Program-made: the position numbers and the translations under genes | Origin: Bremerella sp. P1 | Lineage (GTDB): Bacteria; Planctomycetota; Planctomycetia; Pirellulales; Pirellulaceae | Assembly: GCF_028748185.1 (NCBI RefSeq) | Contig: NZ_CP118164.1 | Coordinates: forward strand, 1,426,001-1,490,000 | Length of the DNA stretch: 64,000 nt | Reading direction: 5' to 3' | Part shown: piece after piece, positions 1 to 64,000 of the stretch | How positions within the stretch are numbered: the stretch's first letter is position 1 | Layout: each line of letters starts with the position of its first letter | The notes under the pieces: generated by a model | Seen by the model: only the letters and a program-made list of their open reading frames with translations | Told to the model about the DNA's origin: nothing | The model's database searches: none

Positions 1-547
1 AGAGATAGAGCGACTCACCCAGGAAGTACTGAGCCTGATCAGCAAACTCTGTCTTGGGAAAAGATTTCAGCAAATCCGTGAAACGTGCGGCTGCATCTTT
101 GTACTTCGCCTGATTACCGTTCTGGGCCCAGGCATAGTTCGCCGAAGCCAGGTTAAGCATCGCTTCTTCGCGGAAGTCGGCCTGGGGATACTTCTTTAAG
201 ACCGTCTCGAAGTTGGCGATCGCATCCGCATACTTCTTAAGTTGCAGCTGACAGACGGCCAGATAGTTTTGCGCCTTGGCCGCTAGGGGATCGTTGGGGA
301 ACTTCTCGACAAACTTTTTCCATTCGTCCGCGGCAAGTCCAAACTCGCCGGCGTTCTGGTAGTTCACGACGTCCGAGAAAAACAGAGCGGCCTCTTGCGA
401 CGACTCCTGTCCCCATGCGGATGCACCGCAAATCAGCAGAAGCAGTACGGCAGGGATAAATACGTAACGTGCTCGTCGGCTGGGCTCGGCCCCTTTGGTC
501 ACGCATCGTGCGTTATGGGAGCTATGGCCCGAAAACTGAGACAGCAT
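1..547 (-). CDS. Secreted tetratricopeptide-repeat protein, C-terminus cut off by window edge
   Basis: The minus strand is open from an ATG at 547 to the window edge, so the 3' part is missing. About 182 residues are visible. After a basic stretch (RRAR) comes a hydrophobic core (FIPAVLLLLICGASA), which reads as a signal peptide with cleavage near SA-WG. The mature part is helical with TPR-like spacing, including AKAQNYLAVCQLQLKKYADA, then a second unit around AMLNLASANYAW and a third at FADQAQYFLGESLY. This pattern resembles YbgF/BamD-type TPR proteins of the envelope that work in protein-protein contacts. The N-terminal 25 residues before the basic stretch may be untranslated if a later start is used. 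The exact function is not recognisable. Confidence 0.72.
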   Translation of the reverse strand, partial: MLSQFSGHSSHNARCVTKGAEPSRRARYVFIPAVLLLLICGASAWGQESSQEAALFFSDVVNYQNAGEFGLAADEWKKFVEKFPNDPLAAKAQNYLAVCQLQLKKYADAIANFETVLKKYPQADFREEAMLNLASANYAWAQNGNQAKYKDAAARFTDLLKSFPKTEFADQAQYFLGESLYL

Positions 548-945
548 GGAACAACGGTCCTCGTTATTTGTCAGCAAAGTGCAGGCAGATGGGGGAGGGT
601 CTTACTGGTGATCTATTCACCTTATTGTGACGGAAATTCCGTGAAGTTTCATTATTCCGCCTTGGGAAACCATTTCTAGAGCTAAATTTCGGTGACGAAA
701 AGGACTTTGCAGCTTTTTTAGCCTCATTGTCGATCATGATAGAGAGGATTGACAGTCTATGCAGGGAAAAACCTTGTAGGATAACGAGTTGCCGTCCCGT
801 GATCGTCGATAATTGGACAACGCACGCGTTCCCAGCGAACTAGGGTGGCAGTTCCCCCTGCGAAGCGGATTGGACAGGCTACTCCAATACGAACGTTTTT
901 CGAGATGGATCGCGTTTCGCGATTATTCAGCAAAGCAATCAGCGC
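548..945. other. Intergenic region between divergent TPR and epimerase genes
   Basis: About 400 bases separate two divergent genes, so promoters for both must lie here. I see no convincing gene. A short palindrome (ACGGAA-A-TTCCGT, 630-642) and a TTGACA hexamer at 749-754 are present. No good -10 follows the hexamer at 16-18 bases, so I do not call a promoter. Confidence 0.4.
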
Positions 946-1923
946 ATGGCAACTTCTCTGATCACCGGCGGGGCCGGATTTATTGGTTCGCACTTGTCCG
1001 AAGCCCTGCTGGCTATGGGTAACGAGGTCATCGTAGTCGACGACGAGTCGACCGGGGCGAAACGAAACATCGAACATCTGGTGGCCCGCCCTAATTTTCG
1101 ATTTATCCACGGCACGGTCTCCGATCGGACGCTCGTCCGAGAGTTGGTTAATGAGGCCGACGAAGTCTATCACTTGGCTGCCGCGGTCGGTGTGGCCCTG
1201 ATCAATCAGGAGCCGATTCAGACCATCGAACGGAACATTTACCCGACCGAACTCCTGCTGGCCGAAGTCCAACGGCGAAATGCGGAAGGAGACGAAGTCC
1301 GCATGTTCATGGCCAGCACGTCCGAGGTGTATGGCAAGAACCCCAAAGATACCTGGACCGAAGAAGATGACCTGGTCTTCGGCGCAACCACTCGTCCTCG
1401 CTGGAGTTACGGCGCATCCAAGGCGATCGACGAGTTCCTCACGCTGGCATATTGGCATCAGAAGAAGACGCCGGTGGTCATTGGCCGATTCTTTAACGTG
1501 GTGGGCCCGCGACAAACCGGTGCCTACGGCATGGTCCTGCCTCGGTTCGTCGACGCGGCATTGGCCGGTAAGTCTCCTATCGTGCACCATGACGGCAGCC
1601 AGATCCGCTGCTTCGCTCACGTTGCCGATGTGATCGGAGCGGTCATTAAGCTCATGCGAACTGATGCCGCCTTGGGTGAAGTCTTCAACATTGGCAGCGA
1701 CCGACCGGTAACCATCCTGGAACTGGCCAAAATGGTCATTAGCCAGGTGAATCCGGAGCTGGATGTTCAATTTCAGTCGTATGAAGAAGCATTTAACTCG
1801 AAATTCGAGGATATTTCGCGCCGCGTGCCTGATCTGACCAAGATCAAAAACTGCATTGACTACGCACCGCAGCATACGCTGGAAGACATCATCGCCGATG
1901 TCATCGAGTCGAAGCGAGCCTGA
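946..1923 (+). CDS. NAD-dependent nucleotide-sugar epimerase/dehydratase (extended SDR)
   Basis: This 325-residue protein is an extended short-chain dehydrogenase/reductase acting on nucleotide sugars, related to UDP-glucose 4-epimerases, dTDP-glucose 4,6-dehydratases and UDP-glucuronate decarboxylases. The N-terminus carries the Rossmann glycine motif GGAGFIGSH (residues about 8-16). The catalytic YxxxK is in WSYGASKAIDE (about residues 160-170), preceded by the STSEVYG serine motif. RFFNVVGPRQ is the usual substrate-side loop. The length is normal for the family. It would act in the cytoplasm to make sugars for lipopolysaccharide or exopolysaccharide, but the exact substrate cannot be read. 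No sugar genes adjoin it. The start ATG has no strong ribosome binding site. Confidence 0.9.
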   Translation: MATSLITGGAGFIGSHLSEALLAMGNEVIVVDDESTGAKRNIEHLVARPNFRFIHGTVSDRTLVRELVNEADEVYHLAAAVGVALINQEPIQTIERNIYPTELLLAEVQRRNAEGDEVRMFMASTSEVYGKNPKDTWTEEDDLVFGATTRPRWSYGASKAIDEFLTLAYWHQKKTPVVIGRFFNVVGPRQTGAYGMVLPRFVDAALAGKSPIVHHDGSQIRCFAHVADVIGAVIKLMRTDAALGEVFNIGSDRPVTILELAKMVISQVNPELDVQFQSYEEAFNSKFEDISRRVPDLTKIKNCIDYAPQHTLEDIIADVIESKRA

Positions 1924-2177
1924 CCCCCACAAGGGCTACCCATTCCTTCAAAACGCTTGACCGCGAGGGACATTCCCAGTGGAATAAGGGACAGGGGCGC
2001 CATATACTTAACCAGTTGGAATACTAACGGTTTCCAGCGATTCTTTCGCCAGCTAATCAACAAGCAACTTATCTCCCTAGCTCGCGGGGCTGCCCCTATG
2101 GCCTGCGAGGACGGCAAACCTGAGTTCGGTCTTGGGCAGACTGAAAGTTCAGGCGTAACCAACAGGACGCACATCGT

Positions 2178-3872
2178 ATGTGGAATATTCGTACACCGCA
2201 CATCGCTACCAAAACGCGCGGACTGACGCTCGTCGAAATGTTGATGGCGACAGCGTTGACCTTGATCATGTTCGCTGCCGTGGCCCAAATCTTCGGCATG
2301 ATGGGCACGGCGATGCGAGACGCGCGAGCCACGATCGAGCTTTCCGGCAACCTCCGCAGCGTTTCGACCCACCTTCAGCACGACCTGGACAACGTCACGG
2401 TCGACGTTCTGCCGTGGGTGCAACCGGGTGCCAATCAGGGATACTTCGAGATCATCGAGGGTCCTGATCGCGATGTCGACTTTGCTGCCTCGGACATCAT
2501 TGACGATACCACTTTTCCTGACTATCCCGGAACTCAAGGCGGTATGGCTGGCGATGCGGATGATATCGTTTGCTTTACGGCCTATAGCAAAGATCAACCG
2601 TTTGTTGGTTTGATTTTTGGTGAACTAAAGCCGCTTTCCGTGACCACCCACCCTCACAAGTATTGGGTCGATACGACATCAGGCACGTTCACCACCATCA
2701 CCTCGCACTACGCCGAGATCGTCTACTTCACCAAACACACGCCGCTTGAGGACATTAACGGCAACGGAGGGCGTGATGCGGACGAAACCGTTACTCTTTA
2801 CCGTCGCGTTCTGCTGATCCGTCCCGATATTTTCGTTGGTGACCCAAGTTCGGACGGCCCCACGGAGTCCTATCCGCTCAGCTACGTCGAAGCGATGAAC
2901 TATTACGATCTCTCGATGTGGACAGGGGCTTCCACTTCGAACTGGCAGACCAACTCGCTCGAAGATCTACAAACTCGCTCTCGACGCGTCGCGCATGCAC
3001 CTTACTCTGCTGCTGGCATTCAAGTCGATGAAGATAGCGGAGGCAGTGCAATTTACATGAATGTGAATGTACCGGCAGTTTTCGACGCAGCCCCCATTCG
3101 CCCTCACGCGTTGATGACCTTCGAGCAACTTAATCATGCGTTCCAATGGGACGCGTCTGGCGCCAATCTTCGGGACCGAACAGGCGAAGACGTGATGCTC
3201 ACCAATACGCTGGCGTTTGACGTCCGGGTCTTCGACTCGATCGCTCCCGTGCGAAACGATTCCGCCGCGTCGCCGAGTCTGGCACTTTCCCCTGGCGATC
3301 CCGGTTTTACCGCCGCGAGTACAACGGATGCCATGGCGGGTGCTTTTGTTGACCTGAACTGGAGTCGTACTGCTCCCACCGCGGGAACGAGCTATCACAA
3401 TCAGACCTTCCAATTCGGCCCAAACACAAAATCACGAATTGGAAACATCACCATTTACGGGGGGAACAGCTCGGCAATTTTTGGCGGGACCACTCCTACC
3501 GCAGGCAATATTAATTCGAGCTTCTTCCGACAGAACCCCTCGATGATGAGCACTGCGAGCTTGAACTACGGCTACTACGACACATGGCCTTACTCCTATG
3601 AAGTAGACGGGGTAGACCAAGATGGTGACGGCACAATCGATGAAGGTACCAATGGCTTCGACGATGACAGTGATGGTATCGTTGACGATCACGTGGCCAC
3701 CGACTTCAACGGCGACAACGCGATCACCGGTACTTTGGAGCCAAGCGAATTAGAAACGCAACCACCCTATTCCAAGGCCCTCCGTGCTGTTTCGATCACG
3801 GTCCGAGCAATCGAAGGTGGAACTCGCCAGGTACGACAAGATACGATCGTGGCGGACTTCCTACCGAATTAG
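2178..3872 (+). CDS. Prepilin-type N-methylation protein (PilW/GspJ-like pseudopilin)
   Basis: The protein has 564 residues. Its N-terminus has a class III prepilin signal: TKTRG followed by LTLVEMLMATALTLIMF. Cleavage by prepilin peptidase would be after Gly15, with Glu20 as the conserved +5 residue and a hydrophobic helix behind it. Position +1 is Leu instead of the usual Phe. Such proteins are minor pseudopilins of type II secretion or type IV pilus machines. The long C-terminal part is far larger than in typical GspJ and is rich in Asp/Gly/Asn. Near residues 475-515 it has DQDGDGTIDEG and DDDSDGIVDD, which look like calcium-binding loops. DINGNGGRDADE near residue 195 is similar. A strong terminator follows, so it is probably transcribed alone or as the last gene of its unit. 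Confidence 0.85.
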   Translation: MWNIRTPHIATKTRGLTLVEMLMATALTLIMFAAVAQIFGMMGTAMRDARATIELSGNLRSVSTHLQHDLDNVTVDVLPWVQPGANQGYFEIIEGPDRDVDFAASDIIDDTTFPDYPGTQGGMAGDADDIVCFTAYSKDQPFVGLIFGELKPLSVTTHPHKYWVDTTSGTFTTITSHYAEIVYFTKHTPLEDINGNGGRDADETVTLYRRVLLIRPDIFVGDPSSDGPTESYPLSYVEAMNYYDLSMWTGASTSNWQTNSLEDLQTRSRRVAHAPYSAAGIQVDEDSGGSAIYMNVNVPAVFDAAPIRPHALMTFEQLNHAFQWDASGANLRDRTGEDVMLTNTLAFDVRVFDSIAPVRNDSAASPSLALSPGDPGFTAASTTDAMAGAFVDLNWSRTAPTAGTSYHNQTFQFGPNTKSRIGNITIYGGNSSAIFGGTTPTAGNINSSFFRQNPSMMSTASLNYGYYDTWPYSYEVDGVDQDGDGTIDEGTNGFDDDSDGIVDDHVATDFNGDNAITGTLEPSELETQPPYSKALRAVSITVRAIEGGTRQVRQDTIVADFLPN

Positions 3873-3906
3873 GGTTTCCCTGCCAATCGCTTCCTATCAA
3901 CCAGTT

Positions 3907-3942
3907 GCGGACACACTGAACAAGGTGTGTCCGCTTTTTTTT
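3907..3942 (+). terminator. Rho-independent terminator after the pseudopilin gene
   Basis: A perfect 10-bp stem (GCGGACACAC at 3907-3916 with GTGTGTCCGC at 3925-3934) encloses an 8-base loop and is followed by eight T residues (3935-3942). It lies 35 bases after the stop of the pseudopilin gene. Confidence 0.93.
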
Positions 3943-3945
3943 CTG

Positions 3946-4344
3946 ATGACCGAACCATACATCATTCGACTCAACGGCCCCTGGGAGATGACTATCAACG
4001 CCCAGCAGGCGCCCAAGCGTGTTAAGTTACCAGCGAACTGGCCGCAGATCTTACAAGCGGCCAGCGAAGGCACTTTGGTCCTCAAACGGTGGTTCCATAG
4101 GCCCACAGGCATCGACGATGGTAGCCAGGTACAGCTTCACCTTATTGATCTTCCGTTTCTCGCAGAAGCCTGGATCGATGATGCCAGCCTCGGCGAAGTC
4201 GTTGCGATGCAGAAACATGCCATCGATGTGAAAAGTCATTTGGCCGCTCGTTGCTGCCTGACCATCGAGATCAAGCAGTTAGCACCGCTCGAGAAGACTA
4301 TTCCGACTCCACAGATTTCGCTGGCGATTCTTCCGGCTCGCTAG
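3946..4344 (+). CDS. Small stand-alone protein resembling a glycoside hydrolase family 2 sugar-binding jelly roll
   Basis: The 132-residue product starts at the ATG at 3946, four bases after the T-run of the preceding terminator. The open frame extends upstream only through the terminator hairpin, so an upstream start is unlikely. The sequence follows the layout of the GH2 N-terminal beta-sandwich: LNGPWEM, then KLPANWPQ, then LKRWFHRP, then AEAWIDDASLGEV, then an IDVKSHL segment. There is no catalytic barrel, so it would be at most a binding module. The similarity is by eye and uncertain. There is no visible Shine-Dalgarno site. The last 47 bases overlap the end of the convergent antiporter gene. 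Confidence 0.5.
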   Translation: MTEPYIIRLNGPWEMTINAQQAPKRVKLPANWPQILQAASEGTLVLKRWFHRPTGIDDGSQVQLHLIDLPFLAEAWIDDASLGEVVAMQKHAIDVKSHLAARCCLTIEIKQLAPLEKTIPTPQISLAILPAR

Positions 4345-6205
4345 AATTCGAGTCGTCTGACTTCGCGGGTGGCTTGACCGGTTCAGGTCGAGCATCAATC
4401 AGGGCGATGATGGTTTGCCCAGCTTTGGGCACGAAGCTGTCGTCAGCCGTCACGATCCTCAGTCGGTTGCTTTCCGGGATCACAAACAACAGTGTGGCCG
4501 ATTCACCATGGGTTTGCTGAAAGTCGTGGTAGGTGAATTCTTCGGTGATCGTCGTCTTTTTAAACTGGGCACCCGCGGTTACGCGCCGGGCGATCTTGTA
4601 GAAGTCGAGCCCGTGCCCGAAGATCACGCGGCCTCGCAGATGATCGGAGACCGACTGCCGCTTGCCAGAGCCAGAATCCCAAGGACTCAGCTGATAGACC
4701 TCTTTTCGACCGAATAAGTGGGTGAACTCCATGCAGGCAAGCGAGTTGACCTCATCATTCGGCGTAGCGGCCAGCAACCGTCCAATCCCACCAAGATTGA
4801 GTTCTTCGCTTACAAAGTCTGAGAGGATACTCGCACACTGGGCTGGTAGGTTCTGCATCCGAGCCGCCGTGATATTGCGGAAGTTGGTATCGACCAGCAT
4901 CACATGGAAGCCGGCACTCTTGATCACCACCGCGAGTTCTCGAATCCAGCGATCCGCTCCGGCAATCAGCACCCCTTGCGGTGCCGGGCTGGCTAAACCG
5001 AGCCAACGAGCAACCGGAGCGGCCGTCAGACCGTAAAACGTGACCGTACCGACAATCACCATGAACACGACCGGTACAACCAGGGCTCCTTCGGAGGTAC
5101 CACCAATTTCACTGAGATTAAGATTCTCGGCATGGTGGACCAGTTCAAAGGAGAAAATCGAACCGACCGCGGCAGCCACAATCCCACGGGGGGCCATGAA
5201 GCACAAAAAGACCTTTTCGCGCCAATTCAGGCTACTGCCCAACGTGGAAAGAAACACCGAGGCCGGACGCACGATGACAATCAGCACGGCCACGAACAGC
5301 AACCCGGTCCAGCCCACATCCAGGAGCGTACTGAGGGAAATTCGCGCGGCCAGCACGATGAACAAACAAGAAATCAACAGAACACGCAGGTTCTCTTTGA
5401 ATTCGAAGATATGCCGAACGGGAATGTGCTTTTGATTGGCCATCAACAGCCCCAGCACGGTCACCGTCAGCAGTCCGGACTCGGATTGGATGTAATTGGA
5501 AAGAGCAAATACCGACAGCAACACCGCCAGAATGAATGCATTGTGCAGAAAGTCAGGGACCCAGTAGCTCTTCAAAGCGAAGATCATCATATAGGCGGTC
5601 ACCACGCCCAAAACGACACCGACCATGATCGTCTTGGCTATCGACCACATCGGAGTGGCCCAGGTTGCCCCTTCGCCGGTCTGCATAATGAACTCGAACA
5701 CGAGAACCGCCAGCACCGCACCAATTGGGTCAATAACGATCCCTTCCCATTTGGCCAGCGAGCCGATCTTTCGCGATGGTCTGATATGGCTTAACAGCGG
5801 CCCCACGACCGTCGGCCCTGTCACCACGACAATGGCCCCAACCACGGCAGAAATCGCCGGCGAAAAGCCAATCAAAAAGTGCGCAGCAACCGATGCCAAT
5901 CCCCAGACGACCAAGGCCCCAATAGTTACCAGGCCCCCCAGTGCCGGCCCCACCTCACGCAGTTCCGCGAAGCGCAGGCTCATGCCTCCTTCGAATAGAA
6001 TCACAGCCACAGAAAGGGAGACGATTGGGAAAAGGACTTCACGTCCGATGATTTCGTCGGGACCTTCCGGGAGGAAACTGGCCATAAAGCCAAAGCCCAG
6101 AAGAAGCAGAATGGAAGGAAGCCGCAGACGCCAAGCCAACCACTGGGCTGAAATCCCCAGGGCCAGAATGCCGGCTAAATAGAGTAGGTATAGCTTCTCG
6201 TCCAC
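4298..6205 (-). CDS. CPA-type sodium/proton antiporter with C-terminal TrkA-N nucleotide-binding domain
   Basis: The 635-residue protein has about 12-13 membrane segments over the first 400 residues, including LRLPSILLLLGFG and SVAVILFEGGMSLRF, which is the conserved helix of CPA1/CPA2 cation-proton antiporters. VVTGPTVVGPLLSHIRPS is also typical of the NhaP/CvrA group. A Rossmann-like segment follows (GVLIAGADRWIRELAV, then VMLVDTN), as in KefB/TrkA-N regulatory domains, so activity may respond to nucleotides. The C-terminus is a Ser/Glu-rich tail. It exchanges sodium or potassium for protons at the inner membrane. A GTG at 6205 is preferred because GGAG lies 8 bases upstream. The GTG at 6235 has no such site. 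Confidence 0.88.
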   Translation of the reverse strand: MDEKLYLLYLAGILALGISAQWLAWRLRLPSILLLLGFGFMASFLPEGPDEIIGREVLFPIVSLSVAVILFEGGMSLRFAELREVGPALGGLVTIGALVVWGLASVAAHFLIGFSPAISAVVGAIVVVTGPTVVGPLLSHIRPSRKIGSLAKWEGIVIDPIGAVLAVLVFEFIMQTGEGATWATPMWSIAKTIMVGVVLGVVTAYMMIFALKSYWVPDFLHNAFILAVLLSVFALSNYIQSESGLLTVTVLGLLMANQKHIPVRHIFEFKENLRVLLISCLFIVLAARISLSTLLDVGWTGLLFVAVLIVIVRPASVFLSTLGSSLNWREKVFLCFMAPRGIVAAAVGSIFSFELVHHAENLNLSEIGGTSEGALVVPVVFMVIVGTVTFYGLTAAPVARWLGLASPAPQGVLIAGADRWIRELAVVIKSAGFHVMLVDTNFRNITAARMQNLPAQCASILSDFVSEELNLGGIGRLLAATPNDEVNSLACMEFTHLFGRKEVYQLSPWDSGSGKRQSVSDHLRGRVIFGHGLDFYKIARRVTAGAQFKKTTITEEFTYHDFQQTHGESATLLFVIPESNRLRIVTADDSFVPKAGQTIIALIDARPEPVKPPAKSDDSNSSEPEESPAKSVESE

Positions 6206-6391
6206 AACGGATTCTCCAGATCGCGAGCTTTTCACTGGCCGCTCGCATTGCTACGGATCTTTAACCTACCTTACGTCACCGCCAGAGCAAACCCCGCAGA
6301 TCTTCCCAAACCCTAATGATTTCTTTAGGTTAGAGTGTTCCACCTATTAGCCAGATAAGGTCCTTCTTTTCCCGCCCAGGATTTTCACACC

Positions 6392-7615
6392 ATGCCGCTT
6401 GATAACCGTGACCGCACTAGATTTCCAAAGATCTTGATCGTTCTGCTCACGTTGGCCTTCGGCTCGATCATGCCGCGTGCCGAACTCTTTGCTCAAACTC
6501 CAGGTCTTACACCGGAAGAAATCGAAGACGGTTGGATCTCCCTTTTCGATGGAGAGTCGCTTTTTGGGTGGAAACAAGTCACCAAGACCGATTGGAAAGT
6601 TGTCGACGGAACGATCCAAGCCACCGACGGTGAAATTGGTCTGCTCTGCACAACAACGCAGTTTGCCGACTATATCTTCCGGGTCGACTTCCTGGCTGAA
6701 GAAAATACCAACAGCGGTGTCTTCCTGCGAACGTCTCCTAAGCCGAAGAGCCCTACGTACGACTGCTATGAGCTGAATATCGCCCCTCCTTCCAATTCCT
6801 TTCCCACCGGCAGTTTTGTCGGTCGCGAGAAGGTGACTCCTGAGTGCAAGCCAGGCGAGTGGCATACCTTTGAAGTCCGCGTTCAAGGTCCCGTTTTGGA
6901 AGTAAAACTGGATGGCGAGGTAGTTTCGACCCTGGAAGATCCAGCCTACCTCGGCAAAGGCTTTATTGGGCTACAGCATAACGAAGGGAAAATCCAGTTC
7001 CGCAACGTAAGCCTGAAACCGCTAGGCCTGAAATCGATCTTCAATGGAAAAGACTTGACCGGCTGGAAGCAATACCCAGAGATGGTCACCAAATTTAGTG
7101 TCACCGAGGAAGGTGCCATCCATGCTCAGGACGGCCCGGGCCAACTCGAAACGGAGGGACTCTATGCCAATTTCGTCCTGCAAATGGAAGCCAAGACCAA
7201 CGCCGAGAACCTGAACTCCGGCCTCTTCTTCCGCTGCATCCCAGGCGACAAGATGATGGGATACGAAAGTCAGATTCATAACGGCATCGAAGGAAACGAT
7301 CCGACCAAGCCGGTCGACAGCGGCACAGGGGCCATTTTCCGTCGCTGCGTTGCCCGCAAGGTGGTTAGCAAAGATATGGAGTGGCTGACCAAGACCCTCA
7401 TCGCCGAAGGCGCCCATATCTCGGTTTGGGTCAACGGCTACCAGGTCACCGACTGGACTGATCAACGCAAGCCGGATGAAAACCCACGTCGTGGGCAACG
7501 CGTGGCTGCAGGATCGATCATCCTGCAAGGACACGATCCGACGACCGACGTCCTCTTTCGCAACTTCCAGATCCAGGAACTGCCAGAACGATGGCCGGTC
7601 AAGCGAAGCGAATAA
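6392..7615 (+). CDS. Secreted protein with two DUF1080 (3-keto-disaccharide hydrolase) domains
   Basis: The protein has 407 residues with a signal peptide (ILIVLLTLAFGSIMPRAELFAQ). Two DUF1080 beta-sandwich domains follow. The first covers about residues 40-205 and begins GWISLFDGESLFGWK. The second, about 212-405, begins LKSIFNGKDLTGWKQ. Both carry the family's NSGVFLR/NSGLFFR strand and a GEWHTFEVRV-type motif. The family is a concanavalin-like fold, expanded in Planctomycetes. Some members cleave 3-keto-glycosides and others may only bind glycans. The location is likely periplasmic. It is bounded by a terminator downstream and appears monocistronic. Confidence 0.9.
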   Translation: MPLDNRDRTRFPKILIVLLTLAFGSIMPRAELFAQTPGLTPEEIEDGWISLFDGESLFGWKQVTKTDWKVVDGTIQATDGEIGLLCTTTQFADYIFRVDFLAEENTNSGVFLRTSPKPKSPTYDCYELNIAPPSNSFPTGSFVGREKVTPECKPGEWHTFEVRVQGPVLEVKLDGEVVSTLEDPAYLGKGFIGLQHNEGKIQFRNVSLKPLGLKSIFNGKDLTGWKQYPEMVTKFSVTEEGAIHAQDGPGQLETEGLYANFVLQMEAKTNAENLNSGLFFRCIPGDKMMGYESQIHNGIEGNDPTKPVDSGTGAIFRRCVARKVVSKDMEWLTKTLIAEGAHISVWVNGYQVTDWTDQRKPDENPRRGQRVAAGSIILQGHDPTTDVLFRNFQIQELPERWPVKRSE

Positions 7616-7646
7616 GACCAGCGGTTACCTTACCGATCATAAAAAG

Positions 7647-7679
7647 AGCCACGGACCATTCATTCGTGGCTTTATTCTT
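7647..7679 (+). terminator. Rho-independent terminator between DUF1080 gene and ispH
   Basis: A 7-bp stem (AGCCACG at 7647-7653 with CGTGGCT at 7665-7671) is followed by TTATTCTT. On the left flank there is an A-rich run (7641-7645), so it may also serve the convergent ispH gene. Confidence 0.8.
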
Positions 7680-7712
7680 GCTTAATTCCAAGCGATCGCT
7701 CGACTATTGCAT

Positions 7713-8651
7713 TTAATTGAGCTGAACGAGCTTGCGAAGTTCTTTCGGCAATGGGAAATGGACTTCTTCTTCCCGGATGCTGCGAGCTTCAATTTGGGCG
7801 TCGAACTTCTCGACCAGATAATCGAGACATTCCTGAACCACGTCCTCTGGGGCACTCGCCCCGGCGGTGACCAAGACCCCTTCCACGCCATCAAACCACT
7901 CAGGCCGAATATCGCCGGCACCATCGATCAGGTAGCCAGGCGTTCCGCTTTCCTGAGCAAGTTCCTTCAATCGCTGGCTGTTGGAACTGTTCTGACTACC
8001 GAGCACCAAGACCAACTGAGCTTCCGTCCCCAGGATTCGCACAGCTTCCTGACGATTCTGGGTCGCGTAGCAGATATCTGCCTTGGGCGGTCCCTTGATT
8101 GCCGGGAAACGCTCTTTCAGGCGGTTAATGATCCGTGTTGCATCGTCAACAGAGAGCGTCGTCTGGGTGAGGTAGGCCAGCTTTTCAGGGTCGGCGATCT
8201 CCAGTGTGTCGACATCGGCCTCGGTCTCGACCAGGACGATTGCCTCAGGGGCTTCCCCCATCGTGCCGATCACTTCGTCATGACCTTCATGCCCGATCAA
8301 GCAGATCGTGTAACCCAACTTGGCGAACTTGATCGCTTCCAAGTGCACCTTGGTAACCAGTGGGCAGGTCGCGTCGATCGCTGTTAAGTCGCGTTCCTTG
8401 GCCGCTTTGCGAATTTCAGGCGAAACGCCGTGGGCACTGAACAACAGGATCGAATTCGGAGGGACTTCCTGCACATCGTCGACGAAAACAGCACCCTTCT
8501 TCTTGAAGGTCTCGACAACGTACTTGTTGTGGACGATCTCGTGATAGACGTAGACAGGTGCGCCAAAGGTCTTGAGAGCCAAGTCAAGGCACTCAATCGC
8601 CATGTTCACCCCCGCACAAAACCCGCGTGGACTTGCTAGAATCACTTTCAT
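7713..8651 (-). CDS. ispH: 4-hydroxy-3-methylbut-2-enyl diphosphate reductase (IspH/LytB)
   Basis: This cytoplasmic iron-sulfur enzyme makes the last step of the MEP pathway, reducing HMBPP to isopentenyl and dimethylallyl diphosphate. The N-terminal SPRGFCAGV motif holds the first cluster cysteine. DATCPLVTK and the ICYATQNRQ region hold the other two, and VLGSQNSSNSQRL is the substrate-binding loop. The start at 8651 gives 312 residues, the family length. It is favoured over upstream ATGs at 8672 and 8696 because GGAGGAGG lies 11 bases before it. The hpnCDE operon diverges from it 210 bases away, so precursor supply and squalene synthesis adjoin. No missing residues were seen. Confidence 0.95.
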   Translation of the reverse strand: MKVILASPRGFCAGVNMAIECLDLALKTFGAPVYVYHEIVHNKYVVETFKKKGAVFVDDVQEVPPNSILLFSAHGVSPEIRKAAKERDLTAIDATCPLVTKVHLEAIKFAKLGYTICLIGHEGHDEVIGTMGEAPEAIVLVETEADVDTLEIADPEKLAYLTQTTLSVDDATRIINRLKERFPAIKGPPKADICYATQNRQEAVRILGTEAQLVLVLGSQNSSNSQRLKELAQESGTPGYLIDGAGDIRPEWFDGVEGVLVTAGASAPEDVVQECLDYLVEKFDAQIEARSIREEEVHFPLPKELRKLVQLN

Positions 8652-8661
8652 TGGCTTGGAA

Positions 8662-8670
8662 ACCTCCTCC
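8662..8670 (-). promoter_or_regulatory. Ribosome binding site that fixes the ispH start
   Basis: On the minus strand the bases read GGAGGAGGT and end 11 bases before ATG 8651. This strong anti-SD match supports the shorter IspH start over two upstream in-frame ATGs. Confidence 0.75.
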
Positions 8671-8861
8671 ATACCATGCATCTTACCCCAACCCATCAGT
8701 AGGGCCTAGGGCAGCCGTCTGAGACGGTGCCAGCACTGGCTGGGGGGGAAAACGGACTTTCCTTCGACTCGAAATTACGCAAAATTTGCAGTTTGCAATC
8801 CACTTTGCGACCCGCGTTTACGCATTGGCAGCAACTCCATACCAGCTTACCCGGATAACTC

Positions 8862-9809
8862 GTGACTCCTTTTCAGTATCAACTGGCCAACTACGGACCA
8901 ACAGCCAGTTGGCAGACCCCCAGCACGAGCGACGCCTATTCCTATTGTCAGGACCTGACTGCCTCGTCCTACGAGAACTTCTCGGTCATTAGCTGGTTTC
9001 TTCCCACCGAACTCCATCCTCACTTTGCCGCCATTTATTCGTATTGTCGCTGGGCGGACAATTTGGCGGACGAAACCACCACTGACGCCGAGGGGCTTAA
9101 GCTGCTGGCCTGGTGGGAAGAGCAACTCGAATCGTGCTATCAACAGGAAGCCCACCATCCGGTGTTCGTCGCCCTGAAGCGGACGATTCGAGAGTTCAAG
9201 ATCCCCATTACTCCGCTTCGCAATCTACTGATCGCCTTTCGCCAGGATCAAACGAAGAAGCGATATAACACCTATCGCGAACTTCTGGCCTATTGCCGGA
9301 ACTCGGCCGACCCAGTGGGACGATTGGTGATGTATCTCGGGCACTGTTACTCCCCCGAGGCCGTTGTTTATTCCGATCGCGTCTGTACCGGCCTCCAACT
9401 GGCCAACTTCTGGCAAGATGTCCATCGCGACTTTGACAAGGGACGCATCTACATCCCTGCGGAAGACTTTGCGCGGTTCGACCTTTCGATCGATGACATG
9501 CCTGCGTGTGCCGAAAAGGACGCGTTTCGCGAGTTGATCGAGTTCGAAGTCCGTCGCGCTGAACAATTGCTGGCCTCAGGTGAACCAATCGTCGACTACT
9601 TCCCGTCGAACTTGAAAGTCGACATCGCCTTGTTTGTTCGTGGCGGACAAACCATTTTGCGGCAGATTCGCCAGCAGCGTTTCGACACCTGGACCCACCG
9701 TCCGAAAGTCAGTAAAGGGACGAAAGTCAAACTCCTGGCTCAAGCCTGGTGGGAGATCCGCGTCCGTAACAAACAGTTCCGTGCCGATGCCTACGAGGTG
9801 CCGGCATGA
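8862..9809 (+). CDS. hpnC: Squalene synthase-like HpnC (hydroxysqualene synthase)
   Basis: The 315-residue protein belongs to the squalene/phytoene synthase family. HpnC converts presqualene diphosphate to hydroxysqualene in the three-enzyme bacterial route to squalene. Visible features are SYENFSV near the N-terminus, the first Asp-rich motif RWADNLADE (about 66-74), AYCRNSADPVGRLVMYL (about 144-160), which is diagnostic of HpnC, and the second Asp-rich motif NFWQDVHRDFDKGRIYIP. The start is GTG at 8862. Its stop overlaps the hpnD start by four bases (ATGA), so the pair is translationally coupled. Membrane-associated action is expected. Confidence 0.93.
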   Translation: MTPFQYQLANYGPTASWQTPSTSDAYSYCQDLTASSYENFSVISWFLPTELHPHFAAIYSYCRWADNLADETTTDAEGLKLLAWWEEQLESCYQQEAHHPVFVALKRTIREFKIPITPLRNLLIAFRQDQTKKRYNTYRELLAYCRNSADPVGRLVMYLGHCYSPEAVVYSDRVCTGLQLANFWQDVHRDFDKGRIYIPAEDFARFDLSIDDMPACAEKDAFRELIEFEVRRAEQLLASGEPIVDYFPSNLKVDIALFVRGGQTILRQIRQQRFDTWTHRPKVSKGTKVKLLAQAWWEIRVRNKQFRADAYEVPA

Positions 9810-10690
9810 CCGATAACCTATCCGCCAGCTATGACCAGTGCCGTCACTTCTCCAAGCAGTCTGGCTCGAACTTCCTGCTCTCGTTTTGGTTCCTTCCACG
9901 AGAGAAACGTCAGGCCATGTATGCCCTGTATGCGTTCTTCCGTCATACCGACGACCTGGCCGATGAAGATGGAGCTGACCAGGCAGCCCAGCTGAAGTCA
10001 TGGCGAGATCAATTCCGTTCCGCGATGCAAGGAGACTTCGCCGATTCGCGTTTGCCAGCGCTAGTCGACACGATTCGCCGCTATGAGATTCCCGAGAAGT
10101 ACTTCCTGGAATCGATCGAGGGAGTCGAAAGCGACCTGTCACGAACTCGCTTCACCGACTTCGACGAGCTACATCATTACTGCTACCAGGTTGCGTCGGC
10201 GATTGGCTTGAGTTGTTTGCCGGTGTGGGGCGTTCGCCCGAACTTCGATCGAGAGGCGGCCATCGCGGCCGGTGTTGCGTTTCAATTGACCAATATCCTC
10301 CGCGACATCCACGAAGATGCCCTGCGTGGACGCATCTACGTTCCGCTCGATGACCTCAATCGCTTTGACGTCCCCGAAGAGTCACTACTCAATGGGCAAC
10401 TTTCACCTGGCTTCGAGCCCCTGATGCGATTCGAGATCGAACGAGCAGAGAAGCTATTCACGAAAGCCAAAGACCTCCGCAATGACCTTCACCCCGATGG
10501 CTGTCGCATTTTCGACGCGATGATGGAAACGTACCACGATCTGCTCAAGCAGATTGCCCGCTCTCCGGAAGACGTGCTTAGGCGGAAGATTCAAGTCGGT
10601 TCGTGGCGCAAGGTAAAACTGTTTGCTCGGCTGGTCATGTCGCGGATGCCATTGGGAACGAGAGGACCTCAGAAAGCGGAGGTTCCATAG
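9806..10690 (+). CDS. hpnD: Presqualene diphosphate synthase HpnD
   Basis: The 294-residue protein is a second squalene/phytoene synthase paralogue. HpnD condenses two farnesyl diphosphates to presqualene diphosphate, the substrate of HpnC. Motifs include MYALYAFFRHTDDLADE (first Asp-rich motif near residues 48-56) and QLTNILRDIHEDALRGRIY (second motif near residues 157-175). YCYQVASAIGL replaces the HpnC-type motif, and this separates the two enzymes. It sits between hpnC (4-base overlap) and hpnE (1-base overlap), in the usual order for hopanoid operons. Confidence 0.94.
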   Translation: MTDNLSASYDQCRHFSKQSGSNFLLSFWFLPREKRQAMYALYAFFRHTDDLADEDGADQAAQLKSWRDQFRSAMQGDFADSRLPALVDTIRRYEIPEKYFLESIEGVESDLSRTRFTDFDELHHYCYQVASAIGLSCLPVWGVRPNFDREAAIAAGVAFQLTNILRDIHEDALRGRIYVPLDDLNRFDVPEESLLNGQLSPGFEPLMRFEIERAEKLFTKAKDLRNDLHPDGCRIFDAMMETYHDLLKQIARSPEDVLRRKIQVGSWRKVKLFARLVMSRMPLGTRGPQKAEVP

Positions 10691-12117
10691 TGGATACCAG
10701 TGCCATGCGCGGCCAGCGCGTCGCTATCGTCGGAGGAGGCTTGGCCGGTATTGCAGTCGCCGAGGCACTCTCGCGGTTTCCCTTCGAGATCCATCTTTTC
10801 GAGGCAAAGCGATCACTGGGGGGACGTGCCGGGGCCTATCGCGATCCGGAACATCCATCGCTGATCGATCGCTGTCAGCACGTAGCGATGGGCTGCTGTA
10901 CGAACTTTCTGGGACTCTGCGAACGATTGGACCTGGAAGAGTGCTTCCGCCGAGATACTCGGCTGCACTTCATCGACAGCGAAGGTCAGGCACATCCATT
11001 TGAAGCCAGCAGTTGGCTGCCGGCCCCGATTCACTTGGCCGGAGCCTTTCGTCGTCAGACTTACCTTTCCAAACCGGATCAGAAGCGAATCGCGGCCGCC
11101 CTGTGGGAAATGGCTCCACCTTCGGCCGTTGAAAAGTATGCCGGACGCAAGATGCATGACTGGCTGGTCGAACAACTCCAATCGGAAGTCGCCATTAGCC
11201 GCTTTTGGGAAATCGTCTTGGTCAGTGCGTTGGGCGCGCCCCTTTCCGAAGTTTCGTTCGTGGCGGCACGCAAGGTCTTTGTCGACGGTTTTTTGCGGCA
11301 TCGAAGGGCCTACCAGATCTACGTACCGCGGATCCCGCTGCAAGACATCTTTGATGTTCAGGCTGCTCAGAAACTAGGGGAACGCGGCGTCCGCTTTCAT
11401 CGACAGTCTCCCGTTCGGCAGGTCGCTTACTTCAACTCGCGATTCAACGTTCGTTTCGGACAAGGGCGCGAGGCAACATTCGAGAACTTCATCGCGGCTG
11501 TTCCCTGGCATCAATCTCCCAAGATCTTTTCGCCCATCCTCAAAAACTTGATACCCAAGTTAGATAACGTGGACGAAATTGATTCGTCTCCGATTTCTAG
11601 CGTTCACCTTTGGGTGGATCGTCCGCTGACAAAATTGCCACATGCGGTGCTACTGGATCGAACCAGCCAGTGGGTTTTCAATCATGGGGCTCGGCAATTC
11701 AAAGAGACAACTGGCCACTATTACCAGGTTGTCATTAGCGCCTCGCAAGACTTGGCCGGCGTGAAACATGAAGATCTTTCTCGGCATATCTTAGGTGAGT
11801 TGGTCGGGGCTTTTAGGTCCCAGCCAGCCCCCTACCTTCTCGACTACCAGGTTGTGACCGAAAAGAAGGCCGTTTTTGCTGCGACTCCTGCGATGGAAGG
11901 CCTGCGACCGTCGCAAGGAACCATCTTGCCAGGCTTGGCTTTGGCCGGCGATTGGACGAAAACCGGCTGGCCATCCACCATGGAAGGTGCCGTCCGCAGT
12001 GGCTACCTCGCCGCGGAAGCCATTCTCCGAAAATACGACTATCACGAATCGGTTGGCGACGCCGATCTACCCGTCAGCATGCTTTCGCGAATGCTCTGGG
12101 GACTAGGAAAAGAGTAA
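10690..12117 (+). CDS. hpnE: Hydroxysqualene dehydroxylase HpnE (FAD-dependent)
   Basis: The 475-residue flavoprotein of the amine-oxidase/phytoene-desaturase superfamily removes the hydroxyl of hydroxysqualene to give squalene. The N-terminus has the dinucleotide-binding motif VAIVGGGLAGIAVAEAL followed by LFEAKRSLGGRAG. The C-terminal FAD motif is LALAGDWTKTGWPSTMEGAV. The GTG at 10690 overlaps the hpnD stop by one base and has GGAGG seven bases upstream. The in-frame ATG at 10705 is the alternative and has no well-placed site. This completes the hpnC-D-E squalene operon. Squalene made here would feed the cyclase encoded at 24632. Confidence 0.93.
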   Translation: MDTSAMRGQRVAIVGGGLAGIAVAEALSRFPFEIHLFEAKRSLGGRAGAYRDPEHPSLIDRCQHVAMGCCTNFLGLCERLDLEECFRRDTRLHFIDSEGQAHPFEASSWLPAPIHLAGAFRRQTYLSKPDQKRIAAALWEMAPPSAVEKYAGRKMHDWLVEQLQSEVAISRFWEIVLVSALGAPLSEVSFVAARKVFVDGFLRHRRAYQIYVPRIPLQDIFDVQAAQKLGERGVRFHRQSPVRQVAYFNSRFNVRFGQGREATFENFIAAVPWHQSPKIFSPILKNLIPKLDNVDEIDSSPISSVHLWVDRPLTKLPHAVLLDRTSQWVFNHGARQFKETTGHYYQVVISASQDLAGVKHEDLSRHILGELVGAFRSQPAPYLLDYQVVTEKKAVFAATPAMEGLRPSQGTILPGLALAGDWTKTGWPSTMEGAVRSGYLAAEAILRKYDYHESVGDADLPVSMLSRMLWGLGKE

Positions 12118-12201
12118 CGGCTCCGTTAGCGCGAAACAGGATTTGCGGTCAGCTTTTACTGGGCACTGAATATCCGTCCAGGAATCCGACAGAGGACCAT
12201 C

Positions 12202-12597
12202 ATGATTGCGACTCGCCTGTTTTTGGCTATGGTTGGCGCGGCCTATCTCTTCCTTGGAGTTTGGTGCGCTGCGGCACCGGGGCAGACATCGAAATCGGTC
12301 GGATTCAACTTGGAGCCTGGCAGTGGAGAGTCCGAGTTCTTCACCGTCTATGGCGGGCTCGAGTTTGCTTGGGGGCTGATCTTCCTGATGCCCCTATTCA
12401 TGATCGACGCAACCAAGCCGATCCTGATTGCCTGCGTGCTGATTCACGGCACGGCAGTCATCTTCCGGGCGATGAGCTTCTTCCTGTTTACCGGCATGGG
12501 GACGACAACCTATGTGCTGGCAGGCGTCGAATGGACGATCTTTCTCGCTTCAGCTGGCTATCTCGCTTACACGAGCGCGACGACTACGACAGACTAG
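12202..12597 (+). CDS. Small four-helix membrane protein, DUF4345-like
   Basis: The 131-residue protein has four hydrophobic helices: LFLAMVGAAYLFLGVWCAAA, the FTVYGGLEFAWGLIFLMPLF pair, ILIACVLIHGTAVIF and VLAGVEWTIFLASAGYLA. The YGGLEFAWGL motif and overall layout recall DUF4345, a family of unknown function. A GAGG site lies seven bases before the ATG. It follows hpnE by 84 bases and could belong to the same transcript, but no role in hopanoid synthesis is known. Its stop overlaps the stop of the convergent phosphorylase within a CTAG. Confidence 0.7.
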   Translation: MIATRLFLAMVGAAYLFLGVWCAAAPGQTSKSVGFNLEPGSGESEFFTVYGGLEFAWGLIFLMPLFMIDATKPILIACVLIHGTAVIFRAMSFFLFTGMGTTTYVLAGVEWTIFLASAGYLAYTSATTTTD

Positions 12598-13475
12598 CTT
12601 TGTTCGTCTTCACGCACCGCCAGATCAAGCTGAGGGAGCACGCCGCCCAAGAAACCAGCCAACTTGTCGCTGGCCTTGTTGGCCATGGCGTTCAGATTCC
12701 ACATATCCTTGATGCTCCCAGGCCGATTGAAGATCGTTGCCGCAGCAGCTCCCAGCATCCCTGAGGTCGTTTTCTGGCTCATCAATTTCTCGAGATCTTT
12801 CGGCAACGGCTGGTCGACCGTATCCGAGATGATGCGGACGGAGATGAGCTTTGTCTCCTTTTCGTGACATGCCTGGGCGATTGCCAAGGTCTCCATATCG
12901 ACCGCCACGGCCGTGTGCTTGTCACCTAGCTCGCGTTTTTCTTCCACCGTACGGATGATGCGGTCAACCGTCAGTAGCTTGCCACTGGCCAACCCCTGCG
13001 TCGCTTTGATTTGCTCTGCCGTTAAGTTGAGGGGAATCTTGACTTCATTCCCTTCCAAATCACCGACACAGTTGGCCATGACCACGTGACCACGTTTCAA
13101 ATCGGAAACCAGCCCACCAGCAAAGCCCGCTGATACGATCCACTTCGGTCCGATGATATCAATCACATCACGCACGGCGGCCGCGGCTGACTTTCGCCCG
13201 ACGCCTGTTTCGACAACTCCAACGACGCGATCGCCCAGCCTGCCAACGGTGACCGTTCGCTTCTCCATCTTCACGGGTGTTGGGGAATCAAGTGACTCTT
13301 TGAATCCGGCGGACTCTACCCCCAACGCAAAAACTACAACCACATCTGGCTTGGGGATATCTTCCGGGGCCGTTTCCTCCGAATTGTGTTCGGCCAGCTG
13401 CTGCGAGACAAAGTCCCGCACGACCGTTTGGCCTTGTTGCTGGAGGAAGTTGGAAACGAGGTAGCGTAGGAGCAT
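12594..13475 (-). CDS. Nucleoside phosphorylase-fold protein, candidate HpnG hopanoid-associated phosphorylase
   Basis: The 293-residue protein has the MTA/SAH nucleosidase or purine phosphorylase fold. Typical segments are VVVVFALGVESAGF, GVVETGVGRKSAAAAV, IVSAGFAGGLVSDL and the VDMETLAIAQAC substrate loop with its Glu. ISVRIISDTVD carries the catalytic Asp. In hopanoid producers, HpnG of this fold releases adenine from adenosylhopane made by HpnH. Its place beside hpnCDE and the presence of hpnH suggest that role. A plain 5'-methylthioadenosine/SAH nucleosidase is the alternative and cannot be excluded from sequence. The N-terminal 45 residues and the C-terminal 70 residues extend beyond the core fold. 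Confidence 0.72.
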   Translation of the reverse strand: MLLRYLVSNFLQQQGQTVVRDFVSQQLAEHNSEETAPEDIPKPDVVVVFALGVESAGFKESLDSPTPVKMEKRTVTVGRLGDRVVGVVETGVGRKSAAAAVRDVIDIIGPKWIVSAGFAGGLVSDLKRGHVVMANCVGDLEGNEVKIPLNLTAEQIKATQGLASGKLLTVDRIIRTVEEKRELGDKHTAVAVDMETLAIAQACHEKETKLISVRIISDTVDQPLPKDLEKLMSQKTTSGMLGAAAATIFNRPGSIKDMWNLNAMANKASDKLAGFLGGVLPQLDLAVREDEQS

Positions 13476-13480
13476 AGGAT

Positions 13481-13590
13481 AGTTTTCAGTTTGAGGTGTT
13501 CAGTTTTCAGATTCGGCGGTGCGGTGCCCCGCAGATGCCAAATGTTCTGGCTTTCTATCACTGAAAACGGAACACTTCGCGCTGAAAACT
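13481..13590. repeat. Imperfect inverted repeat, REP/MITE-like
   Basis: The left arm at 13481-13510 and the right arm at 13561-13590 are each 30 bases and match as reverse complements at 25 of 30 positions. A 50-base spacer separates them. Each arm itself contains GTTTTCAG at both ends around a GTGTTC core, so the unit is internally repetitive. It lies between the divergent phosphorylase and mnmG genes. It has no coding capacity of note. Confidence 0.7.
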
Positions 13591-13675
13591 TGAAATCCGC
13601 CCCTTCGCGAACCTCGAAGGTGGCATCTACAATACAAGCTTCGCTCATAAAGCAGGTTGATTGCAAGGTGATTGG

Positions 13676-15514
13676 ATGTCGGAGTGTCGTTATCAATATG
13701 ACGTAATTGTCGTCGGAGCCGGGCACGCAGGTACCGAGGCCGCCATGGCCGCTGCGCGTCTGGGAGCCAAAACGGCACTGCTGACGACCAATCTCGATAC
13801 GGTTGCTCAGATGAGCTGTAACCCAGCGATCGGCGGTATTGCCAAGGGGCAGATCGTACGAGAAATCGATGCCATGGGTGGCATCATGGGTCAAGCAATC
13901 GACGCCACCGGCATCCAGTTCCGACTATTGAATCGCCGCAAGGGCCCCGCGATGCATAGTCCGCGAGCTCAAGCGGACAAGAAGGCATACCAGTTTTGGG
14001 TCAAACTGGCAGTTGAAGATCAAGCCAACCTCGACCTGCGGCAAGAGATCGTCAGTGATCTACTGACCGAAGAAGTTGATGGCAAACAGCGTATCACCGG
14101 CGTCAGCGTGCATGGCGGGGCTATTTATTCCGCACCACGCGTCGTCCTGACCACCGGCACGTTTCTTTCCGCGATCATGCACACCGGCGAAACCAAAACG
14201 CCTGGCGGTCGCGGGGGCGAGGGAACGTCCAGTGGTATTAGCAGCGCCCTGAATCGGCTCGGCTTTCGGCTAGATCGCTTCAAGACCGGCACGCCAGCTC
14301 GTTTGAATTTCAATTCGATCGACTTTGAACAAACGGAACTGCAACCAGGCGACGACGACCCTCAAGCTTTCTCGTACCTGACGGGAAAGCTCGATCTCGA
14401 GCAGATGCCGTGTCATATCACCTACACCAACGAAAAGGTGCATGACCTTATCCGAGCCAACCTGCATCGCGCCCCGATGTATAGCGGGCAGATCGATTCG
14501 CGGGGACCTCGCTATTGTCCGAGTATCGAGGACAAAGTCGTTCGTTTCGCTGACAAAGATCGGCACCAGCTGTTCTTGGAACCGGAAGGGTTCAACACGC
14601 GCGAAGTCTACGTCAACGGGATCTCGACCAGCTTGCCGCGCGACGTTCAGGACGAGATGTTCAAGCTGATTCCCGGACTCGAGAACGCTCAGATCATGCG
14701 ATATGGATACGCAGTCGAGTACGACTTCTGCCCGCCCGATCAGCTGTGGCCTTCTTTGCAAACCAAGGATGTAACCGGGCTCTATTTCGCTGGCCAGATC
14801 AACGGAACCACCGGCTACGAAGAAGCGGCGGCTCAAGGATTGATGGCCGGTATTAACGCGGCCCTGGAAGGTCGCGCTGAAGATCCGTTGGTACTGGGCC
14901 GCGAGCAAGCTTACATCGGTGTACTGATTGACGACCTGGTTACCTGCGGTGTCGACGAACCGTACCGAATGTTTACCAGCCGGGCCGAGCACCGCTTGAT
15001 GCTTCGGCAAGACAATGCCGACCGCCGGCTGACGCCACTGGCAAACGAACGCGGCCTGATTCCGCCTCAGCGGTGGGAAGCGTTCACGAACAAGCAGCAG
15101 CAGATCGATGTCGCAATGCAGGTCCTGGGCAGCACTCGGCACCAAGGCAATCTCTTGTCGAGCATCCTGAAGCGTAATGACTCATCTTGGGAACAAGTCT
15201 GCGAGCTAGCACCGTCGCTTCGAGAGATCACCGACGAAGCGGCTTTGCAGGTCACCTACGACATTCGCTACGAGGGGTACATCGCTCGTCAGCAGGTCGA
15301 AGTCGAGAGGCAAAAGCGGCTCTCGCACAAACGAATTCCTGAGTCTTTCGATTTTACGCGACTTACCCAGATGCGAACTGAGGCCCGCGAGAAGCTTTGT
15401 CAGATCCGCCCAACCTCGGTTGCTCAGGCCGAACGGATCAGTGGAATTACCCCCTCTGACATCGCTCTGCTACTGGTTTATCTCGATGGTCGGATGGGTG
15501 CAAAATCCTCCTAA
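13676..15514 (+). CDS. mnmG: tRNA uridine-5-carboxymethylaminomethyl modification enzyme MnmG (GidA)
   Basis: The 612-residue flavoprotein works with MnmE to modify the wobble uridine of certain tRNAs at position 34. The N-terminus has the FAD motif [46 protein letters not shown] and [10 protein letters not shown] are family signatures. The C-terminal helical domain ends with [14 protein letters not shown]. The length agrees with bacterial MnmG. The ATG at 13676 has AAGGTG five bases upstream and replaces the longer TTG-started frame. No mnmE is present in the window. It appears to be a single-gene unit. Confidence 0.96.
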
Positions 15515-15558
15515 CTTGGGGATATTGATAGGGTTGCTATCACTAGCAAGCAGTCAAA

Positions 15559-15582
15559 AAGTACCCAAATTCCGGGGTACTT
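15559..15582 (+). terminator. Hairpin after mnmG, possible weak terminator
   Basis: An 8-bp stem (AAGTACCC with GGGTACTT) encloses an 8-base loop 45 bases after the mnmG stop. No T-run follows, so intrinsic termination is doubtful. Confidence 0.4.
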
Positions 15583-15686
15583 GCCCTTGAAAGCTTTTGG
15601 ATTGTGATTAGGCAAAATATTGGCCAGCGTTTCACTTTGTGTCACAAACTGTTGTCGCATCTTAACTTACGCCATCAACATCAATC

Positions 15687-15714
15687 TTGACGTGGCAATC
15701 TAGGACAGTATAAT
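15687..15714 (+). promoter_or_regulatory. Near-consensus sigma-70 promoter
   Basis: TTGACG at 15687-15692 and TATAAT at 15709-15714 are separated by 16 bases. Eleven of twelve bases match the consensus. It points toward the HTH-receiver gene at 15945, giving a 5' leader of roughly 225 bases. Confidence 0.68.
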
Positions 15715-15944
15715 TCCGGCATCTGGCAAATTCGGTAAACAGGGTATATCCGGATGAAGAGCGGAAATACTCATTTATCGTGGGGTGCAACGATTACACA
15801 CCTTCCAGAAAATTAGAGTTTTAAACGGGATGTACTCGTTTGACACGGATGCGCGGAGCGCGAGGATGCTCAGGAAAACGTGGCGGCCTCCAAACTCACT
15901 TATCGCATTGGTAGCCAAACACGCTAGGGATAGGATGACAGCAC

Positions 15945-16523
15945 ATGAAAACAGTCTTTACCACCGGTGAAGCAGCGAAAATCTGCAAGGTCAGCCAACA
16001 GACCATTATTCGTTGCTTCGACTCGGGGCAACTGAAAGGATTTCGCGTCCCAGGCAGCCGGTTTCGTCGCATCCCGCGTGATCAGCTTTACAACTTCATG
16101 CGTGAGAACGGCATCCCGACCGATGCTCTGGAAAGTGGCAAGCGTAAGGCCTTGATCGTTGACGACGACGTCGATCTGGTCGAATTGCTGGTCGATGCGT
16201 TTGAACGCGACGGCCGCTTCGAACTGCGAACCGCTAACAACGGTTTTGACGCCGGCATGCTGGTCAAGGAATTCCACCCGGACATCGTCGTTCTCGACAT
16301 CATGCTACCGGACATCAACGGTAAGGAAGTCTGCCAACGCGTCCGCATGGACAAGACGATGGAAGACGTCAAAATCCTCTGCATCTCTGGCATGATCGAA
16401 CAGGACAAGGTCGCTGACCTGATGGCTTGTGGTGCCAACGAATTCATGCAGAAGCCGTTCTCGGTCGAAGCACTGGTCGACAAGGCCTGCAACATGTTGG
16501 ACATGGAATCGGTGAACTCCTAA
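15945..16523 (+). CDS. Excisionase-type HTH protein fused to a response-regulator receiver domain
   Basis: The 192-residue protein has a MerR/excisionase-family DNA-binding module at residues 1-55 (FTTGEAAKICKVSQQTIIRC, then GSRFRRIPRDQL) followed by a complete CheY-like receiver at about 67-188. In the receiver, the acidic pocket is VDDD (72-75), Asp118 in VVLDIMLPD is the predicted phosphoacceptor, and the conserved Lys is in FMQKPFS. The order is unusual, because classic response regulators place the receiver first. Such proteins recur in Planctomycetes. No kinase adjoins it on this transcript; the nearest is the soluble kinase at 17569. A near-consensus promoter lies 230 bases upstream and a hairpin terminator follows. 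The target is unknown. Confidence 0.88.
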   Translation: MKTVFTTGEAAKICKVSQQTIIRCFDSGQLKGFRVPGSRFRRIPRDQLYNFMRENGIPTDALESGKRKALIVDDDVDLVELLVDAFERDGRFELRTANNGFDAGMLVKEFHPDIVVLDIMLPDINGKEVCQRVRMDKTMEDVKILCISGMIEQDKVADLMACGANEFMQKPFSVEALVDKACNMLDMESVNS

Positions 16524-16550
16524 GCCACTGATTTCCGCATCTTGCTTTCC

Positions 16551-16592
16551 ACACAAACAGCATGACGTTGGGTTATGCTGTTTGTGTTTGTA
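16551..16592 (+). terminator. Terminator after the HTH-receiver gene
   Basis: A perfect 13-bp stem (16551-16563 with 16575-16587) encloses an 11-base loop and is followed by a weak T-rich run (TTGTAT). It lies 27 bases after the stop. Confidence 0.75.
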
Positions 16593-16838
16593 TGCTGCCG
16601 GCACGAGCCTCTTGGAACTGCTCATACACGATCGTGGGAACTTGTTTTCCTACTTTTGCTCTTCCGTCTATTGAAGTCGCCTTCCGCGTCCCTTACACAA
16701 TGAGGTCGCGAATCTCAGGCACTGACTTGTTGCCAGAATTCTTTGCTGCGACTGACGAACGAGATTGTCAGTTCGTTGCTCTCCGATGTTTGACATCTTG
16801 ATCCGATTGCGTTTTTTCACTGCCCTTGGAAATCTGCC
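16593..16838. other. Intergenic region without a recognisable gene
   Basis: Short open frames exist here, but none has a ribosome binding site or a protein-like composition. I see no RNA gene. Confidence 0.4.
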
Positions 16839-17462
16839 ATGCTAACTGCCCTCCTCCGCCCTATCCTCAACCTGGGCGGCTTTGCCGTTTTGGCCCTCGG
16901 ATTGGCCGCCGCCTATTTTGGATTCATCAACTCCTCGATCTACGTTGGCGGATCCTCGACGCCCGCGCGTATCTCAATTGAAGAACTAGGCAAGTCAGGC
17001 TCCATTTCCAACAACCATGTCACCATTACAGACTTTGACTATCCGTTCAGCTACCTCGTATCACGGACTTATGAAGAGGCGTGGATTCCTATTCAAATTG
17101 ATGCCGGGAAATCCCGCCCAGAAAGCACCGAACGCCCTGTTATTCTGTATGTGGACAATGCCAGCGAGGACGCCGTCGCTCCCCCCGACGCCAAAGTCCA
17201 CCCATCGCAATACAACCGTGTGGATGAAGTGTTGGATCGCCCGGAATTGACCGGAATCCTCTCGTATGGAATCGTGGGTGATGATGGGAGCCAACCGGAA
17301 GAATTTGCCAAGATGTTTCGCGGCACATCCCTGGACGAAGCCATCACCTTGGAAATCGACAAACCTTTTCCTGGCTTCTTCGCATCAATTCCTTGCTTTT
17401 TGGCCGGGATCCTGCTGGTCGTCGCGTCCGGCGTTATGTGGTTTTTTGGTAGCAAGCTGTAG
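16839..17462 (+). CDS. Membrane-anchored hypothetical protein with N- and C-terminal helices
   Basis: The 207-residue protein is not recognised. One hydrophobic helix lies near the N-terminus (LGGFAVLALGLAAAYFGFI, about 12-30) and another at the C-terminus (IPCFLAGILLVVASGVMWFF, about 183-203). The 150 residues between them are polar and include YPFSYLVSRTYEEAWIPIQI and RPVILYVDNASED. With both ends in the membrane, the middle domain should lie on one side, probably outside the cytoplasm. It stands alone between the HTH-receiver gene and the histidine kinase. No enzyme motif is visible. Confidence 0.7.
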   Translation: MLTALLRPILNLGGFAVLALGLAAAYFGFINSSIYVGGSSTPARISIEELGKSGSISNNHVTITDFDYPFSYLVSRTYEEAWIPIQIDAGKSRPESTERPVILYVDNASEDAVAPPDAKVHPSQYNRVDEVLDRPELTGILSYGIVGDDGSQPEEFAKMFRGTSLDEAITLEIDKPFPGFFASIPCFLAGILLVVASGVMWFFGSKL

Positions 17463-17568
17463 CCTCATCGACGACAAGCAATCCGCCGTATGAATTTCCG
17501 CACGATTGACTAAGATGGGTTGCTAATCGTGACTTTAAGTCGAATCGGAACCGAACCAGCCACGACCT

Positions 17569-18318
17569 ATGTCTCAACGCCATCTGGAAAACTCGCCGAG
17601 CCAGTCGGTTCATTCCTCGCGTCAGCTACGCGATGAGAAACTGCTTAGTCTGAAGCGACTCGCCTATGGCGCCAGTCACGAGATCAACAATCCACTGGCC
17701 AATATCGCCAGCCGAGCCCAGGCTTTGCTCGTTGGCGAAACTGATCCCGATCGACGTCATGAACTGGCCACGATCTACGCCCAAGCGATGCGAGGGCACG
17801 AGATGATCGCCGACCTGATGCTGTTCGCGCGACCTCCGCAGCCTCGGCCGAATGAGTGCACACTCGATGCAATTGCTACCGATGCGATGCAGCAGACGCT
17901 GCCGCTGGGGAAGTTGCAGGAGACGGAACTCAAGCTTGTTCCGTCCGATCGCGAGATTCGCCTGACGGCCGATGCCAACCTAATCACGCTGGCTGTCTGT
18001 GCATTGATTCGCAATGCTTTGGAAGCACTTAAATGCGGTGGAAAGATCGAAGTGACATTGGCGACCGAAGACGAAGTCGCCACGATAGCCGTTCAGGACG
18101 ATGGACCTGGTATTTCGGACGAACAGGCTGAAATTGTTTTCGATCCCTTTCATAGTGGACGCGAAGCCGGCCGAGGCCTGGGCTTTGGCCTCACCAAATG
18201 CTGGACGATCGCCCAGGCCCATGGAGGTGACACGTACGTCGATACGGCATACGGCCCGGGGGCTCGGATCGTCTTGGAAATCCCCTTGTCGCCGAAAATC
18301 AATTGCGAGAGCGAGTAA
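17569..18318 (+). CDS. Soluble sensor histidine kinase
   Basis: The 249-residue protein is a minimal histidine kinase. The HisKA dimerisation domain has the H-box GASHEINNPLANI with phospho-acceptor His37. The ATPase domain shows an N-box (LIRNALEAL), a G1 box (DDGPGISDEQ) and a G2 box (GLGFGLTKCW). There is no membrane segment and no PAS or other sensor domain, so the input must come from a partner or from the short N-terminus. The antiporter gene starts three bases after its stop, a spacing that implies co-transcription and coupled translation. No response regulator is adjacent; the HTH-receiver protein at 15945 is the nearest candidate partner. Confidence 0.9.
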   Translation: MSQRHLENSPSQSVHSSRQLRDEKLLSLKRLAYGASHEINNPLANIASRAQALLVGETDPDRRHELATIYAQAMRGHEMIADLMLFARPPQPRPNECTLDAIATDAMQQTLPLGKLQETELKLVPSDREIRLTADANLITLAVCALIRNALEALKCGGKIEVTLATEDEVATIAVQDDGPGISDEQAEIVFDPFHSGREAGRGLGFGLTKCWTIAQAHGGDTYVDTAYGPGARIVLEIPLSPKINCESE

Positions 18319-18321
18319 CGG

Positions 18322-19956
18322 ATGGATCCGCACCCTTTCGGATGGTTGAGCCTGGTTCCTCCGTTGGTTGCGATTGCCCTGGCAATTCTTACGCGGCGTA
18401 CGCTCCTTTCTTTGCTCGTCGGCATCGTAGTGGGTGCCATCATCCTGCATAGCGGCAATCCGTTCACGGGGCTCTGGTCAGCGTGTGCCGATTATCTGTG
18501 GGTGAAAGCTACCGCTTGGGACAAAGTCCAGGTTTATCTCTTTACGCTGCTGACCGGAGGAATGATTGGCGTCGTGTCCGCATCCGGCGGAATGCGAGGC
18601 CTGGTGAACTTGATCGTTTGCTTTGCCAACACGCGAGTCAAAGGCCAGGTCACCGGTTGGCTCATGGGCTTGGCGATCTTCTTTGACGACTACGCCAATA
18701 TGTTGCTCTTGGGCGGTACGCTGAAAGAAGTGACCGACCACCTGAAAATCTCCCGCGAGAAGCTCGCCTATATCGTCGACTCGACTGCCGCTCCTGTCGC
18801 TGGCCTGGCCTTGATTTCAACGTGGGTCGCGACGGAGATCAGCTTCATCGAAGAAGGTATCAACCAGATCTCCGGTAGCGAAAAACCAGATGCGTTCCTA
18901 CTGTTTGTCGAGAGCATTCCGTACCGCTTCTACTCGTGGTGGGCTCTGCTGCTGGTTCCCCTGGTCGCGATAATTCGCCGCGACTTCGGCCCGATGCTCA
19001 AAGCGGAAGTCACCATGCTCAGTCAGGGGCCTGGCCAGGATTCCAAATCCGACGATGAAGGCGTCTTGCCGGATAGTTCCAGTTGGTTGAACGCGGCGAT
19101 CCCGGTCGGCACCATGCTGGCAGCCGTGGTCGCGATCCTGTATTGGACCGGTTACCAAGCGGTCACCAGCGAAGAAATGGAACCCACGCTGCTGCAAATC
19201 ATTGGGCAAGGCGACTCCTACAAAGCCCTGCTTTACGGCTCGGCGATAAGCCTGGTTGTCGCGATCGTGCTGATCCTACCGCAGCGATTACTCTCGACTG
19301 GTCAATGCGCTCGAGCGATCCTGAAAGGTTTTCGCGCGATGCTTCCGGCCTTGATGATCCTTTGGCTGGCAGCATCGTTGGCGGCCCAGACCGAGCCTCC
19401 GACGTTCAACGAAGAAACGGGAGAGATGACCCTCAACGGCCTGGATACGGCTGGGTATTTGAAACAGTTACTGGCAGCCAATCTGCCGATCGAATTGCTT
19501 CCGACGACCGTCTTCATTTTGGCAGCAGCCGTGGCCTTCTCGACCGGCACAAGCTGGGGCACGATGGGCATCCTGGTGCCACTTTCCGTTTCGCTATCGG
19601 CCGGAATGCTGACCAGCGGAGGAGAACCACTCGACGTGGCCGATCCCCTGCTATTGTCGGTCGTGGGTAGCGTCCTGGCCGGGGCGATCTTCGGCGACCA
19701 CTGCTCCCCCATTTCTGATACCACCATTCTGTCGTCGCAAAGCTGTGGCTGCCATCACATGGCCCATGTTCGCACGCAGATGCCGTATGCGATTCTGGGC
19801 GCCGTGCTATCGGTGATCCTGGGAACCGTTCCGGTTGCCTATGGCATGCCGGTCTACGTGTCTCACGTGTTAGGCGTCGGAGCGATGGCCGGAACGCTTT
19901 TCCTGTTGGGCAAAAATCCGGAAACGCTCGCTGCGGAAATCGAATCTGAAGCCTAG
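18322..19956 (+). CDS. NhaC-family sodium/proton antiporter
   Basis: The 544-residue membrane protein has about 12 helices. Family features include an internal repeat, LMGLAIFFDDYANMLLLG with its paired Asp, STAAPVAGLALISTWVATEI, and GTSWGTMGILVPL followed by GAIFGDHCSPISDTTILSS. These are conserved in NhaC-type exchangers and related YfcC/ArsB-like carriers. It would export sodium against proton entry at the inner membrane. Proteins with this motif set can also carry organic substrates such as malate/lactate or tyrosine, so the substrate is inferred. The gene is directly behind a histidine kinase gene, which suggests sensing of ion or pH status. Confidence 0.88.
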   Translation: MDPHPFGWLSLVPPLVAIALAILTRRTLLSLLVGIVVGAIILHSGNPFTGLWSACADYLWVKATAWDKVQVYLFTLLTGGMIGVVSASGGMRGLVNLIVCFANTRVKGQVTGWLMGLAIFFDDYANMLLLGGTLKEVTDHLKISREKLAYIVDSTAAPVAGLALISTWVATEISFIEEGINQISGSEKPDAFLLFVESIPYRFYSWWALLLVPLVAIIRRDFGPMLKAEVTMLSQGPGQDSKSDDEGVLPDSSSWLNAAIPVGTMLAAVVAILYWTGYQAVTSEEMEPTLLQIIGQGDSYKALLYGSAISLVVAIVLILPQRLLSTGQCARAILKGFRAMLPALMILWLAASLAAQTEPPTFNEETGEMTLNGLDTAGYLKQLLAANLPIELLPTTVFILAAAVAFSTGTSWGTMGILVPLSVSLSAGMLTSGGEPLDVADPLLLSVVGSVLAGAIFGDHCSPISDTTILSSQSCGCHHMAHVRTQMPYAILGAVLSVILGTVPVAYGMPVYVSHVLGVGAMAGTLFLLGKNPETLAAEIESEA

Positions 19957-20280
19957 CCATGTTTGGCCGGTGCCCAACCACGAGTTGAGCCGGGAACCAT
20001 CAACGGCTTGGTACAAGCTGCGAAAAGTGTTGTAACTGTTACAACATTGGCCTAACGGCTGTGAGTGGCCAAACGCTGTCACTTCCTTCTTTGCGTCGGT
20101 TTTCGTCCACCGCGAACTGTTAGCAACCATTTCTGCGTGTTCGACTTACGCGATCTTGCTGGCATTGACGGCTAGGGATGCTGTCAGGCCACTTTCGCGA
20201 ATTATTTGCCTTCTCGGCATAGCGGTTGCAATATGAAAGAGCGTTCCCCAAATGACCCTGAGAGAAGAAAAGAGGTTCCC
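19957..20280. other. Intergenic region containing a perfect palindrome
   Basis: About 320 bases without a gene. The only clear element is the 19-base palindrome at 20028-20046. AAGAGG about nine bases before ATG 20281 serves the next gene. Confidence 0.45.
20028..20046. promoter_or_regulatory. Perfect 19-base palindrome, possible operator
   Basis: TGTTGTAAC and GTTACAACA are exact reverse complements with one base between them. No T-run follows, so it is not a typical terminator. Its symmetry fits a dimeric regulator site upstream of the gene at 20281, 235 bases away. The regulator is unknown. Confidence 0.45.
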
Positions 20281-21102
20281 ATGTTCAGGACGACCACGCT
20301 TGCCGCCTGCGTTATGTTTGCGGCTCCTGCCCTGCTTTATGCACAGGAAGAACCAACCATTAAATGGGTCGACGCCACCTACAACGAAGACCGCCCAATG
20401 ACGCGGATGGCGGCACCAGGTGACTTGAAAGAACCCGGAGCGATCGAGCTTTCGTCCGCCAACGGCACCGCCGACCAATCGACCAATGTGCAGCGTGCAT
20501 CCGCGATCACGCCCATCAACGAGTCGGAAACGGTCCTGCGTACTTACGTCGGCCAACCGGTGCAAACGCCATCGCGAACCGTCGTTGAAACCGAGTCGCA
20601 AGAGACCATCGTGCAGTACTCTGGCCAGCCACGCACCATCGTTTATGACAACCCGCAGCCGATCCAGCAGCAGGAAGTTCGCCGCGTTGAGTATCCCGCC
20701 TACGAGACGCAAACTTCCTACTATGTCGAGCCGGTAAACCCGAACCCATGGCACACGATTAACAATGGTGTGCAACGCGTTCAGTACACGGCTCCGGCAA
20801 CCTATTCGGCTCCTGTGACGACTGTTGGCAATCCGGTCGTCGTCAATCGTCCCGTCACGACGATCGCCTACAACAACCCGCCGGTTGTTCAGGCACCTGT
20901 TGTTCAGGCCCCAGTCGTAACTGGCACGGTCCCCGTTCCCAATGCCACCGTTTATCCGGTCGACCGCACGACGTTCCGCCCCGTGCTGCCGATCATTCCG
21001 ATGAACAACAACTCGTATGTCGGCCGCGGACTACTTGGCCAGCCAAAGGTTTATACCGAAGGCCAACCAATCCGTAACAGCCTACGATACGTGCTCCCGT
21101 AA
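20281..21102 (+). CDS. Secreted proline/valine-rich protein, planctomycete type
   Basis: The 273-residue protein has a signal peptide (TTTLAACVMFAAPALLYAQ) cleaved near AQ-EE. The mature part is of low complexity and rich in Pro, Val, Thr, Gln and Asn, with tandem QAPVV units (about residues 200-213) and NNP repeats. It ends with GRGLLGQPKVYTEGQPIRN, a C-terminal pattern that I associate with secreted planctomycete proteins. No catalytic motif is seen. A structural or envelope role is possible. ATG 20281 is preferred over the frame beginning at 20206 because it has an RBS and opens the signal peptide. A strong terminator follows. Confidence 0.75.
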   Translation: MFRTTTLAACVMFAAPALLYAQEEPTIKWVDATYNEDRPMTRMAAPGDLKEPGAIELSSANGTADQSTNVQRASAITPINESETVLRTYVGQPVQTPSRTVVETESQETIVQYSGQPRTIVYDNPQPIQQQEVRRVEYPAYETQTSYYVEPVNPNPWHTINNGVQRVQYTAPATYSAPVTTVGNPVVVNRPVTTIAYNNPPVVQAPVVQAPVVTGTVPVPNATVYPVDRTTFRPVLPIIPMNNNSYVGRGLLGQPKVYTEGQPIRNSLRYVLP

Positions 21103-21125
21103 CGACCCAATTCCCAGGAGGGCGA

Positions 21126-21160
21126 AGGGCGTCTCGATTTCGAGACGCCCTTTTTTTATT
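21126..21160 (+). terminator. Strong rho-independent terminator
   Basis: An 11-bp stem (AGGGCGTCTCG at 21126-21136 with CGAGACGCCCT at 21141-21151) with a 4-base loop is followed by TTTTTTATT. It lies 24 bases after the stop of the secreted protein gene. Confidence 0.95.
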
Positions 21161-21190
21161 GGTAGTGTTTAGATTACGCGGTGGTAGAGA

Positions 21191-22219
21191 TCAGGTTGCC
21201 ATACCCAGACGTCGCAGCTCTTCCACGACACCCGCCACGATGCGTGCCACATCATCCGGATTCGCCGTCGTTTGACCGGCTGGGCAGCCGCCGACTGGCT
21301 CGTTCACGAAACCCTCGGCCGAGAGCAAGCACTGCAGTTCGTTGCGCAGCTTCTCCACTTCCATCTTCTGGCTCGGCGACTGCGGCTGGCGGCCGCTGCC
21401 TGGCTTGAAGCCTCGCAGGGCGAGTGCCGCTCGGAAGCCTTCGGGAAACTCGCAGTTCTGGATCATCGCATCGAACAGCGTCAACAACCGGTATTGCAGG
21501 TCGCGTGCTTCATCGATTCGCCCCAGCAGCGTCAGGTCGTACAGACGACGTGTGATCTCTGGAACCACACCGCTGGTCGCGTTCGTTCCGCCATCGCAGC
21601 CGATCAACAGCATCGGCATCAGGGCCGCATCCCAGCCGGTCATAAAGCTGAAGTCGGGTCGCACTGGGCGAACTTCGGAGATCATCCGCATCATGTGCGG
21701 CAGATCACCCGACGAGTCCTTGATCGCCACAATTCGCGGGCACTCTTCGGCCAGGCGACGAACGGTAGGGACATCGATGGGCGAAGCGAACATCGGAATG
21801 TTGTACAGCGTCACATCAATGGGCGTGTTGTCGCCGATTTCTTTGAAGTAGGCGTAGACGGCCGCAGGGCTCAGCTTGTAGTAAAACGGCGAAACGATCG
21901 CGACCGCTCGGCAGCCCATCTCGTGGTAGGCTTCGCACGCTTTAAGCGTTTCCTTAACGTTCGCTTCCGCGGCACCAGCCAGAATCGGCACGCGGCCCCG
22001 AGTTTGATCGGCGATAATGGCGATAATCCGGCGACGTTCTTCGACGGTGAACCTGAGGAACTCGCCGGTCGAGCCGTTGGGATAGAGCCCGTGGACCCCC
22101 TTTTCGATCAGCCAGTCGACATATCGCCGCAGTTCGGCCTCGTGAATGTCGCCATTGGCATCCAGGGGAACGATATTGGGAGTAAAAATTCCGGAAAGTC
22201 GCGTCGAGGAAGCGGCCAT
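21191..22219 (-). CDS. Dihydrodipicolinate synthase/N-acetylneuraminate lyase family aldolase
   Basis: The 342-residue class I aldolase of the DapA/NanA family forms a Schiff base with a pyruvate-like substrate. Key residues are visible: GSTGEF (the TTGE-type carboxylate loop, about 49-54), the catalytic Tyr in TLYNIP (about 138) and the Schiff-base Lys in [10 protein letters not shown] (about 167). Family members are usually 290-300 residues. Here a C-terminal extension adds about 40 residues, with two Cys in CPAGQ and LQCLLS. The true reaction may be lysine synthesis, sialic-acid cleavage or sugar-acid breakdown; context does not decide. It is a single gene convergent with the secreted protein gene. 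Confidence 0.88.
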
Positions 22220-22370
22220 GAAATCTATCCGAGCAGCACGGGGGTTAGGCGAGGTGGTAGGAAACCCGTTAGAATTTACGGGCCATGCTTGGTGCAGGTA
22301 AATACTGATTCAAGAAGCTTAGCATAGTCGGCCCAAGCGGCCACGTCAGCCCATCAAAGCTAATCGCCCG

Positions 22371-24545
22371 GTGTCACGCAAGAAACGCTCTGAACGATCG
22401 TCACAGGACGCATCCTCCTCCTGGGAAGCCCCGCTATGCGTGTGGATATTCATCGTGGGAGCGTTGGTCTATGCATTGTGGTACTTTTCCGTCCCCATGC
22501 CCTGGCCAGCACCCCAGCCTGGGGAAACGGCCTACGAACCGACGCGAGGCACGCTCGTGCAGACCGGCCTGTTGCTGCTGCCGGAAAGTGTCAGCATGTG
22601 GTTTGGTGGGGGCGAAGTGCCGCTGGGCCTCTTCGATCGCCTTGGGGTAATGCTCATCGCGGGGGTGATGCTACTGTTCAGCTACGCCCTGGGCGAGTTT
22701 TTATTGGTCCGCCTGAAACTGCTTGATTTCTTTGGTCGCGTCGATGGTATCGTGCTCCGACTGGCGATCGGATTGACGATTGTCTCGTGGTCGACTGCCG
22801 TGCTGGGCATGTGTGGCCTACTTCATCGGCCCCTTGCGATTGTCCTATCGTTGGCCATCGTGTTCGTCGCGCTCGGTGCGGCTTGGAAGAAACAACTGTT
22901 CGCTCCCCGCGATGCGGAAGCGGAATCAGAAGAAACTGAAACGAAACAGTCTGAGGGCGAATCATGGTGGTGGCTCTTGGCTGCGGCTCCGCTATGCCTG
23001 TTCATCATTGGCGTTTCGATACTGCCGCCGTACGAGTACGACGTACTGGAGTATCACCTACTGGTGCCCAAAGAATGGCACGTGATCGGCCAGATTCGTG
23101 TGCTGCCCAACAACGTCTACAGTGGCATGCCGATGGGGGCAGAAATGTGGGCCTTGCTGCCGATGGTCTTTCTGACCGGTCAACAGGCGTGGCTGACCGG
23201 GGCACTCGTCGGCAAGTTGATCATTGGCCTGTTTACGCTTCTGACGGCTGGCCTATTGTATGGAGCCGGAAAACGTTTGGCCGGCGTTTGGGGTGGTCGC
23301 ACCGCGGCCCTGGCAGCGATTGCCGTACCTTGGCTAACCTACCAAAGTGGAACCGGGCTGGTCGACGGCGTCTGGGCGTTCTTCACCCTGGCGGCTGCGT
23401 ACCCAGTGTTGATCGTTCTTAGTGGTTCATCAGAAAGCGAGCACCGCGACGGACTGGCCATCCTTTCGGGACTGATGGCCGGCATGGCATTCAGCGTGAA
23501 GTACCCTGCCCTACTGGTCGTAGTACTGCCGGTCTTTGCGCTGTGGATTTTCGCCGTACGAAGTGATTGGCGACTACTGCTGATGCATGTCGTTGCCGTC
23601 ACGGTGGTCATTTCGCCATGGCTCATCCGCAACGCGATCGATACCGGCAACCCGGTCTTTCCGTTGGCCGGCAATGTTTTTCCTACCGACGTCCGCGTGG
23701 AAGACCAAATCCAACAATGGAATCGTGCCCATCAGGTTCCGCTCAATTCGGATGGGAGTCGCTTTTCGATCAGCCAACTATTCAGCGGAATCATGACACC
23801 GTTTGGGCGCAGCCCTTGGGCTGGCCTGGTCGTCGTTCCCCTGGCCATCTGCGGACTCTTTTACCCCAACCGAAAGCTGGTCATCCCACTAGTGATTTTG
23901 CTGGCTGCGTGCTGGATGGTGTGGTGGGGATTTTCACATCGCCTGGAACGTTTTCTCATCCCGGCAATTCCGCTGGCTTGTCTGCTGGCCGGTCTCGGAG
24001 CCCAGAAGCTGGCTCCGTTTGTTGCCGGACGAGTTGCGCTTCGCGTCTGGCTGGGGCTCGGTTTACTGGTTGGGTTCCTGCTGGTGAATCAAACCCAGTC
24101 GATCAAACTCGATCCACGAGTCTTTGTTTCTCTCGATGCCCTGGCCAATTCCCACACTTCCGGGGCGGTCGCGTACTTGAACGAACATGTCGCCCCAGGC
24201 GATGCCGTCCTGGCGACAGGAGATGCGGCACTTTTTTACTTACAGCCTCCGATCTTCTATCACACGTGCTTTAACGACTCGACCATGAAACAATTGGTCG
24301 ACATGACCAAAGAGCAGCGTCTGGCCCATCTGGCAGAAGCCAAGATCGCTTGGATCTATGTCCACTGGGGTGAAATCGAGCGATTCCGCAGCCCGGGCAA
24401 CTATGGATTTCCGGGCGATGTTACCCGCGATTTGTTTGCGCAAATGGAGAGTCAGGGGGTTCTGGAGCGAACCGAGTACCAACAGGGCAATCCAGAGAAC
24501 CCTGCGGTAATTATTTATCGCGTTCTGCCGGCAAGCGGCCCGTAG
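22371..24545 (+). CDS. Integral membrane glycosyltransferase, ArnT/PMT-like (GT-C fold)
   Basis: The 724-residue protein begins with a basic, Ser-rich cytoplasmic tail followed by about 12 hydrophobic helices. A large polar loop contains YEYDVLEYHLLVPKEWH, where the acidic pair fits the catalytic loop of GT-C enzymes that use polyprenyl-phosphate sugars. SGTGLVDGVWAFFTLAA and GLMAGMAFSVKYPALLVV match GT39/GT83 helix patterns. A soluble C-terminal domain of about 150 residues follows. It would transfer a sugar to lipid or protein on the outer side of the inner membrane. The start is a GTG at 22371. It lies 86 bases before the squalene-hopene cyclase gene, on the same strand. Confidence 0.75.
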   Translation: MSRKKRSERSSQDASSSWEAPLCVWIFIVGALVYALWYFSVPMPWPAPQPGETAYEPTRGTLVQTGLLLLPESVSMWFGGGEVPLGLFDRLGVMLIAGVMLLFSYALGEFLLVRLKLLDFFGRVDGIVLRLAIGLTIVSWSTAVLGMCGLLHRPLAIVLSLAIVFVALGAAWKKQLFAPRDAEAESEETETKQSEGESWWWLLAAAPLCLFIIGVSILPPYEYDVLEYHLLVPKEWHVIGQIRVLPNNVYSGMPMGAEMWALLPMVFLTGQQAWLTGALVGKLIIGLFTLLTAGLLYGAGKRLAGVWGGRTAALAAIAVPWLTYQSGTGLVDGVWAFFTLAAAYPVLIVLSGSSESEHRDGLAILSGLMAGMAFSVKYPALLVVVLPVFALWIFAVRSDWRLLLMHVVAVTVVISPWLIRNAIDTGNPVFPLAGNVFPTDVRVEDQIQQWNRAHQVPLNSDGSRFSISQLFSGIMTPFGRSPWAGLVVVPLAICGLFYPNRKLVIPLVILLAACWMVWWGFSHRLERFLIPAIPLACLLAGLGAQKLAPFVAGRVALRVWLGLGLLVGFLLVNQTQSIKLDPRVFVSLDALANSHTSGAVAYLNEHVAPGDAVLATGDAALFYLQPPIFYHTCFNDSTMKQLVDMTKEQRLAHLAEAKIAWIYVHWGEIERFRSPGNYGFPGDVTRDLFAQMESQGVLERTEYQQGNPENPAVIIYRVLPASGP

Positions 24546-24631
24546 GTCTGGCTTGCTCCGATTGTCATTCTGGCATAGGCTGAAGGCTTGGACGAACTGA
24601 TTCTTCCCCCTTAGTCCGTGACGAATTAGCC

Positions 24632-26739
<2,108 letters not shown>

Positions 26740-26743
<4 letters not shown>

Positions 26744-27861
26744 GTGTCCCAATCTCGCAAATGTGGACCGTCGCGTCGTACGTCCTCAAGCAAAAACTCC
26801 TCGGCCGGAAGCGTTACCCGCTGGTCCTGATGCTGGAGCCTCTGTTCCGCTGCAACCTGGCCTGTGCCGGGTGCGGGAAGATCCAATTCCCGGTCGAGAT
26901 CCTCCGCAAGCAGCTCACCCCAGAGCAGTGCTTCAACGCCGTGGACGAATGCGGAGCCCCGATCGTCAGCATCCCCGGTGGCGAACCACTGCTGCACCCA
27001 CAGATGCCGGAGATCGTCGAGGGCTTAGTTAAACGCAAAAAGTACATCTACCTTTGCACGAACGCGTTGAAGCTCGAGAAGTCGCTCTCGCAATTCACGC
27101 CGAGCAAGTACCTGACGTTTTCGGTGCACATGGACGGCCCGCGTGAAGAGCACGATCACGCCGTCTGCCGGGAAGGAACGTACGACATCGCCGTCAGCGC
27201 GATCAAAGCGGCCCTCAAGCAAGGCTTCCGCGTCACGACCAATACCACGCTGTTCGACGGAGCCGAACCGGAACGGATTCGTGGTTTCTTCGACGAGATG
27301 ATGGAGTTGGGTGTCGAAGGCATGATGCTTTCGCCAGGCTACAGCTACGAGAAGGCCCCGGACCAGGATCACTTCCTGAAGCGTAACCAAACGTATCGAT
27401 TGTTCCGCGAGATCCTTTCGGCCCCAAAGAAGGCATGGCAGTTCAACCAGAGTCCTCTGTTCGTGGAGTTCCTCAAAGGGAACTACGACCTCGAATGCAC
27501 CCCGTGGGGCAACCCTACCTACAACATCTTCGGCTGGCAGAAGCCGTGCTACCTGGTCGACGAAGGACACACGCAAACCTTCGCGCAGCTCCTGGAAGCG
27601 GTCGAGTGGGATAACTACGGCACGCAGAGCGGCAACCCCAAGTGTGCTAACTGCATGGTCCACAGCGGCTATGAACCGAGTGCGGTCGATGCAACGTTCT
27701 CATCGCTTTGCGGATTGATGGAAACGGCCAGACTGACCCTGTTTGGTGCTCCGAAGAAGAACCGACCAATCGTCGACTTGGATTCTGATAAGCGATTCGA
27801 TGAAGCGGAATCGCCGCAGCGTCCAGAGCGAAAGCCGAATGAATTGCCGGTGCTGCAGTAA
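26740..27861 (+). CDS. hpnH: Adenosylhopane synthase HpnH (radical SAM)
   Basis: The 373-residue radical SAM enzyme adds the 5'-deoxyadenosyl group to diploptene, the first step in making the extended hopanoid side chain. The cluster motif is CNLACAGC (Cys38, Cys42, Cys45). [10 protein letters not shown] is the SAM-binding GGE motif and [13 protein letters not shown] is typical of HpnH. The C-terminal region has [16 protein letters not shown], a cysteine segment kept in this family. It overlaps the cyclase stop by ATGA. The C-terminal 40 residues are polar and variable. Downstream hpn genes such as hpnG do not follow here; the candidate is at 12.6 kb. Confidence 0.96.
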
Positions 27862-28087
27862 GAATCGATACGATACTGGGAACAGCGTGAACGAGCCGCC
27901 TACGACCATTGCCTTGGCTTAACCCAATACGACAAGCCTAGTCCCAGCTTGCGGGAATCTTCATCCGTGGCTGCTCCCTCGTTTTCCGGATCAACTTTCC
28001 CCCAATCTGCTATCACCATTTGAACTTTGCCTACGTTCCGCTAGAAAGTAGGACTTGAAGGTAAATTTCTTCGTGGGGCATCTCTAG

Positions 28088-29227
28088 TTGCGGCGTCTGA
28101 ATTCCCATTTTGTGAACCGGCAAACGGCCCGTCCTTGGGGTTCCACTACTGCTTGCGCAAACAGTTCAGGAAATGCTCGTAAGATTCTTGCCCGGGTTTA
28201 CCGAAGAAAACGGCGACAACAGCCGAAAAAGGCCAAAGGTCCGGTTGTCCGAAACCGTCGGATGCAGCGGTTGGAAGCTATTTTATTCCTAGCTAAACAA
28301 CCACTAACTTCCCGTAAATTGGCCCAGCTTGCCAACTTGGCGGATGGAACCGAAGCCCGTACACTAGTGCGTTCCCTGAATAAGCTTTACGACGCAGCGA
28401 ATCGAGCGTTCCGCGTGGAAGAGCTGGCCGGCGGCTATCAGCTGCTAACTCGGGGAAAATTCGCCGACTGGGTTCGGCGAGTGGTTGGCGGCGACGACCC
28501 GACGCGGTTATCGACGCCGGCGATGGAGACGCTAGCGATCATCGCTTACCGGCAACCGGTCCTCAGGGCCGATGTCGAGGCGATTCGCGGAGTGAACTGC
28601 GGCGAAATTATTCGTCAGTTAATGGATCGGGACTTAGTCCAGATCAAAGGAAGAAGTGAGGAACTAGGAAGACCCTTCCTCTACGCGACCTCGCCCTCCT
28701 TCCTGCGAACGTTTGGATTCCGCTCCCTGGAAGATTTGCCCCGTAAAGATGAGTTTCGACGATTCGAAGCCGAGACCGACGCGTCTGCGGCCAGTCAGGT
28801 TGACGATCAAAAGGAGACATCGGTGACGATCACACTTGCCCCACAAAGCCCTGCCATCGATAACGACGACCTGGTCGCCCAGGGAGCTGCCCCGGCACTC
28901 TGGACCCCAGATCAGCCGTCGGCCCAAGCGCCTCCGATCGAAGACGAAGAAGACGAACTCTACGAAGACGACGACGGCTACGACGACGAAATCCCCGACG
29001 AAGATGAAGACGAGGATGCCGACGACGACGACGATTACGATGAGGATTGGGACGAAGACTACGAAGACGAGGATGACTTCGAAGAAGAAGACGACCTCGA
29101 AGAAGACGATGATGATGAAAGCGACTGGGAAGAAGTCGAAGACGACGACTGGGATGACGAAGAAGAAGACGACTTCGACGACGACGATGACGAAGAAGAA
29201 GACTGGGGCGACGACGAAGAGGAATAA
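28088..29227 (+). CDS. scpB: Segregation and condensation protein ScpB with long acidic C-terminal tail
   Basis: ScpB is a winged-helix subunit that binds ScpA in the SMC condensin complex for chromosome segregation. The core covers about residues 58-225: RLEAILFLAKQPLTSRKLAQ, then the conserved LSTPAMETLAIIAYRQPVLRADVEAIRGVN, then GRPFLYATSPSFLRTFG. After it, residues about 280-379 are almost only Asp and Glu with Tyr/Trp (nucleotides 28936-29224). The start is unsure. TTG 28088 is the first possible codon after a stop, GTG 28112 and ATG 28262 are alternatives. The basic segment before ATG 28262 (RRKRRQQPKKAKGP) suggests that the extension is translated. ScpA is not in the window. A terminator follows. 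Confidence 0.88.
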   Translation: MRRLNSHFVNRQTARPWGSTTACANSSGNARKILARVYRRKRRQQPKKAKGPVVRNRRMQRLEAILFLAKQPLTSRKLAQLANLADGTEARTLVRSLNKLYDAANRAFRVEELAGGYQLLTRGKFADWVRRVVGGDDPTRLSTPAMETLAIIAYRQPVLRADVEAIRGVNCGEIIRQLMDRDLVQIKGRSEELGRPFLYATSPSFLRTFGFRSLEDLPRKDEFRRFEAETDASAASQVDDQKETSVTITLAPQSPAIDNDDLVAQGAAPALWTPDQPSAQAPPIEDEEDELYEDDDGYDDEIPDEDEDEDADDDDDYDEDWDEDYEDEDDFEEEDDLEEDDDDESDWEEVEDDDWDDEEEDDFDDDDDEEEDWGDDEEE

Positions 29228-29271
29228 ATCCTTGTCGCCACGGTAACCTAAGTCGCCTGATAATCGATCAG

Positions 29272-29300
29272 AAAGGGATTCGCGCCGCGAGTCCCTTTTT
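29272..29300 (+). terminator. Rho-independent terminator after scpB
   Basis: A 9-bp stem (GGGATTCGC at 29275-29283 with GCGAGTCCC at 29287-29295, one G-T pair) with a 3-base loop is flanked by AAA and followed by TTTTT. It may also serve the convergent lipoprotein gene. Confidence 0.85.
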
Positions 29301-29317
29301 CATGCGCGCTGGCGGTT

Positions 29318-29875
29318 TTACTCTTCCAGGAATTGAAAATGGTAGAAGCCCACCATTTCAATCTTGTTTTCCTTGAGAATCTCGCTTGTCGCTTGCAAGA
29401 TTGCCTCTCGCAGTTGAGCCAAGTCGGGATCGTTGAGGGTGGGTCGATCGAACTTGCGTACCCGCAACAGAACGTCGTGACGAAAGCGACTCTGGTGCGA
29501 TTCTAAGAGCGGCTGGAGTTCCTGCGACTTATACCGCGGCATCTTGGCGAATGCGTGAAAGTCGATCTGGATGGTGCTGTTCGTCTTGTCGTTGGGAATG
29601 GTGCATTCAAACTTCCCCAGGTCGACCTCCACCGGCACCAATGCATCCGGCATGTCCTTGGCCGCCCTCTCGGGCTGAGGATAAGGCTTCCCACACCCCA
29701 CCAGGTAGACGAGTGCACTCAGCGCAGCAATTCGCACCCAGTTGGCTTTCAGCCACGGGGGTATCCGTTTTCCGAGTGAGTTGCTCATTTGAGACATGAC
29801 GTTTTGGCTCATTTCCAAGAAATCGTCCAACATTACAAGTCTAGGTCGTGATTCAGGTACCACAGATTGCACCAT
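29318..29875 (-). CDS. FliL-like lipoprotein, paralogue 1
   Basis: The protein is at most 185 residues. A hydrophobic stretch ending in a lipobox-like VYLVGC suggests a lipoprotein signal, but the stretch before it is long, so a later ATG (for example 29788) may be the true start. The mature part has VEVDLGKFECTIPND, then VLLRVRKFDRPTLNDPDLAQLREAIL, then VGFYHFQFLEE. This layout (beta strand, helix with a D-P pair, final aromatic strand) matches the C-terminal domain of FliL, the flagellar stator-associated protein. The match is by eye. It is divergent from two related lipoprotein genes. No flagellar genes lie nearby. Confidence 0.62.
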   Translation of the reverse strand: MVQSVVPESRPRLVMLDDFLEMSQNVMSQMSNSLGKRIPPWLKANWVRIAALSALVYLVGCGKPYPQPERAAKDMPDALVPVEVDLGKFECTIPNDKTNSTIQIDFHAFAKMPRYKSQELQPLLESHQSRFRHDVLLRVRKFDRPTLNDPDLAQLREAILQATSEILKENKIEMVGFYHFQFLEE

Positions 29876-30037
29876 AACCCTTTTCGTTAACTAGACTTGC
29901 GTCACAATCGATACGAACCACGGGGCAGGGTTTGCGGAAATGTGCGATTTCAGGGGAATCCATTCGACGATTCGGCAGCGTGGCCTATCTTTTCGAACGT
30001 GCACGAAACCTTTTTTCTGGTAACGAGTTACGCTTCG

Positions 30038-30532
30038 ATGCAAGCCACTTTCTATTGGACCAATTCGATCGATCAAAAGGGATGGGCCCTGCTGCTGATC
30101 CTGTTGGGCTGCATCGCCATCTTTGGTTGCGAGAAGTCGGCATCGGCCGATGAAGAGCTTTTGCTGTCGCTGGAAAAGCGAGACTGGGTCGAGATCGATC
30201 TAGGCCGTTTCACGATCACAGTGCTAATCGCTGACGATCCGAATCGGCACCCTGACTTCAATACGTATCAGGAGAGCGTAGCGCTGCACTATCAGCTGCA
30301 CTGTTTGGTGGCCAAGGAGCAAGAGCAGCGTGTGAGGACTTACCTGGAGGACAGCAAAGGAGAGCTCTCGGACGAGATCATCCGTACTTGCCGTCATGCG
30401 AACTTGATTGACTTGGCCGACCCTGAGCTTCAGCTGATCCGTTCGCAACTGCGTGACTACACCGAAGAAACGATGGGCCGCGGCCTCATCAAACGGTTTG
30501 TGTTCTCGGACGTAACCTTGGAGCGTTTCTAA
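30038..30532 (+). CDS. FliL-like lipoprotein, paralogue 2
   Basis: The 164-residue protein starts at ATG 30038, just before the signal (ALLLILLGCIAIFGC) that ends in a lipobox Cys. The longer TTG-started frame would place about 47 polar residues before the signal and is rejected. The mature protein contains VEIDLGRFTITVLI, then a helix region with LADPELQLIRSQLRDYTEETM, then FVFSDVTLERF. The ADPEL/LIRSQL segment aligns with the NDPDL/QLREAI segment of paralogue 1. It shares one base with the start of the next gene. The role is unknown. Confidence 0.66.
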   Translation: MQATFYWTNSIDQKGWALLLILLGCIAIFGCEKSASADEELLLSLEKRDWVEIDLGRFTITVLIADDPNRHPDFNTYQESVALHYQLHCLVAKEQEQRVRTYLEDSKGELSDEIIRTCRHANLIDLADPELQLIRSQLRDYTEETMGRGLIKRFVFSDVTLERF

Positions 30533-30957
30533 TGGTACGTCTTCGTGCAGCCAGTTTCGTAATTCTGCTCCTGTTCGCTGGGTGCGGCGCAACCGATGTC
30601 GATCCAACTGCACAAAATCAGGAGAAGCCAGCTCTTCCGCCGCAAGAGATCGCGATCGGCGATTACGCTTTTCGTGCTTACGACCCGGCCGCGAACACGC
30701 AAACGCGATTCGACTTCTCGTTGGCAGGCCTGGTCAAGCCTGACGACCTGGAAGGACTTCAAATCGAGCTGGAAAAGAAAAAGATCCGCATTCGCGATCG
30801 GGTGATGATCGTTTCCCGCGAATCGACCATCGAAGAACTCGAAGACCCCGACCTGGTCATGTTCCGCCGACGTCTACTGAAAGAAATGAATCGCCTGATC
30901 GAGGATGGTCAATTGAGCGATATCTACATCAGTCACTTTCGGGTGAAAACTCGGTAG
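30532..30957 (+). CDS. FliL-like lipoprotein, paralogue 3
   Basis: The 141-residue protein has a clear lipoprotein signal (ASFVILLLFAGC). The mature part reads IAIGDYAFRAYD, then the helix segment IRDRVMIVSRESTIEELEDP with DLVMFRRRLLKEMNRLI, then SDIYISHFRVKTR. This is the closest of the three to the FliL C-terminal domain, whose usual form is a short strand, a helix ending in a D-P pair and a final strand with an aromatic residue. It starts within the stop codon of paralogue 2, so both are translated from one message. Confidence 0.68.
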   Translation: MVRLRAASFVILLLFAGCGATDVDPTAQNQEKPALPPQEIAIGDYAFRAYDPAANTQTRFDFSLAGLVKPDDLEGLQIELEKKKIRIRDRVMIVSRESTIEELEDPDLVMFRRRLLKEMNRLIEDGQLSDIYISHFRVKTR

Positions 30958-31107
30958 CCCGATCAAGCCGCTCACGCAATTCTCGGCGTTTCTAGCGGAC
31001 ATGGTTGCCTGCCCCCCTAGGGATGTTACGATGCGGACCACGCTGGCGGAATACCCGCTTTGCGTGAGACTCGTCACCGACCACCTGACTTCCTTCGGGA
31101 TACATCT

Positions 31108-32307
31108 ATGGCCCAACAAGCTTCTTCTCTTTGCCAAACCGTTTGTAACCTGGCCGGGCTACTGGCATGTCTCATCTTCCTTCCTGGTTGCGAGGACAAG
31201 TCGGCCGCCAAGCTCTCAGTGGTTCGGGAAGAAGTAGATTCCATCGGAGGTAGCGTTACTGAATTTGAAGATGGAATGCTCAGCGTCAGCCTCCAGCGAT
31301 GCGATCTGTCACAGCTTTCCTGGCAGCAAGTCTTTCCCTTAGCCAAACTCCAATCCATTTCACTAACTGGCTCGAACTTTTCCGATGCCGAAGTTCGATA
31401 TTTAGCCAACTCGCCAGACTTGGAATTCATTCAGTGCGACTTTACGCAAATCACCGACACTGGCGTCTCCGAACTTCGGGATCTGAGCAGCCTGACGTAC
31501 TTGGATCTTTCCGGATGCCCAATTACTGATGCCTGCATTCCCGACTTATTGGCCATCACGTCACTTGAAGAACTGGTCCTCTTGGAAACGCATATTTCTG
31601 AAGAGGGCGCGAAGAAACTGGCGCAACAATTTTCACTTAGATGGTCTCTTGTTCCTTCGGAAGTAATCCGTCTGACGCTCTTGCAACTTGTCCGAGATGA
31701 CATTGCCATCACCATCGACTCAAACGCTCTTGCGGAAGGAGCCGATGCGCCGCCCCAATACTTTGTTTCCGCGGAATCCTTTGAACGGTTGCCGGCAATC
31801 GAGAAACCTGAACTCCTCTTCGAACATCTGGCTCGGCTAGGTGGTGTGGGCGAGGTCTACCTACCGCTTGAACCTGCCCAACTTGTCGACCTCAGACCGA
31901 TGTCCAGGATTCACAACCTCGACATCTCCGAGCCCTCGAAGGTGAGTTCATCCTTCGACGCTCAGCAATGGTCTCACTTGGCAAAGCTTTATATCGAGCG
32001 TCTATCATTGACTTTCATAAACGAGCTGCCATCAGAAGCACTTCAGGTTCTTCCCAAAATCAAAGAACTCGAAGTATTGGAAGTGTGGGACCAAACGATC
32101 ACGCCTGAGGACTGGGCACAGCTAGTGCAGTGTCCGCAGCTGAAAAGACTCAACTTAGTCGGGTGCAAATTACAAGACATTCAGGAGTTCAAGCCCACAC
32201 CACGGCCTCTGGAACTGAGGCTAGAAGGATCAGATCTCCCTACGGATGAAGATCAGACGAAGCTCAAGGAACTCACTAGAACATCCAAGCTTTCCGATCT
32301 CGAATGA
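31108..32307 (+). CDS. Leucine-rich-repeat lipoprotein
   Basis: The 399-residue protein begins at ATG 31108 with a signal ending in a lipobox (GLLACLIFLPGC). The mature part holds ribonuclease-inhibitor-like leucine-rich repeats, seen as KLQSISLTGSNFSDAEV, then LEFIQCDFTQITDTGVSEL, then LTYLDLSGCPITDACIPDL, then LEELVLLETHISEEGAKKL. More weakly, such units recur after residue 240. LRR lipoproteins like this are abundant in Planctomycetes and probably bind proteins at the cell surface or in the periplasm. The region around residues 180-240 breaks the repeat pattern. No partner is clear. Confidence 0.8.
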   Translation: MAQQASSLCQTVCNLAGLLACLIFLPGCEDKSAAKLSVVREEVDSIGGSVTEFEDGMLSVSLQRCDLSQLSWQQVFPLAKLQSISLTGSNFSDAEVRYLANSPDLEFIQCDFTQITDTGVSELRDLSSLTYLDLSGCPITDACIPDLLAITSLEELVLLETHISEEGAKKLAQQFSLRWSLVPSEVIRLTLLQLVRDDIAITIDSNALAEGADAPPQYFVSAESFERLPAIEKPELLFEHLARLGGVGEVYLPLEPAQLVDLRPMSRIHNLDISEPSKVSSSFDAQQWSHLAKLYIERLSLTFINELPSEALQVLPKIKELEVLEVWDQTITPEDWAQLVQCPQLKRLNLVGCKLQDIQEFKPTPRPLELRLEGSDLPTDEDQTKLKELTRTSKLSDLE

Positions 32308-32343
32308 GCCAAGTCAAAGAACGTCGCATCCTAACGTTGTTCA

Positions 32344-34107
32344 CTACGCCGCAAAGCGTATCGGTCCCTTCGGACTTCGCAGATCGAACAGGCCGAAGAT
32401 CTCATCCTTCGAGAAGCCAACCTTCTTCGGTTCGCCGGTCTCGCTGAACAAGCTGTTGAACAACTCTCGCTTCTCTTCCAGCACCTTGTTGATGCGATCC
32501 TCGATCGTTCCCACGGCCAGGTAACGGCTGATCGTCACGGCGCCGGCGGCCCCGATACGGTGAGCCCGATTAATGGCCTGATCTTCGATGGCCGGGTTCC
32601 ACCAACGATCGAATAAAAACACGTATTCGCAGAACTGGAGATTCAAACCGACGCTCCCAGCCCCGTAGCTCATTAGAATGACGTGCTTTGAGGGATCGTT
32701 CTTGAACTGTTCGATCACCCCTTCTCGCTGCTTGTGAGGGACTTTGCCGTGATACTCTAGCGGTCCGAAGGGCTCGACATGCTTGCGAATCTCTTGAATC
32801 GTTCGTGTCCATTGGCTGAACAGGATCGCCTTCTTACCGCTGGCGGCGACTTCTTCCAAGTCGGCTTTCAGCTGATCCATCTTGGCACTTTCGCCTGTCA
32901 GGGGATCGAAGTTACAGATCTGCTTCAGTCGCAATACAAGTTCGAACACGTGCTGGACGGTCAGCTCCTGTCCCATATCTTCAAGCCGAACGATGCCTTC
33001 CTTCTCAGCGATTTCATACGCTTCCTGCTGGGCAGGCGAAAGATGCAGTTCCGCATCGCGATAGAGCCGCGGCGGCATGTCGGTCATTACAAGATCCTTC
33101 GTCCGGCGAATTATGTACTCGCCGGCCGTGGAACTCATGGCCTTGATGTTCATCCCCTTCGTCAGCAGACCTGGAGCGAGAAACTCGAATACCCCCACCA
33201 GGTCGTCCGTGCTGTTCTCGATCGGCGTGCCGGTAAGCGCCCAGCTTCGTGTGCGGGGAATCCCCTTGGCGATCTCGGCCGTGGTACTGTTGGAGTTCTT
33301 GATGCGTTGAGCTTCGTCCAATACGACCAGATCGAAATGAAGTCCGCCTTCTTCGCTGACCAGTTCCTGGTCGCGCATCAGTAATTCATAATTGGCGATC
33401 TTCACCGGCGTCTGATTGTCTCGCCAGAGCCAACTTCGTTTGGCCGAGTCTCCTTCGATGACACTGATCGGGATCTCGGGAGCCCACAAGTTGAACTCAC
33501 GTTTCCAGTTGGAAACCAACGGCTTGGGGCAGACCAACAGCACGCTGCGAATTTCCCCTGCCCGGAGCAGCATCCGCATGGTGCTGATCGATTGCATCGT
33601 CTTGCCGAGCCCCATCTCGTCGGCCATGACTGCCGCATGCCTTGGATAGAGAAATGCGATCCCTTCAAATTGATAGGGAAACGGTTCGAACGGAAACTCC
33701 ATCGCACCGCTGGACACCAGCGACTCAAGCGATGGTTGAAGCAGGTAGTACAGCCGATCTTCCAGCTTGATGACATCGCCCGGCGGACGAATGTGCGTTA
33801 CCCGCTTGGCTTTCGGCTTGCGAGGTGCTTCCCCTTCGGCAGCCGACTCGGCGGCGGCTTCCTTTTTCGGAGGTGCCTTCTTCTCCAGCGCCTGCAGCCA
33901 GGCCGGGGCCTCGGGAAACACGAAGCTCTTCACGCCGATCTTGGGGCCACTGCAAGTCAGCGAGACCGCCTTGGGGCGTTCCGACTTGAAGTTCTCGGAC
34001 GTGATGGTGACCTGCGGCGGGCGAGCAAGGGCAGCCGTCCAGCCGAGCGGGATGACCTCGGTCTTGATGTTGAGATCGTGCGAGATGGTTTCGAGGGAGT
34101 CGGTCAA
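32344..34107 (-). CDS. SNF2-family DNA-dependent ATPase/helicase
   Basis: The 587-residue protein has an SNF2 ATPase core. Walker A is in MADEMGLGKTMQS, the Walker B/DEAH-type box is VVLDEAQRIKN, SWALTGTPIENS is motif III and the second RecA lobe shows ILFSQWTRTI, MSYGAGSVGLNLQF and INRAHRIGAAG. An N-terminal part of about 140 residues precedes the core, with an Ala/Glu/Lys-rich linker. Such bacterial SNF2 proteins track on DNA and remodel bound proteins, for example RNA polymerase in RapA. It is followed at 54 bases by another minus-strand gene upstream (34162), so the two are probably co-transcribed. Confidence 0.92.
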   Translation of the reverse strand: MTDSLETISHDLNIKTEVIPLGWTAALARPPQVTITSENFKSERPKAVSLTCSGPKIGVKSFVFPEAPAWLQALEKKAPPKKEAAAESAAEGEAPRKPKAKRVTHIRPPGDVIKLEDRLYYLLQPSLESLVSSGAMEFPFEPFPYQFEGIAFLYPRHAAVMADEMGLGKTMQSISTMRMLLRAGEIRSVLLVCPKPLVSNWKREFNLWAPEIPISVIEGDSAKRSWLWRDNQTPVKIANYELLMRDQELVSEEGGLHFDLVVLDEAQRIKNSNSTTAEIAKGIPRTRSWALTGTPIENSTDDLVGVFEFLAPGLLTKGMNIKAMSSTAGEYIIRRTKDLVMTDMPPRLYRDAELHLSPAQQEAYEIAEKEGIVRLEDMGQELTVQHVFELVLRLKQICNFDPLTGESAKMDQLKADLEEVAASGKKAILFSQWTRTIQEIRKHVEPFGPLEYHGKVPHKQREGVIEQFKNDPSKHVILMSYGAGSVGLNLQFCEYVFLFDRWWNPAIEDQAINRAHRIGAAGAVTISRYLAVGTIEDRINKVLEEKRELFNSLFSETGEPKKVGFSKDEIFGLFDLRSPKGPIRFAA

Positions 34108-34161
34108 ACTTCTTCGCCTAAATTCGATGCAATATGCGATTGGGAGCAGCGTTTGGGCGTA

Positions 34162-34740
34162 TTACTTCCCTACGCCGTGCGCTTCTTCGATGGCTTCGCG
34201 GATCCGCGTGAATGGCTCGTTCAGATCCAAATCGATTGACTTCTCTTGCCACATACTCTCGAGCACTGCGCGGTCGGCCTCGTGCTGGGCGCTGACGGCG
34301 ACTTCGTAGCTACCAAGCTGAAATGAGCGGATATGGGGGGGAGCCACGGCCAGTTGAGCAGTATCCATGCGATAGCTGGGGGAAGACTCCGTGGCGCCAG
34401 CGTCTTCCACACAGCTAGGCGGAAGCAGGGCCACCGGGATGTCGGTATGATCGCGAAGTGACAGCACGTACTCGCTGTCAGTGCAGACAGCCAGGGCCGG
34501 AGATTTGAGCTTCGCTATCAAAGCCCCGCCGATCTGCTCGCCGTACAGATACGGTTTCAGCGTGGGACCATAGAGAATCTCCTGGGCACGGTTGGCTTTC
34601 ACCGGGGCCGTACAGTGGAATTCCAATGGACGTCCTGCCAAATTCAAGACTAAGAGTCCACCAAATAAGCCACCTGGGGTATGCTCCACCACGGTAAGGA
34701 AACCTAGGGTGGGCACTGATTTATCGTTCCGATTCGACAT
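34162..34740 (-). CDS. Conserved hypothetical protein upstream of the SNF2 helicase
   Basis: The 192-residue protein is not recognised. It begins LGFLTVVEHTPGGLFGGLLV and continues NLAGRPLEFHCTAPVKANRAQ, which looks like a compact alpha/beta domain. The C-terminal end is acidic and helical (FTRIREAIEEAHGVGK). ATG 34740 has GGAG five bases upstream; a GTG two codons earlier is the alternative. It is co-directional with the SNF2 gene and separated by only 54 bases, so a functional link is likely. No signal peptide or membrane segment is present. Confidence 0.7.
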   Translation of the reverse strand: MSNRNDKSVPTLGFLTVVEHTPGGLFGGLLVLNLAGRPLEFHCTAPVKANRAQEILYGPTLKPYLYGEQIGGALIAKLKSPALAVCTDSEYVLSLRDHTDIPVALLPPSCVEDAGATESSPSYRMDTAQLAVAPPHIRSFQLGSYEVAVSAQHEADRAVLESMWQEKSIDLDLNEPFTRIREAIEEAHGVGK

Positions 34741-34967
34741 AGGCACTCCATCTTGCCCATTTGCATTTCATGACAGCGTATCTCGTTGGGGCAGCTTGGG
34801 CACGCGGCCCAATCTTGAGAATCGGTGTTTCGGAAAGGTGGACTTTAACAATCGTAACGGCGGTTATCCCGCCGCTAGCACCTATAGCACTGAAACGAAA
34901 TGCTCGACAGTCGATGGGGCGGGTGAGTATACTGGGTAACTTGACCTTCCAGGAGAACAACAAACCA

Positions 34968-35435
34968 ATGTCGCCCGACCCCAAAGACCTTTCCACTCTG
35001 TTCACCCACGTCGACGTCTCCTCCAATCCATCTCCTATGCAGCAAACCATTCACACGGAAGAAACGAATGCCCTGCTCAAGCGGATGATTGAGCTTCAGG
35101 AGCGTCAGACGCTGTTGATGGAAGAAATGCTTCAGCAGCAGGTCCATACGCAGAAACAGCGTTCGGCAGAACTGAATGCGTGGCGCAAGGCGCACCCAGA
35201 GCTGGCAGAGAAATGCCGCATGGCAGCCGAAGCGTTGAGCAAGGTCCACGCAGACTTCCTCGGCACACTGGCCAACGAAGTCGATGACTCGGCCGACGAC
35301 ATGATCGATAGCGAATTCATGCTGAATGAGTTCGTCGATCGCTTTGGTCCTCGTATCGCTCATCTGAACGGCGTACTCCAGATGCTCGCTCAATTGGGTG
35401 CTCCGGTTCAAGCGACCAAGACCAACACCCAGTAG
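34968..35435 (+). CDS. Predicted coiled-coil protein of unknown function
   Basis: The 155-residue protein has a strongly helical central region: ALLKRMIELQERQTLLMEEM and LQQQVHTQKQRSAELNAWRK, which has coiled-coil heptads. A shorter acidic helical part follows (NEVDDSADDMIDSEFMLNEF). ATG 34968 is preceded by AGGAG at 12 bases, a somewhat long spacing. The upstream in-frame extension to 34761 lacks an RBS and overlaps the divergent gene's start region. No enzyme signature is visible. Two hairpins follow, the second of which is a terminator. Confidence 0.65.
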   Translation: MSPDPKDLSTLFTHVDVSSNPSPMQQTIHTEETNALLKRMIELQERQTLLMEEMLQQQVHTQKQRSAELNAWRKAHPELAEKCRMAAEALSKVHADFLGTLANEVDDSADDMIDSEFMLNEFVDRFGPRIAHLNGVLQMLAQLGAPVQATKTNTQ

Positions 35436-35477
35436 AACTTGGCACGAAAACCGCTTGCCAAGTTCCTGATCCAGACG

Positions 35478-35507
35478 AAAAAACCTGTCCTTTCACAGGT
35501 TTTTTTA
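35478..35507 (+). terminator. Rho-independent terminator preceded by a second hairpin
   Basis: AAAAAACCTGT (35478-35488) pairs with ACAGGTTTTTT (35495-35505) around a 6-base loop, with T residues to 35506. A separate 8-bp hairpin (ACTTGGCA at 35437-35444 with TGCCAAGT at 35456-35463) lies just upstream. Confidence 0.85.
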
Positions 35508-35662
35508 TTGCGCCGAAAAATTACTCGGGCAACCAAAGGTTGTCAGAACAAGTTTTTCTCGGTACCATCCGTAGAGTCACATCCCTCTGCTCGATCCGCC
35601 GGTCGAAGCGTCGTCCGCGGCGAGTCCCTTCTATCCTTCCCTTGTTGGCTTGAATTGGAACC

Positions 35663-36790
35663 ATGGCAAGCGACACGCTAACCCCAGAAGTTGAAGCGGC
35701 GGTAAAGTCCGCTAAGGACAAGCTCGACGCTCACACCTATGAGATCGTCCAGTGGCATTTTCACGAGTCGACCGGCTGCCCGTTCTGGCTCGAAAAGAAG
35801 AAAGAGTTCAACTTCGATCCTCTGACCGAAGTGAAGTGTTACGACGACCTCAAGAAGTTCCCTCTGTTCGAGGACGAATGGCTTCGTGGTGGTCCCGTCC
35901 GTCGCTGGGTTCCCAAGGCCTTCGCTGACAAGCCGATTTATGTCTTCGAGACCGGCGGCACCACCGGTATCCCCAAGAGCCGGATCGCCATCGACGACTT
36001 CCGTACCGACTATTCGCTCTTCAGCGAAACCCTGCCGGATGAGTACTTCCCCAAAGGCTCGAACTGGCTGATGCTTGGTCCTTCTGGGCCGCGCCGCCTG
36101 CGTCTGGCCGTAGAACACCTCGCCCAGGTTCGCGGCGGGATCAGCTTCTGCATCGATCTCGATCCACGTTGGGTCGTCAAGCTCATCAAACGCGGCAAGA
36201 TGGACGAGCTAGAAGCCTACAAGAAGCACTGCATCGACCAGGCCATTACGGTCCTTACCGCTGGTCACGACGTGAAGTGCATGTTTGGTACGCCGAAACT
36301 GATTGAATCGCTGTGCCTTGGCCTCGAAGACAAAGGCACCACGCTGGCCGAAGTCGGCATCACCGGCATCTTCAGTGGTGGCACCGAATTCACGCCGCAG
36401 TGGACCCGCTACTGTATCGAAGAGCTCTTCGGTGGTGGTCCCGAAGAAAGCGGTATCTACATGACGCCGACCTACGGCAACACGCTGATGGGCCTGGCAT
36501 GTAGCAAACCCGTCACTCCAGAAGATGGTTACAAGATCTCCTACTATGCTCCTCAGCCGCGAGCCGTGACGGAAGTCGTTTCCTTCGACGATCCGAACGA
36601 GTCGGTTCCTTACGGCGAGACGGGCCGCGTTAAACTAACGACCCTGACCAAGGAGTTCTTCGTCCCTGGCTTCCTGGAACGAGACGAAGGTGAACGTGAA
36701 ATGCCTTACCTCACCTACCCCTGGGAAGGCGTCAGCGGCGTGCGACCGTTCCACGGCTTCGCCAGCAGCACCACCGTTGGTGTGTACTAA
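35663..36790 (+). CDS. Acyl-adenylating enzyme of the ANL superfamily, LuxE/EhpF/PaaK-like
   Basis: The 375-residue protein carries the AMP-binding P-loop ETGGTTGIPK (residues 96-105), and later TYGNTLMGLA and YGETGRVKLT, which match the A5 and A7 type motifs. It is shorter than a normal acyl-CoA ligase (about 430 residues or more) and seems to lack the C-terminal swivelling domain. This architecture is known in LuxE (acyl-protein synthetase) and EhpF, which activate a carboxylic acid so a partner can reduce it to an aldehyde. An aldehyde dehydrogenase-family gene follows at 91 bases, in agreement with that idea. The acid substrate is unknown. Confidence 0.75.
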   Translation: MASDTLTPEVEAAVKSAKDKLDAHTYEIVQWHFHESTGCPFWLEKKKEFNFDPLTEVKCYDDLKKFPLFEDEWLRGGPVRRWVPKAFADKPIYVFETGGTTGIPKSRIAIDDFRTDYSLFSETLPDEYFPKGSNWLMLGPSGPRRLRLAVEHLAQVRGGISFCIDLDPRWVVKLIKRGKMDELEAYKKHCIDQAITVLTAGHDVKCMFGTPKLIESLCLGLEDKGTTLAEVGITGIFSGGTEFTPQWTRYCIEELFGGGPEESGIYMTPTYGNTLMGLACSKPVTPEDGYKISYYAPQPRAVTEVVSFDDPNESVPYGETGRVKLTTLTKEFFVPGFLERDEGEREMPYLTYPWEGVSGVRPFHGFASSTTVGVY

Positions 36791-36881
36791 TCGAACCAGA
36801 AACTTAAGCCACTGCTGAACAAGTCAGCAGTGGCACACCACAAGTTATCCGAATCACATAATTCATTTACGGACGCCAATC

Positions 36882-38324
36882 ATGCTGAATATTCCTGCTA
36901 TCCGTTGGGGCAAGCCCTACGACTCGCTCGAAAAAGAAGACGTCGTCCACTTCCGCACCGGTGAACCGATTGCTCAACTGAGCCAGGTCGGCGGGGGGAT
37001 CCTCAAGCGAGACATGCGGAAGGCCCAGTCTGCTCGCGATGCCTTGCTGCAATTCAGCCCCGAAGAGATCCTCGAGAAACTGGCCGTTGCCGGCAAGCTT
37101 TTCGTGGAAGCCGACCTGCCGATTGGTGACGGTTCGCAGACGCCAGAAGCATTTGTGCATGCCCAGAGCGCCTCGACCGGTCTTCCCGAACACATGTGCC
37201 GCTCGAACATGCAGAAGAATGCATTCGTGCTGCAGAACATGCCCAAGATTCTCGACTCGCTGACCCGCGGGCTCGATCTCAATATTCTGGCTCGTGGCTA
37301 CGGTAAAGAACCTGGCCGCGATGTCATGCTCAGCTATCAAGTTCAAAGTCCGGTACTCGGCGCCGTGTTGCCTTCCAATTCACCCGGGGTGCATACCTTG
37401 TGGCTTCCGGCCGTCGCGCTTCAACTTGGTCTGGTTCTCAAGCCAGGTGGAAAGGAGCCATGGACGCCGTACCGGATTTTCTCTGCCATGGTCGAAGCAG
37501 GCTTGCCCGCCGAGGCATTCTGCCTGTATCCCGGTGCCGGTGGTGACGTAGGTGCATCGCTGCTCTCGTCGGTCGACCGAGCAATGGTCTTTGGCGGTCA
37601 GCAAACGATTGATCAGTACGCTGGCAACCCGAAAGTTCAGCCGCACGGTCCTGGCTTCAGCAAGATCTTGCTGGCCGACGATGTGGTCGACGATTGGCCG
37701 CAGTACCTGGACCTGATGGTCCAGAGCGTTTTCGCCAATAGCGGTCGTAGCTGCATCAATGCTTCTGGCATCTGGGCCTCGCGACACACCAAGGAGATTG
37801 CTCAGGCAATTGCCGAAAAGATTGGCCCGACCGAGATCAAAGACCCAACTGACGATGAAGCCGCGTTGGCTGCATTCACGATGCCTGGCATGGCTCCGGC
37901 CGTGTGGGGCATGATCGAGTCTGACCTCGCGGAAGATGGCGTGACCGATTACACGGCATCGTACGGTGACCGCCTGGTTCAAATGGAACGCTGCGACTAC
38001 CTCAAGCCGATGGTCGTTCATGCGGAAAACCCAGAGAAGCAGGTCGCCAGCAAAGAGTACATGTTCCCGTTCGTCTCCGTGGTCGAATGCCCACAGGAAG
38101 AGATGATCAAGAAGATGGGTTACTCGCTCATCTGCACGGCCATCACGGGCAACGAAGACTTCGCTCGTCAACTGGTCAACGCGACGCACATCGACCGCTT
38201 GAACATCGGTCCGATCCCGACCCATAAGGTCGATTGGCTGCAACCGCATGAAGGGAACATCATTGAGTTCCTCTTCCGCAGCCGAGCCTATCAATCGGCT
38301 CCGGTTCAGGTCGCGGCTTCGTAG
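36882..38324 (+). CDS. Aldehyde dehydrogenase-family protein, possible acyl reductase
   Basis: The 480-residue protein has the aldehyde dehydrogenase fold. The catalytic Cys291 sits in NSGRSCINASG. The substrate-binding loop LPSNSPGVHTLWLPAVALQL and a KPGGKEPWTP cofactor segment are visible. Next to an acyl-adenylating enzyme and an alcohol dehydrogenase, it may work in reverse, reducing an acyl thioester or acyl-AMP to the aldehyde, as LuxC or fatty acyl reductases do. Ordinary aldehyde oxidation is the alternative. An inverted-repeat region separates it from the next gene by 151 bases. Confidence 0.82.
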   Translation: MLNIPAIRWGKPYDSLEKEDVVHFRTGEPIAQLSQVGGGILKRDMRKAQSARDALLQFSPEEILEKLAVAGKLFVEADLPIGDGSQTPEAFVHAQSASTGLPEHMCRSNMQKNAFVLQNMPKILDSLTRGLDLNILARGYGKEPGRDVMLSYQVQSPVLGAVLPSNSPGVHTLWLPAVALQLGLVLKPGGKEPWTPYRIFSAMVEAGLPAEAFCLYPGAGGDVGASLLSSVDRAMVFGGQQTIDQYAGNPKVQPHGPGFSKILLADDVVDDWPQYLDLMVQSVFANSGRSCINASGIWASRHTKEIAQAIAEKIGPTEIKDPTDDEAALAAFTMPGMAPAVWGMIESDLAEDGVTDYTASYGDRLVQMERCDYLKPMVVHAENPEKQVASKEYMFPFVSVVECPQEEMIKKMGYSLICTAITGNEDFARQLVNATHIDRLNIGPIPTHKVDWLQPHEGNIIEFLFRSRAYQSAPVQVAAS

Positions 38325-38337
38325 TTTTCAAACATCG

Positions 38338-38450
38338 ATTGCCTCTCGCTCCGGTCGCCTCGTCCCGTTTGGGAAGAGGATTAGGGTGAGAGGCAATTTG
38401 GGTAGATAGATTGCCCTCACCCTCTTTCAGCGCGGACGTTGGAAAGGGCA
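38338..38450. repeat. Cluster of interlocking inverted repeats, REP-like
   Basis: ATTGCCTCTC (38338-38347) pairs with GAGAGGCAAT (38388-38397). GGTGAGAGGCAAT (38385-38397) also pairs, with one bulged base, with ATTGCCCTCACC (38410-38421), so alternative foldings exist. CCTCTTTC and GGAAAGGG follow (to about 38448). The CCTCTC/GAGAGG content resembles the repeat at 58651. It lies between two genes of one cluster. Confidence 0.6.
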
Positions 38451-38475
38451 TCGGAATGAAACAGGATCCCGAGGC

Positions 38476-39630
38476 ATGATTCCATTCGACTTCCAGCCAC
38501 GCACACGGATTGTGTTTGGTCCGGATAGCCTTCAGCGGCTCGGCGAACTGGCCCAAGAGCTCGGCGCGAAGCGTGCGCTGGTGGTCAGCGATCCTGGAGT
38601 CATCAAGGCGGGGCATACCCAGCATGGTATCGATTGCCTGGAATCGGCCGGCGTCGCGGCGTTTCTGTTTGACGGCGTGCAAGAGAATCCTTCGACGGTA
38701 AACGTCGCCAAGGGCGTTGCTTTTGCGAAGCAGCACGAGCCTGAGTTGATTGTCGGCTTGGGTGGTGGCAGCGCGATGGACTGTGCCAAGGGAATCAATT
38801 TCCTGCTGACCAACGGCGGCGAGATGAAGGACTACTGGGGAGTCGGTAAGGCAACCCAGGACATGCTTCCTATGATTGCCGTTCCGACCACCGCCGGTAC
38901 CGGCAGCGAGGCCCAATCGTTTGCCCTGATCACCGACGCCGAGACGCACGTCAAAATGGCCTGTGGCGATAAGAAAGCCGCCTGTCGAATTGCCCTACTC
39001 GATCCCAAATTAACAGTAACCCAGCCGCAAATGGTCACGGCCCTTACAGGGATCGATGCGATCAGTCATGCGTTGGAAACGTTCGTTACGAAGAAGCGAA
39101 ATGAAGTCAGCCTTAGCTTCAGCCGTGAAGCTTGGCGATTGCTCGCCGGCAACTTCACCAAGGTGCTTAGCAATCCGGAAGATGTCAAAGCTCGTGGTGC
39201 GATGCAATTGGGGGCCTGCTTTGCCGGCCTGGCCATCGAGAACTCGATGCTTGGCGCCGCGCACGCGCTCGCCAATCCGTTAACCTCCCACTACGGTGTG
39301 ATACATGGTCAGGCGGTGGGCGTGATGCTTCCTTCGGTGATTCGCTACAACGGCGAAGCATTCAACGAGCTTTACCAGGACCTGCTGACGATTCCGGTCG
39401 ATTTGCCCAACTATCCCAAGCCAGAGCAAGGTGCCGAAGGCCTGGCAGACCTGATCCAAAGCTGGGTAGATGCCGCAGGCCTGGCAACCAATTTGAATCA
39501 ACTGTCGATCAACGGCGAAAAGCTCGACACCCTTTCCGCCGATGCCGCCAAGCAGTGGACCGGGCACTTTAATCCCCGCGACGTCGACGCAGGCGAATTC
39601 TCGAAGCTTTACCAATCGGCCATGCAGTAA
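38476..39630 (+). CDS. Iron-containing alcohol dehydrogenase
   Basis: The 384-residue protein belongs to the group III (iron-dependent) alcohol dehydrogenases. Typical features are RIVFGPDSLQRLGEL near the N-terminus, the GLGGGSAMDCAKG dinucleotide motif (about 95-107), PTTAGTGSEAQSFALI, and the metal-ligand region with GIDAISHALE and the later HGQAVGVMLPSV. Length is typical. It would interconvert an aldehyde and an alcohol with NAD(P). Together with the two genes upstream it forms a plausible acid to aldehyde to alcohol series. The substrate is not known. Confidence 0.92.
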   Translation: MIPFDFQPRTRIVFGPDSLQRLGELAQELGAKRALVVSDPGVIKAGHTQHGIDCLESAGVAAFLFDGVQENPSTVNVAKGVAFAKQHEPELIVGLGGGSAMDCAKGINFLLTNGGEMKDYWGVGKATQDMLPMIAVPTTAGTGSEAQSFALITDAETHVKMACGDKKAACRIALLDPKLTVTQPQMVTALTGIDAISHALETFVTKKRNEVSLSFSREAWRLLAGNFTKVLSNPEDVKARGAMQLGACFAGLAIENSMLGAAHALANPLTSHYGVIHGQAVGVMLPSVIRYNGEAFNELYQDLLTIPVDLPNYPKPEQGAEGLADLIQSWVDAAGLATNLNQLSINGEKLDTLSADAAKQWTGHFNPRDVDAGEFSKLYQSAMQ

Positions 39631-39713
39631 TTCGCTGCGATGTGCCTTGGCAAAGTCCTTTGAGTAAAATGAAGGAACTTCCTTCCACTGGCCACCTATT
39701 CAAGGATTCCGCC

Positions 39714-40838
39714 ATGAAATTCAAACTGACGATACCGCTGACCGCGATCCTGTTCGCATTCGCAGCCATCGCTCAGCTGCGCGCGGACTGGCCCCTTTAT
39801 CGCGGTAATGCCCTCGCACAAGGTGTTTCCGACGAAACCTTGCCCGACAATCTGGATGTCCGCTGGAAGCTCGAAATCGACAATGGTGCCTTCGAGGCGA
39901 CTCCGATCGTCGTCGATGGGATCGTCTACATCGGCGATCTGGACGGACGGGTCTACGCCGTCAAGCTTGAGGACGGCTCGAAGGTCTGGACCTACGAAGG
40001 CAACGTCGATCAGCTCTCCGGTTTCATGGGGTCGCCTGCTTATCGCGAGGGTCGAATCTATGTCGGTGACATCGACGGGGTACTGCACTGCCTGAATGCT
40101 GAAGATGGCAAGCTCATTTGGAAGTTTGAAGCCGGCCTGGAGATCAACGGCAGCGTGAACTTTTACCAGGACAAGATCCTGATTGGCTCGCAAGATGCCC
40201 ATCTCTATTGCTTGAACAAAGAAGATGGCAAGCTGGCCTGGAAAGTTCAGATCGACGATCAAATCCGCTGCATGCCAACGGTCGTTTCCAATCGCGGATT
40301 CGTTGCCGGCTGCGACAGCAAACTTCACGTGATCGACCTGGATAAAGGTGAACCGATCGGCACGGTACCGATTGACGGTCCGACAGGTTCGGCGCCTGCG
40401 GTACGTGACAATGTTGCGTACTTCGGTACGGAAGCCGGTTCGTTTTTTGCTATCAACTGGAAAGACCTGAAGGTCATTTGGCAGTTCCAAGATGATCGGA
40501 ACCGCCAACAGATCCGCGCCAGTGCCGCCGTACTTCCCGATCGCGTAATTTACGGTTCGTTCAGCAAAAACCTCGTTTCGCTTGACCGTGAGACGGGGGA
40601 AGAACAATGGACGTTTAAAGCCCGAGGCAAGATTAACAGTTCACCGGTAGTCGCCGGGAACCGTGTCTACTTCGGTTCGGCCGACAGCCGCGTTCGTGCC
40701 GTCGACCTGAAGACCGGTAAAGAAGTTTGGCAATACGAGGCTAAGAGCGGTTTCCCCGCAGGCCCGGCGGTCTCAAACGACTGCCTGCTGATTGCTACCG
40801 AGCGAGGCGTGTTGTACTGCTTTGCCGAAAAGAAATAA
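39714..40838 (+). CDS. Secreted PQQ-binding-like beta-propeller protein (BamB/quinoprotein type)
   Basis: The 374-residue protein starts at ATG 39714, with AAGGA at eight bases and a signal peptide (LTAILFAFAAIAQLRA). The mature part is made of about seven or eight repeats, each with a W-x-tryptophan docking motif such as GSKVWTYEG, GKLIWKFEA, GKLAWKVQI, DLKVIWQFQD, GEEQWTFKA and GKEVWQYEA. This is the beta-propeller fold of PQQ-dependent dehydrogenases and BamB. Catalytic PQQ residues are not evident, so it is likely a binding or scaffold protein in the periplasm. Its link to the flanking enzyme genes is only by position. Confidence 0.85.
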   Translation: MKFKLTIPLTAILFAFAAIAQLRADWPLYRGNALAQGVSDETLPDNLDVRWKLEIDNGAFEATPIVVDGIVYIGDLDGRVYAVKLEDGSKVWTYEGNVDQLSGFMGSPAYREGRIYVGDIDGVLHCLNAEDGKLIWKFEAGLEINGSVNFYQDKILIGSQDAHLYCLNKEDGKLAWKVQIDDQIRCMPTVVSNRGFVAGCDSKLHVIDLDKGEPIGTVPIDGPTGSAPAVRDNVAYFGTEAGSFFAINWKDLKVIWQFQDDRNRQQIRASAAVLPDRVIYGSFSKNLVSLDRETGEEQWTFKARGKINSSPVVAGNRVYFGSADSRVRAVDLKTGKEVWQYEAKSGFPAGPAVSNDCLLIATERGVLYCFAEKK

Positions 40839-40908
40839 CTGACGAAAACACCCTTTCGCTAATGCCCGTTGTTGGCAAGTTAACCTTAGCAGAAAGCAAG
40901 ATTGATTC

Positions 40909-42219
40909 ATGGCCACCGATTCCACCAAGACCGAAGTCGGTAGTTACTTTATTTCCAACTATCCTCCATTCTCGCAGTGGAGCGAAGAGTACGCTGACGA
41001 TCTCAACACGGCGATGCACTCACCGCCGCGTGAAGGCGTACCGCTGGGCTTGTATCTGCACGTCCCGTTCTGCCGTAAGCGTTGTAAGTTCTGTTACTTC
41101 CGCGTCTATACCGATAAGAACGCCCAGGAAGTCGAAACGTATGTTTCCGCATTGGTGAAGGAAATCGAACTGGTCAGCCAGACCGAAGCGATGGGCGGCC
41201 GACCGTTCCGTTTTGTTTACTTTGGTGGTGGAACTCCGTCATTCCTGAGCCCAAAACAATTGAAGCGATTGGAAGATCGCCTGCGCACGAGCATCAGTTG
41301 GGACCAGGCAGAAGAAGTGACCTTCGAGTGCGAACCAGGTACCCTTCGCGAATCAAAGGTGAAGGCCCTTCGCGATATGGGCGTTACCCGATTGAGCCTG
41401 GGCGTCGAGAACTTCTTTGATCATATCCTGGAAGAAAACGGGCGTGCCCACCTTTCCAAGGAAGTCTACACCGCTTGGGAATGGATCGAGGCCGCCAAAT
41501 TCCCGAACGTAAATATCGACTTGATCGCCGGCATGGTCGGCGAAACGTGGGATACGTGGAAGGAAAACATCAAGAAGGTCCTCGAGTTCTCGCCAGAGAG
41601 CGTGACGATCTACCAGATGGAACTCCCGTTCAACACGGTCTACTCGCAAGACATCCTGGGCAACAAGATCGAGACGCCGGTTGCCGACTGGCCGATGAAG
41701 CGTGCCTGGGTGAGCTATGCGTTCGATGAACTAGCCAAAGCAGGCTACAGCGTCAGTAGCGCGTACACCATGGTCAAAGACCCCAGCAAGGTCAACTTCA
41801 GCTACCGCGATAACCTGTTCGGCGGCAGCGACCTTCTGGCCACCGGCGTGGCGAGCTTTGGCCACATCAGCGGCATTCACTACCAAAACAAGACCGAGTG
41901 GGCCGACTACACCGGCACCTTGCTCGACAAGGGAGAGCTCCCCCTCAAACGAGCTTACCGCCCGACGCCAGAGCAGCTGCTCATCCGGGAAACGATCTTG
42001 CTGCTCAAGCGAGGCTATCTGGATGCCGACTACTTCCGCCAGAAGTTTGGGGTTGAGATCCTCGAGAAGTGGTCCGACATCTGGAAGCAGTATCAGGAAG
42101 AAGGCTTCGTCACGATCAATGGAGACCGTATCGAACTGACACGAGACGGATTACTGCGAGCCGATGGCCTGCTGCCGCCGTTCTTTGAACCGCAGTTCCA
42201 GGGAGTGCGGTACACCTAA
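40909..42219 (+). CDS. HemN/HemW-like radical SAM protein
   Basis: The 436-residue protein carries CRKRCKFC (Cys55, Cys59, Cys62), the CxxxCxxC motif of radical SAM enzymes. YFGGGTPSFLSPKQLKRLED and VTRLSLGVENF are typical of the HemN family, including HemW-like heme chaperones and unrelated SAM methyltransferases. The extended C-terminal domain is also HemN-like. In contrast to classic hemN, it stands in an operon with a lipoyl carrier and a ferredoxin. It shares one base with the carrier gene, so translation is coupled. The substrate cannot be decided; coproporphyrinogen oxidation is one option and modification of the adjoining carrier is another. Confidence 0.85.
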   Translation: MATDSTKTEVGSYFISNYPPFSQWSEEYADDLNTAMHSPPREGVPLGLYLHVPFCRKRCKFCYFRVYTDKNAQEVETYVSALVKEIELVSQTEAMGGRPFRFVYFGGGTPSFLSPKQLKRLEDRLRTSISWDQAEEVTFECEPGTLRESKVKALRDMGVTRLSLGVENFFDHILEENGRAHLSKEVYTAWEWIEAAKFPNVNIDLIAGMVGETWDTWKENIKKVLEFSPESVTIYQMELPFNTVYSQDILGNKIETPVADWPMKRAWVSYAFDELAKAGYSVSSAYTMVKDPSKVNFSYRDNLFGGSDLLATGVASFGHISGIHYQNKTEWADYTGTLLDKGELPLKRAYRPTPEQLLIRETILLLKRGYLDADYFRQKFGVEILEKWSDIWKQYQEEGFVTINGDRIELTRDGLLRADGLLPPFFEPQFQGVRYT

Positions 42220-42674
42220 TGAGTGACGAGTTGGTTTTCATGATGGGGAAATTCGAGGCCCGGTTCCCCACCGATCGGCTATACGCCAAAAACCACTGCT
42301 GGGCGACCCGAAGCGGAGATTCCTACCGTTTCGGGTTTTCTGCATATGCGGTGCGTTTGCTGCAGGATGTCTATTTCCTGGAGTGGCAGGTTGACGAAGG
42401 TGCTAAAATTACCGAAGGTCAAGAGATCGGCTTCATTGAAAGCAGCAAAGCCGAAAGTGAGCTCTATCCCCCCATTCCCGGTGTTCTGGCGCGGTTGAAC
42501 CCCGAGTTGATGAGCGACCCTTCCCGGATTAACGTCGATATGTACGGCGAAGGATGGCTCTACGAGATTGAAGGGAGCGGCGAAAAGCTGCTCGACCCGC
42601 ATCAATATATCGAGCACCTTGCGTCGGTCTGGGAAGTCACCCAGCGGACCATCAAGGGACAACTGAACGAGTAA
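42219..42674 (+). CDS. GcvH-like lipoyl carrier protein, outside a glycine cleavage operon
   Basis: The 151-residue protein resembles the H-protein of the glycine cleavage system. The lipoylated lysine is predicted at Lys77 in IESSKAESELYPPI. Downstream GVLARLNPELMSDPSRIN and MYGEGWLYEI match the H-protein fold. No gcvT or gcvP gene lies nearby. Stand-alone H-like carriers are known as lipoyl carriers in other pathways, including sulfur-oxidising systems. Here it is coupled with a radical SAM gene (1-base overlap) and followed at five bases by a ferredoxin-like gene. The lipoyl arm may shuttle a reaction intermediate or electrons. Confidence 0.85.
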   Translation: MSDELVFMMGKFEARFPTDRLYAKNHCWATRSGDSYRFGFSAYAVRLLQDVYFLEWQVDEGAKITEGQEIGFIESSKAESELYPPIPGVLARLNPELMSDPSRINVDMYGEGWLYEIEGSGEKLLDPHQYIEHLASVWEVTQRTIKGQLNE

Positions 42675-42678
42675 CCCC

Positions 42679-43755
42679 ATGCCCAAACGTTTGACGGTCG
42701 TCGTCAGCCAAGGCCAGAGCAACAATCCAGTCAAGCGCAAGCTGGAAGAGGATATCGTTGCGTCGCTGCTGTTTGAGCCTGGTATCGAGGTAACGATCGT
42801 TCCTCACCTGTACGACTTGAAGACCGACGGCCCAGGTATCATGGGCCTGCAAGCGATCACCACCGACTTCGTGGTCATCTCGTGGCTGTACGAACGAGCC
42901 ACTCGCTGGACGCTCGACCGAAACAACATCCGCGGCAAGGAAGGCACAACCCTGCTGATCCATGAATCGGATGAAGACGAAGACGATTTGCTGGATGACG
43001 AACCGGCCGACGAAGACAAGTTGCGGGTTATCGAGAATCGCCCCATTCCCAACCGTCTGATTTACTGCATCGACCTGCGAGTTTCAAACGAAGTCGCAGA
43101 CTATGTGGAAGAGGTAAAACGCATTCAGAAAGAGATCTCGACCCAGGTGGTTCAACTGGGCGGACTCGGCGCAGCACCTTCCCCCACGCCTGAGCAGCTC
43201 GAGCGCGTCGCCAATCCGACCAACGACACCGCCTTGAAAGAAGGCGGAGAACTCGAAAAGCCGGAAGTGATCGAACCCTTCCGTATCGAAGAAGACGCCA
43301 AGCGGCGTTGGTACCCGGTGATCGACTACAGCCGCTGCACCAACTGCATGGAGTGCATCGACTTCTGCTTGTTCGGTGTGTACGGCGTCGACGGGGCCGA
43401 GACTATCCTGGTCGAGATGCCCGACAACTGCCGCAAAGGTTGCCCTGCTTGCAGCCGCGTGTGCCCGGAAAATGCGATCATCTTCCCGCAGCACAAAACG
43501 CCCACGATTGCCGGAAGTGATGAAGTCGCCGGCGGTGGCTTGAAGATCGATCTCTCGCAACTGTTCGGTAAGCCGAAGGAAGACGAAAAGTCACTCGATA
43601 CGGCCGTCCGCGAACGGGACGAACAGTTACTGCTGGCAGGCCGCGAGGCTGTCGGTGAAGCCGTGGGCGTGCCGAAACGCCAGGCTGAAAAGGATGAACG
43701 CGCGAAAGACGATCTCGACGATCTGATCGATGCCGTCGACGAGTTGGATATCTAA
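42679..43755 (+). CDS. Two-cluster 4Fe-4S ferredoxin-like protein with N-terminal domain
   Basis: The 358-residue protein has an N-terminal region of about 210 residues, including VVISWLYERATRWTLDRNNI, which I do not recognise. It then has two cysteine groups. The first is CTNCMECIDFC (Cys220, 223, 226, 230). The second is CRKGCPACSRVC (Cys251, 255, 258, 262). Each fits a [4Fe-4S] cluster, though the second has an extra residue between its first two Cys. The C-terminus is charged (DDLDDLIDAVDELDI). It could pass electrons to the adjoining radical SAM enzyme or accept them from the lipoyl carrier. No signal or membrane segment is present. Confidence 0.85.
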   Translation: MPKRLTVVVSQGQSNNPVKRKLEEDIVASLLFEPGIEVTIVPHLYDLKTDGPGIMGLQAITTDFVVISWLYERATRWTLDRNNIRGKEGTTLLIHESDEDEDDLLDDEPADEDKLRVIENRPIPNRLIYCIDLRVSNEVADYVEEVKRIQKEISTQVVQLGGLGAAPSPTPEQLERVANPTNDTALKEGGELEKPEVIEPFRIEEDAKRRWYPVIDYSRCTNCMECIDFCLFGVYGVDGAETILVEMPDNCRKGCPACSRVCPENAIIFPQHKTPTIAGSDEVAGGGLKIDLSQLFGKPKEDEKSLDTAVRERDEQLLLAGREAVGEAVGVPKRQAEKDERAKDDLDDLIDAVDELDI

Positions 43756-43768
43756 GACTCGTTCGACC

Positions 43769-43791
43769 AGTGACTAGTTTCGATAGTCACT
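43769..43791. terminator. Hairpin between convergent genes, weak terminator candidate
   Basis: AGTGACTA (43769-43776) and TAGTCACT (43784-43791) form an 8-bp stem with a 7-base loop. It lies 14 bases after the ferredoxin stop and overlaps the end of the convergent gene. There is no T-run. Confidence 0.35.
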
Positions 43792-44664
43792 ATGGCAAGC
43801 CGAGCAAGAAGCCTTGACCGCTTTGAGCGTTTTCGTGGCTTCTGACGTCTGATGAGCTTCGATCTGCTGCTTCAGCTTCTTGCTGAGCGATTCGCTTTCG
43901 GCCAGCATCTTGCGGAACTTCGCGTCGTACTGATGTTCCATCAGTAAGCGTCCTGTTTCATGCAGGCCTTCTTGCATCAGCAGTGCCTGCTGGGCTGGAT
44001 CGAGATCGGCATGTTCTGGCGGGGCTTTCCAGTTGGCCTTCTCGCAAAGAACGAGCTGATCATAGATTCGATCAATCTTAGCCATCGCCGCGGCGACCGA
44101 TTCCACCTCGGCCACTTCGACCAGCATCGGAAGCTCGGTCGTGATCGCAATGGGCTTAAAGTCGGTAATCTCTTTCCACAGCCCACCATAGTCGGAACTG
44201 GTACCGGCGCTCCGCATGAAGTCGAGGGCCTGATTCTCGGTCAGTCCGCCTGACTCATAGCAAGCGACCGCCGCGGCAGCCGGACCGCGATGCTTGCCGT
44301 GATGACAATGAAAGAAGATCTTGTCTTGCTGGAAGTCTTGCATCACCCGCTTGAGTGCAGCCTGTGCCTCGTCGGAGATGCCGTCGTAACCGATGGGGAC
44401 ATGAACGTACCGCATGCCGTACTTTCGCGCGTTCTCGACATCTGGCGTCGCCCCATCGACCGAGACGATCACATCGATGCCCAACTCTTTCAGGGTCTTA
44501 AAGCCCTCCTCTCCGTGTGGCTGGCTGCCACTGACAACGTTACGAGTTACCTTCAACACGTTGTCGACGCCAGGCAGATGCTCGCCATGAGGAAGCTTCG
44601 AAGGATCTTGACCGAGCACGGTTGATCCAAGCAAAAGAACCAGCAGGCAGACAGCGATACGCAT
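43774..44664 (-). CDS. Secreted protein-tyrosine/dual-specificity phosphatase-like domain with a terminal cytochrome c heme motif
   Basis: The 296-residue protein starts at ATG 44664 with a signal peptide (MRIAVCLLVLLLGSTVLG). The middle carries HCHHGKHRG (His119 to Gly127), a Cys-x5-Arg signature with nucleophile Cys120 and Arg126, and VSVDGATPDVENARK and RYVHVPIGYDGIS as in dual-specificity phosphatases. The last 100 residues are helical and end with CSACH (Cys287, Cys290, His291), the covalent heme-binding motif, in the position used by class II (cytochrome c') proteins. The two domains on one secreted protein are unusual. Both activities are inferred. It is a single gene, convergent with the ferredoxin gene. 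Confidence 0.78.
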   Translation of the reverse strand: MRIAVCLLVLLLGSTVLGQDPSKLPHGEHLPGVDNVLKVTRNVVSGSQPHGEEGFKTLKELGIDVIVSVDGATPDVENARKYGMRYVHVPIGYDGISDEAQAALKRVMQDFQQDKIFFHCHHGKHRGPAAAAVACYESGGLTENQALDFMRSAGTSSDYGGLWKEITDFKPIAITTELPMLVEVAEVESVAAAMAKIDRIYDQLVLCEKANWKAPPEHADLDPAQQALLMQEGLHETGRLLMEHQYDAKFRKMLAESESLSKKLKQQIEAHQTSEATKTLKAVKASCSACHSDYRN

Positions 44665-44780
44665 GGAGATTTTCAAAGTCTGGGGGTAGAGGACGAGGCA
44701 ATCGCTGAAAACTTCTGGCTTAGCCTGCAGGCCGCAAAACAATCTTAGTTTAGAGGGAATCTACACAACGTTCAACGAAT

Positions 44781-46085
44781 TCACGCCTTGGTAGACGAAT
44801 CGACTTCCAACTGAACGAGGTTATCCGGAGCCGCAGGCGAGTATGTCCCGCCTTGGTGAATCGTCGGCTGCCAGTTCTCGATATTGAAGTTCTTCTGGTA
44901 CGCCCCATAGTCATGAAAAGCATACTTCTTCAACAGCCAGTAGACCCAACTCTTCTCAGGGATTTCGTTTCCTGGATTGTATTGCGATGGATTCGACTTC
45001 AGCACGTCGAGTTCTTGATACGCCTCGCCTCGCACGGTCGTATCTTTCGCATCATGCTCGCGGGCAAAGTTACCCAAAAGATCGGGTCGCTCGAGGATGA
45101 TGCAGCCACGGGTATTCTTTGCTGCCAGTTCGCGGAAGTCGCGTAGGTACTCCGACTCGTTGAAAACCTGCCGTAGCGGTCGCTCGTCGTGAATCGATTC
45201 CTTCGCGAATTGAATCACTGGGCACGGCTCGATATCACCATAGGGACTGATGTGATGCGTGAAGCCGGTTGCCGCTGGGCACAACGCGTTGCCGTCGGCA
45301 TCGTGATAGGCATCGATGATAGCGATTGGCTTTTTCGTTCGCATCTCGACGACAAACTTCCGCACGGCCAACTGTTGTTCCGGCGTGAGCGCAAGATCCG
45401 GATTAGGTACCGGTCCCACCACGCGGTACCCATGGTACCAACAGTAGAAGACCCCCATTTCGATCAACCGATCGATCCACTCTTCTCGCAGCAGGTCATC
45501 AAAGTTCGACTGACACAAACTGGTGCACACGCCGGTCAGCAGCTTGTTATTGATGCAGTTGTGAATCCCTTCCATCGACTTGCTGTACACACCGCCGCGA
45601 CCGCGACGAACGTCGCTGATGATCTCGGTCCCTTCGATACTGATCAGCGGAGTGACATTGCCCAGCTTGCGAAGTTCCTTGGCAACTTCATCGGTAATGA
45701 AGTGCCCATTGGTGAACACCTGAAAGTAGGCGTCCTGATGTCGGCGGAAGATCTCCAGAATGTCAGCATGCATGAACGGTTCGCCACCGAGGATTCCGAA
45801 GAACGCATTCCCCATCGCTTTGGCTTCGCCCAACATCCGGTCCATCGCATCGAGATCGATCTTCGACTGCTTGGCGGAAACATCGACCCAACATCCCTGG
45901 CAGCGCAGGTTACAGCTGTTGATGACCGAGATGTACAAAAACGGCGGAAAGAACTCGCCCCGCTTGAGACGAGCTTTGTGCTTCTGAACGCTGCGCAGGC
46001 CCTTGTAGCCCATCAGCCACAGGAACTTGGCAACGAGACGTTTGTCGGTTTCCAGCAGAGCGCGTTTCGCCAGACGGAAATACAT
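44781..46085 (-). CDS. Radical SAM protein with C-terminal cysteine-rich region
   Basis: The 434-residue protein has the radical SAM motif CNLRCQGC (Cys58, Cys62, Cys65), then ILGGEPFMHADILEIF (GGEP-type SAM-binding) and VFTNGHFITDE. The C-terminal half has Cys in ALCPAATGFTHHISPYGDIEPCPV, which resembles a SPASM-type auxiliary cluster. N-terminally it starts with a basic amphipathic helix. ATG 46085 is chosen because of an AAGG site nine bases upstream. It is divergent from the class II cyclase operon at 46248, which suggests a shared regulatory region. It is related in outline to HpnH but lacks the HpnH-specific segments. Confidence 0.85.
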   Translation of the reverse strand: MYFRLAKRALLETDKRLVAKFLWLMGYKGLRSVQKHKARLKRGEFFPPFLYISVINSCNLRCQGCWVDVSAKQSKIDLDAMDRMLGEAKAMGNAFFGILGGEPFMHADILEIFRRHQDAYFQVFTNGHFITDEVAKELRKLGNVTPLISIEGTEIISDVRRGRGGVYSKSMEGIHNCINNKLLTGVCTSLCQSNFDDLLREEWIDRLIEMGVFYCWYHGYRVVGPVPNPDLALTPEQQLAVRKFVVEMRTKKPIAIIDAYHDADGNALCPAATGFTHHISPYGDIEPCPVIQFAKESIHDERPLRQVFNESEYLRDFRELAAKNTRGCIILERPDLLGNFAREHDAKDTTVRGEAYQELDVLKSNPSQYNPGNEIPEKSWVYWLLKKYAFHDYGAYQKNFNIENWQPTIHQGGTYSPAAPDNLVQLEVDSSTKA

Positions 46086-46247
46086 GCAGATACCTTGGAG
46101 GGATCGAGGGGAGACGTGCAGCAACTTATTCTAACCCAATAGGTCGCAAAAGTCAGTGGAAACCACGCCGACGATGGACACGTTTTGCCACGCCATTTAC
46201 CATGCAAGGACCTTTGTCCGCTTGCCTTTCTGTCTATTTGTGCCTGC

Positions 46248-48110
46248 ATGATTGACCCTGCTCGAGTTCGCGCCTGCTACGAAACCGCCAAACAAGATCT
46301 CCTCAAAGAGCGCGATCCATCCGGACATTGGATTGGCGAGCTTTCCACGTCGGCCTTATCGACAGCAACCGCAGTAAGCGCCTTGCAGCTCGCAGTGCGA
46401 AATGGCTCACAATCCAGCAATGCCGATGTGTCACTCATACGTGGGGGTGTCCAGTATCTGCTCGACCATCAAAACACCGACGGTGGGTGGGGCGATACCG
46501 AGCTGAGTTTCTCCAACATTGCCACCACCATGCTGGCCGTTGCTGCCCTGACCCTTACCGGCGATGCCGAGAAAAACCCAAGTGTCCTGTCGGCTGCCAA
46601 CACCTACATCGAAAAGAAAGGTGGCATTCTCGGACTGCGTGCTCGCTATGGGAAAGACAAGACGTTTGCGGTTCCGATTCTAACGAACTACGCGTTGGCC
46701 GGACTGGTCGATTGGAAAGAGGTCGCTCCCCTTCCCTTCGAGGCCGCCGTGCTGCCGCAGTCGTTCTACAAGTTCATTCAGTTGCCGGTCGTCAGCTATG
46801 CGATCCCGGCACTGGTCGCAATCGGCCAAGCTAAGTTCTATCACGACAAGCCCTGGAACCCGGTCATGCGCATGATCCGTGGTGCCATGTTCAACTCGGC
46901 GGCGAAAGTCCTGACCAAGATGCAGCCCGAAAGTGGCGGCTACCTGGAAGCGATCCCACTTACCAGCTTTGTCGTGATGAGCCTGGCCGCTACCGAACGA
47001 GCCAACAGCCAGGTTGCCCAGAATGGTCTTCGTTTCATCCGCGAGAGCGTTCGACCCGACGGAAGCTGGCCTATTGATACGAACCTGGCGACCTGGGTCA
47101 CCACGCTTTCGATCAACGCTCTCTCGGTGCTGGAAGATGACAACTCGCATCTCACGCCGGAATGTCTTGAGTGGCTTTTAGACTGTCAAACCAAGGAAAT
47201 TCATCCGTTTACCGGGGCGGCTCCAGGTGCTTGGGGCTGGACCGATTTAAGTGGCAGCGTCCCCGATGCAGACGATACCCCTGGGGCGCTACTGGCACTA
47301 CGAAAGTTCTACGACCATGGTGACTTCGATTCCGATACGCACAAGCGAATTGAGGAGGCCGCAACGGCCGGCAGCCAATGGCTGATTGACCTGCAAAATC
47401 GTGACCGCGGCTGGCCCACTTTTTGTAGCGGGTGGGGAACACAACCGTTTGATCGCAGTGGGAGCGATATCACCGCCCATGTGATGCGTGGACTGTATGT
47501 GTGGGCCTGGACTTGGGCGCACCTGCGGGTCAATCCACTGGGGACCGGCATGAGTTATCTCACCAAGTATCGTCACGAAGATCATTGGCTTCCACTTTGG
47601 TTTGGCAACCAGGATCGCGAGGAAGAAGACAATCCGATCTACGGCACTTCGAAGGTGCTTTGTTTCTTCCGTGATACGTTTAATCCCGAGATTCCCCTGC
47701 CGGATAAGGTAGCGGAAATTCGTGATAACGCTCTCAACTGGCTTGCGAATCAACAAAATGAAGACGGTGGTTTTGGGGGTGGTCAGGCCGTCAAAGATGC
47801 CACCAATGGACGATATGAAAGCAGCGTCGAGGAGACTTCGCTGGCCATTGAGGGGCTACTCTGCGACAATAAGGGCATAGAAAACTACCCAGGCCTCGAG
47901 AAAGCCGTGGATTGGCTGTGTCGTCGGGTCGAGGAAAATTCTCATATCGAATGTTCGCCAATCGGTTTTTACTTCTCTAAGCTGTGGTATTATGAAAAGC
48001 TCTACCCGCGGATCATGACGGTCAGTGCGCTGGCCCATGTATGCCGAGCGTATGATGCCAATGTGCGCGGCAATGCCCTTAGCGGAAGTGGAACGAGAGA
48101 ATCGAGTTAA
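46248..48110 (+). CDS. Second class II terpene cyclase (squalene-hopene cyclase superfamily), unknown product
   Basis: The 620-residue protein is built of alpha-alpha barrels with QW-type repeats (for example HQNTDGGWGDTEL, ESVRPDGSWPIDT, LQNRDRGWPTF, NQQNEDGGFGGGQ). The acid motif is VPDADDTPGALLAL, with Asp340, Asp342 and Asp343, which fits the proton-donating DxDD of squalene-hopene and sporulenol-type cyclases. Identity to the Shc at 24632 looks low, so it is a separate cyclase. The start at ATG 46248 lacks a clear RBS. The next gene starts 12 bases after it and encodes a polyprenyl synthase, so it may cyclise a linear polyprene rather than squalene. No signal peptide. Confidence 0.88.
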   Translation: MIDPARVRACYETAKQDLLKERDPSGHWIGELSTSALSTATAVSALQLAVRNGSQSSNADVSLIRGGVQYLLDHQNTDGGWGDTELSFSNIATTMLAVAALTLTGDAEKNPSVLSAANTYIEKKGGILGLRARYGKDKTFAVPILTNYALAGLVDWKEVAPLPFEAAVLPQSFYKFIQLPVVSYAIPALVAIGQAKFYHDKPWNPVMRMIRGAMFNSAAKVLTKMQPESGGYLEAIPLTSFVVMSLAATERANSQVAQNGLRFIRESVRPDGSWPIDTNLATWVTTLSINALSVLEDDNSHLTPECLEWLLDCQTKEIHPFTGAAPGAWGWTDLSGSVPDADDTPGALLALRKFYDHGDFDSDTHKRIEEAATAGSQWLIDLQNRDRGWPTFCSGWGTQPFDRSGSDITAHVMRGLYVWAWTWAHLRVNPLGTGMSYLTKYRHEDHWLPLWFGNQDREEEDNPIYGTSKVLCFFRDTFNPEIPLPDKVAEIRDNALNWLANQQNEDGGFGGGQAVKDATNGRYESSVEETSLAIEGLLCDNKGIENYPGLEKAVDWLCRRVEENSHIECSPIGFYFSKLWYYEKLYPRIMTVSALAHVCRAYDANVRGNALSGSGTRESS

Positions 48111-48122
48111 GCAACCTTGCCT

Positions 48123-49970
48123 ATGCCTTCCCCCTCCCAGCCTGAATCAAACGGTGGTGCCAAGAAGCGGGTTTCCCGCCGCCGCAAGACTGCCCACCTG
48201 AAGCAAGTCCCTGATCGCTTGGCGCTGCGCGAAGAGATCCGGGATCGTTGTTATCAGATCTGCGAGAAGCTCGACAAATCGCGCCCTCTCTCCAAAGACG
48301 AAATGGAGAAGCTCACCCGCGCACTGCTCGAGGACATGAACCTGCCCGAGTCGTACGTCGGCTGGACGCTGGTGATGATGACATCCGCCTTCTGGCGCGA
48401 TCAGGTCTCGGCCATTCCACCAGAAAGAAGACTCTTTCTGCTGCCACATTGCTTAAAGCATGCCGAGGGTTGCCCGGCCGACTACGATCAGTTCGGTCTC
48501 GACTGCAAGACCTGCGGAGCATGTAGCATCGCCGACTACCGTACCCAAGCCGAAGAACTGGGCTACCGGGTTCTCGTCGCCGAAGGCTCGCCAATCGTGA
48601 TGAAGATCCTGGTGAGCGGCTACGTCGATGCCGTTGTCGGCGTGGCGTGCCTGAACGTACTCGAGAAGGCTTTCGATAAGATCCTACTCGCTGGCATTCC
48701 CTGCATGGCCGTGCCGCTGCATTCCAGCGACTGCCGCAACACGTCGGTCGACGAACAGTGGGTCTTCGATATGATCCACCTGCCGCACCGCGAACCACAG
48801 CAAAAGACGGCGACTTACGTCCACCTGATGCGCGCCGCTCAGGAAATGTTCGATCGCCAAGAGCTAACCCGTTTGATCGCCCCTCAGCGGCAAACGGATG
48901 CGACCACCAATGCCGAGTTGGTCGATCTACCGAACATCGATCCGATTGCTGCGACCGAACGACTAGCCATCGATTTCATTGGCCGTGGTGGTAAGTACTC
49001 GCGGCCGTTTACAACGCTTGCCGTCTACGACTCTCTAACCGGCGGACAGGGCACGTCGCCCGATGGAGCCGCCCACGTCGCTGGCTATAGCGATGCGGTC
49101 AAGCGCAGTGCACTCGCAATTGAAACGTTCCATAAAGCTTCGCTCGTCCATGACGACATCGAAGACGACGACGAGTTCCGCTACGGCGAACCGACCGTCC
49201 ATCGCCAGTTCGGCATATCGACCGGGATCAACCTGGGCGACTACATGATCGGGCTCGGCTATCGCCTGGTTAGCCGCGAAGTCAAAACACTTGGTGCAGA
49301 AGTCGTCGCCAAAATCGTCGACCAACTGGCCGAAGCACACATGCGTCTCTCGGAAGGCCAAGGGGCCGAACTGATGTGGCGTGACTCAGCCAGCAAAGAG
49401 TTGACGCCGATCGACGCGTTGAAAATATATGCGTTGAAAACTTCCCCGGCGTTCGAGGCCGCCCTGCACTGCGGTATCGCGTTGGCCAAGACGCGGGAGG
49501 ATTACCGTGACGAGATGCGGAAGTTTGCCCGTCATGTGGGTGTCGCTTTCCAGATCTTGAACGACCTGAAAGACTGGCTTGGCGATTCCGACAACAAACT
49601 ATCTGCCGGTAACGACATCATCGGCGGCCGCCCGACGGTGCTGTGGGCTTTGGCTCTGCAGAACCTGAAGGAAGATCGCAAAAACGAACTTATTCAGATT
49701 GCGAACGATCCCGATTTAACCGCCGCCGCGAAGATTCAGCGGGTGCGAAGCCTTTACCTCGAAGGAGGCGTTTTCGAGGCCGCACAACAGCTGGTCGAAA
49801 AATATCGAGCAAAAGCGGAAGAAATCGCCGATGAAATCGACCCTGAACCCTTCCGACGATTGTTGTATTATCTAGTCGATTCGATTTTGGAAACGACCGA
49901 GGAGCACAAACCAACGATCGTCATTCCAACCACCCAACTCGAATTCCCCTTGGCCGCGCCCACCTCCTAG
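48123..49970 (+). CDS. Fusion of DUF116 domain with polyprenyl diphosphate synthase
   Basis: The 615-residue protein has two domains. Residues about 35-245 match DUF116, with Cys110, Cys117 and the triplet Cys128, Cys131, Cys134 (CKTCGAC), which may bind a metal or cluster. Residues about 280-600 form an all-helical isoprenyl synthase. The first Asp-rich motif is HDDIEDDDE (Asp344 to Asp350), with GRGGKYSRPF before it and GINLGDYMIGLG after it. The second motif is NDLKDW (Asn480 to Trp485), where the first Asp is replaced by Asn. It would elongate farnesyl-type diphosphates. The gene is 12 bases after the cyclase gene and 65 bases before a chorismate-lyase-like gene. The start could also be TTG 48117. 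Confidence 0.88.
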   Translation: MPSPSQPESNGGAKKRVSRRRKTAHLKQVPDRLALREEIRDRCYQICEKLDKSRPLSKDEMEKLTRALLEDMNLPESYVGWTLVMMTSAFWRDQVSAIPPERRLFLLPHCLKHAEGCPADYDQFGLDCKTCGACSIADYRTQAEELGYRVLVAEGSPIVMKILVSGYVDAVVGVACLNVLEKAFDKILLAGIPCMAVPLHSSDCRNTSVDEQWVFDMIHLPHREPQQKTATYVHLMRAAQEMFDRQELTRLIAPQRQTDATTNAELVDLPNIDPIAATERLAIDFIGRGGKYSRPFTTLAVYDSLTGGQGTSPDGAAHVAGYSDAVKRSALAIETFHKASLVHDDIEDDDEFRYGEPTVHRQFGISTGINLGDYMIGLGYRLVSREVKTLGAEVVAKIVDQLAEAHMRLSEGQGAELMWRDSASKELTPIDALKIYALKTSPAFEAALHCGIALAKTREDYRDEMRKFARHVGVAFQILNDLKDWLGDSDNKLSAGNDIIGGRPTVLWALALQNLKEDRKNELIQIANDPDLTAAAKIQRVRSLYLEGGVFEAAQQLVEKYRAKAEEIADEIDPEPFRRLLYYLVDSILETTEEHKPTIVIPTTQLEFPLAAPTS

Positions 49971-50035
49971 CCCCACCTGATCGATCCCGTTGGCCAACTC
50001 AAGTTTCGTTTCCCTTTGCAGCAAAAGGAACCGAC

Positions 50036-50581
50036 GTGAAACCGTCTCGCCATACGATGCCTGAGCTTAGCCAGCTGATCGCCCTCTTTTATGATAAGCC
50101 TGAGGAACTAGGGCAATTCGAAGAAGTCTCTGCCCAGCAGACGCCTGCTCCGTTTCATCAGTTGCTCGCCCACAACGAACACATGACGGTCACCGTCGAG
50201 AAGTTCCACGGTTGCAACGTCGACGTGAAGGTTCTCGAGAAGCGAACCGAAGGGCAGTACTACTCGCGAAAGATTCTGCTCACACGGCAGAGTGACGGCA
50301 AGGTCGTGCAGTATGGAATCGTCCGCTTGAATTGCGACTTCCTGGACGAAGAGCCTGCCAACGAAATCAAGAGTGAACGCATTCCGCTGGGCCGCGTCCT
50401 GATCGAGCACGACGTTCTGCGAGAAGTTCAACTGACCTGCCTGTGGCACATTCAACCGGCCGCAGAACTTCGCCAATTGATGGGTCTCGAGCCGAACGAA
50501 ACCGTCTACGGACGAACGGCTCTGATCTACTGCAACGGCGAGCCAGCCGTTGAACTGCTGGAAATCGTAACCCGCGACTAA
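50036..50581 (+). CDS. Chorismate lyase/UTRA-fold protein
   Basis: The 181-residue protein fits the fold of chorismate pyruvate-lyase (UbiC) and UTRA domains. YYSRKILLTRQSDG matches the strand with the substrate-binding Arg, LGRVLIEHDVLREVQLTC is the central part, and VYGRTALIYCNGEPAVELLEIV parallels the UbiC ending with its Glu. True UbiC releases 4-hydroxybenzoate from chorismate. Whether these residues suffice here is unsure. The GTG at 50036 has AAAGGA six bases upstream; ATG 50057 is the alternative. As third gene behind a cyclase and a polyprenyl synthase, it could supply an aromatic head group. No UbiA-type prenyltransferase is in the window. Confidence 0.65.
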   Translation: MKPSRHTMPELSQLIALFYDKPEELGQFEEVSAQQTPAPFHQLLAHNEHMTVTVEKFHGCNVDVKVLEKRTEGQYYSRKILLTRQSDGKVVQYGIVRLNCDFLDEEPANEIKSERIPLGRVLIEHDVLREVQLTCLWHIQPAAELRQLMGLEPNETVYGRTALIYCNGEPAVELLEIVTRD

Positions 50582-50589
50582 AATCCTTC

Positions 50590-51981
50590 TTACGCGACCG
50601 GCTTACGCAGCTCTGCCAATTGCTTGGAAATAGGCTTCCAAGCAACATCCTGTGGCAAGCAACTTTCTTTGGCGGCCAGGGCCGCGGTTACCCCGGCGGC
50701 TTCTCCCATAGCCACCGCATTCCCGGTCACGCGGTAGCTGGCATGCGCGAAGAAGTCGCCACTGATACAGCGGCCCGCCATCATCAGTCCGTCGACGTCC
50801 GATGCAATGAGTGCCCGCAGCGGAATATCAAATGGCTTGGCTTTGACGCCTTGGCCGCTGTAAGCAGCCTTCTTGTTTTCCTCTCGGGTCGCCGCGTGAA
50901 TATCAACACTGAACTCGCTGCGGCAGATGGCGTCTTCATGTCGGGCACCTTCGCGGACATCATCGACCGTCACAAAGTAGCGACCCTTGATGCGTCGCCC
51001 ATCACGCACGCCGATCTGCTCGGCCGTAGTTACCAGGCGGCAGTCGCCCCAGGCACCACCCAGCCCCTTGAGCCCTCGGCAAATATCGTACAACTCGCGG
51101 CGAGCACGAATGGTTGCCTCGGTGACGGCCCCGGCGTCGAACGGACGCACGCCGTACTCGTGATTCATCATCACTGCGGCGACACTGCCTCCCATGTACC
51201 AGAGTGTTGGTTTGGCGTACGAAGGGTCAATACCGGCCTTCTGGATGAATGCTCGGAACTCGTCCTTCGTCTGACCACCCTTGAGCCGGTCGAATTGCTG
51301 CAGTGCTTCAGGGCTGGCCGTGATGATTCCCATCAACGACATCGGCTGACAGGGGCAATCCTCTTCGCGACCGAACTCCCACTTACAGCCCGCCAATGCC
51401 CCGACATCACCATCGCCGGTCGTATCGACCACTGTATTGGCTCGCCAGGCCTGACGCCCCGACTTCGACTCGGTAATCACACCACGTACTCGATTAGCCG
51501 AATCCTTCTCGACGGCCACAATTCGCGTGTGATACTGCACTTTGATCTTGTTCTCGTCACACAACTCTTCGAGCAGCACCTTCATGCTCTCGACATCGTA
51601 GATGTAATTCTTCTTGCCGCTGTGCCGAACGGCATCCATCTGTTCGAGTCGACGAGGAAGCTCGGCATTAAGGCCCGGCTTTTCGGCATCCATCACGTAT
51701 GAAAGCATCCCGCTGGTCCATACGCCCCCCAGACAACCATGCGCTTCAAGCACTCGCACCGAGGCCCCGGTTCGCGCGGCGCTGATCGCTGTCGCGATGC
51801 CCGCCGGTCCACCACCGCAAACCAACACGTCGGTCGTATCCGCCACGGGAATTGTTCGCTGCGGCTCGGTAAGCTGATTCGGCGAATCACCGCCGGCATC
51901 GGCCCCATGTAATGCGGCCGGCAAGAGAACGCCTGATACGGAAGCGGCTAGAATCTGACGACGGGAAAGGGCACTGGTCAT
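50590..51981 (-). CDS. Secreted FAD-dependent oxidoreductase with Tat signal
   Basis: The 463-residue protein begins at ATG 51981 with a twin-arginine signal (SRRQILAASVSGVLLPAAL). The mature part has the FAD motif DVLVCGGGPAGIATAISAAR, then GCLGGVWTSGML, TVVDTTGDGDVGALAGC and, at the C-terminus, DGLMMAGRCISGDFFAHAS. This is the FAD-dependent oxidoreductase family (PF12831-like) that is highly expanded in Planctomycetes. The substrate is unknown. Secretion in folded form by Tat fits a bound flavin. It is convergent with the chorismate-lyase-like gene, with only eight bases between the stops. Confidence 0.88.
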   Translation of the reverse strand: MTSALSRRQILAASVSGVLLPAALHGADAGGDSPNQLTEPQRTIPVADTTDVLVCGGGPAGIATAISAARTGASVRVLEAHGCLGGVWTSGMLSYVMDAEKPGLNAELPRRLEQMDAVRHSGKKNYIYDVESMKVLLEELCDENKIKVQYHTRIVAVEKDSANRVRGVITESKSGRQAWRANTVVDTTGDGDVGALAGCKWEFGREEDCPCQPMSLMGIITASPEALQQFDRLKGGQTKDEFRAFIQKAGIDPSYAKPTLWYMGGSVAAVMMNHEYGVRPFDAGAVTEATIRARRELYDICRGLKGLGGAWGDCRLVTTAEQIGVRDGRRIKGRYFVTVDDVREGARHEDAICRSEFSVDIHAATREENKKAAYSGQGVKAKPFDIPLRALIASDVDGLMMAGRCISGDFFAHASYRVTGNAVAMGEAAGVTAALAAKESCLPQDVAWKPISKQLAELRKPVA

Positions 51982-52244
51982 GAAGAACTCTCTCGTGAAG
52001 AGGTGGCAGGAAGCGTCATCCAAAGGGGGGAGACAGGCTGAATGACGCGTTCTAGTCTAACAATCCCGGTAGGGAATCTCCAACGCAAAACCAACTTCCC
52101 AAACCGCCTAAACTCCGAGGAAAAGTGCCCAACTCGGTCTGGTATCGCGCTATCGCGGCGTTTAGAATGGGCCGATAGTTGTTCAACCAACTGTCTTCTC
52201 AACGTGTTTTGCCCGCCCCACTCCACCATGAAGGCCGCATACCC

Positions 52245-52469
52245 ATGAGATACGTGGTATGGCTACTGGTCGTAGCCCTCATCATCCTCCATCAAGATCT
52301 TTGGTACTGGGACGATCGCACCTTGGTTTGGGGCTTCATGCCGATCACGCTCCTGTGGCAAGCCGGCATTTCAATCGGAGCAGGCCTCGTGTGGTTTCTG
52401 GCCACCATCTTTGCCTGGCCAACCGACTTGATTGAAGAGACCCAACAGGAAGTGGAAGGGGGCGAATAA
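52245..52469 (+). CDS. DUF3311 small membrane protein, symporter partner
   Basis: The 74-residue protein has two hydrophobic helices. RYVVWLLVVALIILHQDLWYW and WGFMPITLLWQAGISIGAGL match DUF3311, which nearly always precedes a sodium:solute symporter gene. It starts at ATG 52245 and its stop overlaps the symporter start by one base. It may be a small subunit or assembly factor of the symporter. The longer upstream frame from 52179 has no signal-like features. Confidence 0.85.
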   Translation: MRYVVWLLVVALIILHQDLWYWDDRTLVWGFMPITLLWQAGISIGAGLVWFLATIFAWPTDLIEETQQEVEGGE

Positions 52470-54493
52470 TGGTACCGTTGATTGTCATCTGCGTTTATCT
52501 CTTGTTGCTGTTGGGCCTGGGTATCTTCGCGAGCACCTTGTTCCGGGGTTCCAGCCAAGACTATATGCTGGCCAGTCACTCGATTGGTCCGTTCCTGCTG
52601 TTGATGAGCTTATTCGGCACCACCATGACGGCATTCGCGCTGGTTGGTTCGACCGGTGAAGCCTATGCCGAAGGTGTCGGTGTGTACGGCTTGCTTGCTT
52701 CCTCCAGCGGTATTATTCACTCGCTCTGCTTCTTCGTGCTGGGTATCAAGCTTTGGTCCCTGGGCAAGAAGTATGGATACACGACCCAAATTCAATTCTT
52801 TCGAGACCGCCTGCAAAGCGATAAGATCGGCATTTTGCTGTTTCCGATTCTCGTCGGTCTGGTGATCCCCTACCTGCTGATCGGTGTGATGGCTTCGGGA
52901 ACGGTGATCAGCGCGGTGAGCGAAGGCGCCTTCTCGAACATGTTTGCTCAGTACGACTACGGTGTACCGAACTGGCTGGGCAGCCTGGTCATTTCGATCG
53001 TCGTGCTGATCTACGTTTTCTTTGGTGGCATGCGTGGAACGGCGTGGGCCAATGCTTTCCAGACGATCGTATTCATGATCTTGGGGATCATCACCTTCTG
53101 GGTCATTTCTAGCACCTTGGGCGGTGTTCAATCAGCGTCCGAAGCCGTTGAGAAACGCAACCCTTCCAAACTGATGCGATCGGTTGCCGAGTCGGACGAA
53201 CAAAAGTACGAGAAAGCGTTCGCCACGTGGCGATCGCTGGCCGAGTACAACTACGCCAACAAGAAGGCCGATGGCAATCTGCTGACGGCTGAGCAAAAGG
53301 AAAAAGCCGTCGCGGACTACAAGGGTCCGCCTATCGGTAACTGGAAAGCCCGAGCCGAAGCCAACTTGGCTGTGGCCAACAACCTGATCGATCTGACGGT
53401 CGCCGAAAAGAACGATTCGTACATAGAACAAGACGACCGTGCCATGCCCGAGGAGAAGCCTGAGTGGTGGGATAAGGAAGTCATGACCGGCCACGAGCTG
53501 AACGAGTTCCACCGCAACGAAGCAGCCGTTCTTCAGGCCTACAGCGATCCGATCTACAACAAGAACATGGGTCACCCCAACGAGCTGATCAATCCCGATA
53601 AGCCAGAACTGGGAACCAAGTGGACCCGCAAACGGACCGCTGGTGTTTATCGTGCCACGAAGTGGTCTCCCGAGGAACCACGCGGCATGTCCATGCTGGT
53701 ATTCATTACCTACATGTTCATTCCGCTTTCGGTTGGCATGTTCCCGCACTTGTTCCAGCACTGGCTGACAGCCAAGAGCGCCCAAAGCTTTAAGCTTCCG
53801 GTGGTTGCCCACCCGCTGTTCATTGCCATTGTCTGGATCCCATGCGTTCTGGTTGGTGTCTGGGCGACTTCCGCAGTGGTACCTGGTACCGAACGGGCAC
53901 TGATTCCGCCGCACTTTAACCCCAACGCAGTGTTGCCGTTTATGGTGGCCAACATGAGTGGGCCATTTTTGAGCGGTCTGCTCACCGCCGGCGTTCTGGC
54001 GGCGATCATGTCATCGCTCGACAGCCAGTTCCTCTGTATCGGCACGATGTTCACAGAAGATATCGTCGTGCATTACGGTGGCAAGAAGCGATTCAGCGAC
54101 AAACAGGTGGTGATTATCGCTCGCTGCTTCATAATCGCGATCGTGGCGATCACGTACATCCTCAGCCTGTACGAACCACGCCGTGTGTTTACGCTGGGTG
54201 TGTGGACGTTCAGTGGGTTCTCAAGCTTGTTCCCGCTGGTCTTCGCTGCACTCTACTGGAAGCGTCTCACCAAGGCAGGGGCCTATGCTTGTGTGATTAC
54301 CGCGATCAGCCTGTGGTGCCTGTTCTTCTACATGAGCGACATGGCCTTGAATCCGCACTTCACCGTCTTCGGTATGATGCCTGTGGCAACGATGGTGCCG
54401 GCGGCAGCGATCGCGATGATTGTCGTTTCGCTAATGACTCAGCCGCCCAGCGAAGAGCACTTGGAGCGTTTCTTCCCCAAGAAGGGACTGTAG
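52469..54493 (+). CDS. Sodium:solute symporter with a large soluble insertion
   Basis: The 674-residue protein is an SSS-family transporter. Helices with [20 protein letters not shown] and [18 protein letters not shown] match family motifs. It takes up an unidentified solute using the sodium gradient. Between two helices, residues about 220-405 form a polar, charged insertion (for example [20 protein letters not shown]), which most SSS members lack. The insertion is probably on one face of the membrane. The gene is coupled with the DUF3311 gene and ended by a strong terminator. Confidence 0.88.
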
Positions 54494-54551
54494 ACGTCCG
54501 GCAGCTTAGCAAGCCGTCGTTTGATCGATACGCAGATAGAAAACCCAACGC

Positions 54552-54586
54552 AATCGGGAGGTCTTCGGGCCTCCCGATTCTTTTTA
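54552..54586 (+). terminator. Strong rho-independent terminator after the symporter
   Basis: A perfect 10-bp stem (AATCGGGAGG at 54552-54561 with CCTCCCGATT at 54570-54579) is followed by CTTTTTAG. It is 58 bases after the symporter stop. Confidence 0.92.
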
Positions 54587-54610
54587 GGCGAAGTCACTTG
54601 AACATGGCGA

Positions 54611-55171
54611 TTACAAGTCGATCTTGACGTCCAGGTGATACAACGTCTGATTTGTACCAGGCTTCTTCAGGTGGAACTGATATAGGTACCTCGCAAAATT
54701 GACATGGGCCATTACGGCCATCTCGAGAACCGATTCGCCCATGAATGAATCGGTGGTTCCTTTCTCGGGGATCAGTGCCAACAAGTGGGGAAGCTTCGAG
54801 AGGTCAGCATCGCTGTCGATTCGGTAACCGCCCTCGAAGTCGCCTGACAGACTCACGGCGATGTCATTGAAGATGAGCCCCTGTCCTGCCAAGGCACGAT
54901 TGATCTTCAAGATGTTATCCGCGATCAATTGCCCCGCCGCCGAGCCGAGCCCTTGCAGCGGCTTCGAGACAATATCCGCCACCGTCACCACGCTACCTGC
55001 GCTGGCACCAATCAGAAGCTTGACTCCTTGTTTGGTGATTTGCTTGACCACGGCTTTCGCAGCTGCTTCCTTCGCTTTGCTCTCTAACTTTGGATCTCCT
55101 TCGAACCAGCCGCTGTAAGTCCGAGCATACTTCAGCTTTTCGCATCTGGCCGTTATTTCGTAACCAATCAC
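54611..55171 (-). CDS. Hypothetical protein of 186 residues
   Basis: I do not recognise this protein. The N-terminus is polar, followed by a small Ala/Lys-rich helix (SKAKEAAAKAVVKQITKQGV) and a moderately hydrophobic stretch (LLIGASAGSVVTVADIV). The C-terminal half has VSLSGDFEGGYRIDSDADL and MAHVNFARYLYQFHLKK. No signal peptide, catalytic motif or repeat is seen. It is convergent with the symporter. Coding potential is supported by length, ordinary composition and lack of a competing frame. Confidence 0.6.
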   Translation of the reverse strand: MIGYEITARCEKLKYARTYSGWFEGDPKLESKAKEAAAKAVVKQITKQGVKLLIGASAGSVVTVADIVSKPLQGLGSAAGQLIADNILKINRALAGQGLIFNDIAVSLSGDFEGGYRIDSDADLSKLPHLLALIPEKGTTDSFMGESVLEMAVMAHVNFARYLYQFHLKKPGTNQTLYHLDVKIDL

Positions 55172-55506
55172 GGTAAGTTCTCCCCCGTATTTGGAACACG
55201 TGAATAGAGTTGTGTCTTTTCGAGAAGCAAATGGGATAAGGTCATCCAGAGGATGACTGGCACATCGATCCGATCAGAACGGCCAATGCATTGAAAATGG
55301 CGGTCGCTGGGTTTCGAATCTCGCCTTAACAACTTAGTTGTCACTCAAGAGGGGCTAACGTTGCCAAGAATCTCGTGAGATCGCTGTAAAAGCTGAGAAT
55401 TGAGCAATATCAGGGGTTTAAAACACCTAGAAGAGAGATGATTTTTTGACAGGCACTGCGCCAAAAGACTTCGCTGGAGCAACAACTCATGCGATCTGTC
55501 TGCAGC
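55172..55506. other. Intergenic region, AT-richer, nothing recognised
   Basis: About 335 bases between two minus-strand genes. It is visibly more AT-rich than its flanks (for example 55301-55460). It presumably holds the promoter of the 186-residue gene. I see no gene, repeat or RNA in it. Confidence 0.4.
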
Positions 55507-56649
55507 CTAAACCCGGCTCACCGTCAGATTGTCGCGATGAATGATCTCATCGTACGGGTGATGCCCTAAGATGCCTTCGATTTGGTCGGTTCGCTTGCCC
55601 AGGATCTGGCCGATTTCTTCCGAAGTGTAATTCGTCAGACCGCGAGCAATTTCCTGGTCTTGGCCATTACAGACGCGCACGACATCCCCTTTTTGAAACG
55701 TCCCGCGTACCTGCGTTACGCCAATCGGGAGAAGGCTTTTCCCCTTATCGCCCAGTGCCTTGACGGCTCCATCATCGACGACCAATTCTCCGCGAGGTTG
55801 GACCGAGTAGCCGATCCAGCGCTTCCGCGGAGTGACGGCCTTCCCTTGGGCGAGAAAGAGAGTCCCCAGGTCTTCGCCATCCAGCAGTCGCCGCAGCACG
55901 TCCGGCTGGCGGCCTGAGGCGATGATCATGTTCTCGCCGGCCGAGGTCACCATCCGGGCAGCTTCCAGTTTGCTGGCCATGCCCCCTTTGGAATGCCCCG
56001 TCTTCTTATCGCGGGCAAAGCCCATGATCTCTTCGTCCAACTTCGGCACGACCGACAACAGCTTCGACTCCGGCAGTTCCGGTGAGCCATTGTAAAGGCC
56101 TTGGACATCAGACAGCAGAATCAGTAGCGGGGCTCGCAGAAGATTGGTGACCCGAGCCGCCAGTCGATCGTTATCGCCGAACGTGAGCATCAGTTCTTCG
56201 ACCGCGACCGTATCGTTTTCGTTGATAATGGGTATCGCACCGAAATCGAGGACGCTCAGCAGCGTGTTGCGGATGTTCAGGTATCGCGTGCGGTCGTCGA
56301 GATCTTCCGCCGTGAGAAGCACCTGGGCGGCATGGCAGCCGTTATCACGCAGGACACGGTCGTACAGTTCAATCAGCTTGGCCTGCCCCACCGCCGCTAC
56401 CGCTTGCAGCTTGGCCAAGTCGGTCGGACGCTGGGTCAAACCGAGCTGACTCATTCCGGCGCCAACGGCACCACTGGAGACCAGCACCACGCGTCGCCCT
56501 GCCGCGGCCAACTGCGAGAGTTGCCTCCCCAGTTGGGTGATCTGCTGCTCGCTGAGCACGCCTTGATCGGTGGTAAGAACGCGTGTTCCTACCTTCACAA
56601 CGATCGTGTGGGCCGAGGTAGCGATTTCCTGCCGCAGCAAGTCGGTCAT
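55507..56649 (-). CDS. proB: Glutamate 5-kinase
   Basis: The 380-residue protein phosphorylates glutamate in the first step of proline biosynthesis. The kinase domain (1-260) shows VVKVGTRVLTTDQG, VSSGAVGAGMSQLGL, INENDTVAVEEL with FGDNDRLAARV, and GGMASKLEAARM. A C-terminal PUA domain covers about 275-370 (GELVVDDGAVKALGDKGKSL). The start at ATG 56649 gives the family length; the frame to 56721 adds residues with no match. proA is not in the window. It is a single gene, divergent from purF across a 370-base gap. Confidence 0.95.
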   Translation of the reverse strand: MTDLLRQEIATSAHTIVVKVGTRVLTTDQGVLSEQQITQLGRQLSQLAAAGRRVVLVSSGAVGAGMSQLGLTQRPTDLAKLQAVAAVGQAKLIELYDRVLRDNGCHAAQVLLTAEDLDDRTRYLNIRNTLLSVLDFGAIPIINENDTVAVEELMLTFGDNDRLAARVTNLLRAPLLILLSDVQGLYNGSPELPESKLLSVVPKLDEEIMGFARDKKTGHSKGGMASKLEAARMVTSAGENMIIASGRQPDVLRRLLDGEDLGTLFLAQGKAVTPRKRWIGYSVQPRGELVVDDGAVKALGDKGKSLLPIGVTQVRGTFQKGDVVRVCNGQDQEIARGLTNYTSEEIGQILGKRTDQIEGILGHHPYDEIIHRDNLTVSRV

Positions 56650-57020
56650 GGTGGCGAGGTTTCTCGAAGGCACTAAGTGGGTTGGTAACGATATCTTAGA
56701 GCCTGACGAGCCACTTGCCATGGGGGTTCGCGGTTTAAGTGGATGTCCAAACCGTGAATTGAATCCGCAGGCTAGTCCCCCATTGAATCGGCTTTATGCA
56801 AGGATAGTCCACCCTGCCGGAAATGCTTCCCACCCAGTCGCAGGAAAGGTTTGGGGGAATCCGAGAGTTCGAGTCGGCGACGGTTGAGGATTCGCACCTT
56901 CGCCCCTAAAATAATTGCGTGCTTGCTACTTCCGGCCCACGCCCCCATTCATGGCGATCCCGCTGATTCGATCTCGTTTGGGGGGGCTCTGTAAACTCGG
57001 CAGGATTGAACTGAAATTCT
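56650..57020. other. Intergenic region between divergent proB and purF-like genes
   Basis: About 370 bases. A T-loop-like GAGTTCGAGTC near 56866-56876 lacks the other arms of a tRNA. I see no gene or clear promoter. Confidence 0.35.
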
Positions 57021-58640
57021 ATGAGTGAACTCTTCCACGAATGTGGTATCGCGGCGATCTATCATCTCCCCTGCGACGAAGAAAGCCCTCTTTGTCCTGA
57101 CCAAGGCCCGGATGAAGTCTCGCGGATCATGCCGCGAATGCTGCTCGACATTCAGAATCGCGGTCAACTTGCCGCCGGGTTCACGACTTACCACCCCAAT
57201 CGCAACCAGCTGATCGATACGCACCGCGACATCGGTACCGTTCAGGAAGTCTTTCGCCTGTCGCATCGCGGCAAGAGCGAATCCCTGATGAAGGAATACG
57301 CCGGCCGCGCCGCCATTGGCCACGTTCGCTACGCAACGTGTGGCCAAGACGATCGCAGCTACGCCCAACCGTTCGAGCGACACCACTTGGTGAAGCACAA
57401 GTGGTTCAGCTTTGCCTTCAACGGGCAACTTTCCAATTACAGCGAACTCCGCGATCGCCTGCTGGCCGACGACGACCATCACCTCAGCCGCGAGACCGAC
57501 ACCGAAATCATCATGCACGAGCTGAGCCGTGAGATGACCGGTGAGAAGCGGATGACCATGTTCGATGCCTTGAAGAACGCCGCACCGCGTTTTGACGGAG
57601 CCTACAGCCTGGTCATGCTCAATGCCTACGGCGAAATGCTTGTGGCCCGCGACCCTTACGGCATCAAACCGCTTTGCTATGCCGTTTCTGGCCCTCTGTT
57701 TGCCGCAGCGAGCGAAAGTGTCGCCCTGATCAATATTGGCTTCGAGGAAGACGAAATCCACAACGTCGAGCCGGGCCAAGCCGTTACCATCACCGACGGT
57801 AAGATCGAGGTCAAACAATTCATCGAATCGAAGCGGAAAGCCCACTGCTTCTTCGAGTGGATCTATTTCGCCAACGTCGCCAGTACGCTGGACAATCAAA
57901 GTGTCTACGTCAGCCGTACCAACCTAGGTGAAGAACTCGCGGCGATCGAACGCGAACGAAACGACATTCCCCTGGATGACGGCGAGACGATCGTCGTCCC
58001 GGTGCCAGATACCAGCAAAGCCGCCGCCGACGCGATGGCATTCCGGCTCGGCATTCCTTCCCGCGAAGGTCTGATCCGCAACCGATATTCGGGTCGAACG
58101 TTTATCGAAAGTGGCAGCAAGCGTCGCCGCGCCGCCGAAATCAAATACACTCCACTGCGGGAAGTGCTGGAAGGGAAGCGAGTTTTCCTGGTCGAGGACT
58201 CGATCGTCCGTAGCACCACGATGAAGGTTCTGATCAATCGACTTCGTGAGCGTGGCGGGGCGAAAGAGATTCACGTTCGCGTGGCTTGCCCGCCGATCAT
58301 CGCCCCTTGCTTCTACGGCATCGACATGTCGACGATCAGCGAGCTGTTCGCTCCCAAGTTCATGGGAGACAGCTACCTGCTAACCGAAGAGATGCAGGAA
58401 GCAATGGCCCAGCAGTTGGGCGCCGATTCATTGCGATACCTGCCAGTCGACTCCATCGCCCGGGCTGTAAACTTCTCCAGCGATGAACTGTGCCAGGCCT
58501 GTATCACCGGCCAGTACCCGACCCCAGGTGGCGAGCGGCTCTATCAGATTGCCCTGGAAACGAAAGACCAGGAAGCCAACAACGGCCGGACCTACGAACG
58601 CCGAGCCGAAGAGCAGGCAGCCCAGTCCACGGGGGCTTAA
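57021..58640 (+). CDS. purF: Amidophosphoribosyltransferase (PurF)
   Basis: The 539-residue protein catalyses the first step of purine synthesis, making phosphoribosylamine from PRPP and glutamine. The N-terminal glutaminase nucleophile is Cys8 in HECGIAAI, after a seven-residue leader. [15 protein letters not shown]-like and [13 protein letters not shown] segments belong to the glutaminase domain. The phosphoribosyltransferase domain has the PRPP loop [14 protein letters not shown]. The length is slightly above typical (about 470-505) because of a longer C-terminal region with Cys in [13 protein letters not shown] short inverted repeat follows. Confidence 0.92.
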
Positions 58641-58650
58641 ACCTAAGCTT

Positions 58651-58680
58651 GATCCCCTCTCCCACGCAGGGAGAGGGATC
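58651..58680. repeat. Short inverted repeat, REP-like, possible bidirectional terminator
   Basis: GATCCCCTCTCCC (58651-58663) pairs with GGGAGAGGGATC (58669-58680) with one bulged base and a 5-base loop. It sits between convergent purF and trmB. The CCTCTC/GAGAGG core recurs in the repeat at 38338. Confidence 0.6.
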
Positions 58681-58698
58681 CCTGAAGGCCGTCTTGAA

Positions 58699-59346
58699 CT
58701 AAGCTTCTGGCTTTAAGAACTGGCTACGGAACACGTCCATTTCATTCTTCCGCATGCGTCGCTCGAAGTGCGTGCGGTAATCGAGATCGTGCTCGGCCGG
58801 CGATTCCTCGACATCGATCGGGCCCTGGAGCGTTGTCGCGCTGTGCAGGGTATCGACGGCCATTTCAAAGTAGTCCAGCACGTCGGTCCAGAAGTGCAGT
58901 TTGCCGCCAGGGCGGAGGACTCGCTGGATCTGCTGGCAGAACTCCTCGTTCATCAGGCGGCGGCGATGATGCTTGGTCTTCCACCAGGGATCGGGAAAGT
59001 AGACGTGTACCGCTTCTAGCGAATCGCTAGGGATCGTCTCTCGAAAGATCTTCTGGCCATCACCATGAAACATGACCGCGTTGCTTCGTCCTTCTTTAGC
59101 CAGCTTGTAACCGGCAAACCGAGCATACTTGAACGCGATCTCGATCCCCAGAAAGTTATGCTCAGGGAATTGGCCCGAAGCGGTCTTCATGAACAACCCT
59201 TTGCCGGTACCAACCTCGACTTCAAGCGGTTGCTGCATGGGAAAGTAGGACTGCAGGTCCGGTCGCGTTTCGAGTACATCCGACTCGAAGAAGTGCTGCG
59301 AATAGTCGACTTCAGGTTTCAGCTTAGGAAGTGCTTTACGGCCCAT
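58699..59346 (-). CDS. trmB: tRNA (guanine-N7-)-methyltransferase
   Basis: The 215-residue SAM-dependent enzyme methylates G46 of tRNA. LEVEVGTGKGLFMKTA is the SAM-binding motif, FLGIEIAFKYARFAGYKL follows it, and VYFPDPWWKTKHHRRRLMNEEF is the TrmB signature. LRPGGKLHFWTDV is the later strand. The start at ATG 59346 gives a normal length; the longer frame begins in a polar stretch. It lies 22 bases downstream of the rhomboid gene on the same strand, so they may be co-transcribed. Confidence 0.95.
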   Translation of the reverse strand: MGRKALPKLKPEVDYSQHFFESDVLETRPDLQSYFPMQQPLEVEVGTGKGLFMKTASGQFPEHNFLGIEIAFKYARFAGYKLAKEGRSNAVMFHGDGQKIFRETIPSDSLEAVHVYFPDPWWKTKHHRRRLMNEEFCQQIQRVLRPGGKLHFWTDVLDYFEMAVDTLHSATTLQGPIDVEESPAEHDLDYRTHFERRMRKNEMDVFRSQFLKPEA

Positions 59347-59368
59347 GATTGATTCGTAATCGATAAAA

Positions 59369-60226
59369 CTAGAAACGGAATTCGTCGTGACGGCTGGGGT
59401 CAAATTGGAACGATCGTTCCTTCTTCAAAACCGCCGAGTAAGTAGTGTCCGGGATGATCATTGCCAGCAGCGGCATGATGGCCATTCCGAAGATAAAACC
59501 CCCGATGTGCGCCCACCAGGCAACCCCTCCATCCAGCCCCACATGCAAAGCTCCCAGGCCTTGCACCAATTGAAACGTGATCCAAATTCCCAGCACCGCA
59601 AGCGCCGGCAGATCGATCATGAAGAAGATGACAAACAGAAACAACATGCAGCGCACCTGAGCCTTGGGATACGTCACCGCATAAGCACCCAGGATGACGG
59701 CGACGGCACCACTAGCACCAACGGTCGGAATCAACGCTCCGGTCGACGTGGCGGTCGCCCAATGGGCAAGTGCCGCAAAGATGCCCCCCAGCAAATAGAA
59801 CAGCAGGTAAGGAACATGCCCCAGGCGATCCTCCACGTTATTGCCGAAGATCCACAGGAACCACATGTTGCCCACCAGGTGAGCGATCCCCGCATGCAGG
59901 AACATCGACGAGAAGATCGTTCCCAAGGCCGCCGTCATCGTTGCAGGCAAGGTAATGACCGTGTCGCTTTCGCCATTTTCGAGTACCTCACGAGCCTCAG
60001 GCGAACCCTGCACGAGACCTTCCAGATCGATCCGAACGGCTTCGCCAGAACCTAGTGCTTCGGTAAAGCGTTGAGGAACAAAACCGTATTCAAGAAACAA
60101 ACGATTATGCTCTAGCGGATCTAAACCAAGCATCCCCAGCAAAAGCAAGGTATTGATCGCAATCAGTCCCACCGTCACTATTGGCCAACGGCGCGTTGGG
60201 TTTTCGTCGATCAGCGGGAAAAGCAT
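59369..60226 (-). CDS. Rhomboid-family intramembrane serine protease
   Basis: The 285-residue protein has about seven helices. SSMFLHAGIAHLVGNMWFLWIFGNNVEDRLG is the conserved rhomboid start with HxxxN. The catalytic Ser is in TVGASGAVAVILGAY, and the catalytic His is in WWAHIGGFIFGMA. It would cleave membrane proteins in or near the bilayer. A loop of about 60 residues between the first two helices (YGFVPQRFTEAL onward) is typical of this group. The substrate is unknown. It is followed closely by trmB. Confidence 0.9.
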   Translation of the reverse strand: MLFPLIDENPTRRWPIVTVGLIAINTLLLLGMLGLDPLEHNRLFLEYGFVPQRFTEALGSGEAVRIDLEGLVQGSPEAREVLENGESDTVITLPATMTAALGTIFSSMFLHAGIAHLVGNMWFLWIFGNNVEDRLGHVPYLLFYLLGGIFAALAHWATATSTGALIPTVGASGAVAVILGAYAVTYPKAQVRCMLFLFVIFFMIDLPALAVLGIWITFQLVQGLGALHVGLDGGVAWWAHIGGFIFGMAIMPLLAMIIPDTTYSAVLKKERSFQFDPSRHDEFRF

Positions 60227-60279
60227 GGGGAGTTACCAGCAGAGAACAGGCACGTGAGTCGCGGCCGTACCCCAGCGTC

Positions 60280-60774
60280 TTAGATCTCGTCGGGAAGTGG
60301 AATGCCGCGGATCACTCCTTCGGCAACCATCGTGTTTCCGACGAAACTCTGGAATGCACACACGAGCATTCGATTGGGGCGATAGCGAGTCTGCTTGAGC
60401 ACGCACAGCAGGCGGTCACCAGGGCGAACGATACCGCGGAACTTGACTTCATCCAAGCCGCCAAAGCCCATTCGCTTGCCTGGCATCAAGTCGTGTACCA
60501 CGACATACCAGGTACTAACCTGAGCCGCCATTTCGCACATCAAAACGCCCGGCATCAGAGGCATGCCAGGCATGTGTCCGCGCACCCAAAAGGCATCCTG
60601 CGCGATATCCATGTATCCAGCACAGATGCCTGCTTCAACATCGTCGTATACGATGCCGGTGAGCTGTTCCATCTCGTATCGCTGAGGATTGGTCTTTCGA
60701 ACCGCCTCGAGATCGGCGATTACGTTATCAAAATCGATCGACGCAGGGTCGAGAATCAGGTCTTCTCGCGCCAC
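60280..60774 (-). CDS. FabZ/FabA-like (3R)-hydroxyacyl-ACP dehydratase family protein
   Basis: The 164-residue hot-dog-fold protein resembles 3-hydroxyacyl-ACP dehydratases. The catalytic His lies in WVRGHMPGMPLMPGVLMCE, with Glu at the end of that segment, both in the expected places. MGFGGLDEVKFRGIVRPGD corresponds to the next strands. GTG 60774 is chosen because AAGGA lies seven bases before it; the longer frame from TTG 60855 has no such site. It may act in fatty-acid or related lipid synthesis. The next genes on the minus strand are the rhomboid and trmB genes. Confidence 0.85.
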   Translation of the reverse strand: MAREDLILDPASIDFDNVIADLEAVRKTNPQRYEMEQLTGIVYDDVEAGICAGYMDIAQDAFWVRGHMPGMPLMPGVLMCEMAAQVSTWYVVVHDLMPGKRMGFGGLDEVKFRGIVRPGDRLLCVLKQTRYRPNRMLVCAFQSFVGNTMVAEGVIRGIPLPDEI

Positions 60775-60870
60775 CGTGAATCCTTCAGCTACCGATGAGG
60801 AACAAAATAGGGTTACTTCAACAACGCCAACCGGATCTTCCGGGCCAGCGTCCAAACAACACGACCGATC

Positions 60871-60969
60871 TTAGGTCTTGATGTTCTTACGCTTGGCCTT
60901 ACGAGCTTTCGCACTCGCAGGACGGGCACCGTGATTGGCTTTCTTCAACTTACGATGTGGCTTGGCCAT
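60871..60969 (-). CDS. Very small basic protein, 32 residues
   Basis: The frame reads MAKPHRKLKKANHGARPA and continues Lys/Arg-rich to an end of KNIKT. About half of its residues are Lys, Arg or His, which suggests an RNA-binding or ribosome-associated peptide. AAGG lies eight bases before the ATG. I think similar small basic proteins occur in other Planctomycetes, but I cannot name a family. It lies between the FabZ-like gene and the MMPL transporter, all on the minus strand. Confidence 0.72.
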   Translation of the reverse strand: MAKPHRKLKKANHGARPASAKARKAKRKNIKT

Positions 60970-61150
60970 GGTTCTTACCTTGTGGTGAAAATACGTGATA
61001 TGGAGGGCAAACTAAAGAGTCTGCGCCAGATTCTGGTTCAGAATCTATTTAGTATAGCGATTTGAGGGCGGACCGAAAGCCCTAATGGGGGTCCGCCAAG
61101 AGTTCCCAAAAACGGCCTGTCATCGTCGCAAGACACTGTAAGCACAGCAC

Positions 61151-63988
61151 TTACCGTTTTGGCGACGATTCATCGAATGCCTCGCGGGAATCAGCATCCT
61201 CGCCAGACGGTTCTTTGTGCGGGTGCGAATTCGGCTCGTCAGGAATACTTGCCAGCTTGCGTCCGCGAGGCCGATCCCGCGCCGGCGAGGCGGTCGAATC
61301 GACCTCAGGCAATTCTCGGCGAAAGCCAGAAAGAATGGTCAACAGACACGGCAGGACGACCAACGAGGTAAAGAGACAGCACGCCACACCAATGGTCAGG
61401 ACGCGACCGAGACTGGCCAGACCACGGTGGTCGGCCAGCATCAACGCTCCGAAGCCAATCATGGTGGTCAGCGAGGTAATAATCACGCCGGTCGCCGTCG
61501 AAGCCCCCAGCGAGTACCCACGGCTTTGACGTCGGTAGTCGTGCACCACGTGAACGCCGTCGTCGATGCCAATACCCAGGATCAACGGTAGCACGATCAT
61601 ATTGGCCGGGTTCAGGGGAATATCGGCAAATCCTTGAATGCCAAACAGCATCAGCCCCCCAAGTCCCACCGGGGTGAGAGCCAGGAGCGTGTTGGTCATG
61701 CTGCGGAAGTCGATCAGCAGGATGATCATCACGGCGATCAACGAGTAAATCGCCGCATGGATATAGCTTCGTTGCATTTGCCGGGAAGCGTAGAAGGTTT
61801 GCAGCGGCTGCCCGGTCACTTTGGAATCGACCGAAGTCACTTGCTTGACGAAACCTTCCAACGCATCCATATCCCAGATGCTGGCGTTGGGATAGATACG
61901 CAGCAGCAGTTGGTTGTTCTTACCCACAAATCGTGAGACGAGCGCTTCAGGCAGGTCATCGATGGTGGGTGGTTCGGGGTTCGAGATCACCGCCAGCGAG
62001 TGTAGCCATTGCAGTAGTTCGCCTGCGTTTCGCTGCTGAAACTGCGAGATGATCGCGTTGTATCTCGGTTCTGGCATCCCCCGCAGAAGTTCGCGGATTT
62101 GTGCCAAACGCCGGTAGGTGTGTTGTGCCGCAGGATCGTCAGGCGAAAGAAGCCGTTGCGAGTCCGCGAGTACCTGGCCCAGATGCCCTGCCTGGGGCAC
62201 GGAGATGGTCGGCACGTTCTCCGGCAGCTTCTTTAAGCGTCGATCAAGATCCTCGATCATGACCAGCTTCTCCGGCGAGCTATCAGGCATCAGCGAGGCG
62301 ATTTCTTCGACACGATTCACCGTCGACAACGCTTCAAACTTCTCTTTTCGCTTGAGCAGCGTCTCGCGGTCTTCGGCAATCGAGAGAGCGAACCAGACAC
62401 TGCGGTCGGTATCGCTGATGAGCTTTTCTTCCCACTGAACGCTTTCCAGCCCTTTCGGCTGCAGGTTCAGCAGATTGTGATCGTAGCGCAGCTTCGGCAC
62501 GCCGATCGCCAACAGTGCGACAACAACCAGTGAAGCCAGGAGGGTGATCTTGGGAGTCTTGAGTAGCGGCAACACCCACCAATCAAGATGCAGTGGCTTC
62601 GGCAATTGGTAGCGATTGCGATGCCGATCGGCCAGGTGAATGGAGGCCGGCAAGACGGTCATCGAAGCGATCAAACAAACCAACAAGCCACCACCGGCGA
62701 TAATGCCCAGTTCGGCCACGCCTGTGAAATCGGTGAGCGATGCCGTGAAGAATGCGACCGCCGTCGTCAAACCACCAGTGACAATCCCCGGCCCAATATC
62801 GCGGGACGTCTGCACCAAGGCATCACCTGTCTTCTTTTCTTCGGCTTCCTTGAGATACCGCGCGACGTAGTGCACGCCAAAGTCGATGCCCAGCCCGATC
62901 AAGATGACGCCGAACGACACGCTCAAGATGTTCAGGTGACCCACAAAGGCCGTCGCAAAGCCGACCGACATGGCGATACCGATCAACAGTGCCACGACCG
63001 CCAGCAATGGATGCCGCAGGCCACCAAACGACGCCATGAACAGAAACGCGACGCCAACCAGGCTGATGACACTGGCCTTGGTCATGTCGACCTGGCTGCG
63101 TTCCATTTCGTCGTTTTCCATCACCGGAAGTCCGGTAAGGCCGAACTTCAATCCGGGATACTTCACTTGGAATCGGTCCAGAATTGTTCGCAGCTGTGCG
63201 ATTGCTTCTTTCCCTTGGGCCAGCTCCGATTTGTCCTTCACCAAACGTAACAAGATCAGACCAAGCTGACCTTCGTTGGCCAGGAAGTAGTCGGAGTCGA
63301 TCTGGCTCAATGCATTCAACGAATCGTTGGGCGGAACGAGAACCGAACCTTGCGATTCCCCCTGCCCCATCGCAGCCAGAAGATTGCTCGCCAGCCGATC
63401 CAGTTGCTGATGACTCTGCTCGGCCATCATCTGAGCCTGCGGAGAATTCGGTTGTCGCTGAGCGAAGAGCAGTTGTTGATTCAAGTTGTAAGCCAACTGG
63501 CCCACGCCCATCGAATCCCATTGCCCCTGCATCACGGGACGCAGACGCTGAAGTTGTTGATCGATCTTCGTCAGGTCTGACTCGGGCAGAAAGTGCAGCC
63601 CTTTCTCGCGTACCTTGCTGAGACCGCGCTCATGGAGCACCGCGTAGAAGGACTGTTCCTGGGCCATCAGTTGGGTGTAGAGATCTTCCAGCGCGGGAAC
63701 GATTTCTTCCCGGCCAGGCCCTTCAATGATCACGACGACATCGTCATCGGCACCGAACTGATCGAGGTACTCAAGCCACAGCTGATTGAAACCACTTTGC
63801 TGGTTGATCAGATCCAGGCGACTTGTTTTGAACCCCAGGTGATTGGTCGCGTAGAAGACACAGAGCCCCGCGACCATGAAGGCCACCAACAGCACGACAA
63901 TCGGAAAGCGCACCACCAAGCGTGTGCCCCAGGCCAGGGGTCTCGCGAGAAGCGATTTCTCTTCCGACGTTTCAGTATGCTTAGGCAT
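61151..63988 (-). CDS. MMPL/RND-family exporter, HpnN-like
   Basis: The 945-residue protein has two repeats, each with an N-terminal helix, a large periplasmic domain and five helices, as in MMPL proteins. GIGLGIDFGVHYVARYLKEA-like (about 365-385) and GIGIDDGVHVVHDYRRQSRG (about 805-825) are the paired TM4 acid motifs of RND transporters. HpnN of hopanoid producers is of this class and moves hopanoids to the outer membrane. With the hopanoid genes in this window, a HpnN-like role is reasonable, but other lipids are possible. The C-terminus is a polar tail of about 60 residues. The start ATG is 12 bases from the window edge. Confidence 0.8.
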   Translation of the reverse strand: MPKHTETSEEKSLLARPLAWGTRLVVRFPIVVLLVAFMVAGLCVFYATNHLGFKTSRLDLINQQSGFNQLWLEYLDQFGADDDVVVIIEGPGREEIVPALEDLYTQLMAQEQSFYAVLHERGLSKVREKGLHFLPESDLTKIDQQLQRLRPVMQGQWDSMGVGQLAYNLNQQLLFAQRQPNSPQAQMMAEQSHQQLDRLASNLLAAMGQGESQGSVLVPPNDSLNALSQIDSDYFLANEGQLGLILLRLVKDKSELAQGKEAIAQLRTILDRFQVKYPGLKFGLTGLPVMENDEMERSQVDMTKASVISLVGVAFLFMASFGGLRHPLLAVVALLIGIAMSVGFATAFVGHLNILSVSFGVILIGLGIDFGVHYVARYLKEAEEKKTGDALVQTSRDIGPGIVTGGLTTAVAFFTASLTDFTGVAELGIIAGGGLLVCLIASMTVLPASIHLADRHRNRYQLPKPLHLDWWVLPLLKTPKITLLASLVVVALLAIGVPKLRYDHNLLNLQPKGLESVQWEEKLISDTDRSVWFALSIAEDRETLLKRKEKFEALSTVNRVEEIASLMPDSSPEKLVMIEDLDRRLKKLPENVPTISVPQAGHLGQVLADSQRLLSPDDPAAQHTYRRLAQIRELLRGMPEPRYNAIISQFQQRNAGELLQWLHSLAVISNPEPPTIDDLPEALVSRFVGKNNQLLLRIYPNASIWDMDALEGFVKQVTSVDSKVTGQPLQTFYASRQMQRSYIHAAIYSLIAVMIILLIDFRSMTNTLLALTPVGLGGLMLFGIQGFADIPLNPANMIVLPLILGIGIDDGVHVVHDYRRQSRGYSLGASTATGVIITSLTTMIGFGALMLADHRGLASLGRVLTIGVACCLFTSLVVLPCLLTILSGFRRELPEVDSTASPARDRPRGRKLASIPDEPNSHPHKEPSGEDADSREAFDESSPKR

Positions 63989-64000
63989 GTGCCTTGATCG

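Follow-up and report, generated by a model that had tools for sequence, protein, structure and literature searches.

A second class II cyclase locus in Bremerella sp. P1 and its relatives, probably for a cyclised polyprenoid separate from hopanoids

The window analysed here is a 64,000 nucleotide stretch of Bremerella sp. P1 DNA and contains two class II cyclase genes. One belongs to the classical hopanoid set, of which the squalene-hopene cyclase (Shc, 24632–26743) and a pair of PF00494 (squalene/phytoene synthase family) proteins at about 8967–10609 are confirmed; Shc is the strongest SQHop_cyclase_C match in the genome. The second lies in a separate gene group, and the question is what it cyclises. 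An earlier note, made from the sequence alone, had proposed an additional terpenoid pathway that yields a cyclised polyprenoid, perhaps with an aromatic head group. The features of the locus are as follows.

40909–42219, + strand: HemN-like radical SAM protein (436 aa; Radical_SAM 78.2 bits), an accessory that few loci have
42219–42674, + strand: GcvH-like protein with lipoyl-lysine site, 151 aa (GCV_H 72.4 bits)
42679–43755, + strand: ferredoxin with two 4Fe-4S motifs and an N-terminal extension, 358 aa, constant partner (Fer4 matches)
44781–46085, − strand: radical SAM enzyme, 434 aa (open reading frame and Pfam), with CxxxCxxC and three more invariant cysteines
46086–46247, no strand: divergent intergenic region of 162 bp between the radical SAM and cyclase genes
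46248–48110, + strand: class II (DxDD) terpene cyclase, 620 aa (open reading frame and Pfam)
48117–49970, + strand: DUF116-polyprenyl diphosphate synthase fusion, start TTG at 48117 or ATG at 48123
48321–48776, + strand: DUF116 domain of the fusion, residues 69–220 (Pfam 129.3 bits, cut-off 25)
48972–49739, + strand: polyprenyl synthase domain of the fusion, residues 286–541 (polyprenyl_synt 148.7 bits, cut-off 27)
50036–50581, + strand: chorismate-lyase-like protein (DUF98/UbiC/UTRA fold, match to 2nwi), 181 aa, family-level accessory

The open reading frames, strands and coordinates of the four genes from 44781 onward agree with the earlier note, and so does the 162 bp gap, as the cyclase ATG is at 46248 and the radical SAM ATG at 46085. 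The gene list itself was incomplete, having overlooked the three genes at 40909–43755 and a toroid protein encoded outside the window. The phosphatase/cytochrome gene at 43774–44742 was dropped as a member, being found in 2 of 41 loci and 1 of 80 named loci. No family reaches its gathering score in an Rfam scan of 40000–52500.

The cyclase displays both Pfam domains of its class, SQHop_cyclase_C (97 bits, cut-off 26.1) and SQHop_cyclase_N (76.8 bits, cut-off 26.2), and the DxDD motif, which reads DADD here, as the earlier note had seen. The catalytic acid is kept in all 105 module cyclases longer than 480 residues that were examined. The protein is not an ordinary Shc. It shares the class II families, the DxDD acid and the toroid repeats with Shc, however it scores 98.6 bits against the SHC equivalog model (TIGR01507), where 431.1 are needed, is 20% identical to the window's Shc and has other partner genes. 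In a tree of 21 module cyclases and four SHCs, one of which is an unannotated Cupriavidus open reading frame that we labelled SHC, the two groups are split at 100/100 on long branches, with a bootstrap that had not settled.

The gene downstream is a fusion, as first described, with both domains well over their cut-offs. The first Asp-rich motif of the synthase half reads DDI[EQ]D in 118 of 119 sequences and lies within the equally conserved KASL[VI]HDDI[EQ]D (118/119). The second is DDxxD in part of the family and NDLKD in the window protein. The residue five places ahead of this first motif (position −5) is taken to bear on product chain length. In the fusion this residue is alanine, as it is in another synthase of the same genome (HTATLIHDD), which we take to be a long-chain enzyme, and not in a third (HAYSLIHDD), which we take to be short-chain. 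The −5 residue thus appears not to be of the short-chain kind, a weak indication of chain length as it comes from one residue. The −5 rule was not found in the portion of PMC7839719 available.

The DUF116 half has seven cysteines that are kept in 37–38 of 39 aligned copies, and these suggest that it is a probable Fe-S domain. DUF116 (PF01976, COG1852) is likewise rich in cysteine and is found in methanogens too; the module copy differs in being fused to a polyprenyl synthase. The structure model of the domain has a mean pLDDT of 85, and its fold search of the PDB gave no match at E ≤ 0.001. The one paper found on DUF116, available in part, describes a predicted metal-binding protein with CxxCxxC (PMC5898192). 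A stand-alone DUF116 gene in the clostridial Acetoanaerobium is found among translation genes (def-fmt-DUF116-Zn peptidase-rsmB), which counts against a lipid pathway. In plasmid records a single weak DUF116 match was seen.

The distribution of these genes was followed in 199 genomes of the phylum Planctomycetota. The cyclase is present in 46, about a quarter, and is accompanied there by the ferredoxin in 46, the fusion in 45, the toroid protein in 45 and the radical SAM enzyme in 40. The joint presence of cyclase and fusion in 45 genomes has a Fisher p of 9e-38, uncorrected for relatedness. The C-terminal 161 aa of the ferredoxin are found in 49 of the 199 genomes, and all 49 have the fusion or the cyclase. 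A genome that serves as negative control (G087, 99% complete) has a fusion without four of the seven DUF116 cysteines, and it lacks the cyclase, radical SAM enzyme, ferredoxin and toroid protein. Fusion and cyclase are on one contig in 37 of 45 genomes, 34 of these within 3 kb. Within 10 kb of the fusion are the radical SAM gene in 27 of 41 genomes, the toroid gene in 32 of 45 and the ferredoxin gene in 36 of 48; in the set of 80 named loci, taken with flanks of at most 10 kb, the radical SAM gene is found in 25 and the ferredoxin gene in 10. The module genes therefore co-occur more strictly than they stay adjacent. Distances between members correlate (r 0.51–0.95), which shared descent alone would give. 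Of 548 confirmed relatives the best 80 were kept, and a planctomycete group is named in 78 of their titles, the other two saying only "bacterium"; no relative was confirmed in viral contigs.

The proposal of a further terpenoid pathway beside the hopanoid set is supported by this co-occurrence, which is far beyond chance. The radical SAM gene also keeps its place as a member (40/46), although it is often distant from the fusion. On the suggested check, whether the four genes stay together in relatives, cyclase, fusion and radical SAM gene do co-occur, with looser linkage of the radical SAM and UbiC-like genes.

Squalene is the main alternative substrate. The cyclase could be a diverged squalene cyclase making a second triterpene, with the fused synthase only supplying FPP for squalene. 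Its top NCBIfam matches are indeed squalene and oxidosqualene cyclases, PF00494 proteins are present in 35 of the 46 cyclase genomes including this one, and a polyprenyl synthase also adjoins the class II cyclase in an ordinary Streptomyces hopanoid cluster (L205), which counts against the reading preferred here. Against squalene are the low SHC score, the separate clade and, more weakly, the −5 residue of the synthase. In addition, a PF00494 protein is lacking from 11 of the 46 cyclase genomes; of these, G057 is 99% complete and four more are 90–91% complete. Some of these absences may be assembly gaps, since one genome without the protein (G183) has a sister genome with it (G140). Because of these 11 genomes a cyclised polyprenoid, as proposed earlier, is favored over a second hopene, and we consider the squalene alternative unlikely.

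We therefore lean to the view that the locus holds one portion of a planctomycete pathway for a cyclised polyprenoid not derived from squalene. The gene set probably makes a ring-shaped lipid from a long isoprene chain, separately from hopanoids. Sporulenol synthase, the tetraprenyl-β-curcumene cyclase of Bacillus, is a class II cyclase with a non-squalene polyprenyl substrate. If the reading is right, the module cyclase would work in the same way, with Fe-S and radical SAM partners as additions in the module.

The partner genes bear on what else the pathway may contain. The radical SAM enzyme (Radical_SAM 60.5 bits) has six invariant cysteines, those of CxxxCxxC among them, in 24 of 24 copies. 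Like HpnH, it belongs to the radical SAM enzymes and has a class II cyclase gene as its neighbour. It is however not HpnH, as it scores 40.9 bits against TIGR03470 (cut-off 225.05) and is 21% identical to the window's HpnH-type protein over 183 residues. Its top NCBIfam matches are peptide maturases and heme enzymes, all under cut-off, and this counts against a lipid role. The HemN-like protein is under the cut-off of all 19 NCBIfam families that it matches; it is found in 3 of 41 loci and in 9 of 80 named loci, where it adjoins the GcvH-like protein and ferredoxin. The GcvH-like protein is below both NCBIfam GcvH cut-offs (77.1 vs 115.85 and 88.5 vs 117), its lipoyl lysine is present in all 28 aligned module copies, and a second GcvH match is found elsewhere in the genome.

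The toroid partner is an α/α-toroid protein of about 300 aa, whose gene in this genome lies 65 kb outside the window. Among solved structures its best relative is Rab GGTase β (E 2e-5). A zinc prenyltransferase was rejected, as the Cys and His that we take to be the zinc ligands are not among the conserved residues, judged by eye. Compact operons in other families add the GcvH-like protein, a CobW GTPase, a four-cysteine protein (C8) and a cysteine desulfurase. An example from G057 (L094) has the order desulfurase, GcvH-like, CobW, C8, ferredoxin, radical SAM, fusion, toroid, cyclase. The reading of C8 as HdrA N-terminal-like was rejected, as the searches gave it no significant support; 1 of 16 members matches an HdrA model at E 0.11.

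Co-occurrence, gene order, conserved motifs and the lack of squalene synthase in some carriers are seen directly; from them we infer the chemical steps. The synthase half of the fusion would make a medium or long polyprenyl diphosphate. The DxDD cyclase would protonate the far end of this chain, or of a prenyl derivative, and close the rings, in which the toroid protein may be its partner. The DUF116 half may take electrons from the module ferredoxin and act on the prenyl diphosphate or on the product, which the radical SAM enzyme would modify. The GcvH-like protein may carry lipoyl groups or act as a redox arm, and in the window's family an aromatic unit may be added through the chorismate-lyase-like protein.

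This last protein suggests another pathway, a meroterpenoid one as in the earlier note, in which a chorismate lyase gives 4-hydroxybenzoate, UbiA prenylates it and cyclisation follows. In merosterol-type clusters 4-hydroxybenzoate is prenylated and then cyclised. The UbiC/UTRA-like label is borne out by the fold. The best Foldseek match is 2nwi (AF1396, DUF98; E 2e-8), followed by UTRA-type effector domains and chorismate lyase 1g81 (E 2e-5). His37-Met38-Thr39, Glu43, Arg66, Gly107, Arg148 and Glu164 (domain numbering) are invariant in all 33 aligned relatives; one Arg and one Glu of these are presumably the catalytic pair, as in DUF98/Rv2949c-like and UbiC lyases. In 74 of 80 named loci the gene immediately follows the fusion, and the genome has three UbiA-family genes.

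UTRA domains have the same fold, however, and unlike known lyases neither the protein nor its 33 relatives gave a sequence match over a family cut-off. The window protein has no Pfam match, six relatives match DUF4388 and four Rv2949c-like (best E 0.041), all weakly, and by profile search against PDB sequences a nucleoporin (E 0.015) is slightly ahead of 2nwi (E 0.02). The UbiC-like gene is present in 24 of 46 cyclase genomes, of which just four have it at 5 kb or less from the fusion, and is found in seven genomes without the cyclase; its linkage to the locus is seen mostly in the window's family and close to it. The three UbiA genes are all outside the window. A chorismate-derived head group is thus weakly supported, and the meroterpenoid pathway is rather improbable.

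Least likely, and in our view very doubtful, is that these genes are chiefly redox or cofactor machinery whose prenyl part goes to a cofactor or membrane anchor and not to a membrane lipid: Fe-S, lipoyl or metal-handling proteins are most genes of the full operon and the ferredoxin is constant, but so to about the same degree are the cyclase, the toroid protein and the fusion, and CobW (21/41 loci), the four-cysteine protein (16/41) and the desulfurase (12/41) are not.

Within the preferred reading of a cyclised polyprenoid, a more detailed scheme is a long shot. In this scheme many Planctomycetota families would share an undescribed pathway. Its synthase would be a long-chain enzyme, and the Fe-S domain DUF116 fused to it would use IspH-like reductive chemistry to take off or change the diphosphate. 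Ring closure by the DxDD cyclase would take place at the opposite end of the chain, and the radical SAM enzyme and lipoyl H-like carrier would finish an orphan membrane lipid. Polyprenoid chains with a tricyclic head are the precursors that geochemists postulate for tricyclic terpanes (cheilanthanes), and under this scheme planctomycetes of aquatic habitats would be candidates for their origin.

No literature on this gene set was found, although the cyclase clade may already be shown in work on polycyclic triterpene synthesis (Santana-Molina 2020). In the parts available, PMC8303584 and PMC4982196 speak broadly of terpene cyclases and polyprenyl synthases in planctomycetes and PMC6770870 merely cites a tricyclohexaprenol paper. 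A literature search for such planctomycete lipids in connection with cheilanthanes gave nothing relevant.

If the polyprenoid reading is correct, some members of this large and abundant phylum have, in addition to hopanoids and sterols, a further class of polycyclic terpenoids, and the conserved enzymes for it are ones on which no prior work was found in the literature searched. DUF116, whose function is so far unassigned, would gain a chemical context. The locus would then supply genes with which the origin of orphan cyclic polyprenoid biomarkers could be put to the test.

The earlier note placed four genes at 44781–50581 of the window, which lies at positions 1426001–1490000 within a single 6.96-Mb contig. 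All four are present, but they form part of a larger module whose further partners had been overlooked. Profiles of proteins from the window and its neighbours were mapped onto the stop-to-stop frames of 41 loci, i.e. the window plus 40 neighbourhoods from the phylum. A recurring compact gene order is GcvH-like, CobW GTPase, C8 (about 118 aa, four cysteines), ferredoxin, radical SAM, DUF116-polyprenyl synthase fusion, C3 (a toroid protein of about 300 aa), cyclase and cysteine desulfurase. All nine genes are found at L094, the locus of genome G057, where the desulfurase is in first place, and also at L106 in a different order. CobW was mapped at 21, C8 at 16 and the desulfurase at 12 of the 41 loci; none of the three was found within the window by this mapping. 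The module genes of Bremerella sp. P1, together with the chorismate-lyase-like gene, are located as follows.

42219–42674, GcvH-like gene, upstream of the four-gene locus and after a HemN-like radical SAM gene
42679–43755, ferredoxin gene, in the same upstream region
44781–46085, minus strand, radical SAM gene
46248–48110, plus strand, DxDD cyclase gene
48117–49970, plus strand, DUF116-polyprenyl synthase fusion gene
50036–50581, plus strand, chorismate-lyase-like gene
1555493–1556338 of the genome, C3 toroid gene, away from the window locus

The phylum-wide searches all used one sample of 199 genomes from a single phylum, Planctomycetota. The fusion search matched 64 genomes at E ≤ 1e-20, of which 14 were removed as ordinary-length synthases matching the synthase half alone; the 50 remaining include G098 (synthase half only, at a contig end) and G075 (DUF116 half only). 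The cyclase is present in 46 genomes of 26 families, the C-terminal part of the ferredoxin in 49 and the toroid in 46. The radical SAM protein matched 65 genomes at E ≤ 1e-25, of which 41 were kept for scores of 318 bits or more (the next score is 198). The proposal that the locus encodes a further pathway to a cyclised terpenoid, including a radical SAM enzyme, is supported by co-occurrence: the cyclase is found together with the fusion in 45 genomes and with the radical SAM gene in 40. It is accompanied by the ferredoxin in 46 and the toroid in 45, and all 49 ferredoxin genomes have the fusion or the cyclase. The fusion-cyclase association has a Fisher p of 9e-38, genome relatedness being ignored. 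The GcvH-like profile matches 182 genomes, mostly at the level of ordinary GcvH, and thus gives no clean module count; the 33 genomes with the top matches all have the fusion or the cyclase.

Exceptions are few. The cyclase stands without the fusion in G010. Conversely, the fusion is present and the cyclase absent in G028, G041, G065, G075 and G087, two of which (G028 and G087) are also without the ferredoxin. All except G087 are drafts of 79–90% completeness. G087 is 99% complete and is without cyclase, radical SAM, ferredoxin and toroid.

Linkage of the module is looser than its co-occurrence. Fusion and cyclase are on one contig in 37 of the 45 genomes having both, at distances below 500 bp in 19, below 3 kb in 34 and below 6 kb in 36, with one at 440 kb. 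Of 41 genomes, 27 have the radical SAM gene no more than 10 kb from the fusion; for the ferredoxin this holds in 36 of 48 genomes, and for the toroid in 32 of 45. Remaining copies are distant on the same contig or on separate draft contigs. The ferredoxin is distant from the fusion even in G121, a member of the window's own family. A further 80 loci were picked by the DUF116 domain as the best 80 of 548 relatives, with flanks of at most 10 kb often cut by contig ends. Of the named relatives among these best 80, Blastopirellula sp. NORP48 and B. marina DSM 3645 come closest, with 75% and 77% for the DUF116 domain, which suggests that the window's genome belongs in or close to the Pirellulaceae. 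The genes present at the 80 loci are cyclase (76), chorismate-lyase-like (74), radical SAM (25), toroid (16), ferredoxin (10) and GcvH-like (9).

Window positions 35663–39630 carry an AMP-ligase-like gene with aldehyde and iron alcohol dehydrogenase genes. This arrangement recurs upstream of HemN/GcvH/ferredoxin genes (aldehyde dehydrogenase at 6 and alcohol dehydrogenase at 9 of the best 80 of 548 loci), is compact at L131, and is possibly an accessory branch. Between the window's ferredoxin and radical SAM genes, positions 43774–44742 give weak matches to a phosphatase-like domain and, after it, a cytochrome c'-like one; this gene is rare at other loci.

The DxDD motif is kept in all 105 cyclases longer than 480 residues and His399 (alignment numbering) is invariant. 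In a tree, 21 module cyclases separate from four squalene-hopene cyclases (SHCs) at 100/100, on long branches and with the bootstrap not settled. The genome has further proteins with weak SQHop_cyclase_C matches, e.g. at contig positions 5741737–5742003 and 6938326–6938604. With the fusion, the module encodes a prenyl synthase of its own, less than 500 bp from the cyclase in the 19 genomes counted above. Of 119 fusion frames, 118 have KASL[VI]H before the first Asp-rich motif; in the remaining one the motif was not found. Position −5 is alanine, a residue that may allow longer prenyl products; the review consulted (PMC7839719) gave no such rule. The genome has two further synthases, of which the one presumed to be long-chain shares this residue and the second does not.

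Both PF00494 proteins of the window genome are within the window's hopanoid region. PF00494 comprises HpnC and HpnD as well as the squalene and phytoene synthases. No PF00494 protein was detected (E ≤ 1e-5) in 11 of the 46 cyclase genomes, i.e. G057 (99% complete), G126 (91%), G025, G031 and G183 (each 90%) and six below 90%, although G140, congeneric with G183, has one. Because of these genomes, the cyclase of at least some carriers should be independent of self-made squalene.

Seven cysteines of the DUF116 half are kept in 37–38 of 39 copies. The G087 fusion (L085) has lost four of them and lacks the usual neighbours, and a second fusion copy in G105 (L087) has lost all seven; both keep the synthase motif. 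At L087, 18 kb of sequence give just one module-profile match, to the toroid, which is weak at 53 bits and lies on the opposite strand. The AlphaFold model of DUF116 is fairly confident (mean pLDDT 85, 18 sequences) and matched no solved fold at E ≤ 0.001. The fused domain may have a chemical function. The archaeal family is termed a predicted metal-binding protein in a passage of PMC5898192, beyond which a literature search on DUF116 found nothing. A clostridial stand-alone DUF116 gene is in an unexplained translation-related context, priA-def-fmt-DUF116-Zn peptidase-rsmB-rlmN (L204, 2203–9637).

The module radical SAM protein has six cysteines in all 24 copies and the GcvH-like protein its lysine in all 28. 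In NCBIfam the former comes closest to a peptide maturase and to heme-modifying enzymes, every match being far under cut-off, and thus its sequence gives no sign of a lipid substrate.

The distribution of the chorismate-lyase-like gene is unlike that of the other module genes. The protein displays a DUF98/UbiC/UTRA fold; it has no Pfam match, and its relatives give weak, mixed ones. Arg66 and Glu164 (domain numbering), taken here as the counterparts of the two catalytic residues of E. coli UbiC, do not vary among the 33 relatives aligned. Fold and residues are weakly suggestive of the aromatic head group proposed earlier. However, the gene is found in 31 genomes, seven of them without the cyclase; of the 24 that also have the cyclase, only four carry it no more than 5 kb from the fusion.

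Class II cyclisation is a known kind of reaction, and the gene set of the module appears undescribed in the literature searched. Against the explanation that follows, a synthase also adjoins the SHC in an ordinary hopanoid cluster, the sample covers one phylum, and the loose linkage of several parts slightly lowers confidence. On gene content and motifs, the best explanation, somewhat favored overall, is that the module would be a pathway making a cyclised polyprenoid that is not derived from squalene.
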